From assembly GCA_937919655.1 (NCBI GenBank), contig CALFPJ010000026.1:1-64000 (forward strand): a stretch of DNA of 64,000 bases, given 5' to 3'. A model generated the notes under the pieces. The model made no database searches, was not told the origin of the DNA, and saw nothing but the letters and a program-made list of their open reading frames with translations. Origin of the DNA: an uncultured Gemmatimonadales bacterium. Its GTDB lineage: Bacteria > Gemmatimonadota > Gemmatimonadetes > Longimicrobiales > Gaopeijiaceae. Numbering within the stretch: position 1 is the stretch's first letter; every line of letters starts with the position of its first letter. Shown here in pieces: positions 1 to 64,000 of this stretch. Position numbers and translations under genes: made by a program.

Positions 1-117
1 GTAACGGCGCTCCCACGCTCGAAGCGTGGCTGGAGTGAGGCCCGTGCGTTGGGCGACCACACGAATGGGGTGTCGGGGGGTTGTGTCGGTGTCATTCATG
101 ACAAAGACGATAGCATC

Positions 118-158
118 CTGTACAGCCCGTGTCAAACAAATATCCACAGACTGTTCGA
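118..158 (+). promoter_or_regulatory. Candidate 11-bp repeat operator upstream of the fasciclin gene
   Basis: Four sites start every 11 bp: CTGTACAG (118), GTGTCAAA (129), ATATCCAC (140) and CTGTTCGA (151). They fit nTGTnnAn loosely and end just before the -35 box at 166. An 11-bp-spaced direct repeat is the known layout of CarH operators (consensus nTnTACAn on the other strand). Two of the four matches are weak, so this is an inference from spacing plus resemblance to better arrays at 12108 and 24142. Confidence 0.35.
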
Positions 159-165
159 CGTTGCC

Positions 166-194
166 TTGACAACGACGACGACTGCCGTGATAAT
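166..194 (+). promoter_or_regulatory. Sigma-70-type promoter
   Basis: TTGACA (166-171), a 17-bp spacer and GATAAT (189-194) make a near-consensus housekeeping promoter. Transcription should begin near 201, giving a leader of about 50 nt before the start codon at 251. A palindrome TTGTACAA (207-214), flanked by the related TTGGACAC (196) and TCGTTATT (218) at 11-bp steps, lies over the expected start site and could hold a repressor. Confidence 0.65.
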
Positions 195-250
195 CTTGGA
201 CACTCGTTGTACAAGGGTCGTTATTGGGTCCTCTTTCCAGGAAGAAACAC

Positions 251-739
251 ATGATACGCCAGATCACCCTCGCCGCGGCCGCCGCGGCGCTTATCGCGGC
301 CCCGGTCGCGATCGAAGCTCAGTCCAGTAAGGACATCGTCGCCACCGCCATCGAAGCGGGCACCTTCAACACGCTCGTAGCGGCGCTGCAAGCAGCCGAC
401 CTCGTGGGTGCACTTCAGGGAGAAGGTCCGTTCACGGTCTTCGCCCCCACGGACGCGGCGTTCGCCAAGCTCCCGGCCGGCACGGTGGAGGCACTTCTCG
501 CCGACAAGGATAAGTTGATCGCGATCCTGACCTACCACGTCGTCTCGGGCAAAGTGATGTCTGACGCGGTGGTGGGCCTCAAATCGGCCATGACCCTGTC
601 CGGGGTCGCCGCGCCGATCGAGGTCCGGATGGGCAGCGTATACGTCGGTGGCTCGAAGGTCACAACGGCGGACGTGACCGCCTCCAACGGCGTCATTCAC
701 ATCATCGACACGGTGATGCTCCCGGCAGGGATGCAGTAG
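251..739 (+). CDS. Secreted fasciclin (FAS1) domain protein
   Basis: A 162-residue protein with an N-terminal signal peptide (about residues 1-24, ending in an Ala-rich stretch and EAQ) followed by a single FAS1 domain. The family landmarks are visible: [11 protein letters not shown] near residue 75, LTYHVVSGK, and the closing [18 protein letters not shown]1 proteins sit in the periplasm or on the surface and bind lipids, retinoid-like ligands or other cells. The start at 251 is preferred over an earlier in-frame start at 224 because AGGAAGA lies 5 nt upstream and it begins the signal peptide. It has its own strong promoter and possible repeat operators, and precedes the lipid/light operon, suggesting but not proving co-regulation. 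Confidence 0.9.
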
Positions 740-777
740 GAGCTTGAGGGGGACTTCCACCTCGCTTGGGGATTCGT

Positions 778-803
778 GGCGGCCGGCGCACGCGCCGGCC
801 GCC
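778..803 (+). terminator. GC-rich perfect hairpin, possible terminator
   Basis: GGCGGCCGGCGC (778-789) is exactly complementary to 792-803, giving an 11-12 bp stem with a tiny loop 40 nt after the fasciclin stop. There is no T-run, so it may slow or end transcription only with Rho, or be an mRNA-stabilising structure. Confidence 0.4.
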
Positions 804-849
804 GCACCCCTTGCGGCTGTAAGAACCACTTCCCTTGAGACGCATCAGG

Positions 850-972
850 ATGAACGACTTCGTCAAGAAACCGGTTCCGTGGATTGTCGCCTCAGCTGAG
901 GATGTCATCACGATGACGGACAACAAGACAGTCGACCGGCAGCCCCCACTCCCCCTCCGGGAGCCGAGCTGA
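850..972 (+). CDS. Possible 40-residue leader protein
   Basis: An ATG at 850 opens a 40-codon frame ending at 972, only 2 nt before the start of the FAD oxidoreductase gene. The peptide starts MNDFVKKPVPWIVASAEDV and has a Pro-rich tail; it has no signal peptide or transmembrane segment. No good ribosome site precedes it (only AGG touching the ATG). It could couple translation to the downstream operon or simply be chance. I do not recognise it. Confidence 0.25.
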   Translation: MNDFVKKPVPWIVASAEDVITMTDNKTVDRQPPLPLREPS

Positions 973-974
973 TC

Positions 975-2204
975 ATGCGCGTCGCCATTGTCGGGAGCGG
1001 CGTGTCGGGACTCGTGGCGGCGCATTTGCTGCACCCAAGGCACGACATCACCGTCTTCGAGGCCCGCGACAGGATCGGCGGGCACGTGAACACGATTCCG
1101 GTCGAGACCGAGGGGGGCGCGTGGCATGTCGACACGGGCTTCATCGTCTACAACGAAGCCAACTACCCCAACTTCACCCGCCTGTTGAAGAAGCTCTCCG
1201 TAGGCACACAACCTTCGGACATGAGCTTCAGCGTCAGGTGTGACCGCACCGGACTCGAATACAACGGTTCGACGCTGCGCCAACTCTTCGTGCAGAAGAG
1301 GAATCTGATCCGCCCGGGCTTCTACCGGATGATCCGTGACATCCTCCGCTTCAACGCGGAAGCGCCCGGCGCCATCGCCAACGGCTCGGCCGGAATGTCC
1401 ATGGCCGAATACTTGGAGCACGGAAAGTACTCTTCCCGGCTGGCCGACCACTACCTCGTCCCCATGGCCTCTGCGCTTTGGTCGATGCCCCGCGGCAAGG
1501 TCCTGGAGATGCCCGCCGAGTTCTTCGTGCGCTTCTTCGACAACCATGGCATGCTCGAGGTCGACAACCGCCCGAAGTGGCGCGTGGTGGAGGGAGGATC
1601 GGCGAGTTACCTAGGCCCGCTCGTGGCACCGTTCAAGGAACGCATCCGAAGCTCGACCCCCGTCCAGAGCATCCGCCGCCATAACGACGAAGTGACCGTA
1701 AACGGGGAGCGCTTCGACGAAGTGATTCTGGCGTGCCACGCGGACCAAGCCCTGGGCATGTTGGCCGACCCGAGCGCGTCCGAGCGCGAGATCCTGGGCG
1801 CCCTGCCCTTTCAAGAGAACCAGGTCGTCCTGCACACAGACACGAACGTGCTTCCCCACCGGCAAAAGGCATGGGGTGCCTGGAACTACCACATCCGCCG
1901 TGAGGAGCATGAGCCCGTTACGGTCACGTACGACATGAACATCCTGCAGTCCCTCGCTGCACCCGAAACGTTTTGCGTGACGTTGAACCCGCCGGAGTGG
2001 ATCGACCCGTCTCGTATTCTCTACGAGACCACGTTCGACCACCCGGTGTTCACCGCTGCGGGGACTTTGGCGCAGGCCCGCCGCGGCGAGATCAGCGGCG
2101 TAAACCGCACCCATTATTGCGGCGCCTATTGGGGCTTTGGCTTCCACGAAGACGGGGTCAGAAGCGCCGTCGACGTCGGCCGGACCTTCCGAGCAGAGCT
2201 TTGA
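975..2204 (+). CDS. FAD-dependent amine-oxidase-like oxidoreductase (lipid-modification cluster)
   Basis: A 409-residue flavoprotein of the COG2907 type. The Rossmann FAD signature (VAIVGSGVSGLVAAHLL, then FEARDRIGGHV) occupies residues 3-36, and the C-terminus ends with the expected FAD-closing segment (YWGFGFHEDGVRSAVDVG). This family is nearly always followed by DUF1365 and a cyclopropane-synthase homologue, as here. In alphaproteobacteria flavin enzymes of this cluster act on acyl chains of membrane phospholipids in furan-fatty-acid synthesis, UfaD being the desaturase; equivalence here is inferred from context. It is the first solid gene of a seven-gene operon whose members overlap by 4 nt, the last being separated by 2 nt. 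Confidence 0.9.
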   Translation: MRVAIVGSGVSGLVAAHLLHPRHDITVFEARDRIGGHVNTIPVETEGGAWHVDTGFIVYNEANYPNFTRLLKKLSVGTQPSDMSFSVRCDRTGLEYNGSTLRQLFVQKRNLIRPGFYRMIRDILRFNAEAPGAIANGSAGMSMAEYLEHGKYSSRLADHYLVPMASALWSMPRGKVLEMPAEFFVRFFDNHGMLEVDNRPKWRVVEGGSASYLGPLVAPFKERIRSSTPVQSIRRHNDEVTVNGERFDEVILACHADQALGMLADPSASEREILGALPFQENQVVLHTDTNVLPHRQKAWGAWNYHIRREEHEPVTVTYDMNILQSLAAPETFCVTLNPPEWIDPSRILYETTFDHPVFTAAGTLAQARRGEISGVNRTHYCGAYWGFGFHEDGVRSAVDVGRTFRAEL

Positions 2205-2959
2205 ACAGCTGCCTCTACTTCGGAACCGTTCAGCATCGACGGTTCGCTCCCAGAGCACACTCGTTCTCGTACTCGATCTTCCAGATGTACCTGGACCTCG
2301 ACGAAGTGCCGGAGCTGTTCGACGGACGCCTGCTCTGGTCGGCCCGCAGGCCGGCGCCAGCCTGGTTCCGACGCTCCGACTACCTGGGGGACCCGGACGA
2401 GACGCTCGATGAAGCGGTGCGCCGCGAAGCCCAACGCCAAACCGGGACCCGACCCGAAGGTCCCATCCGGGTGCTGACGCATCTTCGCTACCTGGGCTTG
2501 GTCATGAACCCCGTGACCTTCTACTACTGCTTCGACCGCACCGGTGAGCACGTCGAGGTCATTCTCGCTGAGATCACCAACACCCCCTGGAAGGAATGCC
2601 ACGTGTACGCGCTCGCGGCGGGCCCGGACCGGCAGGAAGCCACGGGGCACCGACATCGCTTTGGAAAGCAGTTCCACGTGTCTCCCTTCTTCGCAATGGA
2701 CCACGCCTACGACTGGCGCTTCGGCGAACCCGGTGACCGGCTCCACGTGCACATGGAGAACTACGCGGAAGGCTCTCGCGTCTTCGACGCCACGCTCTCG
2801 CTGCGTCGGCAGGAGATCACGGGCGGTTCGCTCGCCATGGCACTCGCGCGCTTCCCTTGGATGACCGCCAAGGTCGCCGGCGGCATTTACTGGCAAGCCG
2901 CCCGGTTGTGGGCGAAGCGCACCCCATTTTTCACCCATCCGGAAAGGCAATCCGCATGA
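2201..2959 (+). CDS. DUF1365 family protein
   Basis: A 252-residue protein. The TTG at 2201 overlaps the upstream stop by 4 nt (TTGA) and gives the N-terminus LNSCLYFGTVQHRRF, exactly where DUF1365 proteins begin (normally MNSALYFG-V-HRR), so the longer reading from 1973 is rejected. Further family features are the YLGLVMNPVTFYYCFD segment near residue 95, NTPWKECHVYAL, and KQFHVSPFFAMDHAYDWRF. The biochemistry of DUF1365 is not settled; its constant pairing with the FAD oxidoreductase and CFA-like methyltransferase suggests oxidation or handling of modified acyl chains, possibly the UfaO-type oxygenation step. Confidence 0.9.
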   Translation: MNSCLYFGTVQHRRFAPRAHSFSYSIFQMYLDLDEVPELFDGRLLWSARRPAPAWFRRSDYLGDPDETLDEAVRREAQRQTGTRPEGPIRVLTHLRYLGLVMNPVTFYYCFDRTGEHVEVILAEITNTPWKECHVYALAAGPDRQEATGHRHRFGKQFHVSPFFAMDHAYDWRFGEPGDRLHVHMENYAEGSRVFDATLSLRRQEITGGSLAMALARFPWMTAKVAGGIYWQAARLWAKRTPFFTHPERQSA

Positions 2960-4194
2960 CCCTCATCGATGGTATGGCCCGCCGCGCGGTGGAGGCCCGA
3001 CTGCGTCGCCTAAGCGAAGGTCGACTCACCATACGAGAAGGAGGCAACATTACGGTTTACGGATCGGGTGATGGCCCCTCAGCCACACTCACGATCCACG
3101 ATTCGGGCTTCTACGCCGCACTCGCGTTCGGTGGCCACCTGGGCGCGGCCGAGTCCTACATCTCAGGCGGATGGGACACGGACGACCTGACCGCCCTCGT
3201 CCAACTTCTCGTCCGCAATCGTGACGTGCTGGATTCACTCGAAACTGGCCTGGCGCGACTCGTCCAACCGGCGAGGGCGCTGCTGCACGCCATCAACCGA
3301 AACACCAAACGCGGCAGCAAGCGCAACATCGTCGCGCACTACGATCTGGGTAACGCACTCTTCGAGGCGTTTCTAGACGAAACCATGACGTACTCGGCCG
3401 GGATCTTCCCCACGCCTGAGGCATCCATGCGCGACGCCTCCATCGAGAAGTACGATCGTCTGTGTCGCAAACTCGAGCTCACGTCGGCGGATCACGTACT
3501 GGAGATCGGCACCGGCTGGGGCGGCTTCGCGATCCACGCGGCGTCCACCTACGGATGCCGGGTCACGACGACGACCATCTCCAACGAGCAGTACGCGCTC
3601 GCCCAGTCGCGGGTCGAAGCGGCCGGATTGAGTCATCTGATCACGCTCCTTCAGGATGACTACCGCGACCTCGAGGGCACCTACGACAAGCTGGTATCCA
3701 TCGAGATGATCGAGGCAGTAGGGCACCAGTACTTCGATGAGTACTTCCGCCAGTGTGCCCGGCTCCTCTCCGCCGATGGTCTCGCGGCGATCCAGGCCAT
3801 CACGATCCAGGACCGCATGTACGAATCGGCACGAAAGGAAGTCGACTTCATCAAGAAGTACATCTTCCCTGGCAGCTGTATTCCCGCGGTGTCCGTGCTG
3901 GCCTCGGCTGCGGCCCCGACCGACCTCCGGCTCGTGCATCTTGAGGACATCACACCCCACTACGCCGAAACATTACGCCGGTGGAAGTCCCGTTTCCACG
4001 CCAACTGGGGGGAGATCGCCGCCCACGGATACGGCGAAGATTTCAGGCGGATGTGGGACTTCTACTTGTCTTACTGTGAAGGCGGTTTCAACGAGGCCGT
4101 CATCGGAAGCGTTCAGTTGGTGTTCGCGAAACCGAGGGCGTCCGCCGCCCTGGCCGGCGGAGTCGTTCGGCGCCTGGAGACCATCGCATCATGA
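2956..4194 (+). CDS. Cyclopropane-fatty-acyl-phospholipid synthase-like methyltransferase
   Basis: A 412-residue SAM-dependent enzyme of the CFA/mycolic acid synthase family. Residues 126-151 hold the substrate-entry signature (AHYDLGNALFEAFLDETM), and the SAM motif VLEIGTGWGGFA is at 181-192. ATG at 2956 overlaps the DUF1365 stop (ATGA). The cysteine found in classical CFA synthases after the TYS of this signature (YSCAYF/W) is replaced: here it reads TYSAGIF. That change, and the FAD-enzyme and DUF1365 neighbours, favour a UfaM-like role (methylating an unsaturated acyl chain without ring closure) over plain cyclopropanation. Acts at the cytoplasmic face of the membrane. Confidence 0.88.
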   Translation: MTLIDGMARRAVEARLRRLSEGRLTIREGGNITVYGSGDGPSATLTIHDSGFYAALAFGGHLGAAESYISGGWDTDDLTALVQLLVRNRDVLDSLETGLARLVQPARALLHAINRNTKRGSKRNIVAHYDLGNALFEAFLDETMTYSAGIFPTPEASMRDASIEKYDRLCRKLELTSADHVLEIGTGWGGFAIHAASTYGCRVTTTTISNEQYALAQSRVEAAGLSHLITLLQDDYRDLEGTYDKLVSIEMIEAVGHQYFDEYFRQCARLLSADGLAAIQAITIQDRMYESARKEVDFIKKYIFPGSCIPAVSVLASAAAPTDLRLVHLEDITPHYAETLRRWKSRFHANWGEIAAHGYGEDFRRMWDFYLSYCEGGFNEAVIGSVQLVFAKPRASAALAGGVVRRLETIAS

Positions 4195-5204
4195 TCGCAT
4201 CGACTGGCATCGCTCTAGCCGAGCGCGGCTTCGTGCCCCTATCGGGGCTTCGGCTCGGCATTCGGAACCTCCTCAAGCAACGCCTCCGCGACAGCGCCTC
4301 CGCCCCGAGCATCGAGGCGTTCACGCGTGAGTTGGCTGAGAGCCCTATCGCTCTGGCCACCGATAAGGCGAACGAACAGCACTACGAGCTTCCGCCGGAA
4401 TTCTTCGCCCTGGTATTGGGCCCGCACCTGAAGTACAGCGGTGCATTCTGGCCGGACGGCACGAAGGACCTCGACGGGGCCGAGATCCGCATGCTCGAGC
4501 TCACCTGTGCGCGGGCCGAACTCGAGGATGGGCAAGATATCTTGGAGTTGGGCTGCGGGTGGGGCTCGCTCACCCTGCACATGGCGCGCACGTATCCGAA
4601 CAGCCGCATCACGGCGGTCTCGAACTCCGCGCCTCAGCGGCGCTATATCGAAGCCAATGCACCGAAGAACGTCCGTGTCGTGACTGCGGATATGAACGAC
4701 TTCACGCCGGAAGGAGTCTTCGACCGCGTCGTCAGCGTCGAGATGTTCGAGCATATGCGAAACTACGAGGAGCTACTGCGTCGGATCCGCAGCTGGCTCC
4801 AACCGGACGGGAAGCTCTTCGTTCACATTTTCTGCCATCGTGAGCACGCCTATCCGTTCGAGGTCGAAGGCGAGCACAACTGGATGGGTCGGTACTTCTT
4901 CACCGGTGGAATCATGCCCTCCTTCGATCTGTTGCCGCGTTTCGATCGGGACATGGTGGTCGAGGAGCAGTGGGCGGTGGACGGGACCCACTACAGCAAA
5001 ACCGCCCGAGCTTGGCGTGAGAATCTCGAGAGCAAGCGCCCGGAGGTGGCCAAGGTCCTGCGCCCGACGTACGGCCACGAGGCGGGGACATGGTACCATC
5101 GCTGGCGCCTCTTCTTCCTGTCGTGCGAAGAGCTTTTCGGATACCGAGGCGGCTCGGAGTGGCTGGTCGGGCACTATCGCTTCTCGGCGAGGCCCGCAGA
5201 ATGA
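4191..5204 (+). CDS. Second CFA-family SAM-dependent methyltransferase
   Basis: A 337-residue methyltransferase of COG2230, closer to the coclaurine-N-methyltransferase-like branch than to true CFA synthases. It shows QHYELPPEFFALVLGPHLKYSGAFW near residues 63-87, SAM motif DILELGCGWGSLTLHMA, and VSVEMFEHMRNY. The usual YSCC/YSCA cysteine is again absent (YSGAFW). It overlaps the preceding gene by 4 nt. By analogy with FufM of Rhodopseudomonas, a second methylation of a furan ring is one possible function, but small-molecule methylation cannot be excluded. Confidence 0.82.
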   Translation: MIASTGIALAERGFVPLSGLRLGIRNLLKQRLRDSASAPSIEAFTRELAESPIALATDKANEQHYELPPEFFALVLGPHLKYSGAFWPDGTKDLDGAEIRMLELTCARAELEDGQDILELGCGWGSLTLHMARTYPNSRITAVSNSAPQRRYIEANAPKNVRVVTADMNDFTPEGVFDRVVSVEMFEHMRNYEELLRRIRSWLQPDGKLFVHIFCHREHAYPFEVEGEHNWMGRYFFTGGIMPSFDLLPRFDRDMVVEEQWAVDGTHYSKTARAWRENLESKRPEVAKVLRPTYGHEAGTWYHRWRLFFLSCEELFGYRGGSEWLVGHYRFSARPAE

Positions 5205-5677
5205 CCAGGCACGTCCTAGAGCGCCGGCAGATCGTGCCCGCCGACTTGCACACGGTCTTCAGCTTCTTCGAGGATCCATGGAATCTCGAGAGGCTGACCC
5301 CTCCATGGCTCAACTTCAACGTGCGCGCCACCACGGACCGCAAGGTTCGCCTCGGCACGGAGATCGAGTACCGACTTCGCTGGCAGATCTTCCCCATGAC
5401 ATGGCGGTCTCGGATTTCTGAGTACGTCCCAGGCGTACGCTTCGCGGATGAAATGCTCGAAGGGCCCTACAAGCGTTGGTACCATCGTCATCTCTTCAAT
5501 GAAGTCAGTGCCGGGGTCGAGATCGTGGACATCGTGGAGTATGAACTGCCCCTCGGCCCACTAGGCCGTATTGTGCACGCGGCGGTCATCCGCAGCCAAC
5601 TCGAAAGCATCTTCGACTACCGACGCAGGGCCGCGACCAGACTCTTCGAGGAAGCGCGTTTGGTGATCGGTCGATGA
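5201..5677 (+). CDS. SRPBCC-family ligand-binding protein
   Basis: A 158-residue START/Bet v1-like protein, recognised from the opening VLERRQIVPADLHTVFSFFEDPWNLERLTPPWL and the later PGVRFADEMLEGPYKRWYHRHLF. Such proteins bind hydrophobic ligands in a deep pocket and are common in photolyase/lipid-stress clusters. The start at 5201 overlaps the previous stop (ATGA); the in-frame extension back to 5090 lies inside the methyltransferase gene and is unlikely. No signal peptide, so cytosolic. Ligand unknown; an acyl chain or isoprenoid would fit the operon. Confidence 0.82.
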   Translation: MTRHVLERRQIVPADLHTVFSFFEDPWNLERLTPPWLNFNVRATTDRKVRLGTEIEYRLRWQIFPMTWRSRISEYVPGVRFADEMLEGPYKRWYHRHLFNEVSAGVEIVDIVEYELPLGPLGRIVHAAVIRSQLESIFDYRRRAATRLFEEARLVIGR

Positions 5678-6417
5678 GCGGCGAGCTCCAGACCCTCGAG
5701 GTCGATCGTCCTGCGGGCGCTGTCGAAGGCCATCCCGTCGCAGACCGCGTCCGCGCCCGGCTGATCGCGGCGGGTCAGCGTTTCCACGCGAACGACAACA
5801 TCAGCGCGTTCTTGGAGACTGGAGAGCTTGACGAGATCCAGGCTGAGGTCGCCGTGCAGCTCCAGGGAGTCCTGGAAGCGCTCGTGATCGACACCGACAG
5901 CGACCATAACACGCACGACACGGCCCGCCGCGTCGCGAAGATGTTCATCAGAGAGGTGTTCGGGGGCCGTTATGCCCCGGCGCCCCCGGTGACGGAGTTC
6001 CCGAACATCGCTGGGCTGAGCGAGTTAATGATTGTCGGCCCCATCACAGTGCGCAGCGCGTGCTCACACCACCTGTGCCCGATCATCGGCCAGGTGTGGG
6101 TCGGGGTCATGCCGAACGAAAGCTCGGACCTGATCGGCCTGTCGAAGTACGCGCGCCTCGTGGAGTGGGTGATGTCGCGCCCCCAGATCCAAGAGGAGGC
6201 GATCGCCCAGCTCGCCGACCTTCTTCAAGAGAAGATGCGCCCGGACGGCCTGGCCGTGGTAATGACCGCGGATCACTTCTGCATGCAGTGGCGCGGAGTG
6301 AGAGACATGGATTCGAAGATGACGAACAGCGTTATGCGTGGGTCATTCCTCAAAAACGGCGGCCTGCGGCGGGAATTCCTTGCGCTCCTGGCCAGCCAAC
6401 AATCGGGAGGTCGTTAG
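5674..6417 (+). CDS. folE: GTP cyclohydrolase I
   Basis: A 247-residue FolE, converting GTP to 7,8-dihydroneopterin triphosphate, the first step of folate/pterin synthesis. The zinc ligands are visible: Cys130 and His133 in SACSHHLCPIIGQ and Cys203 in DHFCMQWRGV. The helix GLSKYARLVEWVMSRPQIQE (155-174) and MTNSVMRGSF are also family-typical. It overlaps the SRPBCC gene by 4 nt. Extra folE copies often sit with photolyase genes, where the product can feed the folate antenna chromophore (MTHF) or a pterin; that link is inference here. Confidence 0.93.
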   Translation: MSGELQTLEVDRPAGAVEGHPVADRVRARLIAAGQRFHANDNISAFLETGELDEIQAEVAVQLQGVLEALVIDTDSDHNTHDTARRVAKMFIREVFGGRYAPAPPVTEFPNIAGLSELMIVGPITVRSACSHHLCPIIGQVWVGVMPNESSDLIGLSKYARLVEWVMSRPQIQEEAIAQLADLLQEKMRPDGLAVVMTADHFCMQWRGVRDMDSKMTNSVMRGSFLKNGGLRREFLALLASQQSGGR

Positions 6418-6419
6418 AG

Positions 6420-6842
6420 ATGCTGGTACGTCTGCTTTATGCCAGCCGGGGGGTCGAGCCCATCAACCAGTCCGTGCTCGACTCGATTCTGCAGCAGTCA
6501 CGGGCCCAGAACGCGGAAATGGGCATCACGGGCGTCTTATGCGCCTACGAGGACGGGAACGGATTCCTGCAGGCCCTCGAGGGTGGTCGCTCCGAGGTGA
6601 ACCGGCTGTACAACAAGATCGTCTGCGACGACCGCCACACCGACGTCGTCCTGCTCGATTACGCCGAAATTCACGAACGCCGCTTCGCGAATTGGCGCAT
6701 GGGGCGTATCGACCTGGGTCGCGTGAACCCGAGTGTGCTCTTGCGCTACTGTGAGCACCCCCGGCTGGACCCGACCTCGCTCACCGCGCGTGCGGCGATG
6801 GCGATGCTCGAGGAGCTCACGAGTACCTTGTCGAGCGCCTAA
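6420..6842 (+). CDS. BLUF-domain blue-light photoreceptor
   Basis: A 140-residue protein that is essentially one BLUF domain (sensor of blue light using FAD) with a short helical tail. The photoactive triad is present: Tyr7 (LLYAS), Asn31 and Gln51 (GFLQALEG), plus the GITGVL motif. Start 6420 is 2 nt after the folE stop and avoids a long extension through folE. As a short BLUF protein it probably signals through protein-protein contact rather than an attached enzyme. Last gene of the operon; its 3' end overlaps the convergent MFS gene by 26 nt. Confidence 0.93.
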   Translation: MLVRLLYASRGVEPINQSVLDSILQQSRAQNAEMGITGVLCAYEDGNGFLQALEGGRSEVNRLYNKIVCDDRHTDVVLLDYAEIHERRFANWRMGRIDLGRVNPSVLLRYCEHPRLDPTSLTARAAMAMLEELTSTLSSA

Positions 6843-8190
6843 GCAGCTCCGCACGCACCTCGGCGTGCCGCTCACGCGTGATCGGGAATCCATACAGGAA
6901 TAGCGCCCCGATCCCCATGAGCAGGGCCGGCACGCCACCGTACACCCACATGAGGCGACCCTGAATGACGGCAGAGATCATCGGGTCGGCAGGGTCGTAG
7001 CCGAGCACACTGGGCAGCGTGGTGCCGAGCACCACACCGAACGCGAGCGAGAGCTTGATGGTCATTCCCCATGCGGCAAAGAAGAGCCCCGAACGCTGCT
7101 CACCGCTCTCGAGCGTATCGACATCGATCACGTCCGCGGCAATGGAATTCGCGAGGAACAGAATCGACGCGAAGCTCGACCCCCGAACCACGATAATCGC
7201 GATTAGGGCCGCGGTGTGACCTTCTCGTAGGAACACCAGGGGCAGGCTCCAGACCGCAATCCACATCGCGGCCGCCAGCAGTGCCCGATGTTTGCCGATC
7301 CGAACCGAAATCGCCAACCACAACGGGATTCCGGCGAGCGTGGCGACGTTCTCCAGCAAGATCATGGTGGGAAAGCGACGCTCGTCCGCCATGACGTCCG
7401 CGAGGACGAGCCGGTGCAGCGTCCCCTGAATCGCCACGCCGGACACGAAGAACAGGACGCAGCCGACCATCCGCAGGAACGCCGGGTTCCTTGCCACGAT
7501 CTTTAGGCCGACCAGGGTGCTGCGCCGCTCATGCCGGAAACCCTCGGGCGCCCCTTCGGGAACGCCCATGACACAGACGGCCAGCAGGATCGGCAGACCG
7601 ATGACGACGGCGGTCGCGATGCCGCGCAGTTGGTCGGCCGCGTCCTCGACGCCTCGCACCGCCAGCCACACAACCGCAGCCAGCAGCCCAACCTGCCCCA
7701 CCGTCGCGATCGCCTCGCGCCACCCGGTGACGCGCGAGCGCTCGTCGTAGTCCGTGGACAGCTCGGCGCCCCACGCCTTGTGGGGCAGGTCGATCATGGT
7801 GAAGCCCAGGTACAGGATCGCAGACCAGACAGCCAGATGAGTGGCAGACGCGGCGTCTCCCGGGACGAAGACCTTCCACAGGCCGAGCAGGAAGAGAGGA
7901 GCTCCCAGCAGCATCCAAGGCTTCCGACGCCCGAGCGGCAGGCGCAGCCGGTCGCTAAGCGCCCCGATGAGCGGATCGGTGACGACGTCCAGCAACCGGG
8001 AAAGAGCGATCGCGCCTCCGACGGCCGCCAATGACACGCCCAGATCATCGGCGTAGAACGCTGGCACGAAGAGCGCCAACGGCAGCGCCGCCACGGCCGT
8101 CACAAGCGACGGCGCCGAGTATGCGAGGAGCCGCCCGCGGCTCAGGCGCTGAAGTGCGCGGGTCGGCTTATCACCGTGGTCGTCCGGCAC
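6817..8190 (-). CDS. MFS transporter of the GPH (sugar:cation symporter-like) family
   Basis: A 457-residue inner-membrane carrier with about 12 hydrophobic segments. The GPH/MelB signature is seen early: LSRLLDVVTDPLIGALSDRLRLPLGRRKPWML (about residues 64-95). It begins with GTG at 8190, sharing one base with the stop of the upstream DUF1295 gene (TAGTG), so it is translationally coupled as the last gene of the photolyase operon. Similar carriers recur in light and singlet-oxygen regulons of proteobacteria; the substrate is not known and a sugar is not implied. Confidence 0.85.
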   Translation of the reverse strand: MPDDHGDKPTRALQRLSRGRLLAYSAPSLVTAVAALPLALFVPAFYADDLGVSLAAVGGAIALSRLLDVVTDPLIGALSDRLRLPLGRRKPWMLLGAPLFLLGLWKVFVPGDAASATHLAVWSAILYLGFTMIDLPHKAWGAELSTDYDERSRVTGWREAIATVGQVGLLAAVVWLAVRGVEDAADQLRGIATAVVIGLPILLAVCVMGVPEGAPEGFRHERRSTLVGLKIVARNPAFLRMVGCVLFFVSGVAIQGTLHRLVLADVMADERRFPTMILLENVATLAGIPLWLAISVRIGKHRALLAAAMWIAVWSLPLVFLREGHTAALIAIIVVRGSSFASILFLANSIAADVIDVDTLESGEQRSGLFFAAWGMTIKLSLAFGVVLGTTLPSVLGYDPADPMISAVIQGRLMWVYGGVPALLMGIGALFLYGFPITRERHAEVRAELLRRSTRYS

Positions 8191-9062
8191 TACCGGGGAC
8201 GCCGCATGACCAGCTCCGGCGTCCGATTCCGATACGCCTGGTACTCAGGGTCCTCCCCCCATTTCGCTTGGGCTCTTTCCTCAAGCAGCGGAATCCCGCT
8301 CACGCGCGTGAGCAGGAGATACACGAAGAGGGGTGAGACCAGCGTGACGTATTGCCACCCGGCAAGCTCCGGATAAGCGATGATCGCCACACCGACCCAC
8401 AGCACGATTTCGCCGAAGTAGTTGGGGTGGCGCGACCATGCCCACAGCCCGCTCTGGATGAAGCGACCTCGGTTTTCGGGATCGGTACGGAAGCGCCGCT
8501 TCTGGCGATCCGCGACGACCTCAATGGCGAAGCCGACGGCCCAGATCAGTGCGCCGACCAGCGCGGCTCCCCCCAGTGGGCGCACCCCTTCGCTGGTGAT
8601 CGCGGCCAAAGCGCACGCCAGGGTGAGAAAGACCCATAAACCCTGGAGCGTCCAGGCGCCCAGAAAGCGCGAAAAGCTCGTCTTCAACTCATCAAAGCGG
8701 CCATCTTTGCCCTCCCGGTTGATCCGAGAGAACAAGAAGGTCCCCAACCGGATGGCCCAGACCAGAACCAGAGCAGCCAGCAGGAGCGAGCGCGGATCCG
8801 TGGCGGCTGTCGCCAAGAGCGCGGTCCCGATAACCGTGACGTAGGTGAGGCTCCCAGCCAGGTCGAAGAAGCGCTCTGTCTGGGCGAGGTACGAAGGCAC
8901 GAAGACGACCCAGTTGATGACGAATGCGAGAAGTCCGCACAGGGCGAAAACCGGCACGCCACCTGCGCTGACCCCGCCCTGGCTTCCCGCCCAGGCGACG
9001 GCGGCGCCCACCGCTATGATCGCGGGGACGGCCATCAAGGCGCGTTGTCCGGGCTGGTTCAT
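8190..9062 (-). CDS. DUF1295 membrane protein (steroid 5-alpha-reductase-like)
   Basis: A 290-residue integral membrane protein of COG3752. The C-terminal half has the NADPH-binding region of the isoprenylcysteine methyltransferase/steroid reductase superfamily: GRFIQSGLWAWSRHPNYFGEIVLWVG near residues 204-229, then LEERAQAKWGEDPEYQAYR. At least seven hydrophobic segments precede and surround it. Its stop/start overlap with the photolyase gene (4 nt) and with the MFS gene (1 nt) places it in the photolyase operon. A reductive step on a membrane lipid or isoprenoid is plausible; the substrate is unknown. Confidence 0.85.
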   Translation of the reverse strand: MNQPGQRALMAVPAIIAVGAAVAWAGSQGGVSAGGVPVFALCGLLAFVINWVVFVPSYLAQTERFFDLAGSLTYVTVIGTALLATAATDPRSLLLAALVLVWAIRLGTFLFSRINREGKDGRFDELKTSFSRFLGAWTLQGLWVFLTLACALAAITSEGVRPLGGAALVGALIWAVGFAIEVVADRQKRRFRTDPENRGRFIQSGLWAWSRHPNYFGEIVLWVGVAIIAYPELAGWQYVTLVSPLFVYLLLTRVSGIPLLEERAQAKWGEDPEYQAYRNRTPELVMRRPR

Positions 9063-10564
9063 GGTCGTCCCCTCGGATCATATGCAGCGTGCGCACCGGG
9101 CCGCCGATCGGCCCATTTCGCCAGGTACTGTTCCAAATCGACCTTCCGTCGGGTCGACTTCGATGTCATGGAGCGAACCTTCCCAAAGACGGGTCGCTCC
9201 GGCCATCCGCGGTCGAATCGACCCATGACCCAGAAGATACCGCTGTCTGAGTTCGGATCTCGCCCATCGATGGCATAGCGGTTGTTCAGTTCGATCATCA
9301 CGTCCAGAGCCTCACGGGGATGCTCCGTCCACTCCAGGATCTTCTTGCCCCACAACATCCGCAGGTAGTTGTGGATGCGTCCCTCCTGCACCAGCTGCCT
9401 TTGCGCGGCGTTCCACAGGTCGTCGTGGGTCTCAGCGCCGGCGAATTTCCCTAGGGAGTACGTATACTCTCGGCGGTCCGCGACGTGATCTTCGAGTGTG
9501 TTTCGGGCCCATTCCGGTAGCGCCTCATAGCGCGCACCGTCCGGTTGATGCGCGCTGTATCCGTAACCCAACTCGCGCCATGTGATCAGCTGGTCCAGGA
9601 AGGCCTCGGCCGGTTCGCTCATGCCCCACCATCCATTCCGGCGACCGTCGGCCTTTTCGGAAAGCCTGAGCGGGCTCCATCCCTCCGCGTCTATGACCGC
9701 CTGGAAGACCTCGTGGCTCGACAGGTGCCCGTAGTGCAGCCATGGGGACAGCCCACTGGCCCCGTCTCGATCCGGATGGTTACGGTCCTCGAAATACCGG
9801 GGGAGTCGGTCACGCACGAAACCGTTCAGCGCGGCCCGGCCTGCCGCGGCGCCGCCGACCCAGGACGTCGCCGCCACGGAGTGATCGATGGGCAGGGTGC
9901 TGACGAAGTCTCTCGACTCGAGTTCGGCCGCGCTCGCGGGCGACCACCGGTCGAGGATCGGCTCCGGGAGCGAGGCGAGCTTCAGTAGGTCGAGTTGGCT
10001 CAGCGGGGCACGCGACGGTGCGTCCCCAAGGTGTTCCGGCAACGACTTGTGCAAAAATCGGCGAAAATGATACGCCGCCGTAAATGTGCGCTCCGCGGCA
10101 CGGAGAGGCAGTAGCCCACAGCTGTCGACGGCTTGAACGCCCACACCTTCCAGGCGCCCCGCTGCCTGGAGGAGCCGCCCGTTCAAAAAGACCGGGGAAT
10201 CGTCGGTGACCACGAAACACGCCGATGCCGCCAACGAAGAAAGGAGCCCACGCCCGGAGCCGCGTCGCCGCTCAACGTACGGGTAGTAAGCGACCGACGT
10301 GTGAGAGAGCGCTTCCCGATGCTCGCCCATCCCGTCCAGGAGCGCCTGGTGGTGGCGGTCCGAGGCCCATGGGTACGCGACAGACACGGCTTCGAAGATG
10401 AGGAGCGGCTTTCCCAGGCTCTTGGCCAGGTGCAACGCGTGGTCGAGCGCAAAATTCCACTCGAGGCGGCGCGTCGCCGTCATCCAATACAGGACGAACG
10501 ACCCCTCCGCGCGCGGAGGCGCGTCGACCAGCTGTCGAATGCGGATCGCGGGCACCTTCCTCAT
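9059..10564 (-). CDS. Class II cyclobutane-pyrimidine-dimer photolyase
   Basis: A 501-residue FAD photolyase that repairs UV-induced pyrimidine dimers using blue light. The N-terminal Rossmann antenna domain begins with SFVLYWMTATRRLEWNFAL; class II markers in the C-terminal FAD domain are EAFLDQLITWRELGY, and LWNAAQRQLVQEGRIHNYLRMLWGKKILEW (about residues 387-416). Length fits class II (450-500). Second gene of its operon, overlapping both neighbours by 4 nt. With folE and BLUF nearby on the opposite strand, this marks the region as light-responsive. Confidence 0.95.
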   Translation of the reverse strand: MRKVPAIRIRQLVDAPPRAEGSFVLYWMTATRRLEWNFALDHALHLAKSLGKPLLIFEAVSVAYPWASDRHHQALLDGMGEHREALSHTSVAYYPYVERRRGSGRGLLSSLAASACFVVTDDSPVFLNGRLLQAAGRLEGVGVQAVDSCGLLPLRAAERTFTAAYHFRRFLHKSLPEHLGDAPSRAPLSQLDLLKLASLPEPILDRWSPASAAELESRDFVSTLPIDHSVAATSWVGGAAAGRAALNGFVRDRLPRYFEDRNHPDRDGASGLSPWLHYGHLSSHEVFQAVIDAEGWSPLRLSEKADGRRNGWWGMSEPAEAFLDQLITWRELGYGYSAHQPDGARYEALPEWARNTLEDHVADRREYTYSLGKFAGAETHDDLWNAAQRQLVQEGRIHNYLRMLWGKKILEWTEHPREALDVMIELNNRYAIDGRDPNSDSGIFWVMGRFDRGWPERPVFGKVRSMTSKSTRRKVDLEQYLAKWADRRPGAHAAYDPRGRP

Positions 10565-12048
10565 GAGGCGCCCTGGTCTGACGTCAACGCATCCCGTGCG
10601 ATGGCGTTCACGAGGTCACTGAAGATACGGGCGTGCAGCGGGTAGATGCCGTACCAATAGAGCCACCCGAAGAATCCGGTGGGGGCGAAGAACGCCGTTT
10701 GGACGAGTCGCGTCTGGTCGCCTTCCGGGATCGCCTCGAACTGCAGCCAGGCCCGACCTGGGACCTTCATCTCAGCGCGCAAACGCAGAAGGGAGGAGGG
10801 CTGATACTCCTCCACGCGCCAGAAGTCCAAAGCCTCTCCGGGATAGAGCACCAGCGGGTCGCGCCTGCCACGCCGGAGCCCCGGACCGCCCACGATCTGG
10901 TCGATGACGCCCCGCACCTTCCACGCCCAATTCCACACCAGCCAACCGCGCGCTCCGCCGAGACTGGAGAACGCCGCGAACACGGCGGCGGCGGGCGCAT
11001 CCACGAGCTTGGAGCGGATCTCGCGCACCACACCTTCTTTGTCTTCGAGGCGGACCTTCGGGCTGTTCGGGCCGCCGGCGACGCTCCAGCGCGTCGCGAC
11101 CTCGCCGGCCTCGGTGTGGGCCAGCGCACTCGACACCGCGGCGACGTACGACTCCGGCTCGATCTCGGGGAAGAGCGCGCGGGCACGGGTCGTGTCGCCG
11201 ACCACGGGCTGAACGACCCCCTGGACGAGGGGCACTGCCAGACAGTTGGGGATCGGTGTGACCAGGCCCACCCAGAGCGCAGCGAGCGACGGCGCCAGCA
11301 CGGGGACCGGGATGATCAACCGGGGCAGGCCACGCACCTCCGCGTACCGCTCCATCATGGCTTTGAAGGTCAGGCGATCCGACCCGATATCGATTACACC
11401 GAGCGAGTCGGCACGCCCCACCGCCGCCACGAGGTACGACAGCGCGTCTCGAATCGCGATCGGCTGCACTTCGTTGAGAATCCACTTGGGCGCGATCATC
11501 GCCGGGAGGCGTTCGGTCAGATACCGGACCATCTCGAAGGAGGCCGAGCCGCCGCCAATGATCGGGCCGGCGCGGAACTCGGTGACCGGCAGCCCGGCAT
11601 GGAGAATCGAGCCGATTTCAGCTCGGCTGCGCAGGTGCTCGGATGTCGTCTGCGACGCCTCGGTCTCGGGCAGAATCCCGCCGAGATAGATGAGCTGATC
11701 CAGTGCCACGCCGGCCGCGACGAAATTGCGCGCGGCTCGGCGATCGGTCTCGGCGAAGTCGTCTCCGGAACACATCGAGTGCACCAGGTAGTAGGCCACC
11801 GAGACGCCGTCCAACGCTGCAGCGAGTGACCCTATATCCATCAGGTCGGCCTCTACGATTTCCACGCTCGGCCCCCAAGATCTCGCGCTCGCCCGTTTCG
11901 CATCCCGGGCCATCACTCGCACCGCGTGCCCCGCGTCCAGCAGCTCTTGCACGAGTCGGCCTCCCACGTACCCGGTAGCGCCGGTGACCAATACCGGACG
12001 CCTGGACTTGAATAGGCCGTCTTGAGTCCTATGCTCGCGGGGCATCAT
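10561..12048 (-). CDS. NAD(P)-binding SDR/NmrA-like protein fused to a DUF2867 (SRPBCC-like) domain
   Basis: A 495-residue two-domain protein. The N-terminal atypical short-chain dehydrogenase domain shows PVLVTGATGYVGGRLVQELL (residues 18-37); from about residue 315 a DUF2867 domain follows, with LVWNWAWKVRGVIDQIVGGPG and the terminal FGWLYWYGIYPLHARIFSDLV. This architecture is common beside photolyases and TspO/DUF2177 genes, but its reaction is unproven. First gene of the photolyase operon. Two adjacent ATGs (12048, 12045) are possible starts; no strong ribosome site is seen. A perfect TATAAT lies upstream at 12097-12092 on this strand. Confidence 0.88.
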   Translation of the reverse strand: MMPREHRTQDGLFKSRRPVLVTGATGYVGGRLVQELLDAGHAVRVMARDAKRASARSWGPSVEIVEADLMDIGSLAAALDGVSVAYYLVHSMCSGDDFAETDRRAARNFVAAGVALDQLIYLGGILPETEASQTTSEHLRSRAEIGSILHAGLPVTEFRAGPIIGGGSASFEMVRYLTERLPAMIAPKWILNEVQPIAIRDALSYLVAAVGRADSLGVIDIGSDRLTFKAMMERYAEVRGLPRLIIPVPVLAPSLAALWVGLVTPIPNCLAVPLVQGVVQPVVGDTTRARALFPEIEPESYVAAVSSALAHTEAGEVATRWSVAGGPNSPKVRLEDKEGVVREIRSKLVDAPAAAVFAAFSSLGGARGWLVWNWAWKVRGVIDQIVGGPGLRRGRRDPLVLYPGEALDFWRVEEYQPSSLLRLRAEMKVPGRAWLQFEAIPEGDQTRLVQTAFFAPTGFFGWLYWYGIYPLHARIFSDLVNAIARDALTSDQGAS

Positions 12049-12055
12049 TCGTCAC

Positions 12056-12149
12056 TTGTCTAAGGACTGCACAAAGTTCGCATCCAAAAATATTATAAGT
12101 TGGCGGGATGTACAAGCATTGTTAAGCTTTTGTCTAACAAATTGTTTAA
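12056..12149. promoter_or_regulatory. Divergent promoter region with 11-bp repeat array (CarH/LitR-like operator)
   Basis: Between two divergent genes an AT-rich 120-bp region holds ATGTACAA (12108), TTGTTAAG (12119), TTGTCTAA (12130) and TTGTTTAA (12142), that is nTGTnnAn-like sites at 11, 11 and 12 bp steps. Two more, TTGTCTAA (12056) and CTGCACAA (12067), are also 11 bp apart. For the leftward photolyase operon a perfect TATAAT lies at 12097-12092 and the array covers the place of its -35 box, which has no consensus match. This is the geometry known for CarH operators, where B12-bound repressor leaves DNA in light. Confidence 0.6.
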
Positions 12150-12170
12150 TCCACGGTACGGGCGCCTTCT

Positions 12171-12692
12171 ATGACGAACACAGAGACCCTTCTCGCTCTC
12201 GCGGAGATCTGCGCCGCGTTCGCGGGCTTCGCCGCCCTTGTAAGCGCCTTGCGCCGCGACCGCGGAGCCATCGCTGAAGCCGTGCACGATCTCCTGAGGC
12301 TGCGACTCGTCATTGCCAGCAGCGTCGCAGGGGTGGCTGCGGCGCTGATCCCCGTGGGCCTCGCGGGGTATGGCCTGGACATCGACCTGACGTGGAGGCT
12401 CGCGGCGCTGGTCTTCCTGATCTTCGACAACGGGATCATCGTCTCCTTCCTGGGCGCCTACGGCCCCGTGAAGGCAATCGTGAAGCCGGACCGCCTGGCC
12501 ATCGCCGTCGTGTCTTCACTCGAGGTGGTGGAACAGTCGAGCCTCGCGCTCGTCCTCTTTGGATTGTGGACCGAGAATGCTCCTGCGCTCTATGTCACGG
12601 CCCTGATCGCGAACATCTGTCAGGCCGGTTTCATCTTCGTGCGTTTCGTAGGCTCGGCGTTGCACCACGAAAACCAACTCTTTGAAGGCTGA
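12171..12692 (+). CDS. Small integral membrane protein of unknown function
   Basis: A 173-residue protein with four or five hydrophobic helices (about 8-26, 42-66, 75-95, 105-125, 140-160) and no recognised domain. The opening LAEICAAFAGFAALVSALRRD is reminiscent of a small family of uncharacterised bacterial membrane proteins. It is transcribed divergently from the photolyase operon across the repeat-bearing control region, so it may belong to the same regulon. Ribosome site is poor. Function not assigned. Confidence 0.75.
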   Translation: MTNTETLLALAEICAAFAGFAALVSALRRDRGAIAEAVHDLLRLRLVIASSVAGVAAALIPVGLAGYGLDIDLTWRLAALVFLIFDNGIIVSFLGAYGPVKAIVKPDRLAIAVVSSLEVVEQSSLALVLFGLWTENAPALYVTALIANICQAGFIFVRFVGSALHHENQLFEG

Positions 12693-12778
12693 CCCGCAGA
12701 CACTCGCGCCGAAGCCACCCCTGGCCCGAGAGGTATGCTTTCCTGGGGCGCTTGTTCCGAAGGTCGATTGAGATATGT

Positions 12779-12802
12779 TTGTCTAAGAAAATACCTATAC
12801 AA
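12779..12802 (+). promoter_or_regulatory. TTGT...ACAA element upstream of the DUF5916 gene
   Basis: TTGTCTAA at 12779-12786 is an exact third copy of the octamer in the photolyase control region; CTATACAA at 12795-12802 matches the CarH half-site nTnTACAn. Together they frame a TTGT-N16-ACAA inverted pair in the 43 bp before the start codon at 12822. TATACA (12796-12801) could serve as a -10 box but has no good -35. Confidence 0.4.
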
Positions 12803-12821
12803 CACTTGGACCTATAAAGAA

Positions 12822-15215
12822 ATGGTCAAGATCGTCCTTGCGTTCGCGCTCTCCATCCAGATGCAAGTCCCTCCCGATGGGTCCGAGGTACCGCCCGCGG
12901 CCGCGAGCGGTCCGCACGCCGCCGCGAGCGGTCCGCACGCCGCCGGCATGTCCTACGACGGGTCCGCGCGACAGCTCGATATCGAGGCGCCGCGCATCAT
13001 GGACCCCCGCATCGCCATCGACGGGCGACTGGACGACGCAGCGTGGGCCGATGCCGCCGTCCTGACCGGCTTCACGCAGTTCGATCCGATCGAAGGTGCC
13101 CCAGCCTCGGAGCGCACCGAGGTGCGAGTGATCGTCGCAGCGGACGCGGTCTACTTCTCCGTGCGGGCCCTCGACTCGAGCGGCGGCGTGCGCGCAACGT
13201 TGACGGACCGTGACGGTTACGGTCGCTCCGATGACTACGTGCGCTTCATCCTGGACACCTTCAACGACCAGCGACGCGCCTACGTGTTCATGGTGAACCC
13301 ACTCGGCGTGCAGGGCGACGGCCTCTGGGTGGAAGGACGGGGAGGCCGAGGCGGACCTATCGATTGGTCGCCGGACTTTCTTTGGGAGTCCGCCGGACGC
13401 GTGGACGCCCATGGGTACTCAGCCGAGCTGAAGATTCCCTTCAAATCGATGCGTTTTCCGGACGCCGACGTGCAGGACTGGGGCCTACAGATCCAACGGT
13501 CGATTCGCCGTACCGGGTACGAGCAGTCGTGGGCCCCCATCACGCGGGACGAGGCCAACGGCCTGGCGCAGTCCGGATCGATCCGGGCCCTAGAAGGCAT
13601 CGATCCGGGGATGTTCCTCGAGTTCAACCCAACCATGGTGGGATCGAAGTCAGGCCGATGGGACGACAACCTGGGTCAGTTCGCGAGGGGATCGTCCAAT
13701 GGAGAGTTCGGGCTCAACGTCGCGTACGGCCTGACGTCGAACCTCACTCTGGACGGCACGCTCAACCCGGACTTCAGTCAGGTCGAGGCCGATGCGGGCC
13801 AGATCGTGGTTAACGAACGATTCGCACTGTTCCTTCGTGAGCAGCGGCCCTTCTTCTTGGAAGGAGCCGACATCTTCTCGATGCCCAAGCAGATCGTCTA
13901 CACGCGCTCGATCGTGAATCCTGTCGGAGCCGCGAAGCTCTCCGGCAAAATCGGCGCGTTCAACGTCGCCTACCTCGGCGCTGTGGACGAACTGAACGGT
14001 GGCGCCTCCAGCCCCGTGGTGAACCTCCTGCGGGTGAAGCGGGACCTGGGCCGCACTTCGACCATGGGCGCGGTCTACACGGACCGCACCGAGTCCGGGG
14101 ACGGGTTCAACCGCGTGCTGGGCGCGGATGCCCGACTCGTGCTGGGCGGGCGCTATACCGTGGAGATGATGGCGGCCGGAAGCGCGGATGGCGCAGGCGG
14201 GGCGCCCACCAACTGGGGCTCGCTCTTCACTGCGAGCGTCAACCGTGCGAGCCGCTCCCTCTCCATGAGCGCCTCGTTCGAAGACGTCGGAGCAGGCTTC
14301 CGCGCGGGGAGCGGCTTCATTCGCCGCACCGGCGTTACGCAGTTCGAGGCGCGAACGGGTTACACATTCCGCGGCAAGCGCGGCGCACTGTTGGAGCAGT
14401 TGAGTCCGTCCATCGAGGTGCAGGGCTACTGGGATCGAGACGACTTCTGGGCCGGCAGGGGAACGCAAGAGCGCGAAGTGAACGCCTCCCTGAACGCGTC
14501 GCTGCGCGACAACATCGGGGGCTACCTGAACTACCGCCGGAGTGACTTCGACTTCGCTCCGTCCTACTATGCCGGCTTCGGGAGTGGCTCGAACCCCGAC
14601 AACCTCGCCCCGATCTCTTCGGATCGATCGCTCTACTCGGGCCTCGAGTCGTTCAGTGTGCGCTCGTGGATCAGCAGCTGGGAGCGGGTGCGCCCCTCCT
14701 TCGGAGCCTCCGTGTCGGACACCCCCATCTTCTCCAGCGGTGTTCCGGTGGATCTGGGGCGCACCTGGAGTGCCGACGCATCGTTGACGCTGGTTCCCAA
14801 CGGACAGTTCCAGGCCACACTCGGGGCGCGGCATGTGAAGATCTTCCGGCAGCGAGACGACTCGGAGTACTCGTCGGCAACGATCCCGCGCCTACAGCTG
14901 CGCTACCAGCTGTCCCGGGCCCTGTTCATTCGTGGGGTCGGGGAGTATTCCAGCCAGGTCCGCGGCAACGTGCTGGACCCGGTCACGGGACAACAGGTCT
15001 ATAGTTGCTCGGCCAATACGTGTTCGGCTCGCACAGGCTCCGATGCGCACGACTTCGGGATCGAGACGCTGCTCGCCTATGAACCGTCTCCGGGCACCGT
15101 CTTTTTCCTAGGCTACACTCGCCAGTGGGACGACACGTCCGGCTTCCGCTTCCAGGATGTCCGCGCCGACGCCGACGGCCTCTTCGTGAAGCTCAGCTAC
15201 CGGTTCCGGATGTAG
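12822..15215 (+). CDS. Outer-membrane DUF5916 protein with CBM9-like N-terminal domain
   Basis: A 797-residue exported protein. After a short signal peptide and an Ala/Pro linker, residues about 45-200 resemble a carbohydrate-binding family 9 fold (IDGRLDDAAWADAAVLTGF), followed by the DUF5916 beta-barrel with its hallmark TLNPDFSQVEADAGQIVVNERFALF and REQRPFFLEGADIF. It ends LSYRFRM, typical of outer-membrane strands. The start at 12822 is chosen over 12735 because it begins the signal sequence. Role unknown; these proteins are frequent in Gemmatimonadota and Bacteroidota and may bind glycans or peptides. Confidence 0.85.
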   Translation: MVKIVLAFALSIQMQVPPDGSEVPPAAASGPHAAASGPHAAGMSYDGSARQLDIEAPRIMDPRIAIDGRLDDAAWADAAVLTGFTQFDPIEGAPASERTEVRVIVAADAVYFSVRALDSSGGVRATLTDRDGYGRSDDYVRFILDTFNDQRRAYVFMVNPLGVQGDGLWVEGRGGRGGPIDWSPDFLWESAGRVDAHGYSAELKIPFKSMRFPDADVQDWGLQIQRSIRRTGYEQSWAPITRDEANGLAQSGSIRALEGIDPGMFLEFNPTMVGSKSGRWDDNLGQFARGSSNGEFGLNVAYGLTSNLTLDGTLNPDFSQVEADAGQIVVNERFALFLREQRPFFLEGADIFSMPKQIVYTRSIVNPVGAAKLSGKIGAFNVAYLGAVDELNGGASSPVVNLLRVKRDLGRTSTMGAVYTDRTESGDGFNRVLGADARLVLGGRYTVEMMAAGSADGAGGAPTNWGSLFTASVNRASRSLSMSASFEDVGAGFRAGSGFIRRTGVTQFEARTGYTFRGKRGALLEQLSPSIEVQGYWDRDDFWAGRGTQEREVNASLNASLRDNIGGYLNYRRSDFDFAPSYYAGFGSGSNPDNLAPISSDRSLYSGLESFSVRSWISSWERVRPSFGASVSDTPIFSSGVPVDLGRTWSADASLTLVPNGQFQATLGARHVKIFRQRDDSEYSSATIPRLQLRYQLSRALFIRGVGEYSSQVRGNVLDPVTGQQVYSCSANTCSARTGSDAHDFGIETLLAYEPSPGTVFFLGYTRQWDDTSGFRFQDVRADADGLFVKLSYRFRM
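12900..12941 (+). repeat. Perfect 21-bp tandem duplication
   Basis: Copies 12900-12920 and 12921-12941 are identical and encode two AASGPHA heptads in the linker after the signal peptide of the DUF5916 protein. In-frame, so length variation between strains would be tolerated. Confidence 0.85.
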
Positions 15216-15559
15216 GCGGGGCGTGGGGCGAAGTACAGCGGCAGCGCTGCCTGCCCCGCGCCAGCCGTACCCGTCTTGGCGAAGCTCGGGATCAAGTTGT
15301 CCGACTCGGTCCAACTGCTGATCAGCCCGCAGGGGGACATCGCCTTCTCCGACGAGGCCGCGCTCGGCACGAACAACTCCTGGGTCTGGCCACTCGCTGC
15401 AGGCTTCAGGATCTTGCCGTAAGGTTCTGATTCGAGAGCAGCTGGGTCGGGGAAAACCGATCCGGCGGCATCGAGGGAGGGCGCGGAAGCGCTCTTCCGC
15501 GATGTTTTTTCGGAAACCCGTGACTCGAAGGGGGTACGCGGGGCCCCCTCCTGAAACAC
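15216..15559 (+). other. Non-genic interval with possible gene remnant
   Basis: No intact gene. In the same frame as the preceding gene but after its stop, codons 15228-15421 read as a protein-like tail (KLGIKLSDSVQLLISPQGD, ending WPLAAGFRILP and TAA) resembling the last strands of an outer-membrane or periplasmic protein. It lacks a start with a ribosome site, so a decayed 3' gene fragment is the simplest reading. A short GGCAGCGCTGCC palindrome lies near 15241-15252. No clear promoter for the ABC genes is visible. Confidence 0.3.
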
Positions 15560-16255
15560 ATGGCTATGCATCAAACCCCCAGCCTAGAGATTCGCGACCT
15601 CCACAAGAGTTACCTGGAGGGCGGGCGCACACATGTGGTTCTGGATGGTGTGGCGTTGACCGTGCAACCCGGCGAACGCGTCGCCGTGTTGGGCCCATCG
15701 GGCTCCGGGAAGAGCACGGTCCTCAACCTGGTGTCCGGCATCGACCGCGCGGACCGGGGCCGAATCAGCGTGGGCGGCGTGCGTGTCGACACCATGTCAG
15801 AGCACGAGCGCACGGTCTTTCGCCGCGAGCAGATCGGGTTCGTCTTCCAGGCCTTCAACCTGATCCCCACGCTGACGGTGCTCGAGAACCTCCTGCTGCC
15901 GCTGGAGCTCAAGGGCTCGCTGGCACATGAGCATAGGGAACGAGCCCAGTCGCTGCTCGACGAGGTGGGCCTCCTGGACCGCGCCGACGCCTTCCCGGAT
16001 CGGCTCTCCGGAGGTGAGCGTCAGCGCATCGCCGTGGCTCGGTCGTTGGTACACCACCCCACGCTGGTGCTGGCCGACGAACCGACCGGCAGCCTGGACG
16101 AGGACCGTGGGGCGCGCATCGTGGACCTGCTCGAGCGCATGACGCAGACCGGCGACGGCAGCCTGCTTCTGGTCACCCACAGCAACGAGCTCGCGGCCCG
16201 CATGGATCGCATCGTTCGGCTCACGCACGGGCGCCTGGTCGAGGACTCGGCTTGA
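15560..16255 (+). CDS. ABC transporter ATP-binding protein (LolD/MacB type)
   Basis: A 231-residue ATPase. Walker [10 protein letters not shown] (about residues 45-53), Q-loop region [22 protein letters not shown], signature [16 protein letters not shown] and Walker [14 protein letters not shown] are all intact. It powers the FtsX-type permease whose gene overlaps its stop by 4 nt. ATG at 15560 or 15566 could be the start; neither has a strong ribosome site. With the permease and the AttH lipoprotein it forms an exporter unit seen in several phyla. Confidence 0.93.
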
Positions 16256-18798
16256 GGCTGGCCCGGGCCGCGAGTGCGCGGCACCTGCTCACCCACCCCG
16301 GGCAACTCGCCCTGTGCGTAATCGGCGTCGCCATGGGGGTAGCGGTCGTGGTCTCGATCGACCTCGCGGTGCAGGCGTCGCAAACCGCGTTCCGCGTGTC
16401 CACGGAGACGGTGGCGGGTCGCGCGACGCATCAGGTGGTGGCCGGCCCCGGTGGAATCCCCGACGAGGTCTTCGCGGCAATCCGGATCGACCTGGGCGTG
16501 CGCGAGTCGGCTCCGGTGGTGGAGGGCTTCGCGCGCGCCGACGCCTTCCCCGGCGTCGCCATGAGGATCCTGGGTGTGGACCCGATTTCCGAGGGGCCTT
16601 TCCGCGGCTTTTCCGTCGCTGGGGACGGCGTGGATGCGTCACGGATGCTCACGCTGCCGGGCGCGGTGCTGTTGCTGGACGAGACTGCGCTCGCAGCCGG
16701 CCTGACGGAGTTGGACACCTTGCTCATTCGTGTGGCCGGCGCACCCGTCCGCCTCACGGTGGCCGGGCTGATCACTCCCGCGGACGAGACCGCGAGGGCG
16801 GGGCTCCGGGATGTGCTCCTCACCGACATCGCGGTGGCACAGGTCGCCCTCGGTCGGGTCGGGGTGCTGGACCGCATCGACCTCATCCTGCCGGACGGCC
16901 GCGCCGGAGACAGTCTAGCGGCCGGGATCGCGGCCTTGATCCCGGCGTCGGCCACGCTCGAGACCGCCGGTACGCGCACCGCGGCCATGTCAGGCATGCT
17001 CGCCTCGTTCGACCTGAATTTGCGGGCGTTGAGCCTACTGGCGATGGTCTTCGGGATGTTCTTGATATACAACGCGCTGAACTTCTCGGTCATTCAGCGC
17101 AGGGAGCTCTTCGGGCGGCTGCGAACGCTCGGCGTCGCCCGGTCCCAGATCTTCTCGAACGTGCTGGTCGAGGCGGCCGCGATCGCGCTACTGGGGACGG
17201 TGCTCGGCCTGGGCCTGGGCGTGCTTCTGGGCCGGGGACTGGTCGGCATGGTGACCCAGACCATCAACGACCTCTACTTGGTGGTCGCGGTCCAGGGCGT
17301 CGCGGTAGACCCTTGGGTGCTGCTCAAGGGCGCCGCGATCGGGTTGGGCGCAACGGTGCTGGCGGCTCTCCCGGCCGCGCGCAGTGCCGCCAACGCCCCA
17401 CCCCGGCTGGCGCAGACACGCTCCGTCCTGGAGGAAAGCGCCCGGGAGTTTGTGCCGCTGGCGGCATGGACCGGGGTGGCGCTCCTCGCACTAGGAGGCG
17501 CTGTACTGGCGCTTTCGACCCGCAGCGTGTTGGTGAGTCTTTTCGGGCTCTTCTTCTTGATGATCGGGTTCGCGCTCCTCACTCCGCTCGGCATGCTGCT
17601 CGGACTCCGCCTCGCCTTCCCTGCACTGCAACGACTCGGGGGTATCCTCGGCGTTCTCGCCGTCCGGTCGGTGCGAAGCTCCCTGAGTCGAACCGCACCG
17701 GCCGTGGCTTCGTTGGTCGTGGCAGTTTCGGTGACGGTCGGGCTGGGCATCATGATCCAGAGCTTCAGAGGCACGCTCGTGCGCTGGCTGGACAACACCC
17801 TCCAAGCCGACATCTACGTCTCTCTTCCCTCTACCGTCGCGTCCCGTGCCGACGGCACGCTATCGCCCGAACTCATTGCCGACTTCGTAGCGCACCCGCG
17901 GGTGGTGGGACACAGCACCTACCGGGGCACGACAGCCACCGCGGAGTGGGGCACGCTTCGCCTCGTGGCGCTCGAACTCGATCCGCGGGGCGAGCGGTCT
18001 TTCGATTTCCTAGAGGGCGAAAGAGCGCAAGCCATGGACGCGTTTCGGGACGACGAAGCTGTCATCGTCTCGGAGCCTCTCGCCTTTCGACACGGGCTGG
18101 AAGTGGGCTCGCCCGTGTCGCTACGAACGGAGGTCGGACCACGAGACTTCGTCGTCGCCGGCGTGTTTTACGACTACGGTTCGGACCAAGGCGTGCTGAT
18201 GATGAGCCGCGCCACGTTCGATCGGTATTGGACCGACCCCGGGGTCACCTCGTTGGGCCTCTTCCTGGACGACGCCGCAGATGTAGACGCAACGACCCGG
18301 GAGCTTCAATCGTCGGTGCGGCCGGAAGACCTCATCTTGAGCGTGCGCTCGAACCGCGCACTGAGAGAGGGTTCGCTCGAGATCTTCGACCGCACGTTCG
18401 AGGTCACCGCGGTGCTCCGGCTGCTGGCGTTCCTCGTGGCCTTCATTGGCGTGCTCGGAGCCCTCATGGCGCTGCAGCTCGAACGGGGGCGAGAACTCGC
18501 GGTGCTGCGTGCGAACGGTCTGACGCCGGGTCAGGTCTGGCGACTCGTCACCGGCCAGACCGGGCTCTTGGGACTGATTTCCGGAGTGCTCGCGGTCCCC
18601 ATGGGGGCGCTGCTCGCGGTCGTCATGATCTACATCGTGAATCGGCGATCGTTTGGATGGACGCTTCAGATGGAAGTGGGCCCCGACGTGGCCTTCCAGG
18701 CCATCGCGCTGGCGCTCTCTGGAGCGCTCCTGGCAGGCCTCTACCCGGCGTGGAAAATGTCGCGCACACCACCGGCCCTCGGGCTCAGAGAGGAATGA
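16252..18798 (+). CDS. FtsX-like ABC permease with two permease modules
   Basis: An 848-residue inner-membrane protein with two FtsX domains: helices near residues 20-40, then 255-280, 300-340 and 355-385, a central group at 400-470 and 480-500, and the C-terminal FtsX block (LLAFLVAFIGVLGALMALQLERGRELAVLRANGLTPGQVW). Large periplasmic domains lie between. TTG at 16252 overlaps the ATPase stop (TTGA). This class moves lipids or lipoproteins from the inner membrane rather than importing nutrients; the partner lipoprotein encoded next may receive or process the substrate. Confidence 0.9.
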   Translation: MRLARAASARHLLTHPGQLALCVIGVAMGVAVVVSIDLAVQASQTAFRVSTETVAGRATHQVVAGPGGIPDEVFAAIRIDLGVRESAPVVEGFARADAFPGVAMRILGVDPISEGPFRGFSVAGDGVDASRMLTLPGAVLLLDETALAAGLTELDTLLIRVAGAPVRLTVAGLITPADETARAGLRDVLLTDIAVAQVALGRVGVLDRIDLILPDGRAGDSLAAGIAALIPASATLETAGTRTAAMSGMLASFDLNLRALSLLAMVFGMFLIYNALNFSVIQRRELFGRLRTLGVARSQIFSNVLVEAAAIALLGTVLGLGLGVLLGRGLVGMVTQTINDLYLVVAVQGVAVDPWVLLKGAAIGLGATVLAALPAARSAANAPPRLAQTRSVLEESAREFVPLAAWTGVALLALGGAVLALSTRSVLVSLFGLFFLMIGFALLTPLGMLLGLRLAFPALQRLGGILGVLAVRSVRSSLSRTAPAVASLVVAVSVTVGLGIMIQSFRGTLVRWLDNTLQADIYVSLPSTVASRADGTLSPELIADFVAHPRVVGHSTYRGTTATAEWGTLRLVALELDPRGERSFDFLEGERAQAMDAFRDDEAVIVSEPLAFRHGLEVGSPVSLRTEVGPRDFVVAGVFYDYGSDQGVLMMSRATFDRYWTDPGVTSLGLFLDDAADVDATTRELQSSVRPEDLILSVRSNRALREGSLEIFDRTFEVTAVLRLLAFLVAFIGVLGALMALQLERGRELAVLRANGLTPGQVWRLVTGQTGLLGLISGVLAVPMGALLAVVMIYIVNRRSFGWTLQMEVGPDVAFQAIALALSGALLAGLYPAWKMSRTPPALGLREE

Positions 18799-19967
18799 CG
18801 ATGCGGGCGCACGCATGGTCGGCTATGGCCGCACTGCTAGGACTCATGGGGTGCAGCCCCGTCCAAGAGGCGGACACCGAAGGCCTCTCCCTGGCCGTGA
18901 CCCTGGGAGGGACGGACACTGCGGGCTATGCCCGCGCCCTGGAGGCTCGGGACTTCCGTTTTCCCGCGGACCACGGCCCCCACCCGGACTTCAAGACCGA
19001 GTGGTGGTATGTCACGGGACACCTCACCTCCGAGTCCGGGAGGCGCTTCGGGTATCAACTCACGCTGTTTCGCAGCGCGCTTGCGCCCTCGGCCGCAGCC
19101 TCCGAATCCGTGTGGTCCACGCGACAGGCCTACATGGGGCACTTCGCAGTCTCGGACATCGACGGCGGCGCGTTCTACGCACGCGAGCGCTTCGCGCGGG
19201 GCGCCGCAGGACTGGCAGGCGCCACGGGTGATCCCCTAAGGGTTTGGCTGGAGGGATGGAGTCTCGAGGGCACCGGCGTTGGAGACGCCTTCCCCTTGCG
19301 GCTCACGGCGAGCGACGACTCGGTCGCTCTCGAACTCACGCTCGAGCCGGGAAAGGGCATCGTGCTCAATGGCGAAGACGGCTTGAGTCAGAAGAGCGCC
19401 GAGCCCGGCAACGCGTCCTACTACTACTCCCTGCCCCGCATGCCCACCGTGGGAAGCCTCCGCGTGGGCTCGGAGACGTTCGACGTGAACGGATCGTCTT
19501 GGCTCGACCGCGAGTGGAGCACATCCGTGCTCGGCAAAGGCCAAGTCGGCTGGGACTGGTTCGCGCTCCAACTGGACGACGACCGCGAGGTCATGGTGTA
19601 CCGCATTCGCCAGGCCGACGGTTCTGCGGCGCCCGAGAGTGAGGGTGCCCTCGTCGCACAAGACGGGACGAAGACCCGACTCGCATGGGAAAGCGAGATC
19701 CAGGTCGAAGATCTGGGTTCATGGACGTCACCAGACGGCCGCGCTGCGTACCCAGAACGCTGGCTGATCCGGATTCCGTCGGAAGGGCTGGAACTCGAAC
19801 TCGAGCCCCTCCTGTCTGATCAGGAACTGCGGCTCACGTTCCGCTACTGGGAGGGTGCCGTCAGTGTACGAGGCACGTCACCGGGCGGCCTCATCAAGGG
19901 GCTTGGCTACGTCGAGCTGACGGGGTACGGAGAAACGGGCCGTAGCACGGGCGTCTGGTCCCGTTAG
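18795..19967 (+). CDS. AttH/CrtC-like lipocalin-fold lipoprotein (COG5621)
   Basis: A 390-residue lipoprotein: signal peptide with lipobox LMGC at residues 18-21, then the hydroxyneurosporene-synthase/AttH fold, recognised by FPADHGPHPDFKTEWWYVTGHL, GYQLTLFR, and the second-domain SSWLDREWSTSVLGKGQVGWDWFALQL. ATG 18795 overlaps the permease stop (ATGA) and has GAGAGGA upstream. Relatives include carotenoid 1,2-hydratase, but most secreted members with an ABC partner are uncharacterised. No carotenoid genes occur in the window, so a hydratase function is not claimed. Confidence 0.88.
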   Translation: MTMRAHAWSAMAALLGLMGCSPVQEADTEGLSLAVTLGGTDTAGYARALEARDFRFPADHGPHPDFKTEWWYVTGHLTSESGRRFGYQLTLFRSALAPSAAASESVWSTRQAYMGHFAVSDIDGGAFYARERFARGAAGLAGATGDPLRVWLEGWSLEGTGVGDAFPLRLTASDDSVALELTLEPGKGIVLNGEDGLSQKSAEPGNASYYYSLPRMPTVGSLRVGSETFDVNGSSWLDREWSTSVLGKGQVGWDWFALQLDDDREVMVYRIRQADGSAAPESEGALVAQDGTKTRLAWESEIQVEDLGSWTSPDGRAAYPERWLIRIPSEGLELELEPLLSDQELRLTFRYWEGAVSVRGTSPGGLIKGLGYVELTGYGETGRSTGVWSR

Positions 19968-19979
19968 CGGCGCAACGCC

Positions 19980-20534
19980 TCACCACCCACTGGACCCTGG
20001 ATCACCCTTGAACGGCCCGACCAGGCCGGAGGTGATCCAGCCGGCATAGAACCCGCCCTCCTGCGCGCGTACCGTTTCCCCACCCAGGACGCAGTCGACC
20101 CGTTGGGGATAGAACGCCACATAGTCGCGCAGCTCCGCGAAGTCCGGGAACGGCTCCGGATAGCTCCACGCCACCTGCTCGACGCGCTCCCCCTCCTGCG
20201 TACGCACGGACCAATACCGAGCTTCACCCTTCCACTCACATCGCGACATTCCTGGCGAGGGGCGCAGAAGCTCCATCCGCACGTCGGACGGAGGGAGATA
20301 GAACGTGGGCGGACTGGCCGTCTCCAACACCCGAAGAGCGGCCGTCGTGTCGGCGATCACGGTACCGCCTAGGCGGACGACGACTTGGCGCGCATCGGCT
20401 TCGACGCGAGGTGGGCGCGGGAAATCCCATACGGACTCCTGACCCGGACCGGGAGTCTCAGCGAAGGACGGCCGCTCCGCACCCGTCCAGCGCCAACCGC
20501 CGCGCCCCCGCATGGCCCATTCTGGTAATTGCAT
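19980..20534 (-). CDS. DUF427 family protein
   Basis: A 184-residue cytosolic protein with two DUF427-like halves: the family core GGTVIADTTAALRVLET followed by FYLPPSDVRMELLRPS and CEWKGEARYWSV, then AWSYPEPFPDFAELRDYVAFYP. Strong ribosome site GAGGAGG upstream of ATG 20534. Function unknown, but DUF427 genes travel with photolyase, TspO and DUF2177 genes. Last gene of the leftward operon starting at 24120, separated by 59 nt from the TspO/receptor gene; tail-to-tail with the AttH gene (12 nt gap). Confidence 0.88.
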   Translation of the reverse strand: MQLPEWAMRGRGGWRWTGAERPSFAETPGPGQESVWDFPRPPRVEADARQVVVRLGGTVIADTTAALRVLETASPPTFYLPPSDVRMELLRPSPGMSRCEWKGEARYWSVRTQEGERVEQVAWSYPEPFPDFAELRDYVAFYPQRVDCVLGGETVRAQEGGFYAGWITSGLVGPFKGDPGSSGW

Positions 20535-20593
20535 GCGTGCCTCCTCGACGCGGATGCATGTCCCGCGACTTGTTGATGAGCGTGAAGCTAGAA

Positions 20594-23500
20594 CTAGAAC
20601 TCAAGGCTGAACCCGAACGTCGGCAACAACCCCGACCCATCGATGGGCATGATCCTATTCGGGTAGATGGGATTCTCCGTATAGGCGAACCCGACCGCGT
20701 TCTTCCGGTTCAGTACGTTTTGAACATCCAGATAGACCACCCCGTTCCATCCCGAATAGCTGAGCCGGCGCTCGGCGCGCACGTCCAGTCGGACGTAAGA
20801 CGGCGTGCGAATCTCTCCGATCCGGCTCCAGTCGGGCGTACCCCTGCCGGTGATCGCGTAGGAGGCGGCCGATGCCTCCACGTCCCAGGGTGTTGTGGCG
20901 AGCCCCGACAGCCATCTGAGCTTGGTTCCGAACTCCCATGAGCCGCTGGGTCGGAGCCCTGCCGTCAGGTCCATCGCGTGACGTCGGTCCCATGCCGAGG
21001 CCCTCAAGACACCGTCCAATCCCGCGAATTCGCTCCACGACAACGTGTACGCTCCGAGCAAATAGACCTTCTGCAACAGCTTCTGCTGAACGAGGAGCTC
21101 CATGCCTCGGGCCCTCCCTGTTCCCTCGTCCGTGAGCGGCTCGGCACCGACGAATCCATAGTCCCCGCCCAAGTTGGACAGCGCGATGCGCGGGTCGTCG
21201 CGAAGGAGCGGCACACGATCGTACTCCTTTACGAAGGCCTCCGCCGAGACGCGCAGGCCGGGCGTGGCCACCCAGGAGACGCCCCCCGCCGCCTGGACGT
21301 TGCGTTGCTGCCGCAGCCCCAGGTTGGCCGGTCGGCCAGCCTCTTCCACGGAAAGCGAAAGAAGGCTCGGCGATTGATGGAATACACCCGCCGCGATCTG
21401 GAGCGACACGTCGTTCGTGACCTGCACCTTAAGCGAGCCACGCGGGGAGACCGAGAGCCCGCGATCGAGCGCGGTGACCTCGTCGGCTCGGGCTCCGACG
21501 CTCAACGAAGTCCGACTCCAGACGTCACCCGTGAACTGCGCGTAGGCGGCGACTTTCCACAGTGATGTCCTGCGATTCCATGCGAGGTCGGTCGGTAATG
21601 AGCCACCCGGCACGGCCCTTTGGAACAGCGCCACATCGAGCGAAATCTGTGTGACATCGACCCCGCCGTCGAAGGTCAGGCGATCGCCCAGAGCGAGGTC
21701 TGCCCGGCCCGAAAGACGGCTGTCGTTCTCGAGGCTCTCGTTGCTGAGAACCGGAAAACCGTCCGCACCCGGATCCTTGAAATCATAGTCGCTGGTGGAG
21801 TGACTCAGCGTCGTCGTGAGGAATCCCCCCGAAATCAGCCTCCGCCAACTCGCACCGAGCGTGTAGCTCCTTTGGTCGTTGTCGATCACCCGCTCGAAGA
21901 TCTCGAAGTTCTCGTAGTCGTCGCCAGGGGCAGGAGCCACGATCCCGAAGTTGTCGACCGCGCCGAGACCCACGAACAAGACGCGGTCCTTCGTGGTCGG
22001 CTCGAGCTCGACTCTGAACTGGGCGTCCCAATAGTCGGGCCGAATCGGCAGCCCGATCGCGGCGAACAGGAACTGCAGGTAGGACCGGCGTACGCTGAAG
22101 AGCCAGTTCCCATTCTGGCCCGCCGGACCGTCCAGCGTGAGCGCCGCTTCGGTGGCCCCGAGCGTGAAATCGCCCCGAACGCCTTCGGGACTTCCTGGAC
22201 GGTTCTCGATGCTCAGCACCGAACTGAGGGCGTCCCCGTAGCGGACAGGAAACGCGCCACTGAAGAATTCGGCCTCACGAATGAAGTCGACGTTGACCAA
22301 TCCGAGGGCACCGCCCGACGCGCCCTGCGTCGCAAAGTGGTTGATCTGGGGCACACGAATTCCGTCGAGGTAGTAGGCGTTCTCACCCGGCCCGCCACCT
22401 CGGACTAGGAGGTCATTGCGGTTGTCGACGCCGCCCAGCACGCCGGGCAACGACAAGAGTGTTCGGGAAATGTCCAGGAATCCCCCCGGCGTCCTGCGGA
22501 GCTCCTCGTTGGACAATCGTTGCACCGAGGTCGGAGCCGCCGCAGGCACTCGGAACGCGGGAGCGCCGACCACGATCCCCTCGAGCACGATGGCACGCCG
22601 CTCGAGCCGGAATTCCACATACGTGGAGCGGCTGGCCTGAAGCACGACCTCGGCTCGCCGCTCAGACCGGTAACCGATCATCTCCACTACGACGGAGACC
22701 AATCCCGGGGGCAGGCGGTCGATCCCAAAACGGCCATCGTCCGCGGTGAGCGTCTGCGCACCGGTCTCGACTACCGTAACGAGCGCACCCTGGACCGGTC
22801 GCATGTTCGCGCCGTCAAAGACCCGTCCGCGTAGCTCTGCCTCCTGGCCCGCCACGCTCACGGCCGAGAACAGCATGAGCGCCGAGGCTACCGTGGCCCC
22901 GCGACGAGCGGCCGCCCCCCAGCGCGACATGACGAGCGACACGATGCCCACCCCCACCATCGACCACCCCGTCAGTGCCAGGAGCGGCGTCTCGGAGTAG
23001 CGCGCCGCGATCCCGGCAAGCGCCCACGCCACAACCAGCGGGGTCACCCAGGCGCGCCTGCGCCAGGCCATGAAGGCCCCGAGGCCCGTGGTCACGATCA
23101 TCATGAGCGCAGACGCTACGAGCGCGACTGTATCGAGGCCGTCCCATCCAAGGGATGAGACGTACTGGAAGGTATTGGCGACCACGGCCACGAAGATCCA
23201 CGAGAGGTAGGTATTAAAGGGCAGGGCCACGAAGAGTCGATCACCCAGCGACCGTTCGTCTTCGATCCCGATCTCGACGTGAATAGCGAGGAGGGACGCC
23301 AATAGAAGCAGCATGATGATCATGGCCGCGCCAAATCGGCTGAACGAGAAGGTCACGATCCATGCGACGTTCAGCACTCCGTTCACCGGCCACCACCACC
23401 CGAGGCGCCGCAGCAACGGGTTGGCACCCTGCCCCGGCAGCGCCTGATATAGGGTGAAGCCGAACAGCGCTAGGTAAATGACACCCCAGATGCCGAAGAC

Positions 23501-23671
23501 GTAGTCGGCGGGCAGGAAGGCCGAGACGTAGCGATTGGCGATGACCCCGATCGAGTCGCCGCTCAGAGTTCCGGCTCCCGCCAGGCCGTTCAGCCACAGC
23601 ACGAAGCCGAAGGTCGCTACACTCGCCGCCTGACGGGTGCGATCGACCAGGGTCACGCCCTTCTGGTTCAT
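20594..23671 (-). CDS. TspO-like membrane domain in frame with a TonB-dependent outer-membrane receptor
   Basis: A single 1025-codon frame. Residues 1-247 form a polytopic TspO/tryptophan-rich-sensory-type domain (YVFGIWGVIYLALFGFTLYQ, RLGWWWPVNGVLNVAWIV), about eight helices. Met248 (22930) starts what looks like a separate signal peptide ending VSVAGQ at about 276, followed by a carboxypeptidase-regulatory-like domain, a TonB plug (TPGGFLDISRTLLSLPGVLGG, DLLVRGGGPGENAYYLDGI) and a 22-strand-type barrel ending GFSLEF. No good ribosome site precedes Met248. Either a true fusion processed at the internal signal, or two genes joined by loss of a stop. Overlaps the DUF2177 gene by 4 nt. Confidence 0.85.
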   Translation of the reverse strand: MNQKGVTLVDRTRQAASVATFGFVLWLNGLAGAGTLSGDSIGVIANRYVSAFLPADYVFGIWGVIYLALFGFTLYQALPGQGANPLLRRLGWWWPVNGVLNVAWIVTFSFSRFGAAMIIMLLLLASLLAIHVEIGIEDERSLGDRLFVALPFNTYLSWIFVAVVANTFQYVSSLGWDGLDTVALVASALMMIVTTGLGAFMAWRRRAWVTPLVVAWALAGIAARYSETPLLALTGWSMVGVGIVSLVMSRWGAAARRGATVASALMLFSAVSVAGQEAELRGRVFDGANMRPVQGALVTVVETGAQTLTADDGRFGIDRLPPGLVSVVVEMIGYRSERRAEVVLQASRSTYVEFRLERRAIVLEGIVVGAPAFRVPAAAPTSVQRLSNEELRRTPGGFLDISRTLLSLPGVLGGVDNRNDLLVRGGGPGENAYYLDGIRVPQINHFATQGASGGALGLVNVDFIREAEFFSGAFPVRYGDALSSVLSIENRPGSPEGVRGDFTLGATEAALTLDGPAGQNGNWLFSVRRSYLQFLFAAIGLPIRPDYWDAQFRVELEPTTKDRVLFVGLGAVDNFGIVAPAPGDDYENFEIFERVIDNDQRSYTLGASWRRLISGGFLTTTLSHSTSDYDFKDPGADGFPVLSNESLENDSRLSGRADLALGDRLTFDGGVDVTQISLDVALFQRAVPGGSLPTDLAWNRRTSLWKVAAYAQFTGDVWSRTSLSVGARADEVTALDRGLSVSPRGSLKVQVTNDVSLQIAAGVFHQSPSLLSLSVEEAGRPANLGLRQQRNVQAAGGVSWVATPGLRVSAEAFVKEYDRVPLLRDDPRIALSNLGGDYGFVGAEPLTDEGTGRARGMELLVQQKLLQKVYLLGAYTLSWSEFAGLDGVLRASAWDRRHAMDLTAGLRPSGSWEFGTKLRWLSGLATTPWDVEASAASYAITGRGTPDWSRIGEIRTPSYVRLDVRAERRLSYSGWNGVVYLDVQNVLNRKNAVGFAYTENPIYPNRIMPIDGSGLLPTFGFSLEF

Positions 23672-24120
23672 GCTAGCCCCAGCCGCCGACCCATGCCGTA
23701 CCCCGCGGCGGAGACGGTGCCGGTCACGAACGTGCCCCAGGCGATGTCCGTGAGCGCGAGCCGAAGCGGAAAGTCCCTGAAGACCGCCATAGACGTCAGA
23801 TCGAAGGTCGAATAAGCGAGTAGCCCCAAAAAGCCACCCAAGGCTACGGCCCTATGGAGCCGGCGCGCCCTCAGTCCCGGCAACACAGCAAAGACGAGAA
23901 TGCCCGCGATGTAGATGACGTAAAAGGCGACCGCTGGCGCGGGCAGAAAGGTCTCGCGCACCAGGTGCCCGACCTCGTTCTGGAAGAGGGGGCCAGCCAC
24001 CAGCCCGAGCCAGGCCGCTTCAGCGGCCAGGAGGACACCGCCGGTCATCATGTAGAGCTTCACGTATGCCACGGGAGCTTCATCCGGTAGAGCCGATTCC
24101 ATCGGCATTTTGTTGGACAT
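23668..24120 (-). CDS. DUF2177 membrane protein
   Basis: A 150-residue inner-membrane protein with four helices and the DUF2177 pattern: AEAAWLGLVAG, PAPAVAFYVIYIAGILVFAVLPGL, GGFLGLLAYSTFDLTSMAVF and LALTDIAWGTFVTG. First gene of the TspO/receptor/DUF427 operon. ATG 24120 lies inside a repeat of the candidate operator, so the in-frame ATGs at 24108 or 24102 are alternatives if transcription starts near 24115. Function unknown; often beside SDR/DUF2867 and photolyase genes. Confidence 0.87.
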   Translation of the reverse strand: MSNKMPMESALPDEAPVAYVKLYMMTGGVLLAAEAAWLGLVAGPLFQNEVGHLVRETFLPAPAVAFYVIYIAGILVFAVLPGLRARRLHRAVALGGFLGLLAYSTFDLTSMAVFRDFPLRLALTDIAWGTFVTGTVSAAGYGMGRRLGLA

Positions 24121-24183
24121 TAATATAACAATGATTCTACATTAGCTCCACTCGGCGCACTGCAGCGCGCTTTTATTAGACAT
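24113..24183 (-). promoter_or_regulatory. 11-bp repeat array and short upstream frame before DUF2177
   Basis: On the minus strand ATGTAGAA (24142-24135), TTGTTATA (24131-24124) and ATGTCCAA (24120-24113) start exactly 11 bp apart, matching the nTGTnnAn pattern of the photolyase region; ATGTCTAA recurs at 24183. A TATATT box (24127-24122) lies within. The last element also opens a 13-codon frame (24183-24142) beginning MSNK, the same four residues that begin DUF2177, perhaps a duplicated gene start or a leader peptide. Confidence 0.45.
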
Positions 24184-24422
24184 CGCTCCGACCGGGGGCG
24201 AGGCCGACCGTTCATGTCCCAGACGCCCGCTGAGCGTGGGCGGTGCCGGCCCCAACACCCCCAGCGTACCTGGGCCGACCCACAGCAACACCTAGATGAG
24301 GCGACACACGCCGAGCGTCACCCAACCTCAAATTGGAACAAACACCCCGACTGCAACCGTAGTGAACCATGCGACGTCTCAACAACTGAGATCTCCAACT
24401 CAGCCAGGCACACAACAGACAC
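24184..24422. other. Intergenic stretch without recognised gene
   Basis: Between the DUF2177 control region and the protease gene I see only a CTGAG...CTCAG inverted pair near 24386-24403 and no convincing promoter or gene. Confidence 0.4.
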
Positions 24423-25094
24423 ATGACAGACACACCGAACAGAAAGCTGAAGTTCGTGCTGGGCTTCGCGGTATTCTTCGCGGCGCTTTGGTTCATGTGG
24501 GACACGTCTGTCGTGTATCCGTTGAAGATCTTCGTCGTGCTGCTACACGAGACCAGCCACGCGATCGCCTCAGTGGCGACGGGTGGAGGCATTGATAAGA
24601 TCACGCTGGATCCGCGCCAGGGTGGCGCGTGTTACTGCTTCGGCGGCAACGCGTTCATCACCCTGACGGCCGGCTACCTGGGCAGCCTCCTTTGGGGCGC
24701 GGCCATGGTCGAGGGGGCCCGGTCGAAGAAAGTGAGAACGGATTGGGTGAACGGGTTCATTGGCGTGATGGTGGTACTGCTGACGGCGTTTTTTGTCCGA
24801 AGCGGGTTCGGCCTCCTTTTTGGGATCGCATTCGGACTCACGATGGTCATGGCGGCCAAGAAGATGGGGCCGACCATGAACCGTGGCCTGCTCTTCACGC
24901 TCGGGCTCACGAGCGTCCTTTACGCGATCCTCGACATCAAGAGCGACGTGCTCGACCGGCCTCACCTCCAGTCGGATGCAGCGATGCTCGGTGAGCTGAC
25001 CCACGTCCCGACGCTGGTCTACGGCGTACTGTGGATTGCCATCGCGCTCGGTGTCGCTTTTCTGCTTCTGAAGCGGGCCTACAAGGACGCCTAG
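24423..25094 (+). CDS. M50-family membrane metallopeptidase
   Basis: A 223-residue polytopic protein with the zinc motif HETSH at residues 42-46, within a helix, followed by AFITLTAGYLGSLLWGAAMV, as in M50B-like proteases (site-2-protease relatives). Six or so helices. The expected downstream Asp ligand may be D161 of ILDIKSDV, but I cannot confirm it. No PDZ domain. It lies alone, rightward, after the light island. Members cleave membrane-embedded regulators in some species; most short forms are uncharacterised. Confidence 0.82.
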   Translation: MTDTPNRKLKFVLGFAVFFAALWFMWDTSVVYPLKIFVVLLHETSHAIASVATGGGIDKITLDPRQGGACYCFGGNAFITLTAGYLGSLLWGAAMVEGARSKKVRTDWVNGFIGVMVVLLTAFFVRSGFGLLFGIAFGLTMVMAAKKMGPTMNRGLLFTLGLTSVLYAILDIKSDVLDRPHLQSDAAMLGELTHVPTLVYGVLWIAIALGVAFLLLKRAYKDA

Positions 25095-25220
25095 CCGCCC
25101 CTGGGACGCCTCGGGCGGACAGGCCGCCCCGGAATACAGGCGGGTCGCGCCCCGGTTAGACCCCCGCCCGCCGCACTCCCTCAAGGCGTCTCGTAGAGCC
25201 TACCCCGCGCTGAACAGCCG

Positions 25221-26150
25221 CTAGAAGAAGCCCACCCACTGGGGCGCGAACGTCCCCTCTGCGCGTGCCGCCGTCTCCTTGATCGGGAGGCCCTCCTCCA
25301 GCGCCTGACGTACGAGCGCCATGCAGGCTCGCGACACCGCAATCTGGGCCCGCACTTCGGCCAGCCCGACCACACCCTCAGGCCACGATGGTCTCAGGGT
25401 GCATTGCCCCCAGGGCGGCCTCCATGCGGTCCAGGAATGCATCTGGATCGGTCGTGCCCGGGAACATCATGGGGTTCGCCCCAAGATAAATGACACGCGC
25501 GTCCGTGCCGAACGCCGCGGCCGACCCCATGTGATCCTCATGCGGGTGGGTGATGAGCAGTCGCCGCACCGGGTGACGGGAGATCGACGCGAGCGTCCGC
25601 CGGAGCGCAGGCAATGCGGGGAGGTATCCCGTGTCGACCAGAAACACCCCGTCGGAGCCAACGTGGGCCAGGACGTTGGAGCCGCTACCGGAAATGAGGG
25701 ACACAGCACCCGCGAGATTCTGGACGGTTAACTCCATGTCCGCGGCGAGTGCCATAACGCGTACAAACTCCGGCGACTCGGCGATCGATTCAAACGCAGG
25801 GTCGTACGCCGCGAACGAGATCATCAGTGATTCGATGTTCTCCTCCCAAGCCTGTTCGAGCCACGCGACGGCCTCGTCCGTGTTCCCGAGCAGGGCGGCA
25901 GCACGGGCGGCGTGTACTGGATGAAGGGCCGGTTGAGCTGCCCTGCCGGCAGCGCACGCACCGCTTGGACCATCTGCTCCGCATACCCGACATGATCTTC
26001 AGCTTGGCGGGCCTGCTCGCCCGCCGCGAAGAAGCCTCGCCACGCGTTGGCTTCTTGAGCACCCACCGTTGAGGAATCCACAAAAAACAGCGCCAACACC
26101 GCATAGGGTATCCCGCCCCGAACCCACCCACAGCCCATCGCACCCAACAT
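25221..26150 (-). pseudogene. Broken TPR plus metallo-beta-lactamase-fold hydrolase
   Basis: A gene readable only by crossing frames. Frame one (from 26150) gives a signal peptide and helical repeat (AQEANAWRGFFAAGEQARQ) up to QLNRPFIQY; near 25915 one base is missing and the product resumes as ARAAALLGNTDEAVAWLEQ, running into an MBL domain with LLITHPHEDHMGS. At about 25380, after HPETIVA, the frame is lost again and resumes as EGVVGLAEVRAQ. The expected PGHG metal-ligand motif is gone, consistent with an 11-base deletion. C-terminus is at 25221. Two lesions make it non-functional unless one is a sequencing error. Confidence 0.75.
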
Positions 26151-26152
26151 GC

Positions 26153-26181
26153 TTGCACTCCCGAATGTCGTGACTTATAGT
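26153..26181 (+). promoter_or_regulatory. Promoter of an isolated short transcription unit
   Basis: TTGCAC (26153-26158), 17 bp, TATAGT (26176-26181). Rightward, predicted start near 26188. It lies just before the start of the divergent MBL pseudogene. Confidence 0.55.
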
Positions 26182-26315
26182 GGCATTGATCGGTTACAAA
26201 TCGTTTCCGACCTGGGCCTTGGCCGACGACTCAGAGTAGTCGACGACCAATGGACTGCGGGCCTTGAGCCCGTCGGCGCTCCGCCCGATGTCAAACTGAA
26301 ATAGGAGGTGATCTC

Positions 26316-26378
26316 TTGTCTTATCCGAGTACACTGTGCAGCCTGGCATGGGCAAGCGATCGCAGGTGCGGCTTCTAG
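26316..26378 (+). CDS. Possible 20-residue peptide behind a near-perfect Shine-Dalgarno
   Basis: TTG at 26316 follows AGGAGGTGATC, which is complementary over 11 nt to the usual 16S 3' tail, with a 7-nt gap from GGAGG. The peptide starts MSYPSTLCSLAW and contains two cysteines; it ends at TAG 26376-26378. A GTG at 26308 in another frame would give a 25-residue alternative. No known family. Confidence 0.3.
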   Translation: MSYPSTLCSLAWASDRRCGF

Positions 26379-26446
26379 CTTCTGAACCGCTGTAAAACAT
26401 CGCCGTTCGCGCCGTACCCGGCTTTCGCTGCCGGGCTGCGACAGTT

Positions 26447-26487
26447 GAGACGCCACCGGATATTACGCCGGTGGCGTCTCTTTTTTT
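26447..26487 (+). terminator. Strong intrinsic terminator
   Basis: A 13-bp perfect stem, GAGACGCCACCGG (26447-26459) pairing with 26468-26480, 8-nt loop, followed by seven Ts (26481-26487). It is oriented rightward although the next gene is leftward, so it must end the short unit described at 26188. Confidence 0.92.
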
Positions 26488-26489
26488 AC

Positions 26490-26936
26490 CTACCTGCCGC
26501 GGGCCGCGATCCCCATGACCTCGAAACGCGCCCCGAATAGCAGCGTGCCGGCACCAATGAAGGCACGCGCCGGATACGTCTGGGTGAAGAACGTCCGGTA
26601 TACGGCATTGAATGCGTCGTAGTCCGCGACATCAGACGAGAACACCTGCACGCTCACGAGGTCATCCATGGTGAGACCCGCGGCCTCCAACGTCCCCTTC
26701 ACGTTATTGAGGACATTTCGGGCCTCTTCCTCTGCGGTGACCGGAACCCCTTGATCTGCCGTGAGGCCGATCGTGCCCGACAGGTAGAGGGTTTGGCCAA
26801 CCCAAGCGGCACCACTGAACGGCAGAACGGTCGCATCTGAAGCCGACGCCGGATTGACGTAGTCGCGATCCTGGGCAGCCGCGGGGGTGGCCACGGCGAG
26901 GCCGAGTAGAACGAGAAGAGAGAGACGGGCGCGCAT
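26490..26936 (-). CDS. Exported RidA/YjgF-family protein
   Basis: A 148-residue protein: signal peptide MRARLSLLVLLGLAVATPAAAQ, then a complete RidA domain with LYLSGTIGL, EARNVLNNVKGTLEAAGLTMDDLVSVQVF and the active-site arginine in YPARAFIGAG. Cytosolic RidA hydrolyses reactive enamines/imines; exported versions are of unknown use. ATG 26936 is preferred (CGGAG upstream, signal peptide) over 26972. Its upstream neighbour is the truncated ADOP gene, whose open frame artefactually runs into this gene. Confidence 0.88.
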   Translation of the reverse strand: MRARLSLLVLLGLAVATPAAAQDRDYVNPASASDATVLPFSGAAWVGQTLYLSGTIGLTADQGVPVTAEEEARNVLNNVKGTLEAAGLTMDDLVSVQVFSSDVADYDAFNAVYRTFFTQTYPARAFIGAGTLLFGARFEVMGIAARGR

Positions 26937-27040
26937 GACAACTCCGGATACAGGGGCAGCCCCCCGGTACATTCCGGAGGTCGAGCCCCGAGCCTAGGCG
27001 AGGGCTGGATCATCAGCAAGGCCACTCGCTCAGGCGAGCT

Positions 27041-28066
27041 GCTGGCGCCCATTGAGCCGCGGATCGCCATCTCACGAGCTCGCCCAGCACCCCGTGCAAG
27101 CAGCAGATTGGCGATGTTCGCACACGCGATGACCAGCACGAGTCCGGTCACACCTAGGAGAAATGAGAGTGGGGCCCCGGCAGAGCTCTGGATGCTACTC
27201 TGGCCACGGAAGCCGTCTTCAAGGACGATCTGCCTGGCCTTAAAGCGCTCCAACCCATTGTCGCTCATGCCCTCTTGGAGCGGTGCCTCCACTTCATTGA
27301 GAATGCTAGAATAGACAAGGTTGATGGCCAGTCCAGCCTGCTCGATCGACACACCGTCCGGCAACCGACCCATCAGATAAAATCGGTAATTCCGCCGATT
27401 GTCGAAGTCGTCCCAACCGGGAGTGAGCGCGGCACGCATGGTGACGGGAACGAAAACGTCTGGCCGGAAGCCCAGCGTGGTCCCATCAAAGTCACTGGTC
27501 GCAACGCCGATCACGGTGAGCGGCTGTCCGTTGACCACGATCGTGGAGTTGAGCACCGACGGATCCTGTCCGAGCTGGCGCTCCCAATAGCGATAGCTCA
27601 GGACCGCGACGGGGTGTCCGCCGAACTGCTCGTCGTCAGTAGGCCCCAATAGGCGGCCCAGCTCCGGTTGAACGCCCAGCAGCGAGAAATAGTTGCCGGA
27701 AACCAAGAGGCCCGCACCGCTCGTGGTTGACTCGGTGGTCGCCAAGTTGGCCCCGAACGTCCGGTGTAGCGCGATACCGGACAGTCCGGTTTCCGCCCCT
27801 TGGAGGTCCTTGAACATCGCGTAACTGAAGATGTCCTCGCACGACCCCTCCGAAGTACACGACGTGCTGCCCGACTTCGGCCCCGGCGCCGACAGATTGA
27901 CCAGCTGTTGCGGTTCGGTAACAGGAAGCGGCCTAAGCAGGATCTGGTCGAAGAGCGAAAAAATCGCTCCGTTGGCACCGATACCCAGGCCCAGTGACAG
28001 GACAGCAAGACCCGTGAGGAATGGAGTCTTGGCGAGCGTACGGAAGGCGAACCTCAGGACGTTCAT
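27041..28066 (-). pseudogene. Truncated ADOP-type (MacB/FtsX-like) permease
   Basis: From ATG 28066 the N-terminal half of an ADOP permease is intact: first helix (TPFLTGLAVLSLGLGIGANGAIFS), MacB-type periplasmic domain (SGNYFSLLGVQPELGRLLGP, VAVLSYRYWERQLGQD), and the second helix region (LVLVIACANIANLLLARGAGRAREMAIRGSMGAS) ending at 27041. Everything normally following (about 450 residues, three more helices) is missing; the frame then continues as nonsense across the RidA gene. Full members are about 800 residues. No prefix domain or PadR partner is adjacent. Confidence 0.8.
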
Positions 28067-28215
28067 GGTGGGTAGGTCCGGGTCAAAGCGGTCAGGCGCA
28101 GGTCAGTCTTGGAGCACCCCTCCACAGACCACCCACGAGCATATAGACGGACCCAGCCACGCCTAGGTTGCAAAGCCCACTCTAGGTCCCGGTCACGGAC
28201 CCCTCCGGTCGAGGC

Positions 28216-28797
28216 TCAGCCGAACGAGTGTGGCGCGTTGCCCGCCTTCCACTTGATGTTGCACCCGACGCTGGGCACCTGAGGCTCTGCCGTTGCTCGG
28301 CCAGCCAAGACGGCATCGACGGCCGTGCTCAGGTCTGACCCCGTGACCGGAGTGTCGAGCGAGGGTCGGCTCGCGTCGTATTGGCCCCGGTAAACGAGCT
28401 TCCGGTCCGCATCGAAGAGGAAAAAGTCTGGGGTGCAGGCCGCGTGATAGGCCTTGGCCACCTCCTGGGACTCGTCGAAGAGATACGGGAAGGTGTAGCC
28501 CCGACGCGCGACCTCCTCCTTCATCCTCTCAGGCGCGTCATCCGGGTAACTGGCCACGTCGTTGGCCATGACGCCCACCACGGCGAGACCACGCTGTTGG
28601 TAGGCGGTCGCGAAGCCCGCCAGATGGTCTGCCAAGTGCTTCACGAACGGGCAATGATTGGACAGGAAGACAACGAGCAGCGCCTCGGCGTCCGAGAAGT
28701 CGGCGAGCGTTTTATGGCCACCGGTGGAAGGCTCGGGGAGGGAGAAGTCGGGGGCGGGAGTCCCGAGCGCCTGCATGGTGGAGGGAGTGTTGGACAT
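28216..28797 (-). CDS. Thioredoxin-fold (AhpC/TSA-like) protein
   Basis: A 193-residue cytosolic protein of the 'thioredoxin family' related to peroxiredoxin-like and TlpA-like proteins: APDFSLPEPSTGGHKTLADF, LLVVFLSNHCPFVKHLADHL (about residues 40-59), YLFDESQEVAKAYHAACTPDFFLFD. The active site is N-H-C-P rather than CxxC, with further cysteines in ACTPDFF and SVGCNIKWK that could resolve it. Likely a thiol peroxidase or oxidoreductase. Divergent from the cobalamin-binding-like gene at 28896. Confidence 0.85.
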   Translation of the reverse strand: MSNTPSTMQALGTPAPDFSLPEPSTGGHKTLADFSDAEALLVVFLSNHCPFVKHLADHLAGFATAYQQRGLAVVGVMANDVASYPDDAPERMKEEVARRGYTFPYLFDESQEVAKAYHAACTPDFFLFDADRKLVYRGQYDASRPSLDTPVTGSDLSTAVDAVLAGRATAEPQVPSVGCNIKWKAGNAPHSFG

Positions 28798-28895
28798 CTT
28801 GGTCTCTTAGGTATCTCAGACTGGATTCCGAAAACTACTGGGTGTGTGTGGACGCGCCACAAGAACGCAGCCGGCTAAGGCGGGTAACGAACCCC

Positions 28896-29708
28896 ATGCG
28901 CATCGTCTCTCTGGCTTGCTCGAACACGGAAATCGTCTGTGCGCTTGGTTGCGCGCACATGCTGGTAGGGGTCGACGACCATTCTGATTTCCCCGTGGAT
29001 GTCGTGGCAGGCCTTCCCAAGGTCGGGCCGGATTTGGATATCGACGTGGCTAAGGTGGCCGAGCTGAAGCCGGACCTCGTTTTGGCCACCCTCACGGTGC
29101 CCGGGCACGAACAGGTGGTAGAGCGACTCGAGGCGGCGGGCCTCCCTTTGGTCGCCCCCGAGCCGGTTTCGGTCGAGGACGTCTACCGGGATATCGCCCT
29201 AATCGGAGACCGACTGGGCGTTCCTGACAAGGCGCTTGGTCTGATCGCCGACATGCGGTCGGTCCTCGATGTCCCTCCTGGGGAAGAGCCCGGCGAACAG
29301 GCTCCGTTGATCCTCGTGCAATGGTGGCCCAAGCCAGTCATCACGCCCGGACGTCAATCGTGGGTCATCGATGTCCTTCGTGCCGCAGGGGCCCGAGCCG
29401 TCCTTGGGGAGGAAGAGGTCAAGAGCCGACCCATGACTGACGATGAGGTCGCCGAGCACGCGCCCGACGCCGTGGTGCTCTCGTGGTGCGGGGTGCATCC
29501 GGACAAATATCGACCGGATGTGGTGCTCCGAAACGAGGCCTGGGCGCAGCAACGTTTTGTGACCGAGGGACGGGTGTTTTGTATTGGCGAACCGTACCTG
29601 GGCCGTCCTGGACCTCGTCTGATCGAGGGCGTTCTGCGCATGCGTGAAGTCGTAGCCGCCATCTCCGCGCCGCCGTGTGGAGCGACGAAGCTGCCCCGAT
29701 CGTCGTAG
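28896..29708 (+). CDS. Cobalamin/Fe-siderophore-binding-like protein without signal peptide
   Basis: A 270-residue BtuF/periplasmic-binding-protein type III homologue: RIVSLACSNTEIVCALGCAHMLVGVDDHSDFP at the N-terminus, then LKPDLVLATLTVPGHEQVVERLEAAGLPLV. It has no secretion signal and no ABC genes beside it, so it belongs to the cytosolic 'cobalamin-binding protein' group of unsettled function. ATG 28896 chosen: it starts the conserved N-terminus; an in-frame extension to 28842 is not conserved-looking. Confidence 0.82.
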   Translation: MRIVSLACSNTEIVCALGCAHMLVGVDDHSDFPVDVVAGLPKVGPDLDIDVAKVAELKPDLVLATLTVPGHEQVVERLEAAGLPLVAPEPVSVEDVYRDIALIGDRLGVPDKALGLIADMRSVLDVPPGEEPGEQAPLILVQWWPKPVITPGRQSWVIDVLRAAGARAVLGEEEVKSRPMTDDEVAEHAPDAVVLSWCGVHPDKYRPDVVLRNEAWAQQRFVTEGRVFCIGEPYLGRPGPRLIEGVLRMREVVAAISAPPCGATKLPRSS

Positions 29709-29736
29709 GGCAGACGACCTGATGGGTACTTCCCTC

Positions 29737-29780
29737 TTGCCTCATACTTGCGCCTTCATTATTCATACGAACGTATGAAT
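29737..29780 (+). promoter_or_regulatory. Efflux-operon promoter with palindromic TetR operator
   Basis: TTGCCT (29737-29742), 17 bp, TATTCA (29760-29765). The -10 box overlaps the palindrome ATTCATACGAACGTATGAAT (29761-29780), which has perfect 9-bp arms around AA. This is the expected place for the TetR regulator encoded immediately downstream to repress its own operon. Confidence 0.7.
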
Positions 29781-29812
29781 CATTCACCGAAACACCGACG
29801 ACGCACTCGCTG

Positions 29813-30475
29813 ATGCCGAACGCTCTTGCTGGAGGCGGGGCGACGAGCCCCGAGTCGCCCGGCTCCGACGGCGGGACGGCCACGAGATCCATATTGATCA
29901 AGGCCGGCCGCGCGCTCTTCGCGAAACGCGGCTTTGATGGAGCATCCGTGCGGGCAATCACCACCGGAGCCGGCACCAATCTAGGGGCGATCACGTATCA
30001 CTTCGGATCCAAGCGGGGGCTCTATTCGGCGGCCCTTGAAGAATGCCTCCGCCCCATCGAAGCCCGGGTTCTCCAGGCGGCGGAGGCTGAGGGCAGCGGC
30101 TTGGATCGGATGCTGCGCGTTGTCGAGGCCTACTTCGATCATTTCCAGGAGCATCCAGACCTCCCGCACCTGCTCCTGCAAGAAGTTGCCGCAGGCAAGA
30201 GACCTCCAGACGTCGTCCTCGAGATCTTGATGAATGTGAAGGACACGATCTCGAGCCTCCACGAGCAGGGCGTCCGCGACGGCTCTGTCCGCCCGGGAAG
30301 CGCGCTGCTCTCCGCGCTTAGTGTGGTGTCCCAACCGGTCTATTTGACCCTGGTCGCGCCCCTGCTCCGTCAGGTCGGCGGTGTCGACCTCAACGATCCA
30401 CACGTCCGCGAGGGCGTGCTGGACCATATCCGCACCTTCGTGCGCGCGGGCCTCGAGTCGCGCGCTGAGGCATGA
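29813..30475 (+). CDS. TetR-family repressor of the efflux operon
   Basis: A 220-residue regulator. The DNA-binding N-terminus spans about residues 25-70: ILIKAGRALFAKRGFDGASVRAITTGAGTNLGAITYHFGSKRGLY. The C-terminal helical ligand domain is typical in length (CECR-like). It is the first gene of a seven-gene rightward operon (overlap of 4 nt with the TolC-like gene), an arrangement like ybiH-ybhGFSR in enterobacteria, whose repressor responds to toxic compounds. The inducer here is unknown. Confidence 0.9.
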   Translation: MPNALAGGGATSPESPGSDGGTATRSILIKAGRALFAKRGFDGASVRAITTGAGTNLGAITYHFGSKRGLYSAALEECLRPIEARVLQAAEAEGSGLDRMLRVVEAYFDHFQEHPDLPHLLLQEVAAGKRPPDVVLEILMNVKDTISSLHEQGVRDGSVRPGSALLSALSVVSQPVYLTLVAPLLRQVGGVDLNDPHVREGVLDHIRTFVRAGLESRAEA

Positions 30476-31812
30476 GTACCATGAACCAACCGAGTCACAG
30501 CACGGTCACCCTGTTGTTCCTGGCCGCGGCCGTAACACTGACGGCACCGCAGGCACTGCAAGGGCAATCGCTGACGCTGGCCGCGGCGGCGGAGTCAGCC
30601 CTGGGGAGCCATCCGACGGTGCAGAGCGCCGCTGCACACGTGAACGCTGCAGACGAGACCCTGGCCGCCGCCCGCGCCGCTCGCATTCCCAGCCTTGGTG
30701 CCACCGTAAACCTGACGCGTTTTCAGGAACCGATGGTCGTCGCACCGTTTCACTCATTTGATCCGGTGAATCCGCCGGGCTTCGATCGTACACTCCTGCA
30801 GGGGCAGGTGGGCGTCGCCTACACCGTGTTCGACGCGGGCGCCCGATCTGCACGAATCGAAGGTGCGGGGGCGATAGCCGAGGCGACCCGGCTCGGTTCC
30901 GAGGCCACCGAGATGGTCCTTATCGAGCAGGTCGCCTCGACCTATGTCGGGGTACTGTCCGCACGCGCGGTTCTCGACGCTGCGACTAGGCTGGTGGCGG
31001 CGGTTGACGCGGAGGGGGCTCGCGCCCAGCGACACTTTGATGCTGGAACCGCCGCTGAAGTGGCAGTCCTGCGCGCTAGTGCCGCCCTGCAGGACGCCCG
31101 CGCCCAACTCGCCACGGCTGAGGCCCGCGTCGGACTCGCGGAACGTAGCCTCGCGCGGGTGATGGGCGTCCCAGCCGACGTCGTCACTGGTCGAGACCTG
31201 GCAGACGTGGCTGTGACAGGCGCAGATGCAGCGATTTCGATTGCCGGCAGTCCGATTCTGCGTCAGGCCGGACGGGTGGTGGAAGCGTCGGAGGCCGTGC
31301 TCGCGGAGCAGCGGGCTGGGCGCCTCCCCAAACTCGACATGAAGGCAGGCATCGCGGACTTCGCGACACTCACCGGTGACCACGTGACGGAGTGGCAAGC
31401 GGGCCTTCAGATGACCCTGCCCTTCTTCACCGGTGGCACACGCCGGGCGGCAATCCGGCGAGCGCAGGCGGGGGTCGTTGCGGCGCGGAGCGACATGGCG
31501 GCTACCGAATTGGCACTCCTGAGCGCCGTCGACGTTGCTGAAACCGCGGTCACCGAGACTCAGGGTCGCGCCCTAGCGCTAGAGGCAGCGGTGGCCCAGT
31601 GGACGGAGGTCGCGCGGATTGAAGCGCTCGCGCTCGATGCCGGCTCGGGTCTGCAAAGCGATTTACTGCGAGCCCAAGCAGGTCTTTACCAGTCACGCTC
31701 AGGGCACGCACGCGCGCGCTACGACAACGTGCTGGCCAGGGTGTCCATGGCTCGCACCCGCGGCACCCTCGATATGAACTGGCTAAACGAAGTGTTGGAG
31801 ATCCGGCCATGA
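30472..31812 (+). CDS. TolC-family outer-membrane efflux protein
   Basis: A 446-residue protein with a signal peptide (to about residue 32, LQGQS) and two outer-membrane-efflux-protein repeats rich in long amphipathic helices (EGARAQRHFDAGTAAEVAVLRASAALQDARAQLATAEARV). It forms the trimeric channel through the periplasm and outer membrane for the pump encoded downstream. ATG overlaps the tetR stop by 4 nt. Confidence 0.9.
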   Translation: MSTMNQPSHSTVTLLFLAAAVTLTAPQALQGQSLTLAAAAESALGSHPTVQSAAAHVNAADETLAAARAARIPSLGATVNLTRFQEPMVVAPFHSFDPVNPPGFDRTLLQGQVGVAYTVFDAGARSARIEGAGAIAEATRLGSEATEMVLIEQVASTYVGVLSARAVLDAATRLVAAVDAEGARAQRHFDAGTAAEVAVLRASAALQDARAQLATAEARVGLAERSLARVMGVPADVVTGRDLADVAVTGADAAISIAGSPILRQAGRVVEASEAVLAEQRAGRLPKLDMKAGIADFATLTGDHVTEWQAGLQMTLPFFTGGTRRAAIRRAQAGVVAARSDMAATELALLSAVDVAETAVTETQGRALALEAAVAQWTEVARIEALALDAGSGLQSDLLRAQAGLYQSRSGHARARYDNVLARVSMARTRGTLDMNWLNEVLEIRP

Positions 31813-32804
31813 TCAAACGCATCAGAATCGCCGTCCCCGTCCTCCTCGTCATCCTGGCCGCCGGATGGTGGTACACCTCTCGCGATACGGGGCTCGCGGA
31901 TGGGACACTCTTCGCCTCTGGCACCATCGAGGCGACGACGGCGGATCTCGGCTTCCAGTTGCCGGGGCGGATCGAGTCCATCGGTGTTGAAGAGGGCGAC
32001 GCGGTGGAAGAGGGTCAGGAACTGGCACACCTGGATACCCGGGAACTGAGTGCCGCCCTCGATGCAGCCCAAGCTCAGGCCGAGGCCGCGACGGCGCGGC
32101 TCACCGAACTGCGTCGTGGTGCCCGCCCCCAGGAGATCGCGAGCGCGGAGGCTGCGGTCCGCTCTGCGACCATGAGGGCCGAAAACGCCAGCCGTGACGT
32201 AGAACGCGCGGAAGGGCTTTTCGCGGGTGGAGCGATTAGCCGCCAGTCTCTCGACGCAGTCCAGACCGGCCGCGAGGTCGCGCTCGCCACTCAGGACCAG
32301 GCGCAGCAGATGCTCATCTTGGTTAAGGCGGGTCCTCGTACCGAGACCGTCAACGCGCAGCGCGCGATGGTGGGTCAGGCCGAGGCCAACGTCGCGCGCA
32401 CCGCCGTGACGCTCTCCAATGCGACGGTTGTGGCGCCCTTCGCTGGCGTCATCACGGTCAAGCATCGGCAACCGGGAGAGATCGTCGGAGCCGGCACACC
32501 GGTCGTGACGCTGCTCGATCGCGACAGTCGCTGGGTCCGCATCTACGTCCGCGAAGATGAGATCGGCCGTGTCCAGATCGGCCAGCGCGCCGAGATCTCT
32601 TCGGACACCTACCCGGACCGGACCTACGAGGGCGAGGTGATGTTCATTGGCAGTGAAGCCGAGTTCACGCCGCGCAACGTCCAGACCGCGGAGGAGCGCA
32701 CCAAGCTCGTCTACCCCGTGAAGGTCCGGATTACCGGAGACCCGAACTACGAACTGAAGCCCGGCGTACCCGCAGACGTGACCCTGGTGAGCGAATCCCT
32801 GTGA
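31809..32804 (+). CDS. HlyD/YbhG-type periplasmic adaptor
   Basis: A 331-residue membrane-fusion protein. One N-terminal membrane anchor (VPVLLVILAAGWWYT), the split lipoyl domain (LGFQLPGRIESIGVEEGDAVEEGQELAHLD and VVAPFAGVITVKHRQPGEIVGAGTPVVTL), and a helical hairpin between. It joins the inner-membrane ABC pump to the TolC-like channel. Overlaps both neighbours by 4 nt. Confidence 0.92.
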   Translation: MIKRIRIAVPVLLVILAAGWWYTSRDTGLADGTLFASGTIEATTADLGFQLPGRIESIGVEEGDAVEEGQELAHLDTRELSAALDAAQAQAEAATARLTELRRGARPQEIASAEAAVRSATMRAENASRDVERAEGLFAGGAISRQSLDAVQTGREVALATQDQAQQMLILVKAGPRTETVNAQRAMVGQAEANVARTAVTLSNATVVAPFAGVITVKHRQPGEIVGAGTPVVTLLDRDSRWVRIYVREDEIGRVQIGQRAEISSDTYPDRTYEGEVMFIGSEAEFTPRNVQTAEERTKLVYPVKVRITGDPNYELKPGVPADVTLVSESL

Positions 32805-33727
32805 GCGACCCGTCGGTCTCTCTCCGCGGCCTAAGTCGTGACTTCGGAACGCTGACCGCGGTCGACGACCTCACGTTCGATGTCGGTCGGGGTGAACTCT
32901 TCGGCATCGTCGGTCCTGACGGCGCCGGAAAAACAACCACGCTGCGAATGCTCGCCGGCGTTCTCCGGCCTACGCGCGGGACGGCACTCATCGAGGGCGT
33001 CGACGTTGCCCAGGATCCCGAGGGGGCGAAGCCCCACCTGGCCTATATGGCCCAACGTTTCGGGCTGTATGAAGACCTCACGGTTTCTGAGAATCTCGCC
33101 TTCTACGCGGACATGTACTCCGTGCCCAAGGCGGAGCGACCGGAGCGTCTTAAGCGCCTCTTCAAGTTCAGCCGACTCGACGAGTTCACAGATCGCCTGG
33201 CCGGCAAACTTTCCGGCGGAATGAAGCAGAAGCTTTCCCTCTCGTGCTGTCTAATTCACACACCGAAGGTACTGCTCCTCGACGAGCCTACGTTCGGCGT
33301 GGATCCCATCTCGAGGCGGGAGTTGTGGCTGATCTTGCATGAGATGGTGGAGCAAGGCGTGACCGTGATCGTGTCTACGTCCTACCTGGATGAGGCCGAA
33401 CGTTGCGACCGAGTGGTCCTTCTCAACGAAGGCCGCGCGATCGCGCTGGACACGCCGAGCCACCTTCAGGCTGGGTTAGACGGGACGATGCTGGCGCTGC
33501 GCACGACGACGCCACGCGACGCCAGAGACTTCCTCAAGAGCCTGCCCAGCGTCAGCAGCGCGGCCCTTTTTGGAGACGCGATCCACGCGCTCCTGACACC
33601 CGGCACCGACGTCGACCAACTGACCAGCGCGTTAGCTGCGCGTCATATCGACATCCTTGGCCTGGAGAAGATCGAGCCATCTCTCGAAGACGTCTTCATC
33701 CACCTCGTGCGGGTCGCCAATGACTAA
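32801..33727 (+). CDS. ABC-2 exporter ATPase, first half (YbhF N-terminal-like)
   Basis: A 308-residue ATPase starting at GTG 32801 (GTGA overlap). Walker A is GPDGAGKTTT with Asp where most ABC-2 ATPases have Asn, as in the first ATPase half of YbhF. Signature LSGGMKQKLSLSCCLI and Walker B VLLLDEPTFGVDP are intact. In enterobacteria this domain is fused to the one encoded by the next gene; here they are separate, overlapping by 8 nt. Confidence 0.93.
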   Translation: MSDPSVSLRGLSRDFGTLTAVDDLTFDVGRGELFGIVGPDGAGKTTTLRMLAGVLRPTRGTALIEGVDVAQDPEGAKPHLAYMAQRFGLYEDLTVSENLAFYADMYSVPKAERPERLKRLFKFSRLDEFTDRLAGKLSGGMKQKLSLSCCLIHTPKVLLLDEPTFGVDPISRRELWLILHEMVEQGVTVIVSTSYLDEAERCDRVVLLNEGRAIALDTPSHLQAGLDGTMLALRTTTPRDARDFLKSLPSVSSAALFGDAIHALLTPGTDVDQLTSALAARHIDILGLEKIEPSLEDVFIHLVRVAND

Positions 33728-34664
33728 GCCTCACCCTGTGGTCGTGCGTGATCTCACACGCACCTTCGGGGACTTCACAGCCGTGGATTCCGTGACCTTC
33801 GACGTCGAGCCAGGTGAGATCTTCGGATTCCTGGGGCCGAACGGCGCGGGCAAGACGACCACGATCAAGATGCTGACGGGCCTGCTCGCCCCCTCCGACG
33901 GCGACGGCCACGTGGCGGGCTTCGACATTCGGACCGAGCGGGTACAGATCAAGCGCAACATCGGCTACATGTCCCAGCGTTTCTCGCTCTACACGGACCT
34001 CACGGTCAATGAGAACATTGAACTCTTTGCGGGGCTTTACGGCGTACTTGGCGCCCGGCTCGCGGAGCGACGCGCATGGATTTTGGCTCTATCCGAACTT
34101 GAGGACATGGGTGACAAGCTCACCCAAGACCTCCCCCTCGGCTGGAAGCAGCGACTGGCGCTCGGCTGTGCGATGGTTCACGAGCCGCCCATCCTCTTTT
34201 TGGATGAGCCTACGTCAGGCGTGGACCCGGTGGCACGGCGGCGCTTTTGGGATCTCATTGACGATCTATCCCGGTCCGGCACGACGATCTTCGTCTCTAC
34301 GCACTACATGGAGGAGGCGGAGTACTGCCATCGCCTGGCCCTCCTCAACCGCGGGCGTTTGATCGCGATGGACCGGCCGCGGGGACTGCGAAGCCGCGTG
34401 GTAGAGCCCATCATCGAGGTGAAGACAGACCACGCTGCCCTCGCCGTGGAGGCCCTCACCGGCACCCCTGGCGTGCTGGACGCGGCGATGTTCGGACGCG
34501 AGTTGCACGTGACTGTGAGCGACGAAACCCAAGGCACGGAGATCATCCGGCGCACGCTGGCCGCCGCAGGCCGCGAGATCGAGCGCATGACCTCCATAGA
34601 GCCGTCTCTCGAAGACGTCTTCGTTTCACTCGTGCGCGCCGAGGGCGGCGCTGTGGTCGGCTAA
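33720..34664 (+). CDS. ABC-2 exporter ATPase, second half (YbhF C-terminal-like)
   Basis: A 314-residue ATPase with Walker A GPNGAGKTTT, Walker B ILFLDEPTSGVDP and a degenerate signature LPLGWKQRLALG instead of LSGG, exactly the asymmetry of the second YbhF half. ATG 33720 overlaps the preceding stop region by 8 nt; the frame upstream of it is inside the first ATPase gene. The two ATPases probably form a heterodimer. Confidence 0.93.
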   Translation: MTKPHPVVVRDLTRTFGDFTAVDSVTFDVEPGEIFGFLGPNGAGKTTTIKMLTGLLAPSDGDGHVAGFDIRTERVQIKRNIGYMSQRFSLYTDLTVNENIELFAGLYGVLGARLAERRAWILALSELEDMGDKLTQDLPLGWKQRLALGCAMVHEPPILFLDEPTSGVDPVARRRFWDLIDDLSRSGTTIFVSTHYMEEAEYCHRLALLNRGRLIAMDRPRGLRSRVVEPIIEVKTDHAALAVEALTGTPGVLDAAMFGRELHVTVSDETQGTEIIRRTLAAAGREIERMTSIEPSLEDVFVSLVRAEGGAVVG

Positions 34665-34668
34665 GACG

Positions 34669-35790
34669 ATGAAAATGGGCCGCCTACTCGCGATGGCACG
34701 CAAGGAATGGATTCAGCTCAAGCGAGATTCCCGCAGCATGATCCTGGCCTTCGCGCTGCCGACGTTCATGGTGGTGTTTTTCGGGTACGCGATCTCGTTC
34801 GACATCAACGACATCGGGCTGGCCGTACTCGACAACGACCGGACCCAGGAGAGCCGCGAACTGGTCGAAGCGTTCGTGTCGAGTGGGTACTTCAACGTGA
34901 GCGAAAGGCTCGAGTCGTCCGCCCAGATTGAAGATCGTCTCACCCGCCGCACCGTGCTCGGGGTTCTCACGATCCCACCCGGATACTCCGCCGACCTCGC
35001 CGCCCCGGGGCGAAGCGCGCAGATCCAGCTGCTCTTCGATGGGAGCGACGCCAACACGACAACAATCGCGATGAACTATGCCGACGCGATCGTCTCTAGG
35101 CACAGCGCCACCCGAATCACCGGCGGCCGGAGTCTGCGGCTCCCGGTCACGCTCGAACCACGCATCTGGTACAATCCCACCCTCGAAAGCCGACACATGA
35201 TCGTGCCGGGGCTGATCGCGGTCATCATGTCGATCATCGCCGCAATGCTGACAGCGCTCACGATCGCGCGCGAGTGGGAACGGGGCACGATGGAACAGTT
35301 GGCCGCGACGCCCGTCGGACGACTCGAGGTGGTGCTCGGCAAACTCCTTCCGTACCTCGCGATCGGTTTCTTCGACGTCGTCACGATCGTCGTGACGGGA
35401 ATGCTGATCTTCGGGACGCCGTTTAACGGAAGTGTCGTCCTACTGGGCGTCCTCACCATGCTCTTTCTGGTCGGTGCCCTGGGGTTGGGGATGTTCATTT
35501 CCGCCGCGGTGAAGTCGCAAGTGCTTGCCACGCAGGTGGCGATGGTCGCCACGTACCTTCCTGCCGTGCTGCTCTCCGGCTTCATCTTCGACATCGCGTC
35601 GATGCCTACTTTTTTGCGGGGTGTCACGTATTTGATCCCGGCCCGGTACTTCATCACAGTGACGCGGGGGATCCTGCTCAAAGGCGTGGGCGCTGATGTT
35701 CTTTGGGTTCAAGCGATCCTGATGGTCGTCTACGCTGTGGTCGGGCTGGGTCTCGCGACGATGACCTTCAAGAAGGAGCTGGAGGCATGA
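34669..35790 (+). CDS. ABC-2 permease (YbhS/YbhR-like), first
   Basis: A 373-residue permease: N-terminal helix (MILAFALPTFMVVFFGYAISF), a large periplasmic domain (about 45-180), then five helices in the C-terminal ABC-2 core with the REWERGTMEQLAATPVG motif and LPAVLLSGFIFDI. Starts 4 nt after the ATPase stop and overlaps the second permease by 4 nt. Confidence 0.92.
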   Translation: MKMGRLLAMARKEWIQLKRDSRSMILAFALPTFMVVFFGYAISFDINDIGLAVLDNDRTQESRELVEAFVSSGYFNVSERLESSAQIEDRLTRRTVLGVLTIPPGYSADLAAPGRSAQIQLLFDGSDANTTTIAMNYADAIVSRHSATRITGGRSLRLPVTLEPRIWYNPTLESRHMIVPGLIAVIMSIIAAMLTALTIAREWERGTMEQLAATPVGRLEVVLGKLLPYLAIGFFDVVTIVVTGMLIFGTPFNGSVVLLGVLTMLFLVGALGLGMFISAAVKSQVLATQVAMVATYLPAVLLSGFIFDIASMPTFLRGVTYLIPARYFITVTRGILLKGVGADVLWVQAILMVVYAVVGLGLATMTFKKELEA

Positions 35791-36914
35791 GCGAGTGGCG
35801 GTTGAAAGTGCACCGAATCCACCGGATGGTGGTCAAGGAGATTCGCCAACTTTTCCGCGATCCAAAAACGAAGCGCATCATTTTCGCGGCACCTGTCGTT
35901 CAGTTGATCCTCCTCGGCTACGCGGTCAACACGGACGTTCGCAACGTCCCCACCGCCGTGGTCGACCACGACGGGACCGTCGCCTCCCGTGAGTTCCTGG
36001 CGGCCTTCACGGGCTCGGGATATTTCGACGTGGTCTCGACATCTGACCGCTCGGCAGATCTGGGGATCGCGCTTGACGAGGGCCGCGCCGTCGTGGCGCT
36101 CGAGATCCCCGCCGGATACCAAGCGGATCTCCTGGCTGGTCGAAGCCCCGTCGTGCAGCTCCTCGCCGACGGCACGAACTCAAACACAGCGACCATCGCG
36201 CAGGGTTACGCGGCGAAGATCGTTCAGGAGTTAGGACTCCGAATCGCGTCCGAGGCGAGGGGTGGACTCACCCTTCCGGTGGATGTGCGCACCAGGGCGT
36301 GGTTCAACCCGGCCCTGGAGTCGCAGGTCTACAACGTACCCGCCGTGATCGGCGTGATCGTGCTTCTCATGTGTCTGCTCCTGACCTCCATGGCCATCGT
36401 GAGGGAGCGGGAAGTCGGCACGCTTGAGCAACTCTTGGTTTCACCGCTGTCGGCGGGCGAGCTGATTCTCGGCAAGACGATACCCGTGGCAGGGATCGCG
36501 ATGTTGCAGTTGGGGATCGTGACGGCCGTCGCTTTGGTCTGGTTCGACATCCCTCTGCGGGGATCTGCTTTCGTCCTGATTTTTGCCGCAGCCTTATTCA
36601 TCTTGGCCGGCCTGTCAGTCGGACTGTTCATCAGCACGATCAGCTCCACCCAGCAGGAAGCCTTCCTCACGATGTACCTGTTCCTGCTGCCCGCCATCAT
36701 CCTCTCTGGCTTCTTCTATCCTATCGAGACGATGCCGCCGGGCTTCCGGGAACTCACCGTCATCAATCCGCTACGGCACTTCCTGGAGATCGTGCGTGCG
36801 GTCTTCTTGAAGGGCGCGAGTATTGGCGACCTGTGGACTCAGTTCGTGACGCTGGCCGTGATGGCTGTGGCCGGGCTGGTTTTGGCCACAAGCCGGTTCA
36901 AGCGCACGCTGTAG
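35787..36914 (+). CDS. ABC-2 permease (YbhR/YbhS-like), second
   Basis: A 375-residue permease similar in layout to its neighbour: RIIFAAPVVQLILLGYAVNTDVRNVPTAVVDHD, periplasmic domain, then REREVGTLEQLLVSPLSAGELILGK and AIILSGFFYPIETMP. Together the two permeases and two ATPases make the exporter core. ATG 35787 (ATGA overlap) is preferred over 35703. Last gene of the tetR operon. Confidence 0.92.
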   Translation: MSEWRLKVHRIHRMVVKEIRQLFRDPKTKRIIFAAPVVQLILLGYAVNTDVRNVPTAVVDHDGTVASREFLAAFTGSGYFDVVSTSDRSADLGIALDEGRAVVALEIPAGYQADLLAGRSPVVQLLADGTNSNTATIAQGYAAKIVQELGLRIASEARGGLTLPVDVRTRAWFNPALESQVYNVPAVIGVIVLLMCLLLTSMAIVREREVGTLEQLLVSPLSAGELILGKTIPVAGIAMLQLGIVTAVALVWFDIPLRGSAFVLIFAAALFILAGLSVGLFISTISSTQQEAFLTMYLFLLPAIILSGFFYPIETMPPGFRELTVINPLRHFLEIVRAVFLKGASIGDLWTQFVTLAVMAVAGLVLATSRFKRTL

Positions 36915-36950
36915 GGGCGGGGGCGGGGCACTGAGTGAGGCAAGGCGGCG

Positions 36951-36979
36951 TTGACACTATTTCAAGTCTGAAGTATCAT
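36951..36979 (+). promoter_or_regulatory. Sigma-70-type promoter for the dioxygenase/esterase pair
   Basis: TTGACA (36951-36956), exactly 17 bp, TATCAT (36974-36979). Predicted start near 36986, which favours the coding start at 37044 over the ATG at 36987. Confidence 0.75.
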
Positions 36980-37043
36980 CTTTGCGATGACTCGTGCCAC
37001 CTCGAATGCCGGCGTATTTGCTAGCAGTTGCACCAGGACAACG

Positions 37044-38117
37044 ATGACCACCCGACTCACAACCCGCGGCTTCCACCACATCACGATGGTGTCGAGCAGC
37101 GCGACTCGGACCCTGTCGTTTTACCGAGATCTACTCGGGCTCTCTCTCACCAAGAAGACCGTCAACTTCGACGACCCAAGCGCGTACCACCTCTACTTCG
37201 GAAGTGAAGGAGGTCAGCCCGGCACGATCCTGACCTTCTTCGAGTGGCCCCACGCCCGTAAGGGACAGTGGGGCGCTGGCGGCGTGCATCACCTGGCCCT
37301 CGGCGTGTCGACACTCGACGGCCTCCTCAAATGGAAGCGTCGCCTGGCGGACGCTGGCGTCCCGTCGAACGGCCCGATTGATCGCGGCTACTTTTTTTCG
37401 CTGTACTTCGCCGACCCAGACGGTCAGATCTTGGAGATCGCGACCGCTGGCCCCGGCTACGCGATCGACGAGCCCGCTGACGCCCTCGGGCAGCAGCTCC
37501 TGATCCCACCAAAAGAGCGTTTGTCCGGCGGACGCGACGAGCAGGGCTTTGCAGCCTCGACCTACCCAGAGCCTGTCCCCCTGATCACGCCAGACATGCA
37601 CTTGGACGGCATCCACCACATCTCGGCGATAACCGACCAGCTGGAGCGCGCCGGAGACTTCTACGAAGCTGCCCTGGGGCTCAAGCTGGTGAAAAAGACC
37701 TACAATCAGGACGACGGCAAAACGAAGCATTACTTCTGGGCCGACTACGATGGCGCAGAGGTGAGCCCACACTCGTCGCTCACGCTCTTCGACTGGAGTG
37801 CGTCGACCCTTCGCGAGCGCCCGGGGGTGGGACAAACACATCACATCGCCTTCCGAGCCGAAAACGCCGAGCAGCAGCTCGAATGGCGCGAGCATATTCT
37901 TGAGTTGGGCGTGGACGTGAGCCCGGTCATGGAGCGCACATACTTCAAGAGCATCTACTTCCGCTCGCCCGATGGCCTGCTCTTGGAGATCGCGACAGAC
38001 GGGCCAGGCTTCGCCGTGGACGAGCCCGCAGCCACCCTCGGCACAACGCTAAAACTCCCGCCTTGGCTGGAGGCCGAACGCGAAGACATCGAGAAGACAC
38101 TCACACCGCTTCCGTGA
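37044..38117 (+). CDS. Ring-cleaving dioxygenase, VOC superfamily (MhqO/MhqE type)
   Basis: A 357-residue protein of four VOC modules in two halves. Metal-ligand positions are visible in each half: FHHITMVSS and GVHHLALGV with DPDGQILEIAT, then IHHISAIT and THHIAFRA with SPDGLLLEIAT. In Bacillus, MhqO/MhqE enzymes act on hydroquinones and help survive quinone stress. AGGA lies 8 nt before ATG 37044. Downstream esterase overlaps by 4 nt, matching the mhqED pairing. Confidence 0.9.
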   Translation: MTTRLTTRGFHHITMVSSSATRTLSFYRDLLGLSLTKKTVNFDDPSAYHLYFGSEGGQPGTILTFFEWPHARKGQWGAGGVHHLALGVSTLDGLLKWKRRLADAGVPSNGPIDRGYFFSLYFADPDGQILEIATAGPGYAIDEPADALGQQLLIPPKERLSGGRDEQGFAASTYPEPVPLITPDMHLDGIHHISAITDQLERAGDFYEAALGLKLVKKTYNQDDGKTKHYFWADYDGAEVSPHSSLTLFDWSASTLRERPGVGQTHHIAFRAENAEQQLEWREHILELGVDVSPVMERTYFKSIYFRSPDGLLLEIATDGPGFAVDEPAATLGTTLKLPPWLEAEREDIEKTLTPLP

Positions 38118-38812
38118 CGGACCTGGAGCGCGTAGACTCAGCTTACCCCCAGGTTGATCTCCTGACCCATACCACATTGCTCCAATACGACATTCGCCGA
38201 CCGGCTGAGAACGCCGACGGAGGTACCGTCGCGGTGCTCCTGCACGGACGGGGTAGCCACCGTGGGGACCTGCAGGCGCTGCACCCGGCCCTCCCGGAGA
38301 GTTGGGCGCTCATTACGCCGCAAGCACCCTACCCAGGGCATCCCTGGGGATACGGGTCGGGGTGGGCGTGGTACCGATATGTCGAAGACGATCGCGTGAT
38401 GGAGGACACGCTGACGCAAAGCCTCGCTTCGCTGCACGCCTTCCTCCTAGAGGTGCCGCGGATCGTGGGGTTTCAGCCCGGTCGGATCGTGCTGGGAGGC
38501 TTCTCACAGGGCGGCACCATGAGTATGGCGTACGCGCTCACGCGCCCCGGGAAGATCATGGCAGCGCTCAACTTCTCCGGCTTCATCCCTGCCTCCCTTG
38601 AGGTGCCGTTCTCGGCTATGTCACCGGGGACCGCACCCATCTTCTGGGGCCACGGTCTACGCGATCCGGCGATTCCATTCGAGCTCGCGGTGCGCGGACG
38701 GGCCAAGTTCGATGCAGCGAGTGTTCAGTATCACGCTGCAGACTATGACATCGGCCATTGGATCGTGCCGGAAGAGGTCAGGGACGCGGTGGACTTCGTG
38801 GAGTCGCTCTAG
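38114..38812 (+). CDS. Phospholipase/carboxylesterase (MhqD type)
   Basis: A 232-residue alpha/beta hydrolase. Nucleophile elbow GGFSQGG (around residue 139), acid in GLRDPAIPF and histidine in YDIGHWIVPEEV are intact; the early VAVLLHGRGSHRGDL supplies the oxyanion loop. GTG 38114 overlaps the dioxygenase stop (GTGA). Likely works with the dioxygenase on quinone or catechol products, as in MhqD. Confidence 0.88.
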   Translation: MTDLERVDSAYPQVDLLTHTTLLQYDIRRPAENADGGTVAVLLHGRGSHRGDLQALHPALPESWALITPQAPYPGHPWGYGSGWAWYRYVEDDRVMEDTLTQSLASLHAFLLEVPRIVGFQPGRIVLGGFSQGGTMSMAYALTRPGKIMAALNFSGFIPASLEVPFSAMSPGTAPIFWGHGLRDPAIPFELAVRGRAKFDAASVQYHAADYDIGHWIVPEEVRDAVDFVESL

Positions 38813-38874
38813 AAGGGCTGGTCGCGCACCGCTCGACTGCCGCCGTGCTGATGCTTCGGGGGCACGCGACGCGA

Positions 38875-39360
38875 TTACTCCTTCTTCGCCCCCATCTGCT
38901 GTGGCAAGGTCAGGAGTTCGAGGACCTTGTAATTCCGGTCTCCGGCCGGCAGCCGCAGCGTGACCTCATCACCCTCCGATGCACCCAAGAGCCCCTGACC
39001 GATGGGCGAGGCAAGCGATACCTGGCCGGCGTCCAGATCGATGAAGTCCCCGGCGGTAATGGTGAAGTTGAAGTCATCACCCGTATCGAGATCACGGATC
39101 ACGACCTTTGACCCGAAGCCGACCTTGTCGAAGACCATGTCCGTGATGTTGATCTTGGACAGTTCTGTCATTCGGGTGGTCAGGTGATTCAGGCGAGCCT
39201 CGATGAAGCCTTGGCGCTCCTTGGCCGCCTTGAACTCCGAGTTCTCCCGCAGGTCGCCGTGCTCGAGAGCGATCTTGATCCGCTTCGGGAGGTCGACGTT
39301 CAGCTCCGTGCTCAACGACACGATCTCGTTTTCGATCTTGTTGCGGATTTCCTCAAGCAT
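38875..39360 (-). CDS. greA: Transcription elongation factor GreA
   Basis: A 161-residue GreA: N-terminal coiled coil with the family signature ALEHGDLRENSEFKAAKERQGFIEARL (about residues 32-58) and a C-terminal FKBP-like domain with SPIGQGLLGASEGDEVTLRLPAG. It rescues backtracked RNA polymerase by stimulating transcript cleavage. ATG 39360 with GAGGT six bases upstream; a longer in-frame reading to 39945 crosses a different gene. Confidence 0.95.
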   Translation of the reverse strand: MLEEIRNKIENEIVSLSTELNVDLPKRIKIALEHGDLRENSEFKAAKERQGFIEARLNHLTTRMTELSKINITDMVFDKVGFGSKVVIRDLDTGDDFNFTITAGDFIDLDAGQVSLASPIGQGLLGASEGDEVTLRLPAGDRNYKVLELLTLPQQMGAKKE

Positions 39361-39515
39361 CGGATTACCTCGCGCTAGGTCGGGAGAATGGCGAACCCAA
39401 CGGCGGCACAGCTGGGTGAAAAGGGAGCGCCGCCCCGGCCTGAGCCGAAGCGGCGTCACACCCATAGAATACGAACGGCTGCCTCGTCGGGGAAGCGTCC
39501 GTGAGCTGGCGCCGC

Positions 39516-40537
39516 TTATTCGGCCCGCAACCCCTCGACCGGATCGACGCGGCTCGCCCTGCGCGCGGGAATCCAACTCGCCAAAGTGGCCACCGCGGTA
39601 AGCAGGAGCGCCGTGGCTCCGAACGTCATGGGATCCGTCGCGGTCACACCGAACAGCAGGGATGCGAGCACCCGACTCATCGCCCAGGCACCGACGAGCC
39701 CGGCAGCGACTCCTAGCCCGGTCAAGCGCAGCCCCTCGCCCACGACACCCCTGAGCACCGTCTGCGCCGGCGCCCCGAGCGCCATGCGCACGCCAATCTC
39801 CTGCGTCCTGCGACCCACGATGTATGCGATGACCCCGTAGATCCCCACGGTGCCAAGCAAGAGCGCGATGCCGGCCGCGATGCCGAGCAAAAGCACCGTG
39901 AACGACGTCGCAGCCATCGAGTCCTCGACCAATATCCGTGACCAAGCACCACCACCGGGTGTGCGCCCCTCGCGATGTGATCCTGGTCAGTGAACAGACG
40001 CCCCACCTCGGGCTTCACGCCGAGGAGTGAGAAGTAATTTCCGGTGACGGCTTCCGCTGGAAGTACTTCGACGCCTGCGTCGGAGCCGGCTTGTAAAAGG
40101 ATGAGCTGGGAGCCCGCAACACCCGTGAACACGTCCTCCGAGGCCAGCCGCAGGTCTTCGCAGTCAGGATAGGACAGGGTGCCATGAAAGAAACCCTCCT
40201 GCGCTTCGGACACATCGACGAGTGACTCGGGATCCTCGTACGGCAGGTCCCGAATGATCACCGCGTTGACCAAGCTGTCCACAAACCCCTCCCATCGTCC
40301 CAGCTTGTCGGTCACGAGACCTGCCCGTTTCCGATCGTATTTTCTCGATTGTCCCGCGTAACGCAGGCAGATGCCGAGCGACGTCCGCACATACCACGTC
40401 CGGGCACTCCAGACCCCCGAAGTCGCTCGCTCCGCGAACTCCTCTTGCAGGTCGCCAAGAATGGCTTGGGCGCGGGGCGTGGGTGGGAGCACCGCCTCAA
40501 GAAGGCGGCTGACCCAACGCGGCGGGTTCGTCTTCAC
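39516..40537 (-). pseudogene. ADOP permease with prefix domain, internally deleted
   Basis: GTG 40537 overlaps the PadR stop (GTGA), the normal PadR-ADOP arrangement. The product starts with a permease prefix domain (PPRWVSRLLEAVLPPTPRAQAILGDLQEEFAERA), but the first transmembrane helix is largely missing and the periplasmic domain breaks off at VVVLGHGYW. At about 39930 the sequence jumps, in a different frame, to VEDSMAATSFTVLLLGIAAG and continues as the intact last three helices to SRVDPVEGLRAE. Roughly 1.4 kb of a normal 2.4-kb gene is gone. Confidence 0.8.
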
Positions 40538-40866
40538 GACGGATCCAGGGCCTCTTCCAAGCCGTCCCACAGATTAAGCAGGGCCGCACGTGATTTCTGG
40601 AGTTCCGCCAGTCCATCAGGCGTCAGGCGAACCACGCGCCGAGGGCGCCCACCTCGCTCCGGACTCGCGTCGGAGAGTTCGGACTCGATCCACCCCTTCC
40701 CTTCCAGGCGGTCGAGCGTGACATAGACGGATCCCCTTGAGACCCTGCGGCCGACGGTGGTGTCCAGCTCCTTCATGAGCTGCATCCCGTACGCGTCGTC
40801 GCCAAGCCGCATCGCGGCCAGAAGAAGCATCTGCTCGAACTCGCCGAGGTATCCATCTCTGCCCAT
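40534..40866 (-). CDS. PadR-family regulator of an ADOP permease
   Basis: A 110-residue winged-helix regulator: YLGEFEQMLLLAAMRLGDDAYGMQLMKEL, then RRVSRGSVYVTLDRLEGKGWIESE and the RRVVRLTPDGLAELQ tail. ATG 40866 is chosen because paralogues begin just there and because an earlier ATG (40881) lies in the inverted repeat that is probably its operator. The permease it should control is a pseudogene, so it may now regulate only itself or other loci. Confidence 0.9.
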   Translation of the reverse strand: MGRDGYLGEFEQMLLLAAMRLGDDAYGMQLMKELDTTVGRRVSRGSVYVTLDRLEGKGWIESELSDASPERGGRPRRVVRLTPDGLAELQKSRAALLNLWDGLEEALDPS

Positions 40867-40878
40867 AACAGCCCCGCC

Positions 40879-40920
40879 CATACAAAGGTCTTCGGATCTA
40901 TTCCGACTTTGTATGACAAA
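40879..40920 (-). promoter_or_regulatory. Likely PadR operator
   Basis: CATACAAAG (40879-40887) and CTTTGTATG (40907-40915) form a perfect 9-bp inverted repeat, 19 bp apart, directly upstream of padR. The right arm is itself part of TTTGT-ATG-ACAAA (40908-40920). Position and symmetry fit autoregulation by a PadR dimer. Confidence 0.6.
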
Positions 40921-41118
40921 TACGGAACGCGGCCGGCGCAGGTTTCGAACTTCGTCTCCGCGACCAGGGTCGGGCGAAACTGTGGCATAGCACGCCGCCA
41001 TCTGCGTCCATGCCCCAGAAAGGGACAGGAGACCCACTTCGGGCGGCCTCGAGCGCGCTCCTAATGGCCTGTTCTATAAGCGGCAGGACACCAACTTCGT
41101 CCGGCCAAACGCCCGCGC

Positions 41119-41610
41119 TTAGTCTCGCGGGTCCCCTTCAGCGAGTACCGCCTGACGTCGGGCTTCGCGGTCGGCCTCCACAGCCTCGCGAATCGACTCG
41201 TTCTTACGAGCGAGAATCTGGCCGGCAAACAGCGCGGCATTGACGGCCCCGGCCTTGCCGATGGCAAAGGTCGCAACGGGAACACCGCGCGGCATTTGCA
41301 CCGTAGACAGCAAAGAGTCCAGCCCGTCGAGCGACCAGGCCTTCATAGGGATTCCCAGAACTGGAAGCATCGTCAGCGACGCGAGGACGCCCGCCAAGTG
41401 TGCGGCGCCGCCGGCGGCCGCGATCAACACCTCCAGGCCCCGAGCCTCAGCCGTCTGCGCGAACTCCGCGGCTTCGTGCGGCGTACGATGGGCAGACAGG
41501 ACGCGCACTTCACATGGAATTCCCAACGCCTCAAGCGTGGAAACACACGACGCCATGGTATCCCAGTCCGACTTGGAGCCCATGACGACACCGACCATCG
41601 CTTCGGCCAT
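41119..41610 (-). CDS. purE: N5-carboxyaminoimidazole ribonucleotide mutase (PurE)
   Basis: A 163-residue PurE converting N5-CAIR to CAIR in purine synthesis. Family motifs VVMGSKSDWDTM (residues 8-19) and VLSAHRTPHEA (about 38-48, catalytic His), and AAAGGAAHLAGVLASLT are intact. ATG 41610 has GAGGCG upstream; ATG 41625 is a weaker alternative. No purK beside it. Confidence 0.96.
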   Translation of the reverse strand: MAEAMVGVVMGSKSDWDTMASCVSTLEALGIPCEVRVLSAHRTPHEAAEFAQTAEARGLEVLIAAAGGAAHLAGVLASLTMLPVLGIPMKAWSLDGLDSLLSTVQMPRGVPVATFAIGKAGAVNAALFAGQILARKNESIREAVEADREARRQAVLAEGDPRD

Positions 41611-41732
41611 CGTATTTCGCCTCATTCGCGAGTAGTGTTGACAACGACCAACCAGGAAGGCAGGCACGATGCACATACGGAACATGAGGGTCAAGACCCT
41701 GCCACATTTTCGCCAAGAGGTCCTTTGACGCC

Positions 41733-44060
41733 GTGACGATTCCTCATCACGAGCAGTGGCGCTGGGCGGTCCACGAGCCAGAACTGACACCCCTCCTCCC
41801 ATTCGTGTACGTCGTGTGGGCTGACGGAGTACTTTCTCCCACCGAACTCGGGGCATTCGGCGCTCATGTCGATGACCTGACCGCGCTGTCGGCGAAGGCC
41901 CGCGAGCAGCTGGGGCGCTGGCTCGACCCGGCGGCACCACCCACGCCGGCTCAGTTCGAAGCGCTCCAGGCTCAGCTTCGCATTGCCCCCCTCGACGACG
42001 AAGAGCGGGCGCTACGTTCCCTGACGGATCTCGGCTTGGCGCTGTGGGAGGCTGAGGACCCCCGTGACGGTGGTCCTTGGCGCGAGGGTACAGCCATTGC
42101 TGAGCTTCGCGCCCTTGAGCGGGCACTAGGTCTCCCCGGGGCCGAGGCGGCCCGGCGTGCGTTCGGTGCTCTGATGCCACCCTCAAAGGGCGCTGCCACC
42201 ACGCCCACCTTCGACGCCGCTGCGCTGAACACCTATCTCGATCGCGATCACTCGCAGACGCGAGAAGTCGCGCGCACAGCGCTCCGGGACCCCGCGTTGT
42301 CGATCCCGTTGGGGCTGGCCAAGGACGACTACCGCGAACGGGTGCTCGAGGCGGTCAGGGTGTTGGCGAAGCTCGGCCTTGGTTCCCTCGCCTACCCTGA
42401 GGCGTACGGTGGCAAGAACGACCATGGGGCCTCGATCGCCGCGTTCGAAACGCTGGCTTTCGGAGACCTCAGCGTCGTGATCAAGTTTGGCGTTCAGTTC
42501 GGACTCTTCGGAGGAAGCATTCTTCAGTTGGGTACTGAGCGGCACCACAGGCAGTACCTCCGCGCCATCGGAACGCTGGCGCTGCCCGGTTGTTACGCGA
42601 TGACGGAGACCGGGCACGGCTCGAACGTCCGCGACCTCGAGACCACCGCGACGCACGACCCCAGCACCGATGACCTCGTCGTGCAGACACCGCACGAAGG
42701 CGCCGGAAAAGACTGGATCGGCAACGCCGCCTGCCACGGCCAACTCGCGACCGTCTTCGCACGGCTCGTGGTCGCCGGCGTCGATCATGGTGTACACGCC
42801 GTTCTGGTGCCCATTCGTGACCCGAGTGGGCATGTGGTCGACGGCGTTCGTATTGAGGACCGCGGCCTCAAAGTGGGCCTCAACGGCGTCGACAACGGCC
42901 GCATCTGGTTCGACGGGGTGCGCGTGCCACGCGCCAACCTTCTGGACCGCTTTGCGACGATTGACGATGCCGGGACCTATCACAGCCCGATACCGAGTTC
43001 CGGCCGCCGCTTCTTTACCATGCTGGGGACTCTGGTAGCCGGCCGCGTGAGCATCGCGGCCGCTTCGGTAAGTGCGGCTAAGGTCGGACTCTCCATCGCG
43101 ATCCCCTACACTGATCAGCGCCGCCAATTCGGCGCGCACGATGCCCCAGAGCAGCCGCTCTTGGACTACCTCTCGGTGCAGCGGGCGCTGCTGCCACGGT
43201 TGGCCACCGCCTACGCGGCGCACTTCGCCATTCGCCGGCTCGAGTCTGACTACGCGGCATCAGTCGGAGTGGAGAACCAGGAGGTCGAAGTCGCCGCCGC
43301 CGCACTCAAGGCTTACGCCTCAGAGTCGACCGTCGAAACCCTGCAGGCCTGTCGCGAAGCATGCGGCGGCCAGGGGTATTTGGCCGAGAACCGCTTTGCC
43401 GCCTTGAAGGCCGACACGGACGTCTTCACCACCTTTGAAGGCGCCAACGGGGTCCTTTACCAGTTGGTCGCCAAAGGGCTCCTGTCTCGCTTCCGAGAGG
43501 AAATGACCGACCTCACGTTGTGGCGTGTCGTGCGCCATCTCGCTGAGCGAGCAGAGACGGGTATCACTGAATTGAACCCGGTCATTACACGCCGCACGGA
43601 TGCTGCACACCTTCTTGACCCTCATTTCCATATGGCGGCGTTCAAGTACAGGGAGGAGCGACTGCTACGCTCGGTCGCCAGTCGGCTCCGGTCGAGGCTC
43701 GGCCGCGGCATCGACTCGTTCCACGCCCTCAACGAGGTTCAGGATCACGCGATCGAACTCGCGCGCGCGCACGCTGAGCGCCTACTCCTGGAGCGCTTTC
43801 AGGACGGCATCGCCCATGCTCCCACGCCAGGAATATCAGAGGCGCTGGCGTCGATGTGTGCCCTTTTCGCCCTTTCACGAATCGAGTCGCACCGAGGGTG
43901 GTACCTCGAGAGCGGTTACCTGGAAGCGCCGAAATCCAAGGCAGTCCGACCCGCAATCAACGTGTTATGTCATGATATTCGGGAGCATGCGTGCCTGTAT
44001 GTGGAGGCACTCGGCGTGCCCAGTTGGCTGCTCCCGAGTCCGTCACAACTACCTTCGTAA
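41733..44060 (+). CDS. Acyl-CoA oxidase/dehydrogenase-like flavoprotein
   Basis: A 775-residue enzyme resembling peroxisomal acyl-CoA oxidases, longer than ordinary acyl-CoA dehydrogenases (about 380). An N-terminal helical extension (1-165) precedes the dehydrogenase core: LPGCYAMTETGHGSNVRDLETTATH, GRRFFTMLGTLVAGRVSIA, and the FAD-closing EACGGQGYLAENRFAALKADTDVFTTFEGANGVL. Begins with GTG 41733; no ATG lies close downstream. Predicted to oxidise acyl-CoA at C2-C3, perhaps using oxygen. Confidence 0.88.
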   Translation: MTIPHHEQWRWAVHEPELTPLLPFVYVVWADGVLSPTELGAFGAHVDDLTALSAKAREQLGRWLDPAAPPTPAQFEALQAQLRIAPLDDEERALRSLTDLGLALWEAEDPRDGGPWREGTAIAELRALERALGLPGAEAARRAFGALMPPSKGAATTPTFDAAALNTYLDRDHSQTREVARTALRDPALSIPLGLAKDDYRERVLEAVRVLAKLGLGSLAYPEAYGGKNDHGASIAAFETLAFGDLSVVIKFGVQFGLFGGSILQLGTERHHRQYLRAIGTLALPGCYAMTETGHGSNVRDLETTATHDPSTDDLVVQTPHEGAGKDWIGNAACHGQLATVFARLVVAGVDHGVHAVLVPIRDPSGHVVDGVRIEDRGLKVGLNGVDNGRIWFDGVRVPRANLLDRFATIDDAGTYHSPIPSSGRRFFTMLGTLVAGRVSIAAASVSAAKVGLSIAIPYTDQRRQFGAHDAPEQPLLDYLSVQRALLPRLATAYAAHFAIRRLESDYAASVGVENQEVEVAAAALKAYASESTVETLQACREACGGQGYLAENRFAALKADTDVFTTFEGANGVLYQLVAKGLLSRFREEMTDLTLWRVVRHLAERAETGITELNPVITRRTDAAHLLDPHFHMAAFKYREERLLRSVASRLRSRLGRGIDSFHALNEVQDHAIELARAHAERLLLERFQDGIAHAPTPGISEALASMCALFALSRIESHRGWYLESGYLEAPKSKAVRPAINVLCHDIREHACLYVEALGVPSWLLPSPSQLPS

Positions 44061-44168
44061 GTAGCGACCTTTAGGAAACACTTGTTTCTTTCGCCTGTTT
44101 CGGGGCATTCTCTAAGCAAATCCCCGTGGGGCCGTATTGACCCGCCACGGTGTCGGAGGGACATCCCA

Positions 44169-45185
44169 ATGGTTCGTAAGAGCCTTATCGTTGTTGCGCT
44201 GCTTGCAATGTCTTCTCCAATCGCCGCGCAAGAAGAGTACGTTTGGACATCGAAGCGCCCTGACGGCCACGCGCCGATTGGCGTTACCGCGGATCGCACG
44301 CTCGACAGAGGTATCGTCGAGTTCAGCTATCGTTTCACCCAGCTCAATTCTAAGGGTGTGTGGTTCGTGAACGACTCGCTGCCCCTCGAGACCACGCTTG
44401 AGTCGTATCAGGTGGCGCCGCTCACACTGTCCAACCGGACGCACAACTTTTCAGTTGCTGTCGGCGCCACGGACGACCTGACGTTCGTCGCGAACATGGA
44501 CTATTCCTCGCGCTCGCGTGAGCAGTTGACCGACGGAGGAGTCTTCTACGTGAATGAGATTCAGGAACTCGGAGACCTCTCTCTTACGGGGCTCTACAGT
44601 TTCATGAACTCGGGTCCGTACCGTGCCCATGTGCAGCTCGGCGCTTCGGTTCCCACTGGAAAAGAAGACGTGTTCGGAGAGACGCCGTTCAGTTCACCGG
44701 ACGCTGAGGCCCTGCCCTACGACATGCGCCCGGGCTCCGGCACGTTCGCGCTGCTCCCAGGCATAACGGTGTCGGTCCAGAACGAATTCGGATCGGTCGG
44801 CGCTCAGGTGGGCGCCAACATGCCGTTCGGTACCAACGACCGCGGCTTCGCTTTGGGTTCGATGGTGCAGGCGTCCGGCTGGGCCTCCTACAGGATCAAC
44901 GACTACTTCTCGATGTCTGGCCGGGTGCGTTGGCAGCACTGGAGCGGGATCAACGGCGCTGATCCAGATCTCGATCCGACCCGCGATCCCGGAAACGACG
45001 GGTTCTTCTTGGAAGGCGAGCGCGTCGACCTCCCCTTGGGGATCAACTTCTATCTGCCGGAAGGATCGAAGTTCGGGGGCCACCGGCTATCGCTCGAAGC
45101 CATCTTCCCTATCGCACACGAATACGCGGGGCCCCAACTCGCTTTGGACTGGGGCGTGGTGATGGGCTGGCAGGTGGTCTTCTAG
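44169..45185 (+). CDS. Outer-membrane beta-barrel protein
   Basis: A 338-residue exported protein: signal peptide ending SPIAAQ, then alternating strands throughout (SFMNSGPYRAHVQLGASVPTG, GSMVQASGWASYRIND) and a terminal WQVVF, typical for barrel insertion. It resembles the 'transporter/phenol-degradation MetA' type of small porins, but I cannot name a substrate. ATG 44169 with GGAGGGA upstream; extension to 44082 lacks support. Followed by a strong terminator. Confidence 0.8.
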   Translation: MVRKSLIVVALLAMSSPIAAQEEYVWTSKRPDGHAPIGVTADRTLDRGIVEFSYRFTQLNSKGVWFVNDSLPLETTLESYQVAPLTLSNRTHNFSVAVGATDDLTFVANMDYSSRSREQLTDGGVFYVNEIQELGDLSLTGLYSFMNSGPYRAHVQLGASVPTGKEDVFGETPFSSPDAEALPYDMRPGSGTFALLPGITVSVQNEFGSVGAQVGANMPFGTNDRGFALGSMVQASGWASYRINDYFSMSGRVRWQHWSGINGADPDLDPTRDPGNDGFFLEGERVDLPLGINFYLPEGSKFGGHRLSLEAIFPIAHEYAGPQLALDWGVVMGWQVVF

Positions 45186-45212
45186 CAGCCGAAGACAAGA
45201 TCCGACACGGCG

Positions 45213-45252
45213 ACGGGGCCGGTGGGTCGAAAGACCTACCGGCCCCGTTTCT
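45213..45252 (+). terminator. Strong intrinsic terminator
   Basis: A 16-bp stem (45213-45228 with 45233-45248, one G-U pair) closed by a GAAA tetraloop, then TTTCTGTT. Serves the barrel gene; 27 nt after its stop. Confidence 0.9.
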
Positions 45253-45315
45253 GTTGAGGGATAGTCCCGCGCCCGACGCTCCCCTTACTGATGCCGCCGA
45301 CTTCGTGAAGTGTTT

Positions 45316-46596
45316 CTAGGGTAGGACGGCCACCAAATGATAGCTCCGCTTGCCCTTTCGAATCACAAGGAAACGGCCCTCAAGGGCGTCGGCCATCGTG
45401 ACCCGCCGCTCAATGCCTTCAACGCGAACATTGTTGAGGTAGACACCTCCGCCCTCCACAGCACGACGCGCATCTCCCTTGGAAGAGGCCACGCCTGACT
45501 CCGAAAGAAAGTCGACGATGGACATACCCTCCCCACCGAGCTTCTCTCGCGTCACCTCGGAAGACGGCACGTCCGAAAAAACATCGGCGACGTCGTCTGC
45601 GCTCAGGCCGGACAGGTCACCACCGAAGAGTGCCCCCGTCGCCTGAACCGCCTTCGCCAAGCCCGTCTCTCCGTGCACCCGCCGTGTGACGTCTTCCGCG
45701 AGCGCCTTCTGGGCGGATCGCAGATGCGGCTCAGTCTGCGTCGCAGCGTCCAGCAACCCGATGTCGTCCTGCGACAAAAGCGAGAAGTACTTCAAGTAAC
45801 GAACGGTATCCGTGTCTTCGGTATTGATCCAGAACTGATAGAACTGGAACGGCGACGTGAGCTCGGCATCGAGCCAGATGTTACCGGCCTCCGACTTGCC
45901 AAATTTCTTGCCCGCGCTGTTGGTCACTAGCGGAGACACCACACCGAACGCCCTGCCCCCCTCCACGCGCCTAATCAGATCTGTGCCAGCCGTGATATTC
46001 CCCCACTGATCACTGCCGCCCATCTGGATCGTGCACCCCTCACGTCGATACAACTCAAGGAAGTCGTACGACTGGAGCAAGGCGTAGGAGAACTCCGTGT
46101 ACGAGAGCCCAGAGGTCTCATCGGCCAAGCGACGCTTCACCGACTCCCGTGCCATCATCTGGTTCACAGAGAAGTGCTTGCCGATGTCGCGAAGGAAATC
46201 GACCAAAGCCAAACCCCCGAGCCAGTCGAGGTTGTTGCGCATCACAGCCGCGTTTGACTTGGCTTCGAAGTCCAAAAAGTGCGCGAGTTGAGCGCGAATT
46301 CCCTCTGCGTTCTCACCGACCTGTTCCTTGGTGAGGAGCTGCCGCTCGGTCTCCTTCCCCGATGGATCGCCGATGAGGCCCGTTCCTCCGCCGACAAGCG
46401 CGATCGGCGTATGGCCGTGCCGTTGCATGTGGACGAGGTCCATGATCACCAGCAGACTCCCCACGTGCAGGCTACGGGCCGTGGGGTCGAATCCGATGTA
46501 GGCCGAACGGGGCGCCTCTGCCAAGTGTTCGGCGGCACCCTCGGTTGCGTCCTGTAGCAGTCCGCGCCAGCGGAGTTCTTCAATAAGAGCACTCAT
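45316..46596 (-). CDS. tyrS: Tyrosyl-tRNA synthetase
   Basis: A 426-residue class I synthetase. HIGH-like motif LHVGSLL in AYIGFDPTARSLHVGS (about residues 32-47), the tyrosine pocket IQMGGSDQWGNITAG, KMSKS-like KFGKSE, and a C-terminal S4 RNA-binding domain (SSKGDARRAVEGGGVYLNNVRV). ATG 46596 is the conserved start; 46620 is an in-frame alternative. Confidence 0.96.
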   Translation of the reverse strand: MSALIEELRWRGLLQDATEGAAEHLAEAPRSAYIGFDPTARSLHVGSLLVIMDLVHMQRHGHTPIALVGGGTGLIGDPSGKETERQLLTKEQVGENAEGIRAQLAHFLDFEAKSNAAVMRNNLDWLGGLALVDFLRDIGKHFSVNQMMARESVKRRLADETSGLSYTEFSYALLQSYDFLELYRREGCTIQMGGSDQWGNITAGTDLIRRVEGGRAFGVVSPLVTNSAGKKFGKSEAGNIWLDAELTSPFQFYQFWINTEDTDTVRYLKYFSLLSQDDIGLLDAATQTEPHLRSAQKALAEDVTRRVHGETGLAKAVQATGALFGGDLSGLSADDVADVFSDVPSSEVTREKLGGEGMSIVDFLSESGVASSKGDARRAVEGGGVYLNNVRVEGIERRVTMADALEGRFLVIRKGKRSYHLVAVLP

Positions 46597-46818
46597 GGCC
46601 GAAGGGTAGCCGGGGGACACCGCCGGTCAAGTGCCTGCGTGGCCAGTGCTCCACGTTGCCGTGCCCGCAAAGAAAGACAGCAGCATCGAAGGCCGGTGCA
46701 GGCGCCAGTGCACGGACCTCAGTTCAACCTTGAGATTCCGCAATGCATCCCATAACGTGGCAACCCGCACCCGACGGGGAGGCCCCCGCCCAGGCTCACT
46801 CAGATTGGAGGATGTGAT

Positions 46819-47133
46819 ATGTCTTACGTAGACCCGTGCGAAGTCTCACCGGACTACTACAAGAAGCTTTTCGAGAACGAGACGCTGCGCGTCGTCGAAA
46901 TGACACTGCCGCCGGGGCACAAGGACACCCAGCACTCCCACCCCGACGAGACCGTGTATTTCATCAAGGGCGGGAAGGCGCGCATCTACGTCGGCGACGA
47001 CTCGATGGAAGCCGATATCCCGGACGGGCACGTAATGCACCATGAGTCTTGGACGCATACGGTGGAAAATATCGGAGAGACCACGATTCATGCGGTCATC
47101 TTCGAGCCGCACATGGATACGTCCCACTTGTAG
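46819..47133 (+). CDS. Small cupin protein
   Basis: A 104-residue single-domain cupin with TLPPGHKDTQHSHPDETVYFIKGGKARI and DGHVMHHESWTHTVENIG, giving likely metal ligands among the His residues. Excellent ribosome site (TTGGAGGATGTGAT). Transcribed alone and followed by a strong terminator. Substrate unknown. Confidence 0.88.
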   Translation: MSYVDPCEVSPDYYKKLFENETLRVVEMTLPPGHKDTQHSHPDETVYFIKGGKARIYVGDDSMEADIPDGHVMHHESWTHTVENIGETTIHAVIFEPHMDTSHL

Positions 47134-47172
47134 AAGCGACGACGCACATCGCGCGTTGCTGCGGGAACAGCG

Positions 47173-47213
47173 ACGGCCCTCCAGGAGTCTCTCCTGGAGG
47201 GCCGTTTCTTGTT
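47173..47213 (+). terminator. Strong intrinsic terminator
   Basis: A 15-bp perfect stem (ACGGCCCTCCAGGAG 47173-47187 with 47191-47205), 3-nt loop and TTTCTTGTT. Ends the cupin transcript and, read in reverse, may help the facing DinB gene. Confidence 0.92.
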
Positions 47214-47263
47214 ACATCGGCCTGCCTGTAAAGCCTACGGCATCCGTCTCGACCCAGTCGCGG

Positions 47264-47791
47264 TCACCAACCCATGCGGTCCCGCAGAGCGGTGACATGG
47301 GCCACGTGGTGTGGACAGTGCCACCCGTAAATTTCCAGCAACGCGTCGCCGGTCATATCCCCGACCTCTGGGTGCTCCATCACCCGCATGAATTGCTCCG
47401 ACGTGATGGCCCGGAGCGCCATCACCCACCGAGTGTGCAGCGCCTCCAGCAACACGAGCGAGACCTCTACAGGCGCAGATTTGGCCTCGGGCAGTTCTGC
47501 CCACGCACTCTCTTCGTAGGTGCCGATGGTGGGCTTGTCCTCCGTCAGCAACAACTTGAATCGCACATAAGAGTTGAGGTGCGAGTCCACGACGTGGTGC
47601 ACCACCTGGCGCGCCGTCCACCCGCCGTCCCGGTAGGGTGTATCCAGCTGCTCATCGTTGAGACCCGTTACGGCTGCGCGCATTCGGGCCGGATGCGCTT
47701 CAATGACGTCGATGAGTGATACCCGCTCGTCGTCGGTGAGAGGGCGTCCCTTGAAGTCGAGCCGGCCAATTGGGTAACGAAGATCTTCCAT
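47264..47791 (-). CDS. DinB/YfiT-family metal-dependent hydrolase or thiol transferase
   Basis: A 175-residue four-helix protein of the YfiT (BstA) group: RYPIGRLDF at the start, DGGWTARQVVHHVVDSHLN and EIYGWHCPHHVAHVTALRD supply the three histidine metal ligands. Relatives conjugate bacillithiol or hydrolyse unknown substrates. Eleven bases downstream of another DinB gene, so co-transcribed. Confidence 0.88.
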   Translation of the reverse strand: MEDLRYPIGRLDFKGRPLTDDERVSLIDVIEAHPARMRAAVTGLNDEQLDTPYRDGGWTARQVVHHVVDSHLNSYVRFKLLLTEDKPTIGTYEESAWAELPEAKSAPVEVSLVLLEALHTRWVMALRAITSEQFMRVMEHPEVGDMTGDALLEIYGWHCPHHVAHVTALRDRMGW

Positions 47792-47802
47792 GAGTGGACT
47801 CC

Positions 47803-48324
47803 TTATCGGTCAGCGCCTGTCAGTAGACGCGTGATGCTCGCCAGGTGATGGTCGTCGTGTTCGGCGACGAAGAAGAAAAGATCGACCGTGGACATCGGTT
47901 GTTCCAGTCGGGGATGAAGCGCCGTGCGAGCGAGGTCACCCTCCTCGAGTCCCTCCAGGAGGCGCACCAGATCCGCGCGCAAGCGTCGGAACCGAAGCAG
48001 CAAAACGCACATCTCGACGTCATCATGACCCGCCGACTGGGTCGCCTCGTTCTTTAGGTCTGCCGCCCCGAGGCGCTCCGCTCCGATCAAAAGGTCATTG
48101 AGGCGACCTGTCCAAAGCGTCTCCAAGTCGCATAGGTGACCGACCTGCTGATGAATGGACCATGCCTCGTCGATGCGACGAGTGCCCACGGTGCTCCCCA
48201 CATGCGCGACTCGCTCTTCAAGGCGGGCCGGTGTACCACGGAGCCGCTCTAGGATTTCAGGGAACGCATCGACGGGATGCCCCAGAGAGAACACGCGGTC
48301 GAACCATGTTCGCTGTTTCATCAT
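47803..48324 (-). CDS. DinB-family protein
   Basis: A 173-residue DinB-fold protein with histidines at SIHQQVGHLCDLE and FFFVAEHDDHHLASITRL forming the usual metal site. First gene of a two-gene DinB operon. ATG 48324 or 48321 may be the start. It diverges from the alkyltransferase-like gene at 48378. Function unassigned. Confidence 0.85.
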   Translation of the reverse strand: MMKQRTWFDRVFSLGHPVDAFPEILERLRGTPARLEERVAHVGSTVGTRRIDEAWSIHQQVGHLCDLETLWTGRLNDLLIGAERLGAADLKNEATQSAGHDDVEMCVLLLRFRRLRADLVRLLEGLEEGDLARTALHPRLEQPMSTVDLFFFVAEHDDHHLASITRLLTGADR

Positions 48325-48377
48325 CGTCCCGTCCGCCCGTTGCGGATCCCGCTGGAGTACGCCAGCCTCCCGATCCC

Positions 48378-48683
48378 ATGTCCTACTATCAAGCCTACTA
48401 CGCTGTGGCCCGACGCGTACCCCGCGGACGCGTCACTACCTACGGCGCCGTCGCGGCCGAGGCAGGAATGCCTGGCCGGGCGCGCCAAGTCGGGTACTCG
48501 ATGGCCGCGTTGCCGGACGATCACGACGTGCCTTGGCATCGGGTGATCAACGCTAAAGGTGAGGTCAGCAAACGTAGTGGCGGCAACATGTTTGAGAACA
48601 TTCAGCGGATTTTGCTGGAGGCGGAAGGGGTCACATTCGACCCACGCGGCCGTGTTGATCTCGACCGCTTCGGCTGGCCCTGA
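48378..48683 (+). CDS. Alkyltransferase-like (ATL) DNA repair protein
   Basis: A 101-residue protein matching the DNA-binding domain of O6-alkylguanine alkyltransferases: VPRGRVTTYGAVAAEAG and DDHDVPWHRVINAKGEVSKR. The acceptor Cys of PCHR is Trp (PWHR), the defining mark of ATL proteins, which bind alkylated guanine and hand it to nucleotide excision repair. ATG 48378 is chosen; an in-frame start at 48306 would overlap the divergent DinB gene. Confidence 0.9.
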   Translation: MSYYQAYYAVARRVPRGRVTTYGAVAAEAGMPGRARQVGYSMAALPDDHDVPWHRVINAKGEVSKRSGGNMFENIQRILLEAEGVTFDPRGRVDLDRFGWP

Positions 48684-48698
48684 CATAGAAGGCGTCGC

Positions 48699-49643
48699 TC
48701 AAGATCCACCCCGTAGGAGGAACGTCGCCAACGCCGCAATGAAGTAAGGACGGGGTGTCTCCAGGAAGGCAGCATGATCACCTCCTGGGACAACCACCCA
48801 GCTCTTGTCCATGGTACCGAGTCCGGTGAACAGCTTGGCTTGTTCGGCCGCCGGCGCGAGGGGATCGAACTCACCGTGAATCACGAGCGTCGGCACCGTC
48901 ACAGCTGCCGGATCCAGATCGTTCCACTGATGACTCATCGTCCAGTCCGAGCGTACCGGGTCAGCCGCCAGCGCCGCCGCAACGTATGCACGCACCGCGC
49001 TCTCACTGATCGCCCCCTCTAAAATGAAGTCGCTGGCGGCCGCCTCGGCGGTGGTCGCGCGCGCCGGCGGTGGTCCGTCCGGCTCCTGGAGCGGGCGTTC
49101 CATCCCGAAACGGTTCGGGTAGCCGAACAGAACCAGGCGGTCGATCAGTTCCGGATGGCGCTGCGCCGTGAGCTGCGAGACCAAAGACCCGTTCGACCAC
49201 CCGAATAGATGTACAGGCTGACCTGGATGGCGCGTTCTGATCCATCGCAGCACTGCGGCGACATCGGCAGCAGCACGGCTCGGGGTGTTCCAGCCTGTGT
49301 CGTCCCGGGGGGTCGCGCCGTACCCCCGGAGATCCACTCCGTATGTCGTGATCCCCTTCTCCCCGAGGCCGTCCATGAGGGAAAGTTCCTCTCCAGGAGG
49401 CCGGAGATCGAAGTCAGGAAGGGTACTCCAGGTGCGCCCGTGGACGAGCAGGAGGACCGCATTGGCGCCTGGAGCAGATTTCTCCCATACGGCCAACGGA
49501 TGGTCATCGGCATCGACGGTGTGCCGCGTCGGGGCTTGAGCCAGCACCGGGGCCACCGTTGTCAAAGCCCCAGCCGCCAAAATCAAGACATTTTGGCATA
49601 AACGGGTGGCGAAGCCCGCCCGCGAACGTCTACTGCTCATCAT
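48699..49643 (-). CDS. Exported alpha/beta hydrolase
   Basis: A 314-residue periplasmic hydrolase: signal sequence ending PVLAQ, oxyanion region LLVHGRTW, nucleophile elbow LFGWSNGSL, acid HGEFDPLAP and His in VPGGDHAAFLE, all intact. AGGAGGG lies just before the paired ATGs (49643, 49640). Substrate unknown. It faces the ATL gene tail to tail, 15 nt apart. Confidence 0.85.
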   Translation of the reverse strand: MMSSRRSRAGFATRLCQNVLILAAGALTTVAPVLAQAPTRHTVDADDHPLAVWEKSAPGANAVLLLVHGRTWSTLPDFDLRPPGEELSLMDGLGEKGITTYGVDLRGYGATPRDDTGWNTPSRAAADVAAVLRWIRTRHPGQPVHLFGWSNGSLVSQLTAQRHPELIDRLVLFGYPNRFGMERPLQEPDGPPPARATTAEAAASDFILEGAISESAVRAYVAAALAADPVRSDWTMSHQWNDLDPAAVTVPTLVIHGEFDPLAPAAEQAKLFTGLGTMDKSWVVVPGGDHAAFLETPRPYFIAALATFLLRGGS

Positions 49644-49859
49644 CCTGCCCTCCTGAAACGGAATACCGAGGGGCGAATACCGCACTGAAACCCGCCCATG
49701 CATGATGGCACGTCGCCAGCGAGAGCGCGAGGGGAGGTCCGACCGGGGCCAGCGAGCTTGCTGCGGTCAGCCTCCGCCCTGCTTTTTCGGAACAATTCAG
49801 TGAATAACCAAGATTCTATGCTCCATAATTACCTGTCTATTCCGTTATAGCCGGATATA

Positions 49860-49888
49860 TTGACCGTTCAACCGTCTTTTCATATCTT
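49860..49888 (+). promoter_or_regulatory. Promoter of the CGNR gene
   Basis: TTGACC (49860-49865), 17 bp, TATCTT (49883-49888). Expected transcription start near 49895, only two bases before ATG 49897, implying a nearly leaderless mRNA. Confidence 0.5.
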
Positions 49889-49896
49889 TAAAGGTT

Positions 49897-50616
49897 ATGA
49901 TTGACCAAGCCGACTCAATTCGATTCGAGGCCGGAGATCTGGCGTTGAACTTCCTCAACACGCTGGGGATCCGGAGAGGACGTCCGGTTGACGTCATGGC
50001 GTCGTCAATCCAACTGCAGCAGTGGCTGGGTGCCGCTGGCTTGGGCTGGCCGCCGGCTTGCGGTCTCGCAACCTCGTTGCCGGCCGCGCGCGAAGCGTTG
50101 CATGAAGCCCGAGTGCTTCGCGAGGAAATCGGCCACGCCGTTCAAGCGGTCATCGCGGGCGACCCTGTCCCCGTAACGAGTAGTTACGCGATCAACCGGG
50201 TGTTGGCCTCAAGTCGCATCTCACTCAGGTTGGAGCCCGGTGAGGACGGATTGCGAATAGACGAACGGGAGACCGGATCAGGCGTTCTGACCGCCCTCGC
50301 TCCCATCGCTCTCGCCGCCGCCGAGCTCTTGGCAGACGCGAACCCTAGCCGCATTCGCCAATGTGGGTCCGCCGGCTGCATGCAGTGGTTTCTAGATACC
50401 AGCAAGAACGGTCGGCGCCGATGGTGTTCCATGGCACGCTGCGGAAATCGGGAAAAAGCTAACAAACACTATGCAAAAACAGCGCAGCTAGGCGTCTCCG
50501 CCACCACCCCGGTTCTCGGTGACTTCGTTCAAGAAGCGACTGGCGACCTCAGCGAAGACGTCCGGCGCCTCCATCTGTGGAAAGTGCCCGACACCCGGCA
50601 GGACGACGAGTTCTGA
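49897..50616 (+). CDS. CGNR zinc-finger / ABATE-domain regulator
   Basis: A 239-residue protein: N-terminal ABATE domain (SIRFEAGDLALNFLNTLGIRRGRPVD) and C-terminal CGNR zinc finger (CGSAGCMQWFLDTSKNGRRRWCSMARCGNREK, about residues 151-182) with four cysteines. These are probable stress-linked transcription factors. Its 3' end overlaps the convergent hydrolase gene by 129 nt, unusual for a compact but not densely overlapping genome. Confidence 0.9.
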   Translation: MIDQADSIRFEAGDLALNFLNTLGIRRGRPVDVMASSIQLQQWLGAAGLGWPPACGLATSLPAAREALHEARVLREEIGHAVQAVIAGDPVPVTSSYAINRVLASSRISLRLEPGEDGLRIDERETGSGVLTALAPIALAAAELLADANPSRIRQCGSAGCMQWFLDTSKNGRRRWCSMARCGNREKANKHYAKTAQLGVSATTPVLGDFVQEATGDLSEDVRRLHLWKVPDTRQDDEF

Positions 50617-51468
50617 CCGTGACAACACGGCCGCCAGGCGCTCATGCGCGGCCAAAGGGAAGACACTCTGGTCGCCTGTGACGATCAGTGTCCGTACGTC
50701 TAGGCCAGCGAGTTCGTCAAAAATATCCCAGTCGCCCAATGAAGCCTGCATGGCCAGGGCTGTCTTCGGAAAGTTGCCGTAGACGCCCTGCGCGAGCCCT
50801 AGGCGGAGTCGGACCGCGGCCTCCCTCCTGCCGAAGTACGCCTGGAAACGGGCGAGGTAGTAGTTCTCGGCGGTCACCGGGTCGGCTTCCCAGTTCTCCC
50901 CTGAAGAAATGGCGGTCATGATCATCCGGTCTTCATCGGTCAGGCGCGCCTCGATGATGGAATCGTGTTGGGCCCACAGCTCCCGACTTGCCGGATCCGG
51001 ATCGAGCAAGATCATGGCAGCGACATGCTCGGGGTACCGGATGGCGTAGTGCAGGGCCAACAGCCCGCCGAATGCATGGCCAAACAGGGCCATTCGCTCC
51101 TGCCCGGTGGCCTGACGGACCACCTCCAGGTCTTCGACGAAACGATCCATCGTGATCTGAGAGAGATCCTCCGCGCCGGTAGAACGTCCACTCCCACGCT
51201 GATCGTAGGCCACCCATTGGAGCCCGTCGGGTGGGAAGCCCGGCGCATCCAACTCACTCAAGAGGTACGCGGCCCCAATGCCAGGGCCTCCGTGGAGAAT
51301 CACAACCGGAGGTCCAGAACCCGCAACCCAATAGTGGAGTTGGGCTCCTGCCACTGCGAGGGCGCCTTCGGATTGCAGCCTCACGGGGATCTCTCCCCCC
51401 GTGCAGCTCCCTAACAGGGCGCTCGCCGCCACAGAAGCGGCCACAGACGATAGCTTCATTCGATGCAT
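50488..51468 (-). CDS. Alpha/beta-hydrolase lipoprotein lacking the nucleophile
   Basis: A 326-residue protein of the proline-iminopeptidase-like group. N-terminal lipobox LLGSC (residues 19-23) predicts membrane anchoring. HGGPGIGAAYL gives the oxyanion loop, VTGDQSVFP the acid and GVGHFPQMEAP the His, but the elbow reads LFGHAFGG: Ala (GCA) stands where the catalytic Ser should be. It may be an inactive binder or use another chemistry. ATG 51468 begins the lipoprotein signal. Confidence 0.85.
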   Translation of the reverse strand: MHRMKLSSVAASVAASALLGSCTGGEIPVRLQSEGALAVAGAQLHYWVAGSGPPVVILHGGPGIGAAYLLSELDAPGFPPDGLQWVAYDQRGSGRSTGAEDLSQITMDRFVEDLEVVRQATGQERMALFGHAFGGLLALHYAIRYPEHVAAMILLDPDPASRELWAQHDSIIEARLTDEDRMIMTAISSGENWEADPVTAENYYLARFQAYFGRREAAVRLRLGLAQGVYGNFPKTALAMQASLGDWDIFDELAGLDVRTLIVTGDQSVFPLAAHERLAAVLSRSELVVLPGVGHFPQMEAPDVFAEVASRFLNEVTENRGGGGDA

Positions 51469-51790
51469 GGCGAAAAAGGTAACCGGAGGCTCCGCGAAGC
51501 GCCGCGCTCCATCCGACGTTCTGATTTTCAGACTTGCATTGGCCGGCCCCCGACCCCAATGTGACTTGACTGTTCGTCGCATGGGCCGCACATATGCGCC
51601 GCCGATTGGACCAAGCTGGTCCGGCGCCCTCAAAGGGCAAGCGGATTCGCGGTGTGGCATGAGATGGGCAGCGCGGTTTTGGGCGTCCGCCCACAAGCGG
51701 GCAGAGGACGGTGGGTCGACCCCGTGCCAACTCCGCAGCAACCGGTCGACGACTGCTTCGGGAGAAAGAGCATGCCACCCGTTCACATAA

Positions 51791-51826
51791 GGCCCGGGGC
51801 GGCCGATAGCCGCCCTGGGCCGTTTT
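51791..51826 (+). terminator. Probable intrinsic terminator
   Basis: GGCCCGGGGCGGC (51791-51803) pairs with 51809-51821 over 13 bp with one G-U pair and a 5-nt loop, followed by GTTTT. It begins immediately after the TAA of the frame ending at 51790. Confidence 0.6.
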
Positions 51827-52109
51827 GCGTCCAGGCACGCTTCCAAGCCTCGTCCCACTTCCTCATGGACCCTCTGGCTCCTGAGTTTTGACCGCACGTC
51901 CGCCGATGCCTGCCTAGCGAAAACGGCTCTCTTTGCGCCCAAGCTGCTGGCGCGGGCTCTCCCTTCCTCTTCCTTGGATCGCCCGAGCGAGACGAGGGCC
52001 ACTACCACGGCGGAGCGCTTCGTTCCACACGCCCGCTAGCGCATAAGGTCCGCGTGTGTGCTTCCTGCCCGCACAGCCGGTGGCTTCCAACCCCACCCGT
52101 GACCCTTAA

Positions 52110-52137
52110 GGAGACTGACCCGTCTCTCTTTTTGTTC
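52110..52137 (+). terminator. Possible weak terminator
   Basis: A 5-6 bp GAGAC/GTCTC stem (52111-52126) followed by TCTTTTTGTT. Stem is short, so efficiency is doubtful. Confidence 0.4.
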
Positions 52138-52262
52138 TTCAGGGCCGCGCCTTTGATGCGGCTGTGCCACCTCATCATGAGACGGCCAGTGGGCCGCGTT
52201 AGCACGGCCGCGCCTCACGCGCGTCATGGGGCTTTTGGCTTGGACCCCCCTGTGGAGGCCTA

Positions 52263-52791
52263 GTGATCGAGGACGGCGCCGGCGATCCGATGACCTACGC
52301 GACCCGCGTTCGCGACGCCATTTGGTCTGTCGATTCATCGAGGCCTGTCATGGAGATCGAAGCCATGGCCACCCTGGTCAACAGCTGCGTGGCCATTCCC
52401 AAGGCGACTCGGGCGTTGGTCCTCGGCATGGCCTTGCTCGCCTGGCTGCTCTCTGCGGTCGGAGTATTCGGCGTGGTCGCATACGCGGTGAGAATGCGAA
52501 GATCAGAGTTGGGCATAAGACTGGCGTTGGGGGCATCGCCCAACCGGCTTGAACGTGATCAACTGAAGGACATCTCGCCGGTCGTCGTCTTGGGAATTGG
52601 TGCAGGTGTGATGCTCGGACTCCTGGCCGCGCGGGCGGCGGGATCTGTCCTCTACGGGGTGAGCCCGTCTGACCCGCTCTCTCTTCCTGGCGGCTGTTGG
52701 CGTGATGGCCGCAGCCGCCTTCGCCGCGACCTACCTGCCCGCACGGCGGGCCGCCCGCATCGATCCGAGCGAGGTGATGCGACCGGAGTAG
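52263..52791 (+). pseudogene. C-terminal fragment of an ADOP permease, frameshifted
   Basis: Only the last third of an ADOP permease remains: the end of the periplasmic domain (VRDAIWSVDSSRPVMEIEAM), then helices ATRALVLGMALLAWLLSAVGVFGVVAYAV and the RRSELGIRLALGAS motif. After SDPLS the frame shifts by one near 52680 and the true C-terminus continues as FLAAVGVMAAAAFAATYLPARRAA to TAG at 52789-52791. The N-terminal two-thirds is absent. Confidence 0.82.
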
Positions 52792-52934
52792 TCCGACTAG
52801 GTGGCGGACAGGCCAGGGCATGCTCCTCGTCGCGCTTGGGGTGGTCATCAGCCTCGGTATCTCATGCGATTCATTGCCACCTCAATCTCCCCGCCCGCTT
52901 TGCGTCCCGGCCTCGGGTGTTCTAAGGTGCGCGA

Positions 52935-54206
52935 ATGAAAACCCACCGCATTCTCCGAACCCTCGTGCTGCTGTGTCTTGTGGCGCCGTCGTCCCTTCCT
53001 GCCCAAGTCGTCGCCTATGTCGGCGCGACAGTCTGGGACGGGACGGGAGCCCCCGCTTCCGCCAACACGATCCTCGTCGTTGAGGGAGGTCGCATTACGG
53101 CAGTATCGGCCGAGGGGCAGATCCCTCCGGGGGCGGAAATCGTCTTCTTAGAAGGCAAGTATGTGATCCCCGGGCTGGTGAACACACATGGGCACGTCAG
53201 CGGACTCTGGGCGCCCGACGATGTGTCCGGAGAAGCCGACCGCATTCGCGGTGATCTCGAGCTCTTCGCCAAGTACGGCGTCACGACCGTAAATAGCCTC
53301 GGCGACACTCAGGCCGCGCTCGACGTGCGAAACGAAGCCAAACCGACGGATGCGAGGGCTCGTCTCTTGGCGGCCGGACCTGTGATTGCCGCCACGACCG
53401 CCGCGGAGGCTCGCGCCGCCGCGACCCTGAACGCAGACGCGGGGGTGAATTGGCTGAAGGTCCGAGTGGACGACAACCTCGGCACCGCGGCCAAGATGCC
53501 GTGGGAGGCCGTCCAGGCCGTCATGGACGTGGCGCAGGAACGCGGACTCCGAGTCGCGACCCACCTGTACTATCTCGAGGACGCAAAGAGGCTTCTTGAG
53601 ATGGGGACCGGCATGGTCGCCCACTCGGTGCGGGACGTCCCGGTGGACGACGCTTTTATTGAGGCGCTAGCGGAGCGCGGTGTGTGCTATGTCCCAACGC
53701 TCACCCGAGAAGTCAGCACGTTCGTCTACAGTCAGCGTCCGGGCTTCCTAGACGACGACTTCTTCACCGAGTACGCGGACGAGAGCGAGGTCGCACGGGT
53801 CAGCGAACCGGCATTCATGGAGCAGACACGTCAGAGCCCTGCCGCGCGAGGCTACCGCGTGGCGCTTATTCAGGCACTCGCGAACCTGAAGCTTCTTGTC
53901 GACGCGGGGGCGGCGGTCACATTCGGTACCGACGCCGGCCCGGCAGGACGTTTCCCGGGCTACTTCGAGCATATGGAACTCGCCCTGATGGTGGGTGCAG
54001 GCATCACGCCAGAACAGGCCCTTCGCGCTGCCACGGGCGTTGCCGCCGGCTGCCTTGGGCTCGACGACGTAGGCACGTTGGAGGCTGGCAATTGGGCTGA
54101 CTTCATTGTCCTTGAGGCCGACCCCCTCAAGGACATCACCAACAGTCAGACCATCGAGCAGGTCTACGTGGCCGGGCGACCGATGCGTAGCGGTGGCTCG
54201 GAGTAG
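52935..54206 (+). CDS. Exported amidohydrolase
   Basis: A 423-residue periplasmic enzyme (signal peptide ending SLPAQ) of the imidazolonepropionase-like amidohydrolase group: first metal pair in LVNTHGHVSG (HxH), further ligands in VATHLYYLEDAKR and MVAHSVRDVP, and the acid in TFGTDAGP. It ends with the returning beta-sandwich (GNWADFIVLEADPL). Hydrolyses a C-N bond of an unknown small molecule or dipeptide. Confidence 0.9.
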   Translation: MKTHRILRTLVLLCLVAPSSLPAQVVAYVGATVWDGTGAPASANTILVVEGGRITAVSAEGQIPPGAEIVFLEGKYVIPGLVNTHGHVSGLWAPDDVSGEADRIRGDLELFAKYGVTTVNSLGDTQAALDVRNEAKPTDARARLLAAGPVIAATTAAEARAAATLNADAGVNWLKVRVDDNLGTAAKMPWEAVQAVMDVAQERGLRVATHLYYLEDAKRLLEMGTGMVAHSVRDVPVDDAFIEALAERGVCYVPTLTREVSTFVYSQRPGFLDDDFFTEYADESEVARVSEPAFMEQTRQSPAARGYRVALIQALANLKLLVDAGAAVTFGTDAGPAGRFPGYFEHMELALMVGAGITPEQALRAATGVAAGCLGLDDVGTLEAGNWADFIVLEADPLKDITNSQTIEQVYVAGRPMRSGGSE

Positions 54207-54254
54207 CGCGAAGGCCCGCGAGTCGCGCACATCTCTCCATCCTACCCAAACAAA

Positions 54255-54295
54255 GAGGGCGCCAGCCATAGCGGCTGACGCCCTCCGACCCTTTT
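54255..54295. terminator. Bidirectional terminator between convergent genes
   Basis: GAGGGCG/CGCCCTC (54255-54261, 54279-54285) plus inner CAGCC/GGCTG, followed rightward by CTTTTT and leftward by a T-rich tail. It separates the amidohydrolase and propeller genes. Confidence 0.75.
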
Positions 54296-54313
54296 TCGGC
54301 ACCGCCCGCTATG

Positions 54314-55489
54314 TCACGTCGTCGGGAGGTTGTAGCGCTCGAGGTAGTTCAGATCGAACTCATCGAAGGCGACCACGTATACGGACGACGCACCGAATCC
54401 GACAATGCGCTTGCCGTGCCCGAGCGTGAAAGTGGCGACGCGCTGGCCCTGCTGATCAAAGACGTCATACGTGGAAGGCTCCCCTGCGTCCACGTGGCGA
54501 CGAACCCAAACACGGCTCTGGTTGTCGATGTTGAGTCTCTCGCCGTACACGGGGGGCTTCCGGTCAGGCCACTCGTATTGATCGATCTCTCGCTGGCCGC
54601 CGCCCCCACCACGCGAGAAGTTCATCTGCACCGCGCCATTGTCGATCCCGATCGAAATTCCCACTCCACCGCCGGACCTGCCTGACTCTCCGACGAACTC
54701 CTCTTTTTCAGCGTTTCCGATTCGCTCCGCGGTAAAAGGGATGGCCGGGCCACGAACCACGGAACCGTCCAGACGATGCCATTCCACGTGGTAGTCCCCG
54801 GCTCGGGCGATCGCAATCGCACCATTCGGGCCCACGCCCCATGCGTCCTCTGGAGAGAGAGGGATCGGGGACATGGAAACGTTCCGGTTATTTGCTCCGC
54901 CGCTCTCCGTGATCTTGCGATCCTGCATCTTGAACATGGCGACGGTATCGACCGCTTTCGTGCTGCGGTTGATCCGCAGAATCGCGGCCGAATCGCTCTG
55001 CTGGCCCATCTGCCCCATCGCCCGAGCGTACACATTCCCGCGACCGTCTATCCCTTGCGGAAGTGCGACCACCATACCCTGGCGAGGATCGCCGAAACCG
55101 ATGGGCGAGGTGGGCCCGAAGCCCATGTTTGGGCCCAGTGCTACGAGCCTGCCATTGCCTAGGTCTACCAACAAAGTCGAGTCGCCCGGCAAGGGCCAAA
55201 CCGCATCGGGCTGTCCGTATTCCTCGGGTCCCTCGCCTTCTGAACCGATCACAGTGCGCGTCCCACGGTCCAGGTCGACGGCGTAGAGCGTCTTGCCAAG
55301 AGGGTCGGCAACGAGGACGCGGCCGTCAGGGAGTTCTCGCACCGTCTGAATGGTCCCGAAGTCCTCGGGGAACGTCGCCGTCGGTGTACCCAGGGGGGTT
55401 TGAGCGCTCAGTGGCTGCTGAAGAGGAAGGACGAGAGACGCGAAAATGAGCGCCGTCCCGAGGCGCGCGCTTGTCTGAGCAGATACCAT
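54314..55489 (-). CDS. Exported 6-bladed beta-propeller protein
   Basis: A 391-residue periplasmic protein: signal peptide ending PLSAQ, then NHL-like blades (GTIQTVRELPDGRVLVADPLGKTLYAVDLD, PDAVWPLPGDSTLLVDLGNGRLVAL, YDVFDQQGQRVATFTL). The family is common in Gemmatimonadota/Bacteroidota with no settled function. ATG 55489 begins the signal peptide; the in-frame extension to 55630 is rejected. Confidence 0.85.
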   Translation of the reverse strand: MVSAQTSARLGTALIFASLVLPLQQPLSAQTPLGTPTATFPEDFGTIQTVRELPDGRVLVADPLGKTLYAVDLDRGTRTVIGSEGEGPEEYGQPDAVWPLPGDSTLLVDLGNGRLVALGPNMGFGPTSPIGFGDPRQGMVVALPQGIDGRGNVYARAMGQMGQQSDSAAILRINRSTKAVDTVAMFKMQDRKITESGGANNRNVSMSPIPLSPEDAWGVGPNGAIAIARAGDYHVEWHRLDGSVVRGPAIPFTAERIGNAEKEEFVGESGRSGGGVGISIGIDNGAVQMNFSRGGGGGQREIDQYEWPDRKPPVYGERLNIDNQSRVWVRRHVDAGEPSTYDVFDQQGQRVATFTLGHGKRIVGFGASSVYVVAFDEFDLNYLERYNLPTT

Positions 55490-55628
55490 GCTTGTGACGC
55501 TCCGAACGAGGGGCGGAAAATTGCTAACTACACCTGTAGATCCCACGAAGGCCAACCACGGTTGCCTAATGGTCTTGTGAAATCTATTCGCTGATCGCAC
55601 TACAACACACTGCAGGGAGCCGCAGACC

Positions 55629-56273
55629 ATGTCCCGTTACCTCACGGAGCTGATTGGCACGTTTTTCTTGGTGTTTACGATCGGGATGACCGCCGTTTCC
55701 GGCAGCGCCGCCGCACCGATCGCGATTGGATCGGCGTTGATGGTGATGGTCTACATGGGGAGGCACGTCTCAGGCGCCCACTACAATCCCTCTGTCAGCA
55801 TCGCCCTTTACTTGCGCGGAGCCCTCGTGGGAAAGGACCTAGCCCCCTACATCGCCGCCCAACTCCTGGGCGCCTGGCTCGCGGCGGGTACCGTCCTCGT
55901 CATCACCGGAGCAACGTTCGCCCCCGCACCCGGTGAGGGCTACGGAACGATCGCCATACTACTATCCGAAGGCTTGGCCACCTTTGCACTGGCCCTGGTC
56001 ATCATGAATGTGGCGACGTCCAAAGGGACGGAAGGGAACTCGCACTACGGACTCGCGATCGGCCTTACGGTGCTCGCGGGTGTATACGCGGTGGGTGGGG
56101 TCTCCGGCGGAGCGTTTAATCCGGCGGTCGGCTTCGGGCCGATCCTCGTCGACACCCTGGCAGGAGACGGGACCTTCCAGAACCTCTGGTACTATGTGGT
56201 TGGACCTATCGTCGGGGCTGCCGCCGCCGTGCCAGTATTCAAGATGCAGAACCCCGAGGGCGACGCAGCTTAG
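55629..56273 (+). CDS. Aquaporin (MIP family)
   Basis: A 214-residue channel with six helices and two half-helix loops. The second loop has the standard NPA (SGGAFNPAVG), the first reads NPS (SGAHYNPSVS), a variation seen in some bacterial and plant intrinsic proteins. Shorter than glycerol facilitators, closer to water-type or unusual aquaporins. Substrate cannot be fixed from this. Confidence 0.93.
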   Translation: MSRYLTELIGTFFLVFTIGMTAVSGSAAAPIAIGSALMVMVYMGRHVSGAHYNPSVSIALYLRGALVGKDLAPYIAAQLLGAWLAAGTVLVITGATFAPAPGEGYGTIAILLSEGLATFALALVIMNVATSKGTEGNSHYGLAIGLTVLAGVYAVGGVSGGAFNPAVGFGPILVDTLAGDGTFQNLWYYVVGPIVGAAAAVPVFKMQNPEGDAA

Positions 56274-56342
56274 TAGGGATGTCCAGTTCTGACTCAGGAC
56301 ACTAGGACTCGGGTCGGGCCAGTCGATCGACTCCGGCCCGCG

Positions 56343-56879
56343 TCAGCGCCCTGGGCGACGGCCCTCGTAGCGCGCTACGACGCCCTTGTCCCCGAGAAGC
56401 TCCAGGGCTTGGCCGATGATCCGGAATGAGCCTGTGACCCGAAACGCCTCCAAGACGTCAGATTCCAGTTGATCCAATTCGCCCGCGCACGCCATTCGCG
56501 TAAGGCCCACCGAGTTGAGACGAAGCAATGTACCGGTCACACGGTATTCGCCCGCGAAGGCATTGCAGCCGGTATCTCCCGTCACGCGGCCGAGTTCTTG
56601 ATCGAACTGCAAAACGGCCTCCGACCCGGCCGGCACGGAGTGGTCCAGCACCGATTCGAGGATCCACTCGGTGCCATCGAGCGGCAGGTCGACTGACGCC
56701 GGGTCGAACGGAACCGTGTCAGATAGCTCAAGCGGCGCCTCGGACGCTTCGTCAACTACGACCGAGGCCGCTGAGGTGACATCCTCAGTTTCAGCCGCCC
56801 CCTCGTGATCTGAGGCCGCGCACGCCACGCCGGTGATCACGCAAAACAGAAGCGCCAGCGGCGAACGCACCCACGGCAC
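56343..56879 (-). CDS. META-domain (HslJ-like) lipoprotein
   Basis: A 178-residue lipoprotein: lipobox TGVAC near residue 20, an acidic linker, then a META domain (LDGTEWILESVLDHSVPAGSEAVLQFDQELGRVTGDTGCNAFAGEYRVTGTLLRL). HslJ-type proteins are envelope stress proteins. GTG 56879 shares one base with the stop of the symporter gene (TAGTG), so it is coupled to that operon. Confidence 0.87.
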   Translation of the reverse strand: MPWVRSPLALLFCVITGVACAASDHEGAAETEDVTSAASVVVDEASEAPLELSDTVPFDPASVDLPLDGTEWILESVLDHSVPAGSEAVLQFDQELGRVTGDTGCNAFAGEYRVTGTLLRLNSVGLTRMACAGELDQLESDVLEAFRVTGSFRIIGQALELLGDKGVVARYEGRRPGR

Positions 56880-58582
56880 TAGGCGCTGATCTCGTGTGCT
56901 TCACCGGCGCCCCGCGGTACACGGATGAGATCGACGAGCACCTGTACATGCGCCGGAGGCTCAGGCGTAAAGCGAGACACGACGATGGCCACTGTAAAAT
57001 TGAGGAGCATTCCGAGTGTGCCGATGCCCTCTGGGCTGATACCAAACCACCAATTCGCCGCGGTGTTCAGCTCCGGGTGCAGGAGCTTGAACCACGAGAT
57101 GTAAGCGGCAGTAAAGGTGATCCCGAGAATCATGCCCAGGATCGCGCCTTCTCGGGTCGTGCGTTTTGTGAAGATCCCCAGGACGATGGCCGGGAAGAAG
57201 GACGAAGCCGCGAGCCCGAACGCGAAGGCGACCACTTCTGCCACAAAACCAGGTGGATTGACACCCAAATAACCGGCGACCACCACCGCGGCCCCTGCGG
57301 CCACCCGCGCGGCAATTAATTCTCCCCGCTCCGTGATCTCCGGCATCAGCGACCTCTTCAGGAGATCATGACTGATCGCAGAAGAGACCACGAGTAAGAG
57401 GCCCGCGGCCGTCGACAGTGCCGCCGCCAAGCCGCCGGCCGCCACCAGTCCGACGACCCAGGCAGGCAGTCCCGAAATTTCAGGGTTGGCCAACACCATG
57501 ATGTCGCGGTCGACCGTCAGTTCGTTCTCAACATCCGCGTTGGGTCCAACGAACTGAATGAGGCCGTCTCCATTCTTGTCATCGAACGAAAGCAGGCCCG
57601 TCGCCTCCCAATTGTTGAACCACTCCGGAACCTCAGAGTACGGTGTCTCGGAAACGCTGTTGATCAGATTCGTGCGTGCAAAGACGGCGATCGCCGGTGC
57701 GGTCGTGTAGAGCAACGCGATGAAGATGAGCGCCCAGCCGACCGAGATCCGGGCATCGCGCACGCGCGGAACCGTATAGAACCGGACAATGACGTGGGGG
57801 AGGCCCGCCGTGCCCACCATCAAGGCCGCGGTGATGAAGAAGACATCCAGCGTCGATTTCGTCCCCGACGTGTAGGCTGCGAAGCCAAGCTGCTCGTGCA
57901 GCCCGTTCAGGCTCTCGAAGAGCGACAGGCCCGTGGAGGGGTCCACGTGGCCGAGGCCCATCTGTGGAATCGGATTCCCAGTGATCATCATGGACAAGAA
58001 AATCGCCGGCACCATATAGGCGAAAATCAGCACACAATATTGAGCGACTTGTGTGTACGTGATGCCCTTCATTCCGCCAAGAACGGCATAGAAGAACACG
58101 ATCGCCATGCCGATTATGACGCCGGTGGTGATGTCGACTTCCAAGAACCGAGAGAAGACGATCCCCACACCCCGCATCTGGCCCGCGACGTACGTAAACG
58201 ACACAAAGATGGCGCAGATCACGGCCACGATTCGGGCGGTCTGTGAGTAGTACCTGTCTCCAACGAAGTCCGGTACGGTGAACGCGCCGAACTTGCGGAG
58301 GTAGGGCGCCAGGAGCAGCGCCAAGAGCACGTACCCCCCCGTCCAACCCATGAGGTACACCGAACCGTCGTATCCCATGAACGAAATCAGCCCCGCCATC
58401 GAGATGAACGACGCGGCACTCATCCAATCCGCCGCGGTCGCCATGCCGTTGGCCAGCGGCGACACACCTCCGCCGGCGACGTAGAACTCCTGCGTCGATC
58501 CGGCCCGCTGCCAAATCGCGATGCCGATATACAGCGCGAAGGACGCGGCGACCAATAGGAACGTCCACGATTGAACGGTCAC
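56879..58582 (-). CDS. Sodium/solute symporter of the acetate permease (ActP) type
   Basis: A 567-residue carrier with about 13 helices of the SSS family: STQEFYVAGGGVSPLANGMATAADWMSAASFISMAG at the start is ActP-like. It has a 100-residue insertion (about 300-400) between central helices. GTG 58582 overlaps the stop of the DUF4212 gene (GTGA), the standard partner for this symporter subgroup. Probable uptake of acetate or a related monocarboxylate. Confidence 0.92.
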   Translation of the reverse strand: MTVQSWTFLLVAASFALYIGIAIWQRAGSTQEFYVAGGGVSPLANGMATAADWMSAASFISMAGLISFMGYDGSVYLMGWTGGYVLLALLLAPYLRKFGAFTVPDFVGDRYYSQTARIVAVICAIFVSFTYVAGQMRGVGIVFSRFLEVDITTGVIIGMAIVFFYAVLGGMKGITYTQVAQYCVLIFAYMVPAIFLSMMITGNPIPQMGLGHVDPSTGLSLFESLNGLHEQLGFAAYTSGTKSTLDVFFITAALMVGTAGLPHVIVRFYTVPRVRDARISVGWALIFIALLYTTAPAIAVFARTNLINSVSETPYSEVPEWFNNWEATGLLSFDDKNGDGLIQFVGPNADVENELTVDRDIMVLANPEISGLPAWVVGLVAAGGLAAALSTAAGLLLVVSSAISHDLLKRSLMPEITERGELIAARVAAGAAVVVAGYLGVNPPGFVAEVVAFAFGLAASSFFPAIVLGIFTKRTTREGAILGMILGITFTAAYISWFKLLHPELNTAANWWFGISPEGIGTLGMLLNFTVAIVVSRFTPEPPAHVQVLVDLIRVPRGAGEAHEISA

Positions 58583-58911
58583 GACTCACCGCCTTCGTCT
58601 ACACCAAACTCCACATCGAGGCCGTTCATCAGTTTCACATAGACGAAGATCAGAATGACGAACGCATAGATGGATCCCTGCTGCGCGAACCAGAAGCCGA
58701 GGGGAAAACCCGTGCCCGGCAGGTTGAACGCGTTCAGGGGTTCGGCCAAGATGATCCCAAAGCCGAAGGAGACCACGAACCACACCACAAGCAGTCCGAC
58801 CAAGTAGCGGATATTTCGCCGCCAATATTCGGCATGGCGGGCGCGCGTTTCGGGGTCGGTCACCGACTCGCGTTTGGGGGCGCTACCGTATGGTGGTTCC
58901 GCGTCGGCCAT
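58579..58911 (-). CDS. DUF4212 small subunit of the symporter
   Basis: A 110-residue protein with two helices: YWRRNIRYLVGLLVVWFVVSFGFGI and GFPLGFWFAQQGSIYAFVILIFVYVKLM, the DUF4212 pattern always found before acetate-type symporters. It likely assembles with the large subunit. Confidence 0.93.
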   Translation of the reverse strand: MADAEPPYGSAPKRESVTDPETRARHAEYWRRNIRYLVGLLVVWFVVSFGFGIILAEPLNAFNLPGTGFPLGFWFAQQGSIYAFVILIFVYVKLMNGLDVEFGVDEGGES

Positions 58912-59071
58912 GGATTCTCTCTGTGAAGTTCGACTCGACCAAGCGTCGTCGCCGTGGTCTGGCGACCTGGTGCGACGAAGCAGGCGGTGGTCTTATCACT
59001 CAGGCGGGTCAGGGGGCAGAAAACGTCGCCACAGAATGGGGCCTAACCGACGGTAGTGAAAGGCGAAGGTG

Positions 59072-59257
59072 TTAGATCCGTGCCGAGTCGCCGGGGGGAT
59101 CCACCCTTTCTCGACTGGCCGCGTCCGGCCGCGATGCCTGACGAAACACAGCATCTTCGTCGTCCCACGCCGATCCGGAGACAAGGTTGTGGAGGACCTC
59201 GCCGAGATAACCACCAAGAAGCGCGATCAAGCACGCCCCCACAGCCCCTATGATCAC
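59072..59257 (-). CDS. Small membrane protein coupled to the upstream gene
   Basis: A 61-residue protein with one Gly-rich helix (IIGAVGACLIALLGGYLGEVLHNLV) and a charged tail. GTG at 59257 (or 59260) overlaps the stop of the larger membrane protein. The GG-x-x-GEVL pattern also occurs in its neighbour (IGGWAGEVLQG), suggesting a related pair. No known family. Confidence 0.5.
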   Translation of the reverse strand: MIIGAVGACLIALLGGYLGEVLHNLVSGSAWDDEDAVFRQASRPDAASRERVDPPGDSARI

Positions 59258-59919
59258 CACTGGAGTGGGAATGGAGCGCTAAAGCCGAATAACGCCAGAC
59301 CGGTGTCGATGACAATGATGAGAATCGCCGCCAAGGCGGGCTCGAGAATGGTCACGCCGGGTGAAAAATAGGCGACAAAAAAGGCGACGATAAAAAAGCT
59401 GGCGGAAAAGAACAACAGGATTCCCAGCGCCCCAACATCCCCAAACGCCCAGGGAACAAAGACAGAGTAGACGCTCAGCATGACACCCAACAACGTCCCC
59501 ACCCCGATCCAAGGCCACTGGAGTTTCTGGCTTGCGTCTACCTTGTACGTGCCCTGCAGTACCTCCCCAGCCCATCCCCCGATGGCGGAGAGCGCGGCCG
59601 CTGTGACGAACCCCACGGTCATGTTCACGAGCGAGGGCTCGACGCCCTCAATGAGACGAATTTCAGCAAAGGTCAGAGCCGCAAGCAGCACTCCGGCGAC
59701 GGACGCCTCCGCCACCGTCGCTCCGGGCGATTTGTACCCAACGAGAACGCCCACCAGCCCGAATGTGAGCGTTCCGACCAGAATCGCTACATCAGGACGG
59801 GGTGGGAGTGGAACGAGCGTGGCTAGAAGTAACCCACCCAGACAGACACCAAGGAGCACCCAAGTCCACGATACCGATCGAAAAAATGAAGTCGCCAAAG
59901 GCCTTGGTCCTTGATCCAT
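59254..59919 (-). CDS. Integral membrane protein of unknown function
   Basis: A 221-residue protein with six or seven helices and no recognised domain; it contains VGYKSPGATVAEASVAGVLLA and VAYFSPGVTILEPALAAIL, two similar SPG-T segments suggesting internal duplication. ATG 59919 with a G-rich ribosome site; an extension to 60009 is rejected. Likely co-transcribed with the 61-residue protein. Confidence 0.75.
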   Translation of the reverse strand: MDQGPRPLATSFFRSVSWTWVLLGVCLGGLLLATLVPLPPRPDVAILVGTLTFGLVGVLVGYKSPGATVAEASVAGVLLAALTFAEIRLIEGVEPSLVNMTVGFVTAAALSAIGGWAGEVLQGTYKVDASQKLQWPWIGVGTLLGVMLSVYSVFVPWAFGDVGALGILLFFSASFFIVAFFVAYFSPGVTILEPALAAILIIVIDTGLALFGFSAPFPLQW

Positions 59920-60071
59920 CACTCCCCCCCGATAGGATAAATGCACGCCCATAAGGCGTGAGGCAGGGAGGATCGACCTTAGAATGCGGCCGGCCGAGGG
60001 GTCAGGCACGTGGGGAGAGATCCCCGTAACGCTGTGGGGATTGTCGTCCGCTTATTGGCCGTGGCAGGCCG

Positions 60072-61046
60072 CTAGTGCGCCCAATTTTTCTCGCCCGCTT
60101 CGACAGAAATCGCGAGGCGATTGTCCCGTGAGGGCAGCGGGCAGGTCGCGAAGGCCGTCCATACACATGGCGGGTTGTACGCCAAGTTGAAATCAAGCAC
60201 TACGCGGCCCTCGGTGTCCGGCTGAGAGATCCACACGTAGCGGCCACCACCGTAGGTGGCGCGCCCACTCGTCTCATCTGCAAATACAAGCATGAAACGT
60301 TCGTCATCGGGATCGCCGGTCACGTCGAGTGTGTGCTTCACCCCGTCGATCCAGAAGGCGACGTGCGCGGGGGAGGCCGTCTCAGAAACGGTCCCCAACA
60401 CATTCGGGATCGCCACGGTCTTCTCGTGCGGGACCCATTTCGCCGTCATCCGCCAATTGGTCGTGATGGGGTATAGGTCAATGCCGTAAAAGGCATCGTA
60501 CACCTCACTGCTGTTGTCCCGAACTCGAAGCGCGAAGCGGTCTCCGCGTCGGACCTGAATCCAGTTCACGTCTCCGTTTCGGAGCACGATCGACTTGCCA
60601 GGCCCGGCTGACCCCAATTCGGCCTCCGTGACCACCGGGTCGCCGGACACATCAGGTGGGAACGCACCAGAGCCGGCAGGCAGGCTCAATGTCGAGTCGA
60701 CGCCCTGCGTAACCCGAGCCCCCTCTGCCGCCGTAAAGGTCACTGTGCCGTCAGCAAGCGTGACGTGCCCGACGAACGGGTCCGCCTTCCCGGCTGGCAG
60801 CACGAGGTCGTTCGACGCGTCTGAGCCGAGCGTGGTCTTTCCCTCCTGCACCCAGTGGAGGGCGATCAGGGATAACCACGAGTCCGGCGCTTCGAGCTCC
60901 GCCACCCTCTCGTCGTGGAACGCCTGGATCTGCGCACGGTGCTGGTCGGCATCGACCGCAATAGGCTCAGGGGGGCCATCACAGCCACCCAAGCTCAGCA
61001 ACGCGAGACCCGTGAAGATCCTGTTCCTGCCGGAAGCCAACGTCAT
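60072..61046 (-). CDS. DUF1684 lipoprotein
   Basis: A 324-residue lipoprotein (lipobox LSLGGC near residue 22) with the full DUF1684 signature: SWLSLIALHWVQEGKTTLGSD at the start and YNPPCVWTAFATCPLPSRDNRLAISVEAGEK at the end. Function unknown, thought to be a cell-surface or periplasmic enzyme-like protein. Overlaps the TerB-like gene by 4 nt. Confidence 0.9.
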   Translation of the reverse strand: MTLASGRNRIFTGLALLSLGGCDGPPEPIAVDADQHRAQIQAFHDERVAELEAPDSWLSLIALHWVQEGKTTLGSDASNDLVLPAGKADPFVGHVTLADGTVTFTAAEGARVTQGVDSTLSLPAGSGAFPPDVSGDPVVTEAELGSAGPGKSIVLRNGDVNWIQVRRGDRFALRVRDNSSEVYDAFYGIDLYPITTNWRMTAKWVPHEKTVAIPNVLGTVSETASPAHVAFWIDGVKHTLDVTGDPDDERFMLVFADETSGRATYGGGRYVWISQPDTEGRVVLDFNLAYNPPCVWTAFATCPLPSRDNRLAISVEAGEKNWAH

Positions 61047-61660
61047 GCGCCTACCCGCCTGGTGAAGAGCCCCAGCGCGATGTACTTATCGCAGACGGCT
61101 TCTGCGTAGCGCGGAGAAAAGAAACGTCCAGCGGAAAATACCGTCCCGCCGCGGGCCACCTTGGCCCCAACGCCGCGCAGCAAAGACCTCACCGCACCGA
61201 GCTGTTCATCATTCTGGGGAACGATCACAACCTCGAACATGCCCCGATCGCCCGTCGTGCCATCCACGTAATGTGTGATCATTCCAGTGAGCTCCTCCAA
61301 CACGAGTTCCTCTTCAGCAGATACGTGCCCATCGGCTTGCTCGAACAGGTGCAAGACGTCCAGCAACTCCTCTGCCTGCTCCTTCGGAGGCGCAATCCCC
61401 AAGTATTCATCAACCCTGACCCGCAGCGCGATCACGTCGCCATGGATCTCAGTCTCGCCCTCCTTGAGAGGTGGGGGTTCGACGTTCCAACGGCGAGCAA
61501 ACTCCTCGATCATCGCGATCTCGCGCGCATCGATGTGCTTGTCGATGGAGGCCATCGCTTCGAATACCCGAATAAGTTCCTGGGCCCCGGTCGGTTGGAC
61601 GAGGGACCTTACTAGGTCTGCCGACTCCAACCGCTCAAGGTTCAAGGCTCGTGCGAACAA
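61043..61660 (-). CDS. TerB-like protein
   Basis: A 205-residue cytosolic helical protein. EAMASIDKHIDAREIAMIEEFARRW and FEQADGHVSAEEELVLEELTGMI are the paired acidic-loop helices of TerB/DjlA-like domains, which may bind metals; a C-terminal 50-residue domain (FEVVIVPQNDEQLGAVRSLL) follows. Starts with TTG 61660, overlapping the upstream membrane protein gene by 19 nt, and overlaps DUF1684. Confidence 0.72.
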   Translation of the reverse strand: MFARALNLERLESADLVRSLVQPTGAQELIRVFEAMASIDKHIDAREIAMIEEFARRWNVEPPPLKEGETEIHGDVIALRVRVDEYLGIAPPKEQAEELLDVLHLFEQADGHVSAEEELVLEELTGMITHYVDGTTGDRGMFEVVIVPQNDEQLGAVRSLLRGVGAKVARGGTVFSAGRFFSPRYAEAVCDKYIALGLFTRRVGA

Positions 61661-61971
61661 GCGGAAAAGCTCTGTCCGCGGAATTCCATGACCCAGAGTC
61701 CAGTCCCGATCAGAACAAATACGACGCCAGTCACGATCCCAACCGCCGCCTTACCCGCCGCCGCCCAACTCGGATGAACGAACGCATACTCAATGAAGAA
61801 CGGCAGGCCAGTCGCTAACCCCAAGAGCGCAGCCGAGATGGAGAGGCTCTCCGTCACGTCCTTCTTCATGCGCCGGGACCAGAGCTTGTTGATGATGAGG
61901 TAGTCGCTGACGGCGGCGATAGCCACGCTCAGCCCGAGCAACATCTCGTTCAGGGCGAGGAATCTTTTCAT
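61642..61971 (-). CDS. Small three-helix membrane protein
   Basis: A 109-residue protein with helices near 8-28, 42-62 and 72-95 and a short basic loop (KLWSRRMKKDV). Not recognised. First gene of a three-gene operon with TerB-like and DUF1684 proteins. Confidence 0.7.
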   Translation of the reverse strand: MKRFLALNEMLLGLSVAIAAVSDYLIINKLWSRRMKKDVTESLSISAALLGLATGLPFFIEYAFVHPSWAAAGKAAVGIVTGVVFVLIGTGLWVMEFRGQSFSACSHEP

Positions 61972-62005
61972 TTAGCCCACACCCAGCATGCGGGGACGGC
62001 GCGGC

Positions 62006-62908
62006 TCAATTGCCCCACGGCTTCTTGGTGATGCCCTGGATGGGCCGCCCTTGAGCCCCGGTCGTGCCCTGACGGGTGGCCAAGTTGTAGTGATCGCCGG
62101 GGGCCAGGAAATAGAATTTTCCGTTTTCGCCGGTCGTCGTCTGATTGTCGAAGATCAGAACTCGCGAGGAGCCGATCACTTCAAAGGTGTCGCCGGTCAC
62201 CACGATCCCGGTGTCTTCATCTAGCCCGATCCCAAGCAGCTCAGGGTGCGCCTCGATCACGGCGATCATGTCGAACTGTCTGTTGCGTCGGAGTACGTGT
62301 TGATCAATGCCCACATTGCGCAGGTAGGCGAAGCCGCGCTCGTGATCCCCCATCATCACCTCGCTGCCGCTCGTGTCACCGCGAATCAGGTACGAACCCT
62401 GAATGGAAGCGCCTGCGGATGAACCGGCGATGACGCCCCCCCGTTCAAGGACCCTGCGAAGTTCGACTTCGGTTTTCGTGCCACCGTAGGCGTCCACGAG
62501 GTGCCACTGCCTGCCACCAAAAAAGTAGACCGCCGTCGCGGTTTTGAGCGGCTCCACGAAGGCATCCGTATTGGCCTCGGCCGGATCCGTCGTGTGGAGG
62601 ACTGTCAGGTTGTTTGCGCCGTGATCCCGAAACGCCTGCAGCCCTGGGAAAGAGTCGTCATACGCCTCCCCACCACCGGCGGTCGGGATCATTACGATAT
62701 GCGCGTCCGGCCCACCGGCGAGTTCGATGAAGCGCTCGTAGATCTCATCTGACCGCAGTGCCCCACCAATGATCAGCAAGGATCCATTGGCTGGGCCCAC
62801 TTGGGTGGGAGCTGCACCCGCACGTGCCTGTGCGGCCACCGGCGCAGTCCAAGCCGTAGCGCCGATCGCAAGTACCATGGCACCCCTGCAGATGAGCTTC
62901 GACAACAT
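62006..62908 (-). CDS. Exported cyanophycinase-like peptidase (S51)
   Basis: A 300-residue protein with a signal peptide (ending APVAAQ) and an S51 catalytic core: GSLLIIGGALRSDEIYERFIELAGG, VYFFGGRQWHLVDAYGG, and the nucleophile motif GVIAGSSAGASIQG. Cyanophycinases hydrolyse the Asp-Arg storage polymer to dipeptides; exported forms act on outside polymer or other beta-aspartyl peptides. GGAGAG precedes ATG 62908. It follows a symporter by 2 nt, possibly for its product. Confidence 0.88.
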   Translation of the reverse strand: MLSKLICRGAMVLAIGATAWTAPVAAQARAGAAPTQVGPANGSLLIIGGALRSDEIYERFIELAGGPDAHIVMIPTAGGGEAYDDSFPGLQAFRDHGANNLTVLHTTDPAEANTDAFVEPLKTATAVYFFGGRQWHLVDAYGGTKTEVELRRVLERGGVIAGSSAGASIQGSYLIRGDTSGSEVMMGDHERGFAYLRNVGIDQHVLRRNRQFDMIAVIEAHPELLGIGLDEDTGIVVTGDTFEVIGSSRVLIFDNQTTTGENGKFYFLAPGDHYNLATRQGTTGAQGRPIQGITKKPWGN

Positions 62909-62910
62909 GT

Positions 62911-64000
62911 TCACTCTCCAGTTCCATAGACGAATTTTTCGATTTCCCCATGCACCCGATCGATGGTCTCTCGGGACGGCTTTTCCGTGAATATCGACAC
63001 CCCGATCGCGACGGCCGTATTCACGAGCAGACCCCACAGCCCGCCGTGCATCCCCAACGGATGTGGCGTCAGCCAGAGCGTGACATACAGCGTGACGAGG
63101 CCTGCAACGATGCCCCACACCACACCCGAGCGACTAAGCGTGTGACCTCCCGGGAAACAGACCCCAAGAATTGCCGGCATCAACTGCAATGCCCCAGCCC
63201 CGGACAAAGTCACCAAGACGACTAGAAAATTAAGCTTGACCACAGACAGGAAATATCCCACGACGAGCAGGCCCATCACGATCCCGCGTCCCACCCAGAC
63301 ATAGTGGCTCTGACTCTCCTCAGGTGCGATATAGCGTTGGTACACGTCGCGCGTGAGCACAGTCATGTTTGCGTGCAATATGGAGTCGAGCGTGGACATG
63401 GCGGCAGCTGTTGCGCCGGCCAGAATCACGCCTGTCAGCCAAGGGTTGGCGTACTCAAAGAGCAAGAGCGGGAAAATTCGATCGGCTTCGGCACCGACTA
63501 GGCCCGGCATGACGATCGCGCCGCCCAGTCCGACCAAGGCGGCGGGGATGTAGAGGCTCATCAGATAGATCGGAGTTGTGGCCCCGAGAAGCTTGATGGT
63601 CTTGGCGTCCACCGCCGTGTAAAAACGGATCATCATGTGCGGCTGCAGGATGATTCCGAAAGACAGCATGATCGACATACCCACCCACATCCCGGGCGTG
63701 AAGAAGCCCTTCGGCCCGGGCAGCGTTAACAGGTCCGGCCGTTGGGCCACCACCTGACGCCACAGTTCCAGCGGACCGCCGAACAACTCATAAGACAGTA
63801 CGATCGCGCCGACCCAGACAGCGATGTACATCCAAATTCCCTGCAGCACATCCGTCCAATAGACCGCCCGTAGGCCGCCCGCCATCAGGTAGATCGCCGC
63901 GACCACAAGCAAAACGAGCGTGCCGAGGTTCTGCGTCACGCGACCGTCGGACGCGACATTGATGATGTAGCCGAGTCCCTGAGCCTGCACCTGGATGTAT
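62911..64000 (-). CDS. Sodium/solute symporter, C-terminal part (cut by window edge)
   Basis: At least 363 residues of an SSS-family carrier, open to the right edge, so the N-terminal 130-170 residues lie outside. Visible are about nine helices and family motifs GILQPHMMIRFYTAVDAK and ATAAAMSTLDSILHANMTVLTRDVYQRYI. It ends only 2 nt before the cyanophycinase-like gene, suggesting a shared transcript and perhaps a dipeptide or amino acid substrate. Confidence 0.9.
   Translation of the reverse strand, partial: YIQVQAQGLGYIINVASDGRVTQNLGTLVLLVVAAIYLMAGGLRAVYWTDVLQGIWMYIAVWVGAIVLSYELFGGPLELWRQVVAQRPDLLTLPGPKGFFTPGMWVGMSIMLSFGIILQPHMMIRFYTAVDAKTIKLLGATTPIYLMSLYIPAALVGLGGAIVMPGLVGAEADRIFPLLLFEYANPWLTGVILAGATAAAMSTLDSILHANMTVLTRDVYQRYIAPEESQSHYVWVGRGIVMGLLVVGYFLSVVKLNFLVVLVTLSGAGALQLMPAILGVCFPGGHTLSRSGVVWGIVAGLVTLYVTLWLTPHPLGMHGGLWGLLVNTAVAIGVSIFTEKPSRETIDRVHGEIEKFVYGTGE

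Follow-up and report, generated by a model that had tools for sequence, protein, structure and literature searches.

The window analysed here is a 64-kb stretch of DNA from the start of contig C26. Its left part contains a minus-strand operon of overlapping genes and a plus-strand cluster facing it. The operon begins with a gene for an SDR/NmrA-DUF2867 protein (10561..12048; Pfam DUF2867 and NAD(P)-binding), followed by a probable class II-type deoxyribodipyrimidine photolyase (phr2, 9059..10564), a DUF1295 membrane protein (8190..9062) and, as the final gene, an MFS_2 transporter (6817..8190), the last two assigned by Pfam. The photolyase matched TIGR00591 (phr2) over its full length with an E value of 1e-109 and 368 bits, below the cut-off of 550, and it matched zero Pfam families at 1e-3. 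The facing cluster (251..6842, +) encodes fasciclin, an amine-oxidase-like protein, DUF1365, two CMAS-type methyltransferases, SRPBCC, GTP cyclohydrolase I (FolE) and BLUF. The BLUF photoreceptor gene (~6420-6842, +) adjoins folE.

The light-induced LitR regulon of Pseudomonas contains photolyase, short-chain dehydrogenase, FAD oxidoreductase, UfaM and FolE (PMC9758184). As annotated, the operon and facing cluster of the window are close to this regulon in gene content. Rhodobacter has a furan-fatty-acid gene set (PMC7380195) of which the amine-oxidase-like, DUF1365 and methyltransferase genes are reminiscent, and they may be assigned to it by analogy.

An array of short direct repeats (12108..12149) lies in the intergenic region between the start of the leftward operon (12048) and the rightward gene at 12171 (orf12171, a membrane protein). 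The first-pass annotation had described four nTGTnnAn sites here at 11-12 bp spacing, and all of them were present on the plus strand: ATGTACAA at 12108, TTGTTAAG at 12119, TTGTCTAA at 12130 and TTGTTTAA at 12142, with spacings of 11, 11 and 12 bp. It was the sole chain of at least three nTGTnnAn sites at 10-12 bp steps in the whole 64-kb window. The worry that such arrays might be equally common in random DNA was not borne out. Chains of four arose in 0 of 5000 dinucleotide shuffles of the local 122 bp (12049-12170), which gave chains of three in 0.04% of cases, and in none of 100 shuffles of the whole window.

Read on the operon strand, the repeats are TTAAACAA (12149-12142), TTAGACAA (12137-12130), CTTAACAA (12126-12119) and TTGTACAT (12115-12108), with spacings of 12, 11 and 11 bp. 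All four match TnnACA, which forms the core of the CarH repeat nnnnTnnACAn as published (PMC9304148), and with these spacings the array has the form of a CarH operator, that is, tandem 11-bp nnnnTnnACAn repeats over a promoter. An isolated fifth repeat, also TTAGACAA, is located directly before the SDR start codon (12056..12063, -), where the same-genus genome G035 has TTCTACAA. The site at 12056 had been paired with another at 12067. The former is real and conserved in the same-genus genome, but the latter (CTGCACAA) contains no nTGTnnAn match and fits the consensus only in the opposite orientation, so the two do not form a like-oriented pair. The octamer TTGTCTAA, which had been reported to recur, has 3 copies in the window (12056, 12130 and again 12779) versus 0.29 expected. 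Next to the third copy, CTATACAA and TTGGACCT stand 11 bp apart upstream of a DUF5916 gene (12779-12813). This arrangement is suggestive and within chance: its score of 13.3 did not rise above the window-wide null, and an operator of the DUF5916 gene that includes the 12779 octamer was rejected.

A perfect TATAAT had also been noted in the promoter. The hexamer exists on the minus strand (12097-12092) and the array lies over the -35 region, but the -35 of this hexamer at a 17-bp spacer would be AATGCT, which is not a good one. The other candidate in the -10 region (12087..12097, -) is TATTTT (12092-12087), and the last repeat, TTGTAC (12115-12110), sits 17 bp from it. Whichever candidate applies, the predicted -35 region is covered by the array.

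Repeats of the same type were found at the left edge of the window. The predicted carH promoter (107..135, -), TTGACA-N17-TATCGT, carries two TnnACA repeats 11 bp apart (TTGACA, 135-130; TGTACA, 124-119), and the -35 TTGACA itself is one of them. On the other strand, the divergent fasciclin promoter (166..214, +), TTGACA-N17-GATAAT, is followed by TTGGACAC at 196 and TTGTACAA at 207, in which TTGGACA and TTGTACA are 11 bp apart. The carH-fasciclin pair is conserved in the family. Judged solely by the repeats at 196 and 207, the genes of the facing cluster (251..6842) are probable members of the regulon.

A second candidate operator (24113..24142, +) overlaps the start of a DUF2177 gene (23668-24120, -; Pfam). 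At 23.3 it scored above all of 60 simulated null windows, which reached 19.4 at most, and it was therefore counted as a probable second operator. For DUF2177 homologs in relatives, no upstream array was seen in 4 of 5 loci (three genomes); at locus L011, DUF2177 and the SDR gene face each other with the SDR array between them. The neighbouring region 20594-23671 (-) is a single open frame that links an N-terminal part resembling TspO (21 bits in Pfam, just below cut-off) to a TonB-dependent receptor, as a fused gene or as two genes sharing the frame.

The whole genome was then scanned by pattern matching with mismatches (three TnnACAA repeats at 11 bp), with the reversed pattern as control. 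The array at the photolyase operon turned out to be the best three-repeat match in the genome and the one place with at most one mismatch. The remaining places had two or three mismatches, and their number resembled that of the reversed control (11 versus 7 in all). Two three-mismatch places lie in the window, at 196-224 adjoining carH and at 24114-24142 adjoining the DUF2177 gene. Close to a contig end, at G000:C85:5892-5920 (L057), TATACAA-TATACAA-TCGACTT follow each other at 11-bp intervals in front of a gene for a TolC-like outer-membrane protein and may form a further operator.

If the array is a CarH-type operator, as the first-pass annotation had proposed, the genome should encode a MerR-B12 regulator, and it does so at the left edge of the same contig. 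The first 99 bases of the window (1..99, -) encode MNDTDTTPRHPIRVVAQRTGLTPATLRAWERRY, the first 33 codons of carH with a MerR helix-turn-helix start, in a frame that leaves the left edge and continues on contig C98. A B12-binding domain search of the same genome detected the second carH piece at the right end of C98, whose last 55 bases exactly equal the first 55 of the window, with the reading frame open across to give a 310-aa protein. The gene spans the contig break, and the two contigs were joined by the 55-bp overlap alone. The 310-aa protein contains MerR_1, B12-binding_2 and B12-binding domains, each above cut-off, in the order of CarH/LitR of the AdoCbl type (N-terminal MerR DNA-binding, C-terminal B12-binding), and the T. 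thermophilus CarH structures are its best relatives in the PDB.

CarH homologs are defined by the Wx9EH and ExHx2G...GG motifs together (PMC8156234). Both motifs were found in the 310-aa protein, Wx9EH as WEAGEIRPAQEH and the B12 motif ExHx2Gx41SxV/Tx22-27GG, by regular expression, as ExHx2Gx41SxVx27GG. The NCBIfam CarH equivalog NF052513 was the best family in the library, yet it scored 113 bits against a cut-off of 400; this model is strict, so we call the protein a CarH homolog and not an equivalog. In T. thermophilus CarH, the His adjoining the Trp becomes a cobalt ligand on exposure to light; this residue lies outside the published CarH definition. Our protein has Glu at this position, and among the family CarH homologs listed, the His was found only in L084. 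Elsewhere in the genome, a separate B12-binding small-subunit-type protein adjoins a methylmalonyl-CoA-mutase-like reading frame, which suggests that AdoCbl is in use in this cell.

The comparison was extended to 121 genomes of the same family. CarH matches at E <= 1e-25 were obtained in 57 of them, a count that includes remoter MerR-B12 homologs and fragments. Six remoter proteins (L088, L090, L091, L092, L094 and L095) keep Wx9EH and replace ExHxxG by GHRHExG, GQRHExG or a similar sequence; they are possibly another LitR subclass. The exact triple-repeat pattern was not enriched in the 121 genomes (3 versus 2 control matches). The repeats are degenerate and exact triples are therefore rare, so pair-distance statistics were used instead. 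The 28 carH upstream regions contained 176 TnnACA sites versus 53 expected. Like-oriented pairs numbered 44 at exactly 11 bp, versus a mean of ~2.7 at other distances. From sequence alone, this peak establishes which type of operator this CarH lineage has, and the concentration of the 11-bp repeat upstream of carH across the family is expected for autoregulation. The upstream regions of 11 SDR orthologs gave 9 pairs at 11-12 bp versus 0.2 expected, the window's own array included; no array was seen at several remoter SDR orthologs in the family. Same-genus G035 keeps both the array, whose ACAA motifs recur in register every 11 bp, and the lone repeat ahead of the start codon, while the DNA separating the two has diverged.

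These results bear on the possibility that the repeats arose by chance in AT-rich intergenic DNA. Our controls showed that AT-rich upstream regions score high at other spacings too, and the position of the best array upstream of carH was for that reason discarded as stand-alone evidence. Even so, the complete absence of four-site chains from the same-dinucleotide local shuffles, the sharp pair peaks upstream of carH and SDR, and the conservation of the repeats in register make chance extremely improbable. A different regulator with a similar repeat preference is also very improbable as the owner of the array. Many MerR-type sites are short and AT-rich, which gives this idea some ground, but across the family this repeat and its 11-bp spacing are concentrated in front of carH, and the carH genes of relatives show linkage to SDR, fasciclin, DUF2177, phr, the amine-oxidase-like gene or orf12171.

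It could further be argued that the array mainly controls the divergent orf12171, whose start codon is 21 bp from the array end, rather than the photolyase operon. We consider this quite improbable: G035 and other relatives have the array upstream of SDR even where orf12171 is absent or elsewhere, and the conserved fifth repeat is beside the SDR start. The array stays with SDR independently of orf12171 and is thus tied to the photolyase operon.

Several other observations were made in the comparison. Exact arrays in two other genomes (L096 and L098) adjoin genes without a visible link to light response. The SDR-carH link extends past Gemmatimonadota, as judged from gene homology in Thermus arciformis (L047), where a stretch of ~6.5 kb holds homologs of SDR and CarH (5243-6637, 10856-11655) together with an 11-bp array that includes TTGACA. 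Positions 2564-20090 of the window show 99.8% DNA identity over 17.5 kb with L036 (JAQBXY010000037.1, 24,031 bp), from the other-genus genome G100, whereas positions 38000-46000 are syntenic at ~70% with same-genus G035 and only patchy in G100. For the near-identical L036 stretch, misbinning of the contig in G100 or a recent transfer is the probable explanation.

We conclude, with a probability of roughly 0.87, that 12108-12149 is a predicted CarH/LitR operator, by which AdoCbl-CarH would repress a photo-protection operon in the dark and release it in the light. This reading is supported by the carH gene with both signature motifs, by the rank of the array as the best in the genome, and by the family-wide 11-bp TnnACA repeats upstream of carH. 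Against it stand the one spacing of 12 instead of 11, the absent Trp-adjacent His, the NF052513 score (113 versus 400 bits), the contig break within carH, and the remoter SDR orthologs that lack an array. By analogy with CarH, the protein loaded with adenosylcobalamin would oligomerise in the dark, and its MerR-type DNA-binding domains would occupy the four TnnACA repeats, spaced 11-12 bp, over the -35 region. Bound CarH would block transcription of the SDR-DUF2867, class II photolyase, DUF1295 and MFS genes. Light would break the Co-C bond of adenosylcobalamin, CarH would leave the DNA, and the photo-protection operon would be expressed. CarH may also act at the operators of its own promoter and of the divergent fasciclin promoter.

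The light signal deserves separate consideration. CarH could bind the array while the main signal comes from another receptor, for example the BLUF protein (~6420-6842) antagonising CarH. In E. coli, BluF antagonises BluR. A LOV-controlled LitR also exists, as LOV antagonises class II LitR in Pseudomonas (PMC9758184). The BLUF domain gene in the same cluster and the absence of the bis-His residue from CarH are consistent with such an arrangement; however, CarH has the complete AdoCbl motifs (Wx9EH and ExHx2G...GG), and the relatives' loci examined showed no BLUF gene close to carH or SDR, except for the near-identical L036. We therefore regard another receptor as distinctly unlikely. It is conceivable, if rather unlikely, that a CarH lineage without the bis-His light adduct cooperates with the BLUF of the same cluster, which would place B12 and flavin sensors on one regulon for photolyase and membrane-lipid defence.

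The CarH light switch is of an already known kind. The first-pass annotation had called the system little described in this lineage; in agreement with this, no earlier description of CarH or LitR in Gemmatimonadota was found in the literature searched, where one paper, on another subject, mentioned both CarH and Gemmatimonadetes. Our analysis would extend B12-based light sensing, with its operators, to Gemmatimonadota, where photolyase, pterin synthesis and fatty-acid modification are the predicted light-induced genes, and it yields a collection of natural operators from across the family. Two features could set the system apart from known CarH switches, namely the lack of the bis-His residue and the BLUF gene nearby. 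The missing His beside the Wx9EH Trp also offers a natural test of how far CarH function depends on the bis-His light state.

Compared with known systems, our protein shares the MerR plus B12 architecture and the Wx9EH and B12 motifs with CarH of Thermus thermophilus and Bacillus megaterium. The operators of these two are likewise three or four tandem 11-bp TnnACA repeats over -35 or -10 (PMC9304148). Our system differs from theirs in the one 12-bp spacing, the change of the Trp-adjacent His to Glu, and the target, which is predicted to be a photolyase operon here and is carotenoid genes there. The myxobacterial CarH/CarA operators are similar in that their 11-bp repeats are a mix of perfect (DR) and imperfect (dr) ones, one of which contains the -35 (PMC9304148), but these regulators control carotenogenesis, and CarA is B12-independent. 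The Pseudomonas LitR regulon (PplR1, PmlR1/PmlR2; class II LitR) resembles ours in gene content and is light-induced there, whereas its operator is TGTACA-N12-TGTACA and PmlR2 is under the control of a LOV protein (PMC9758184).
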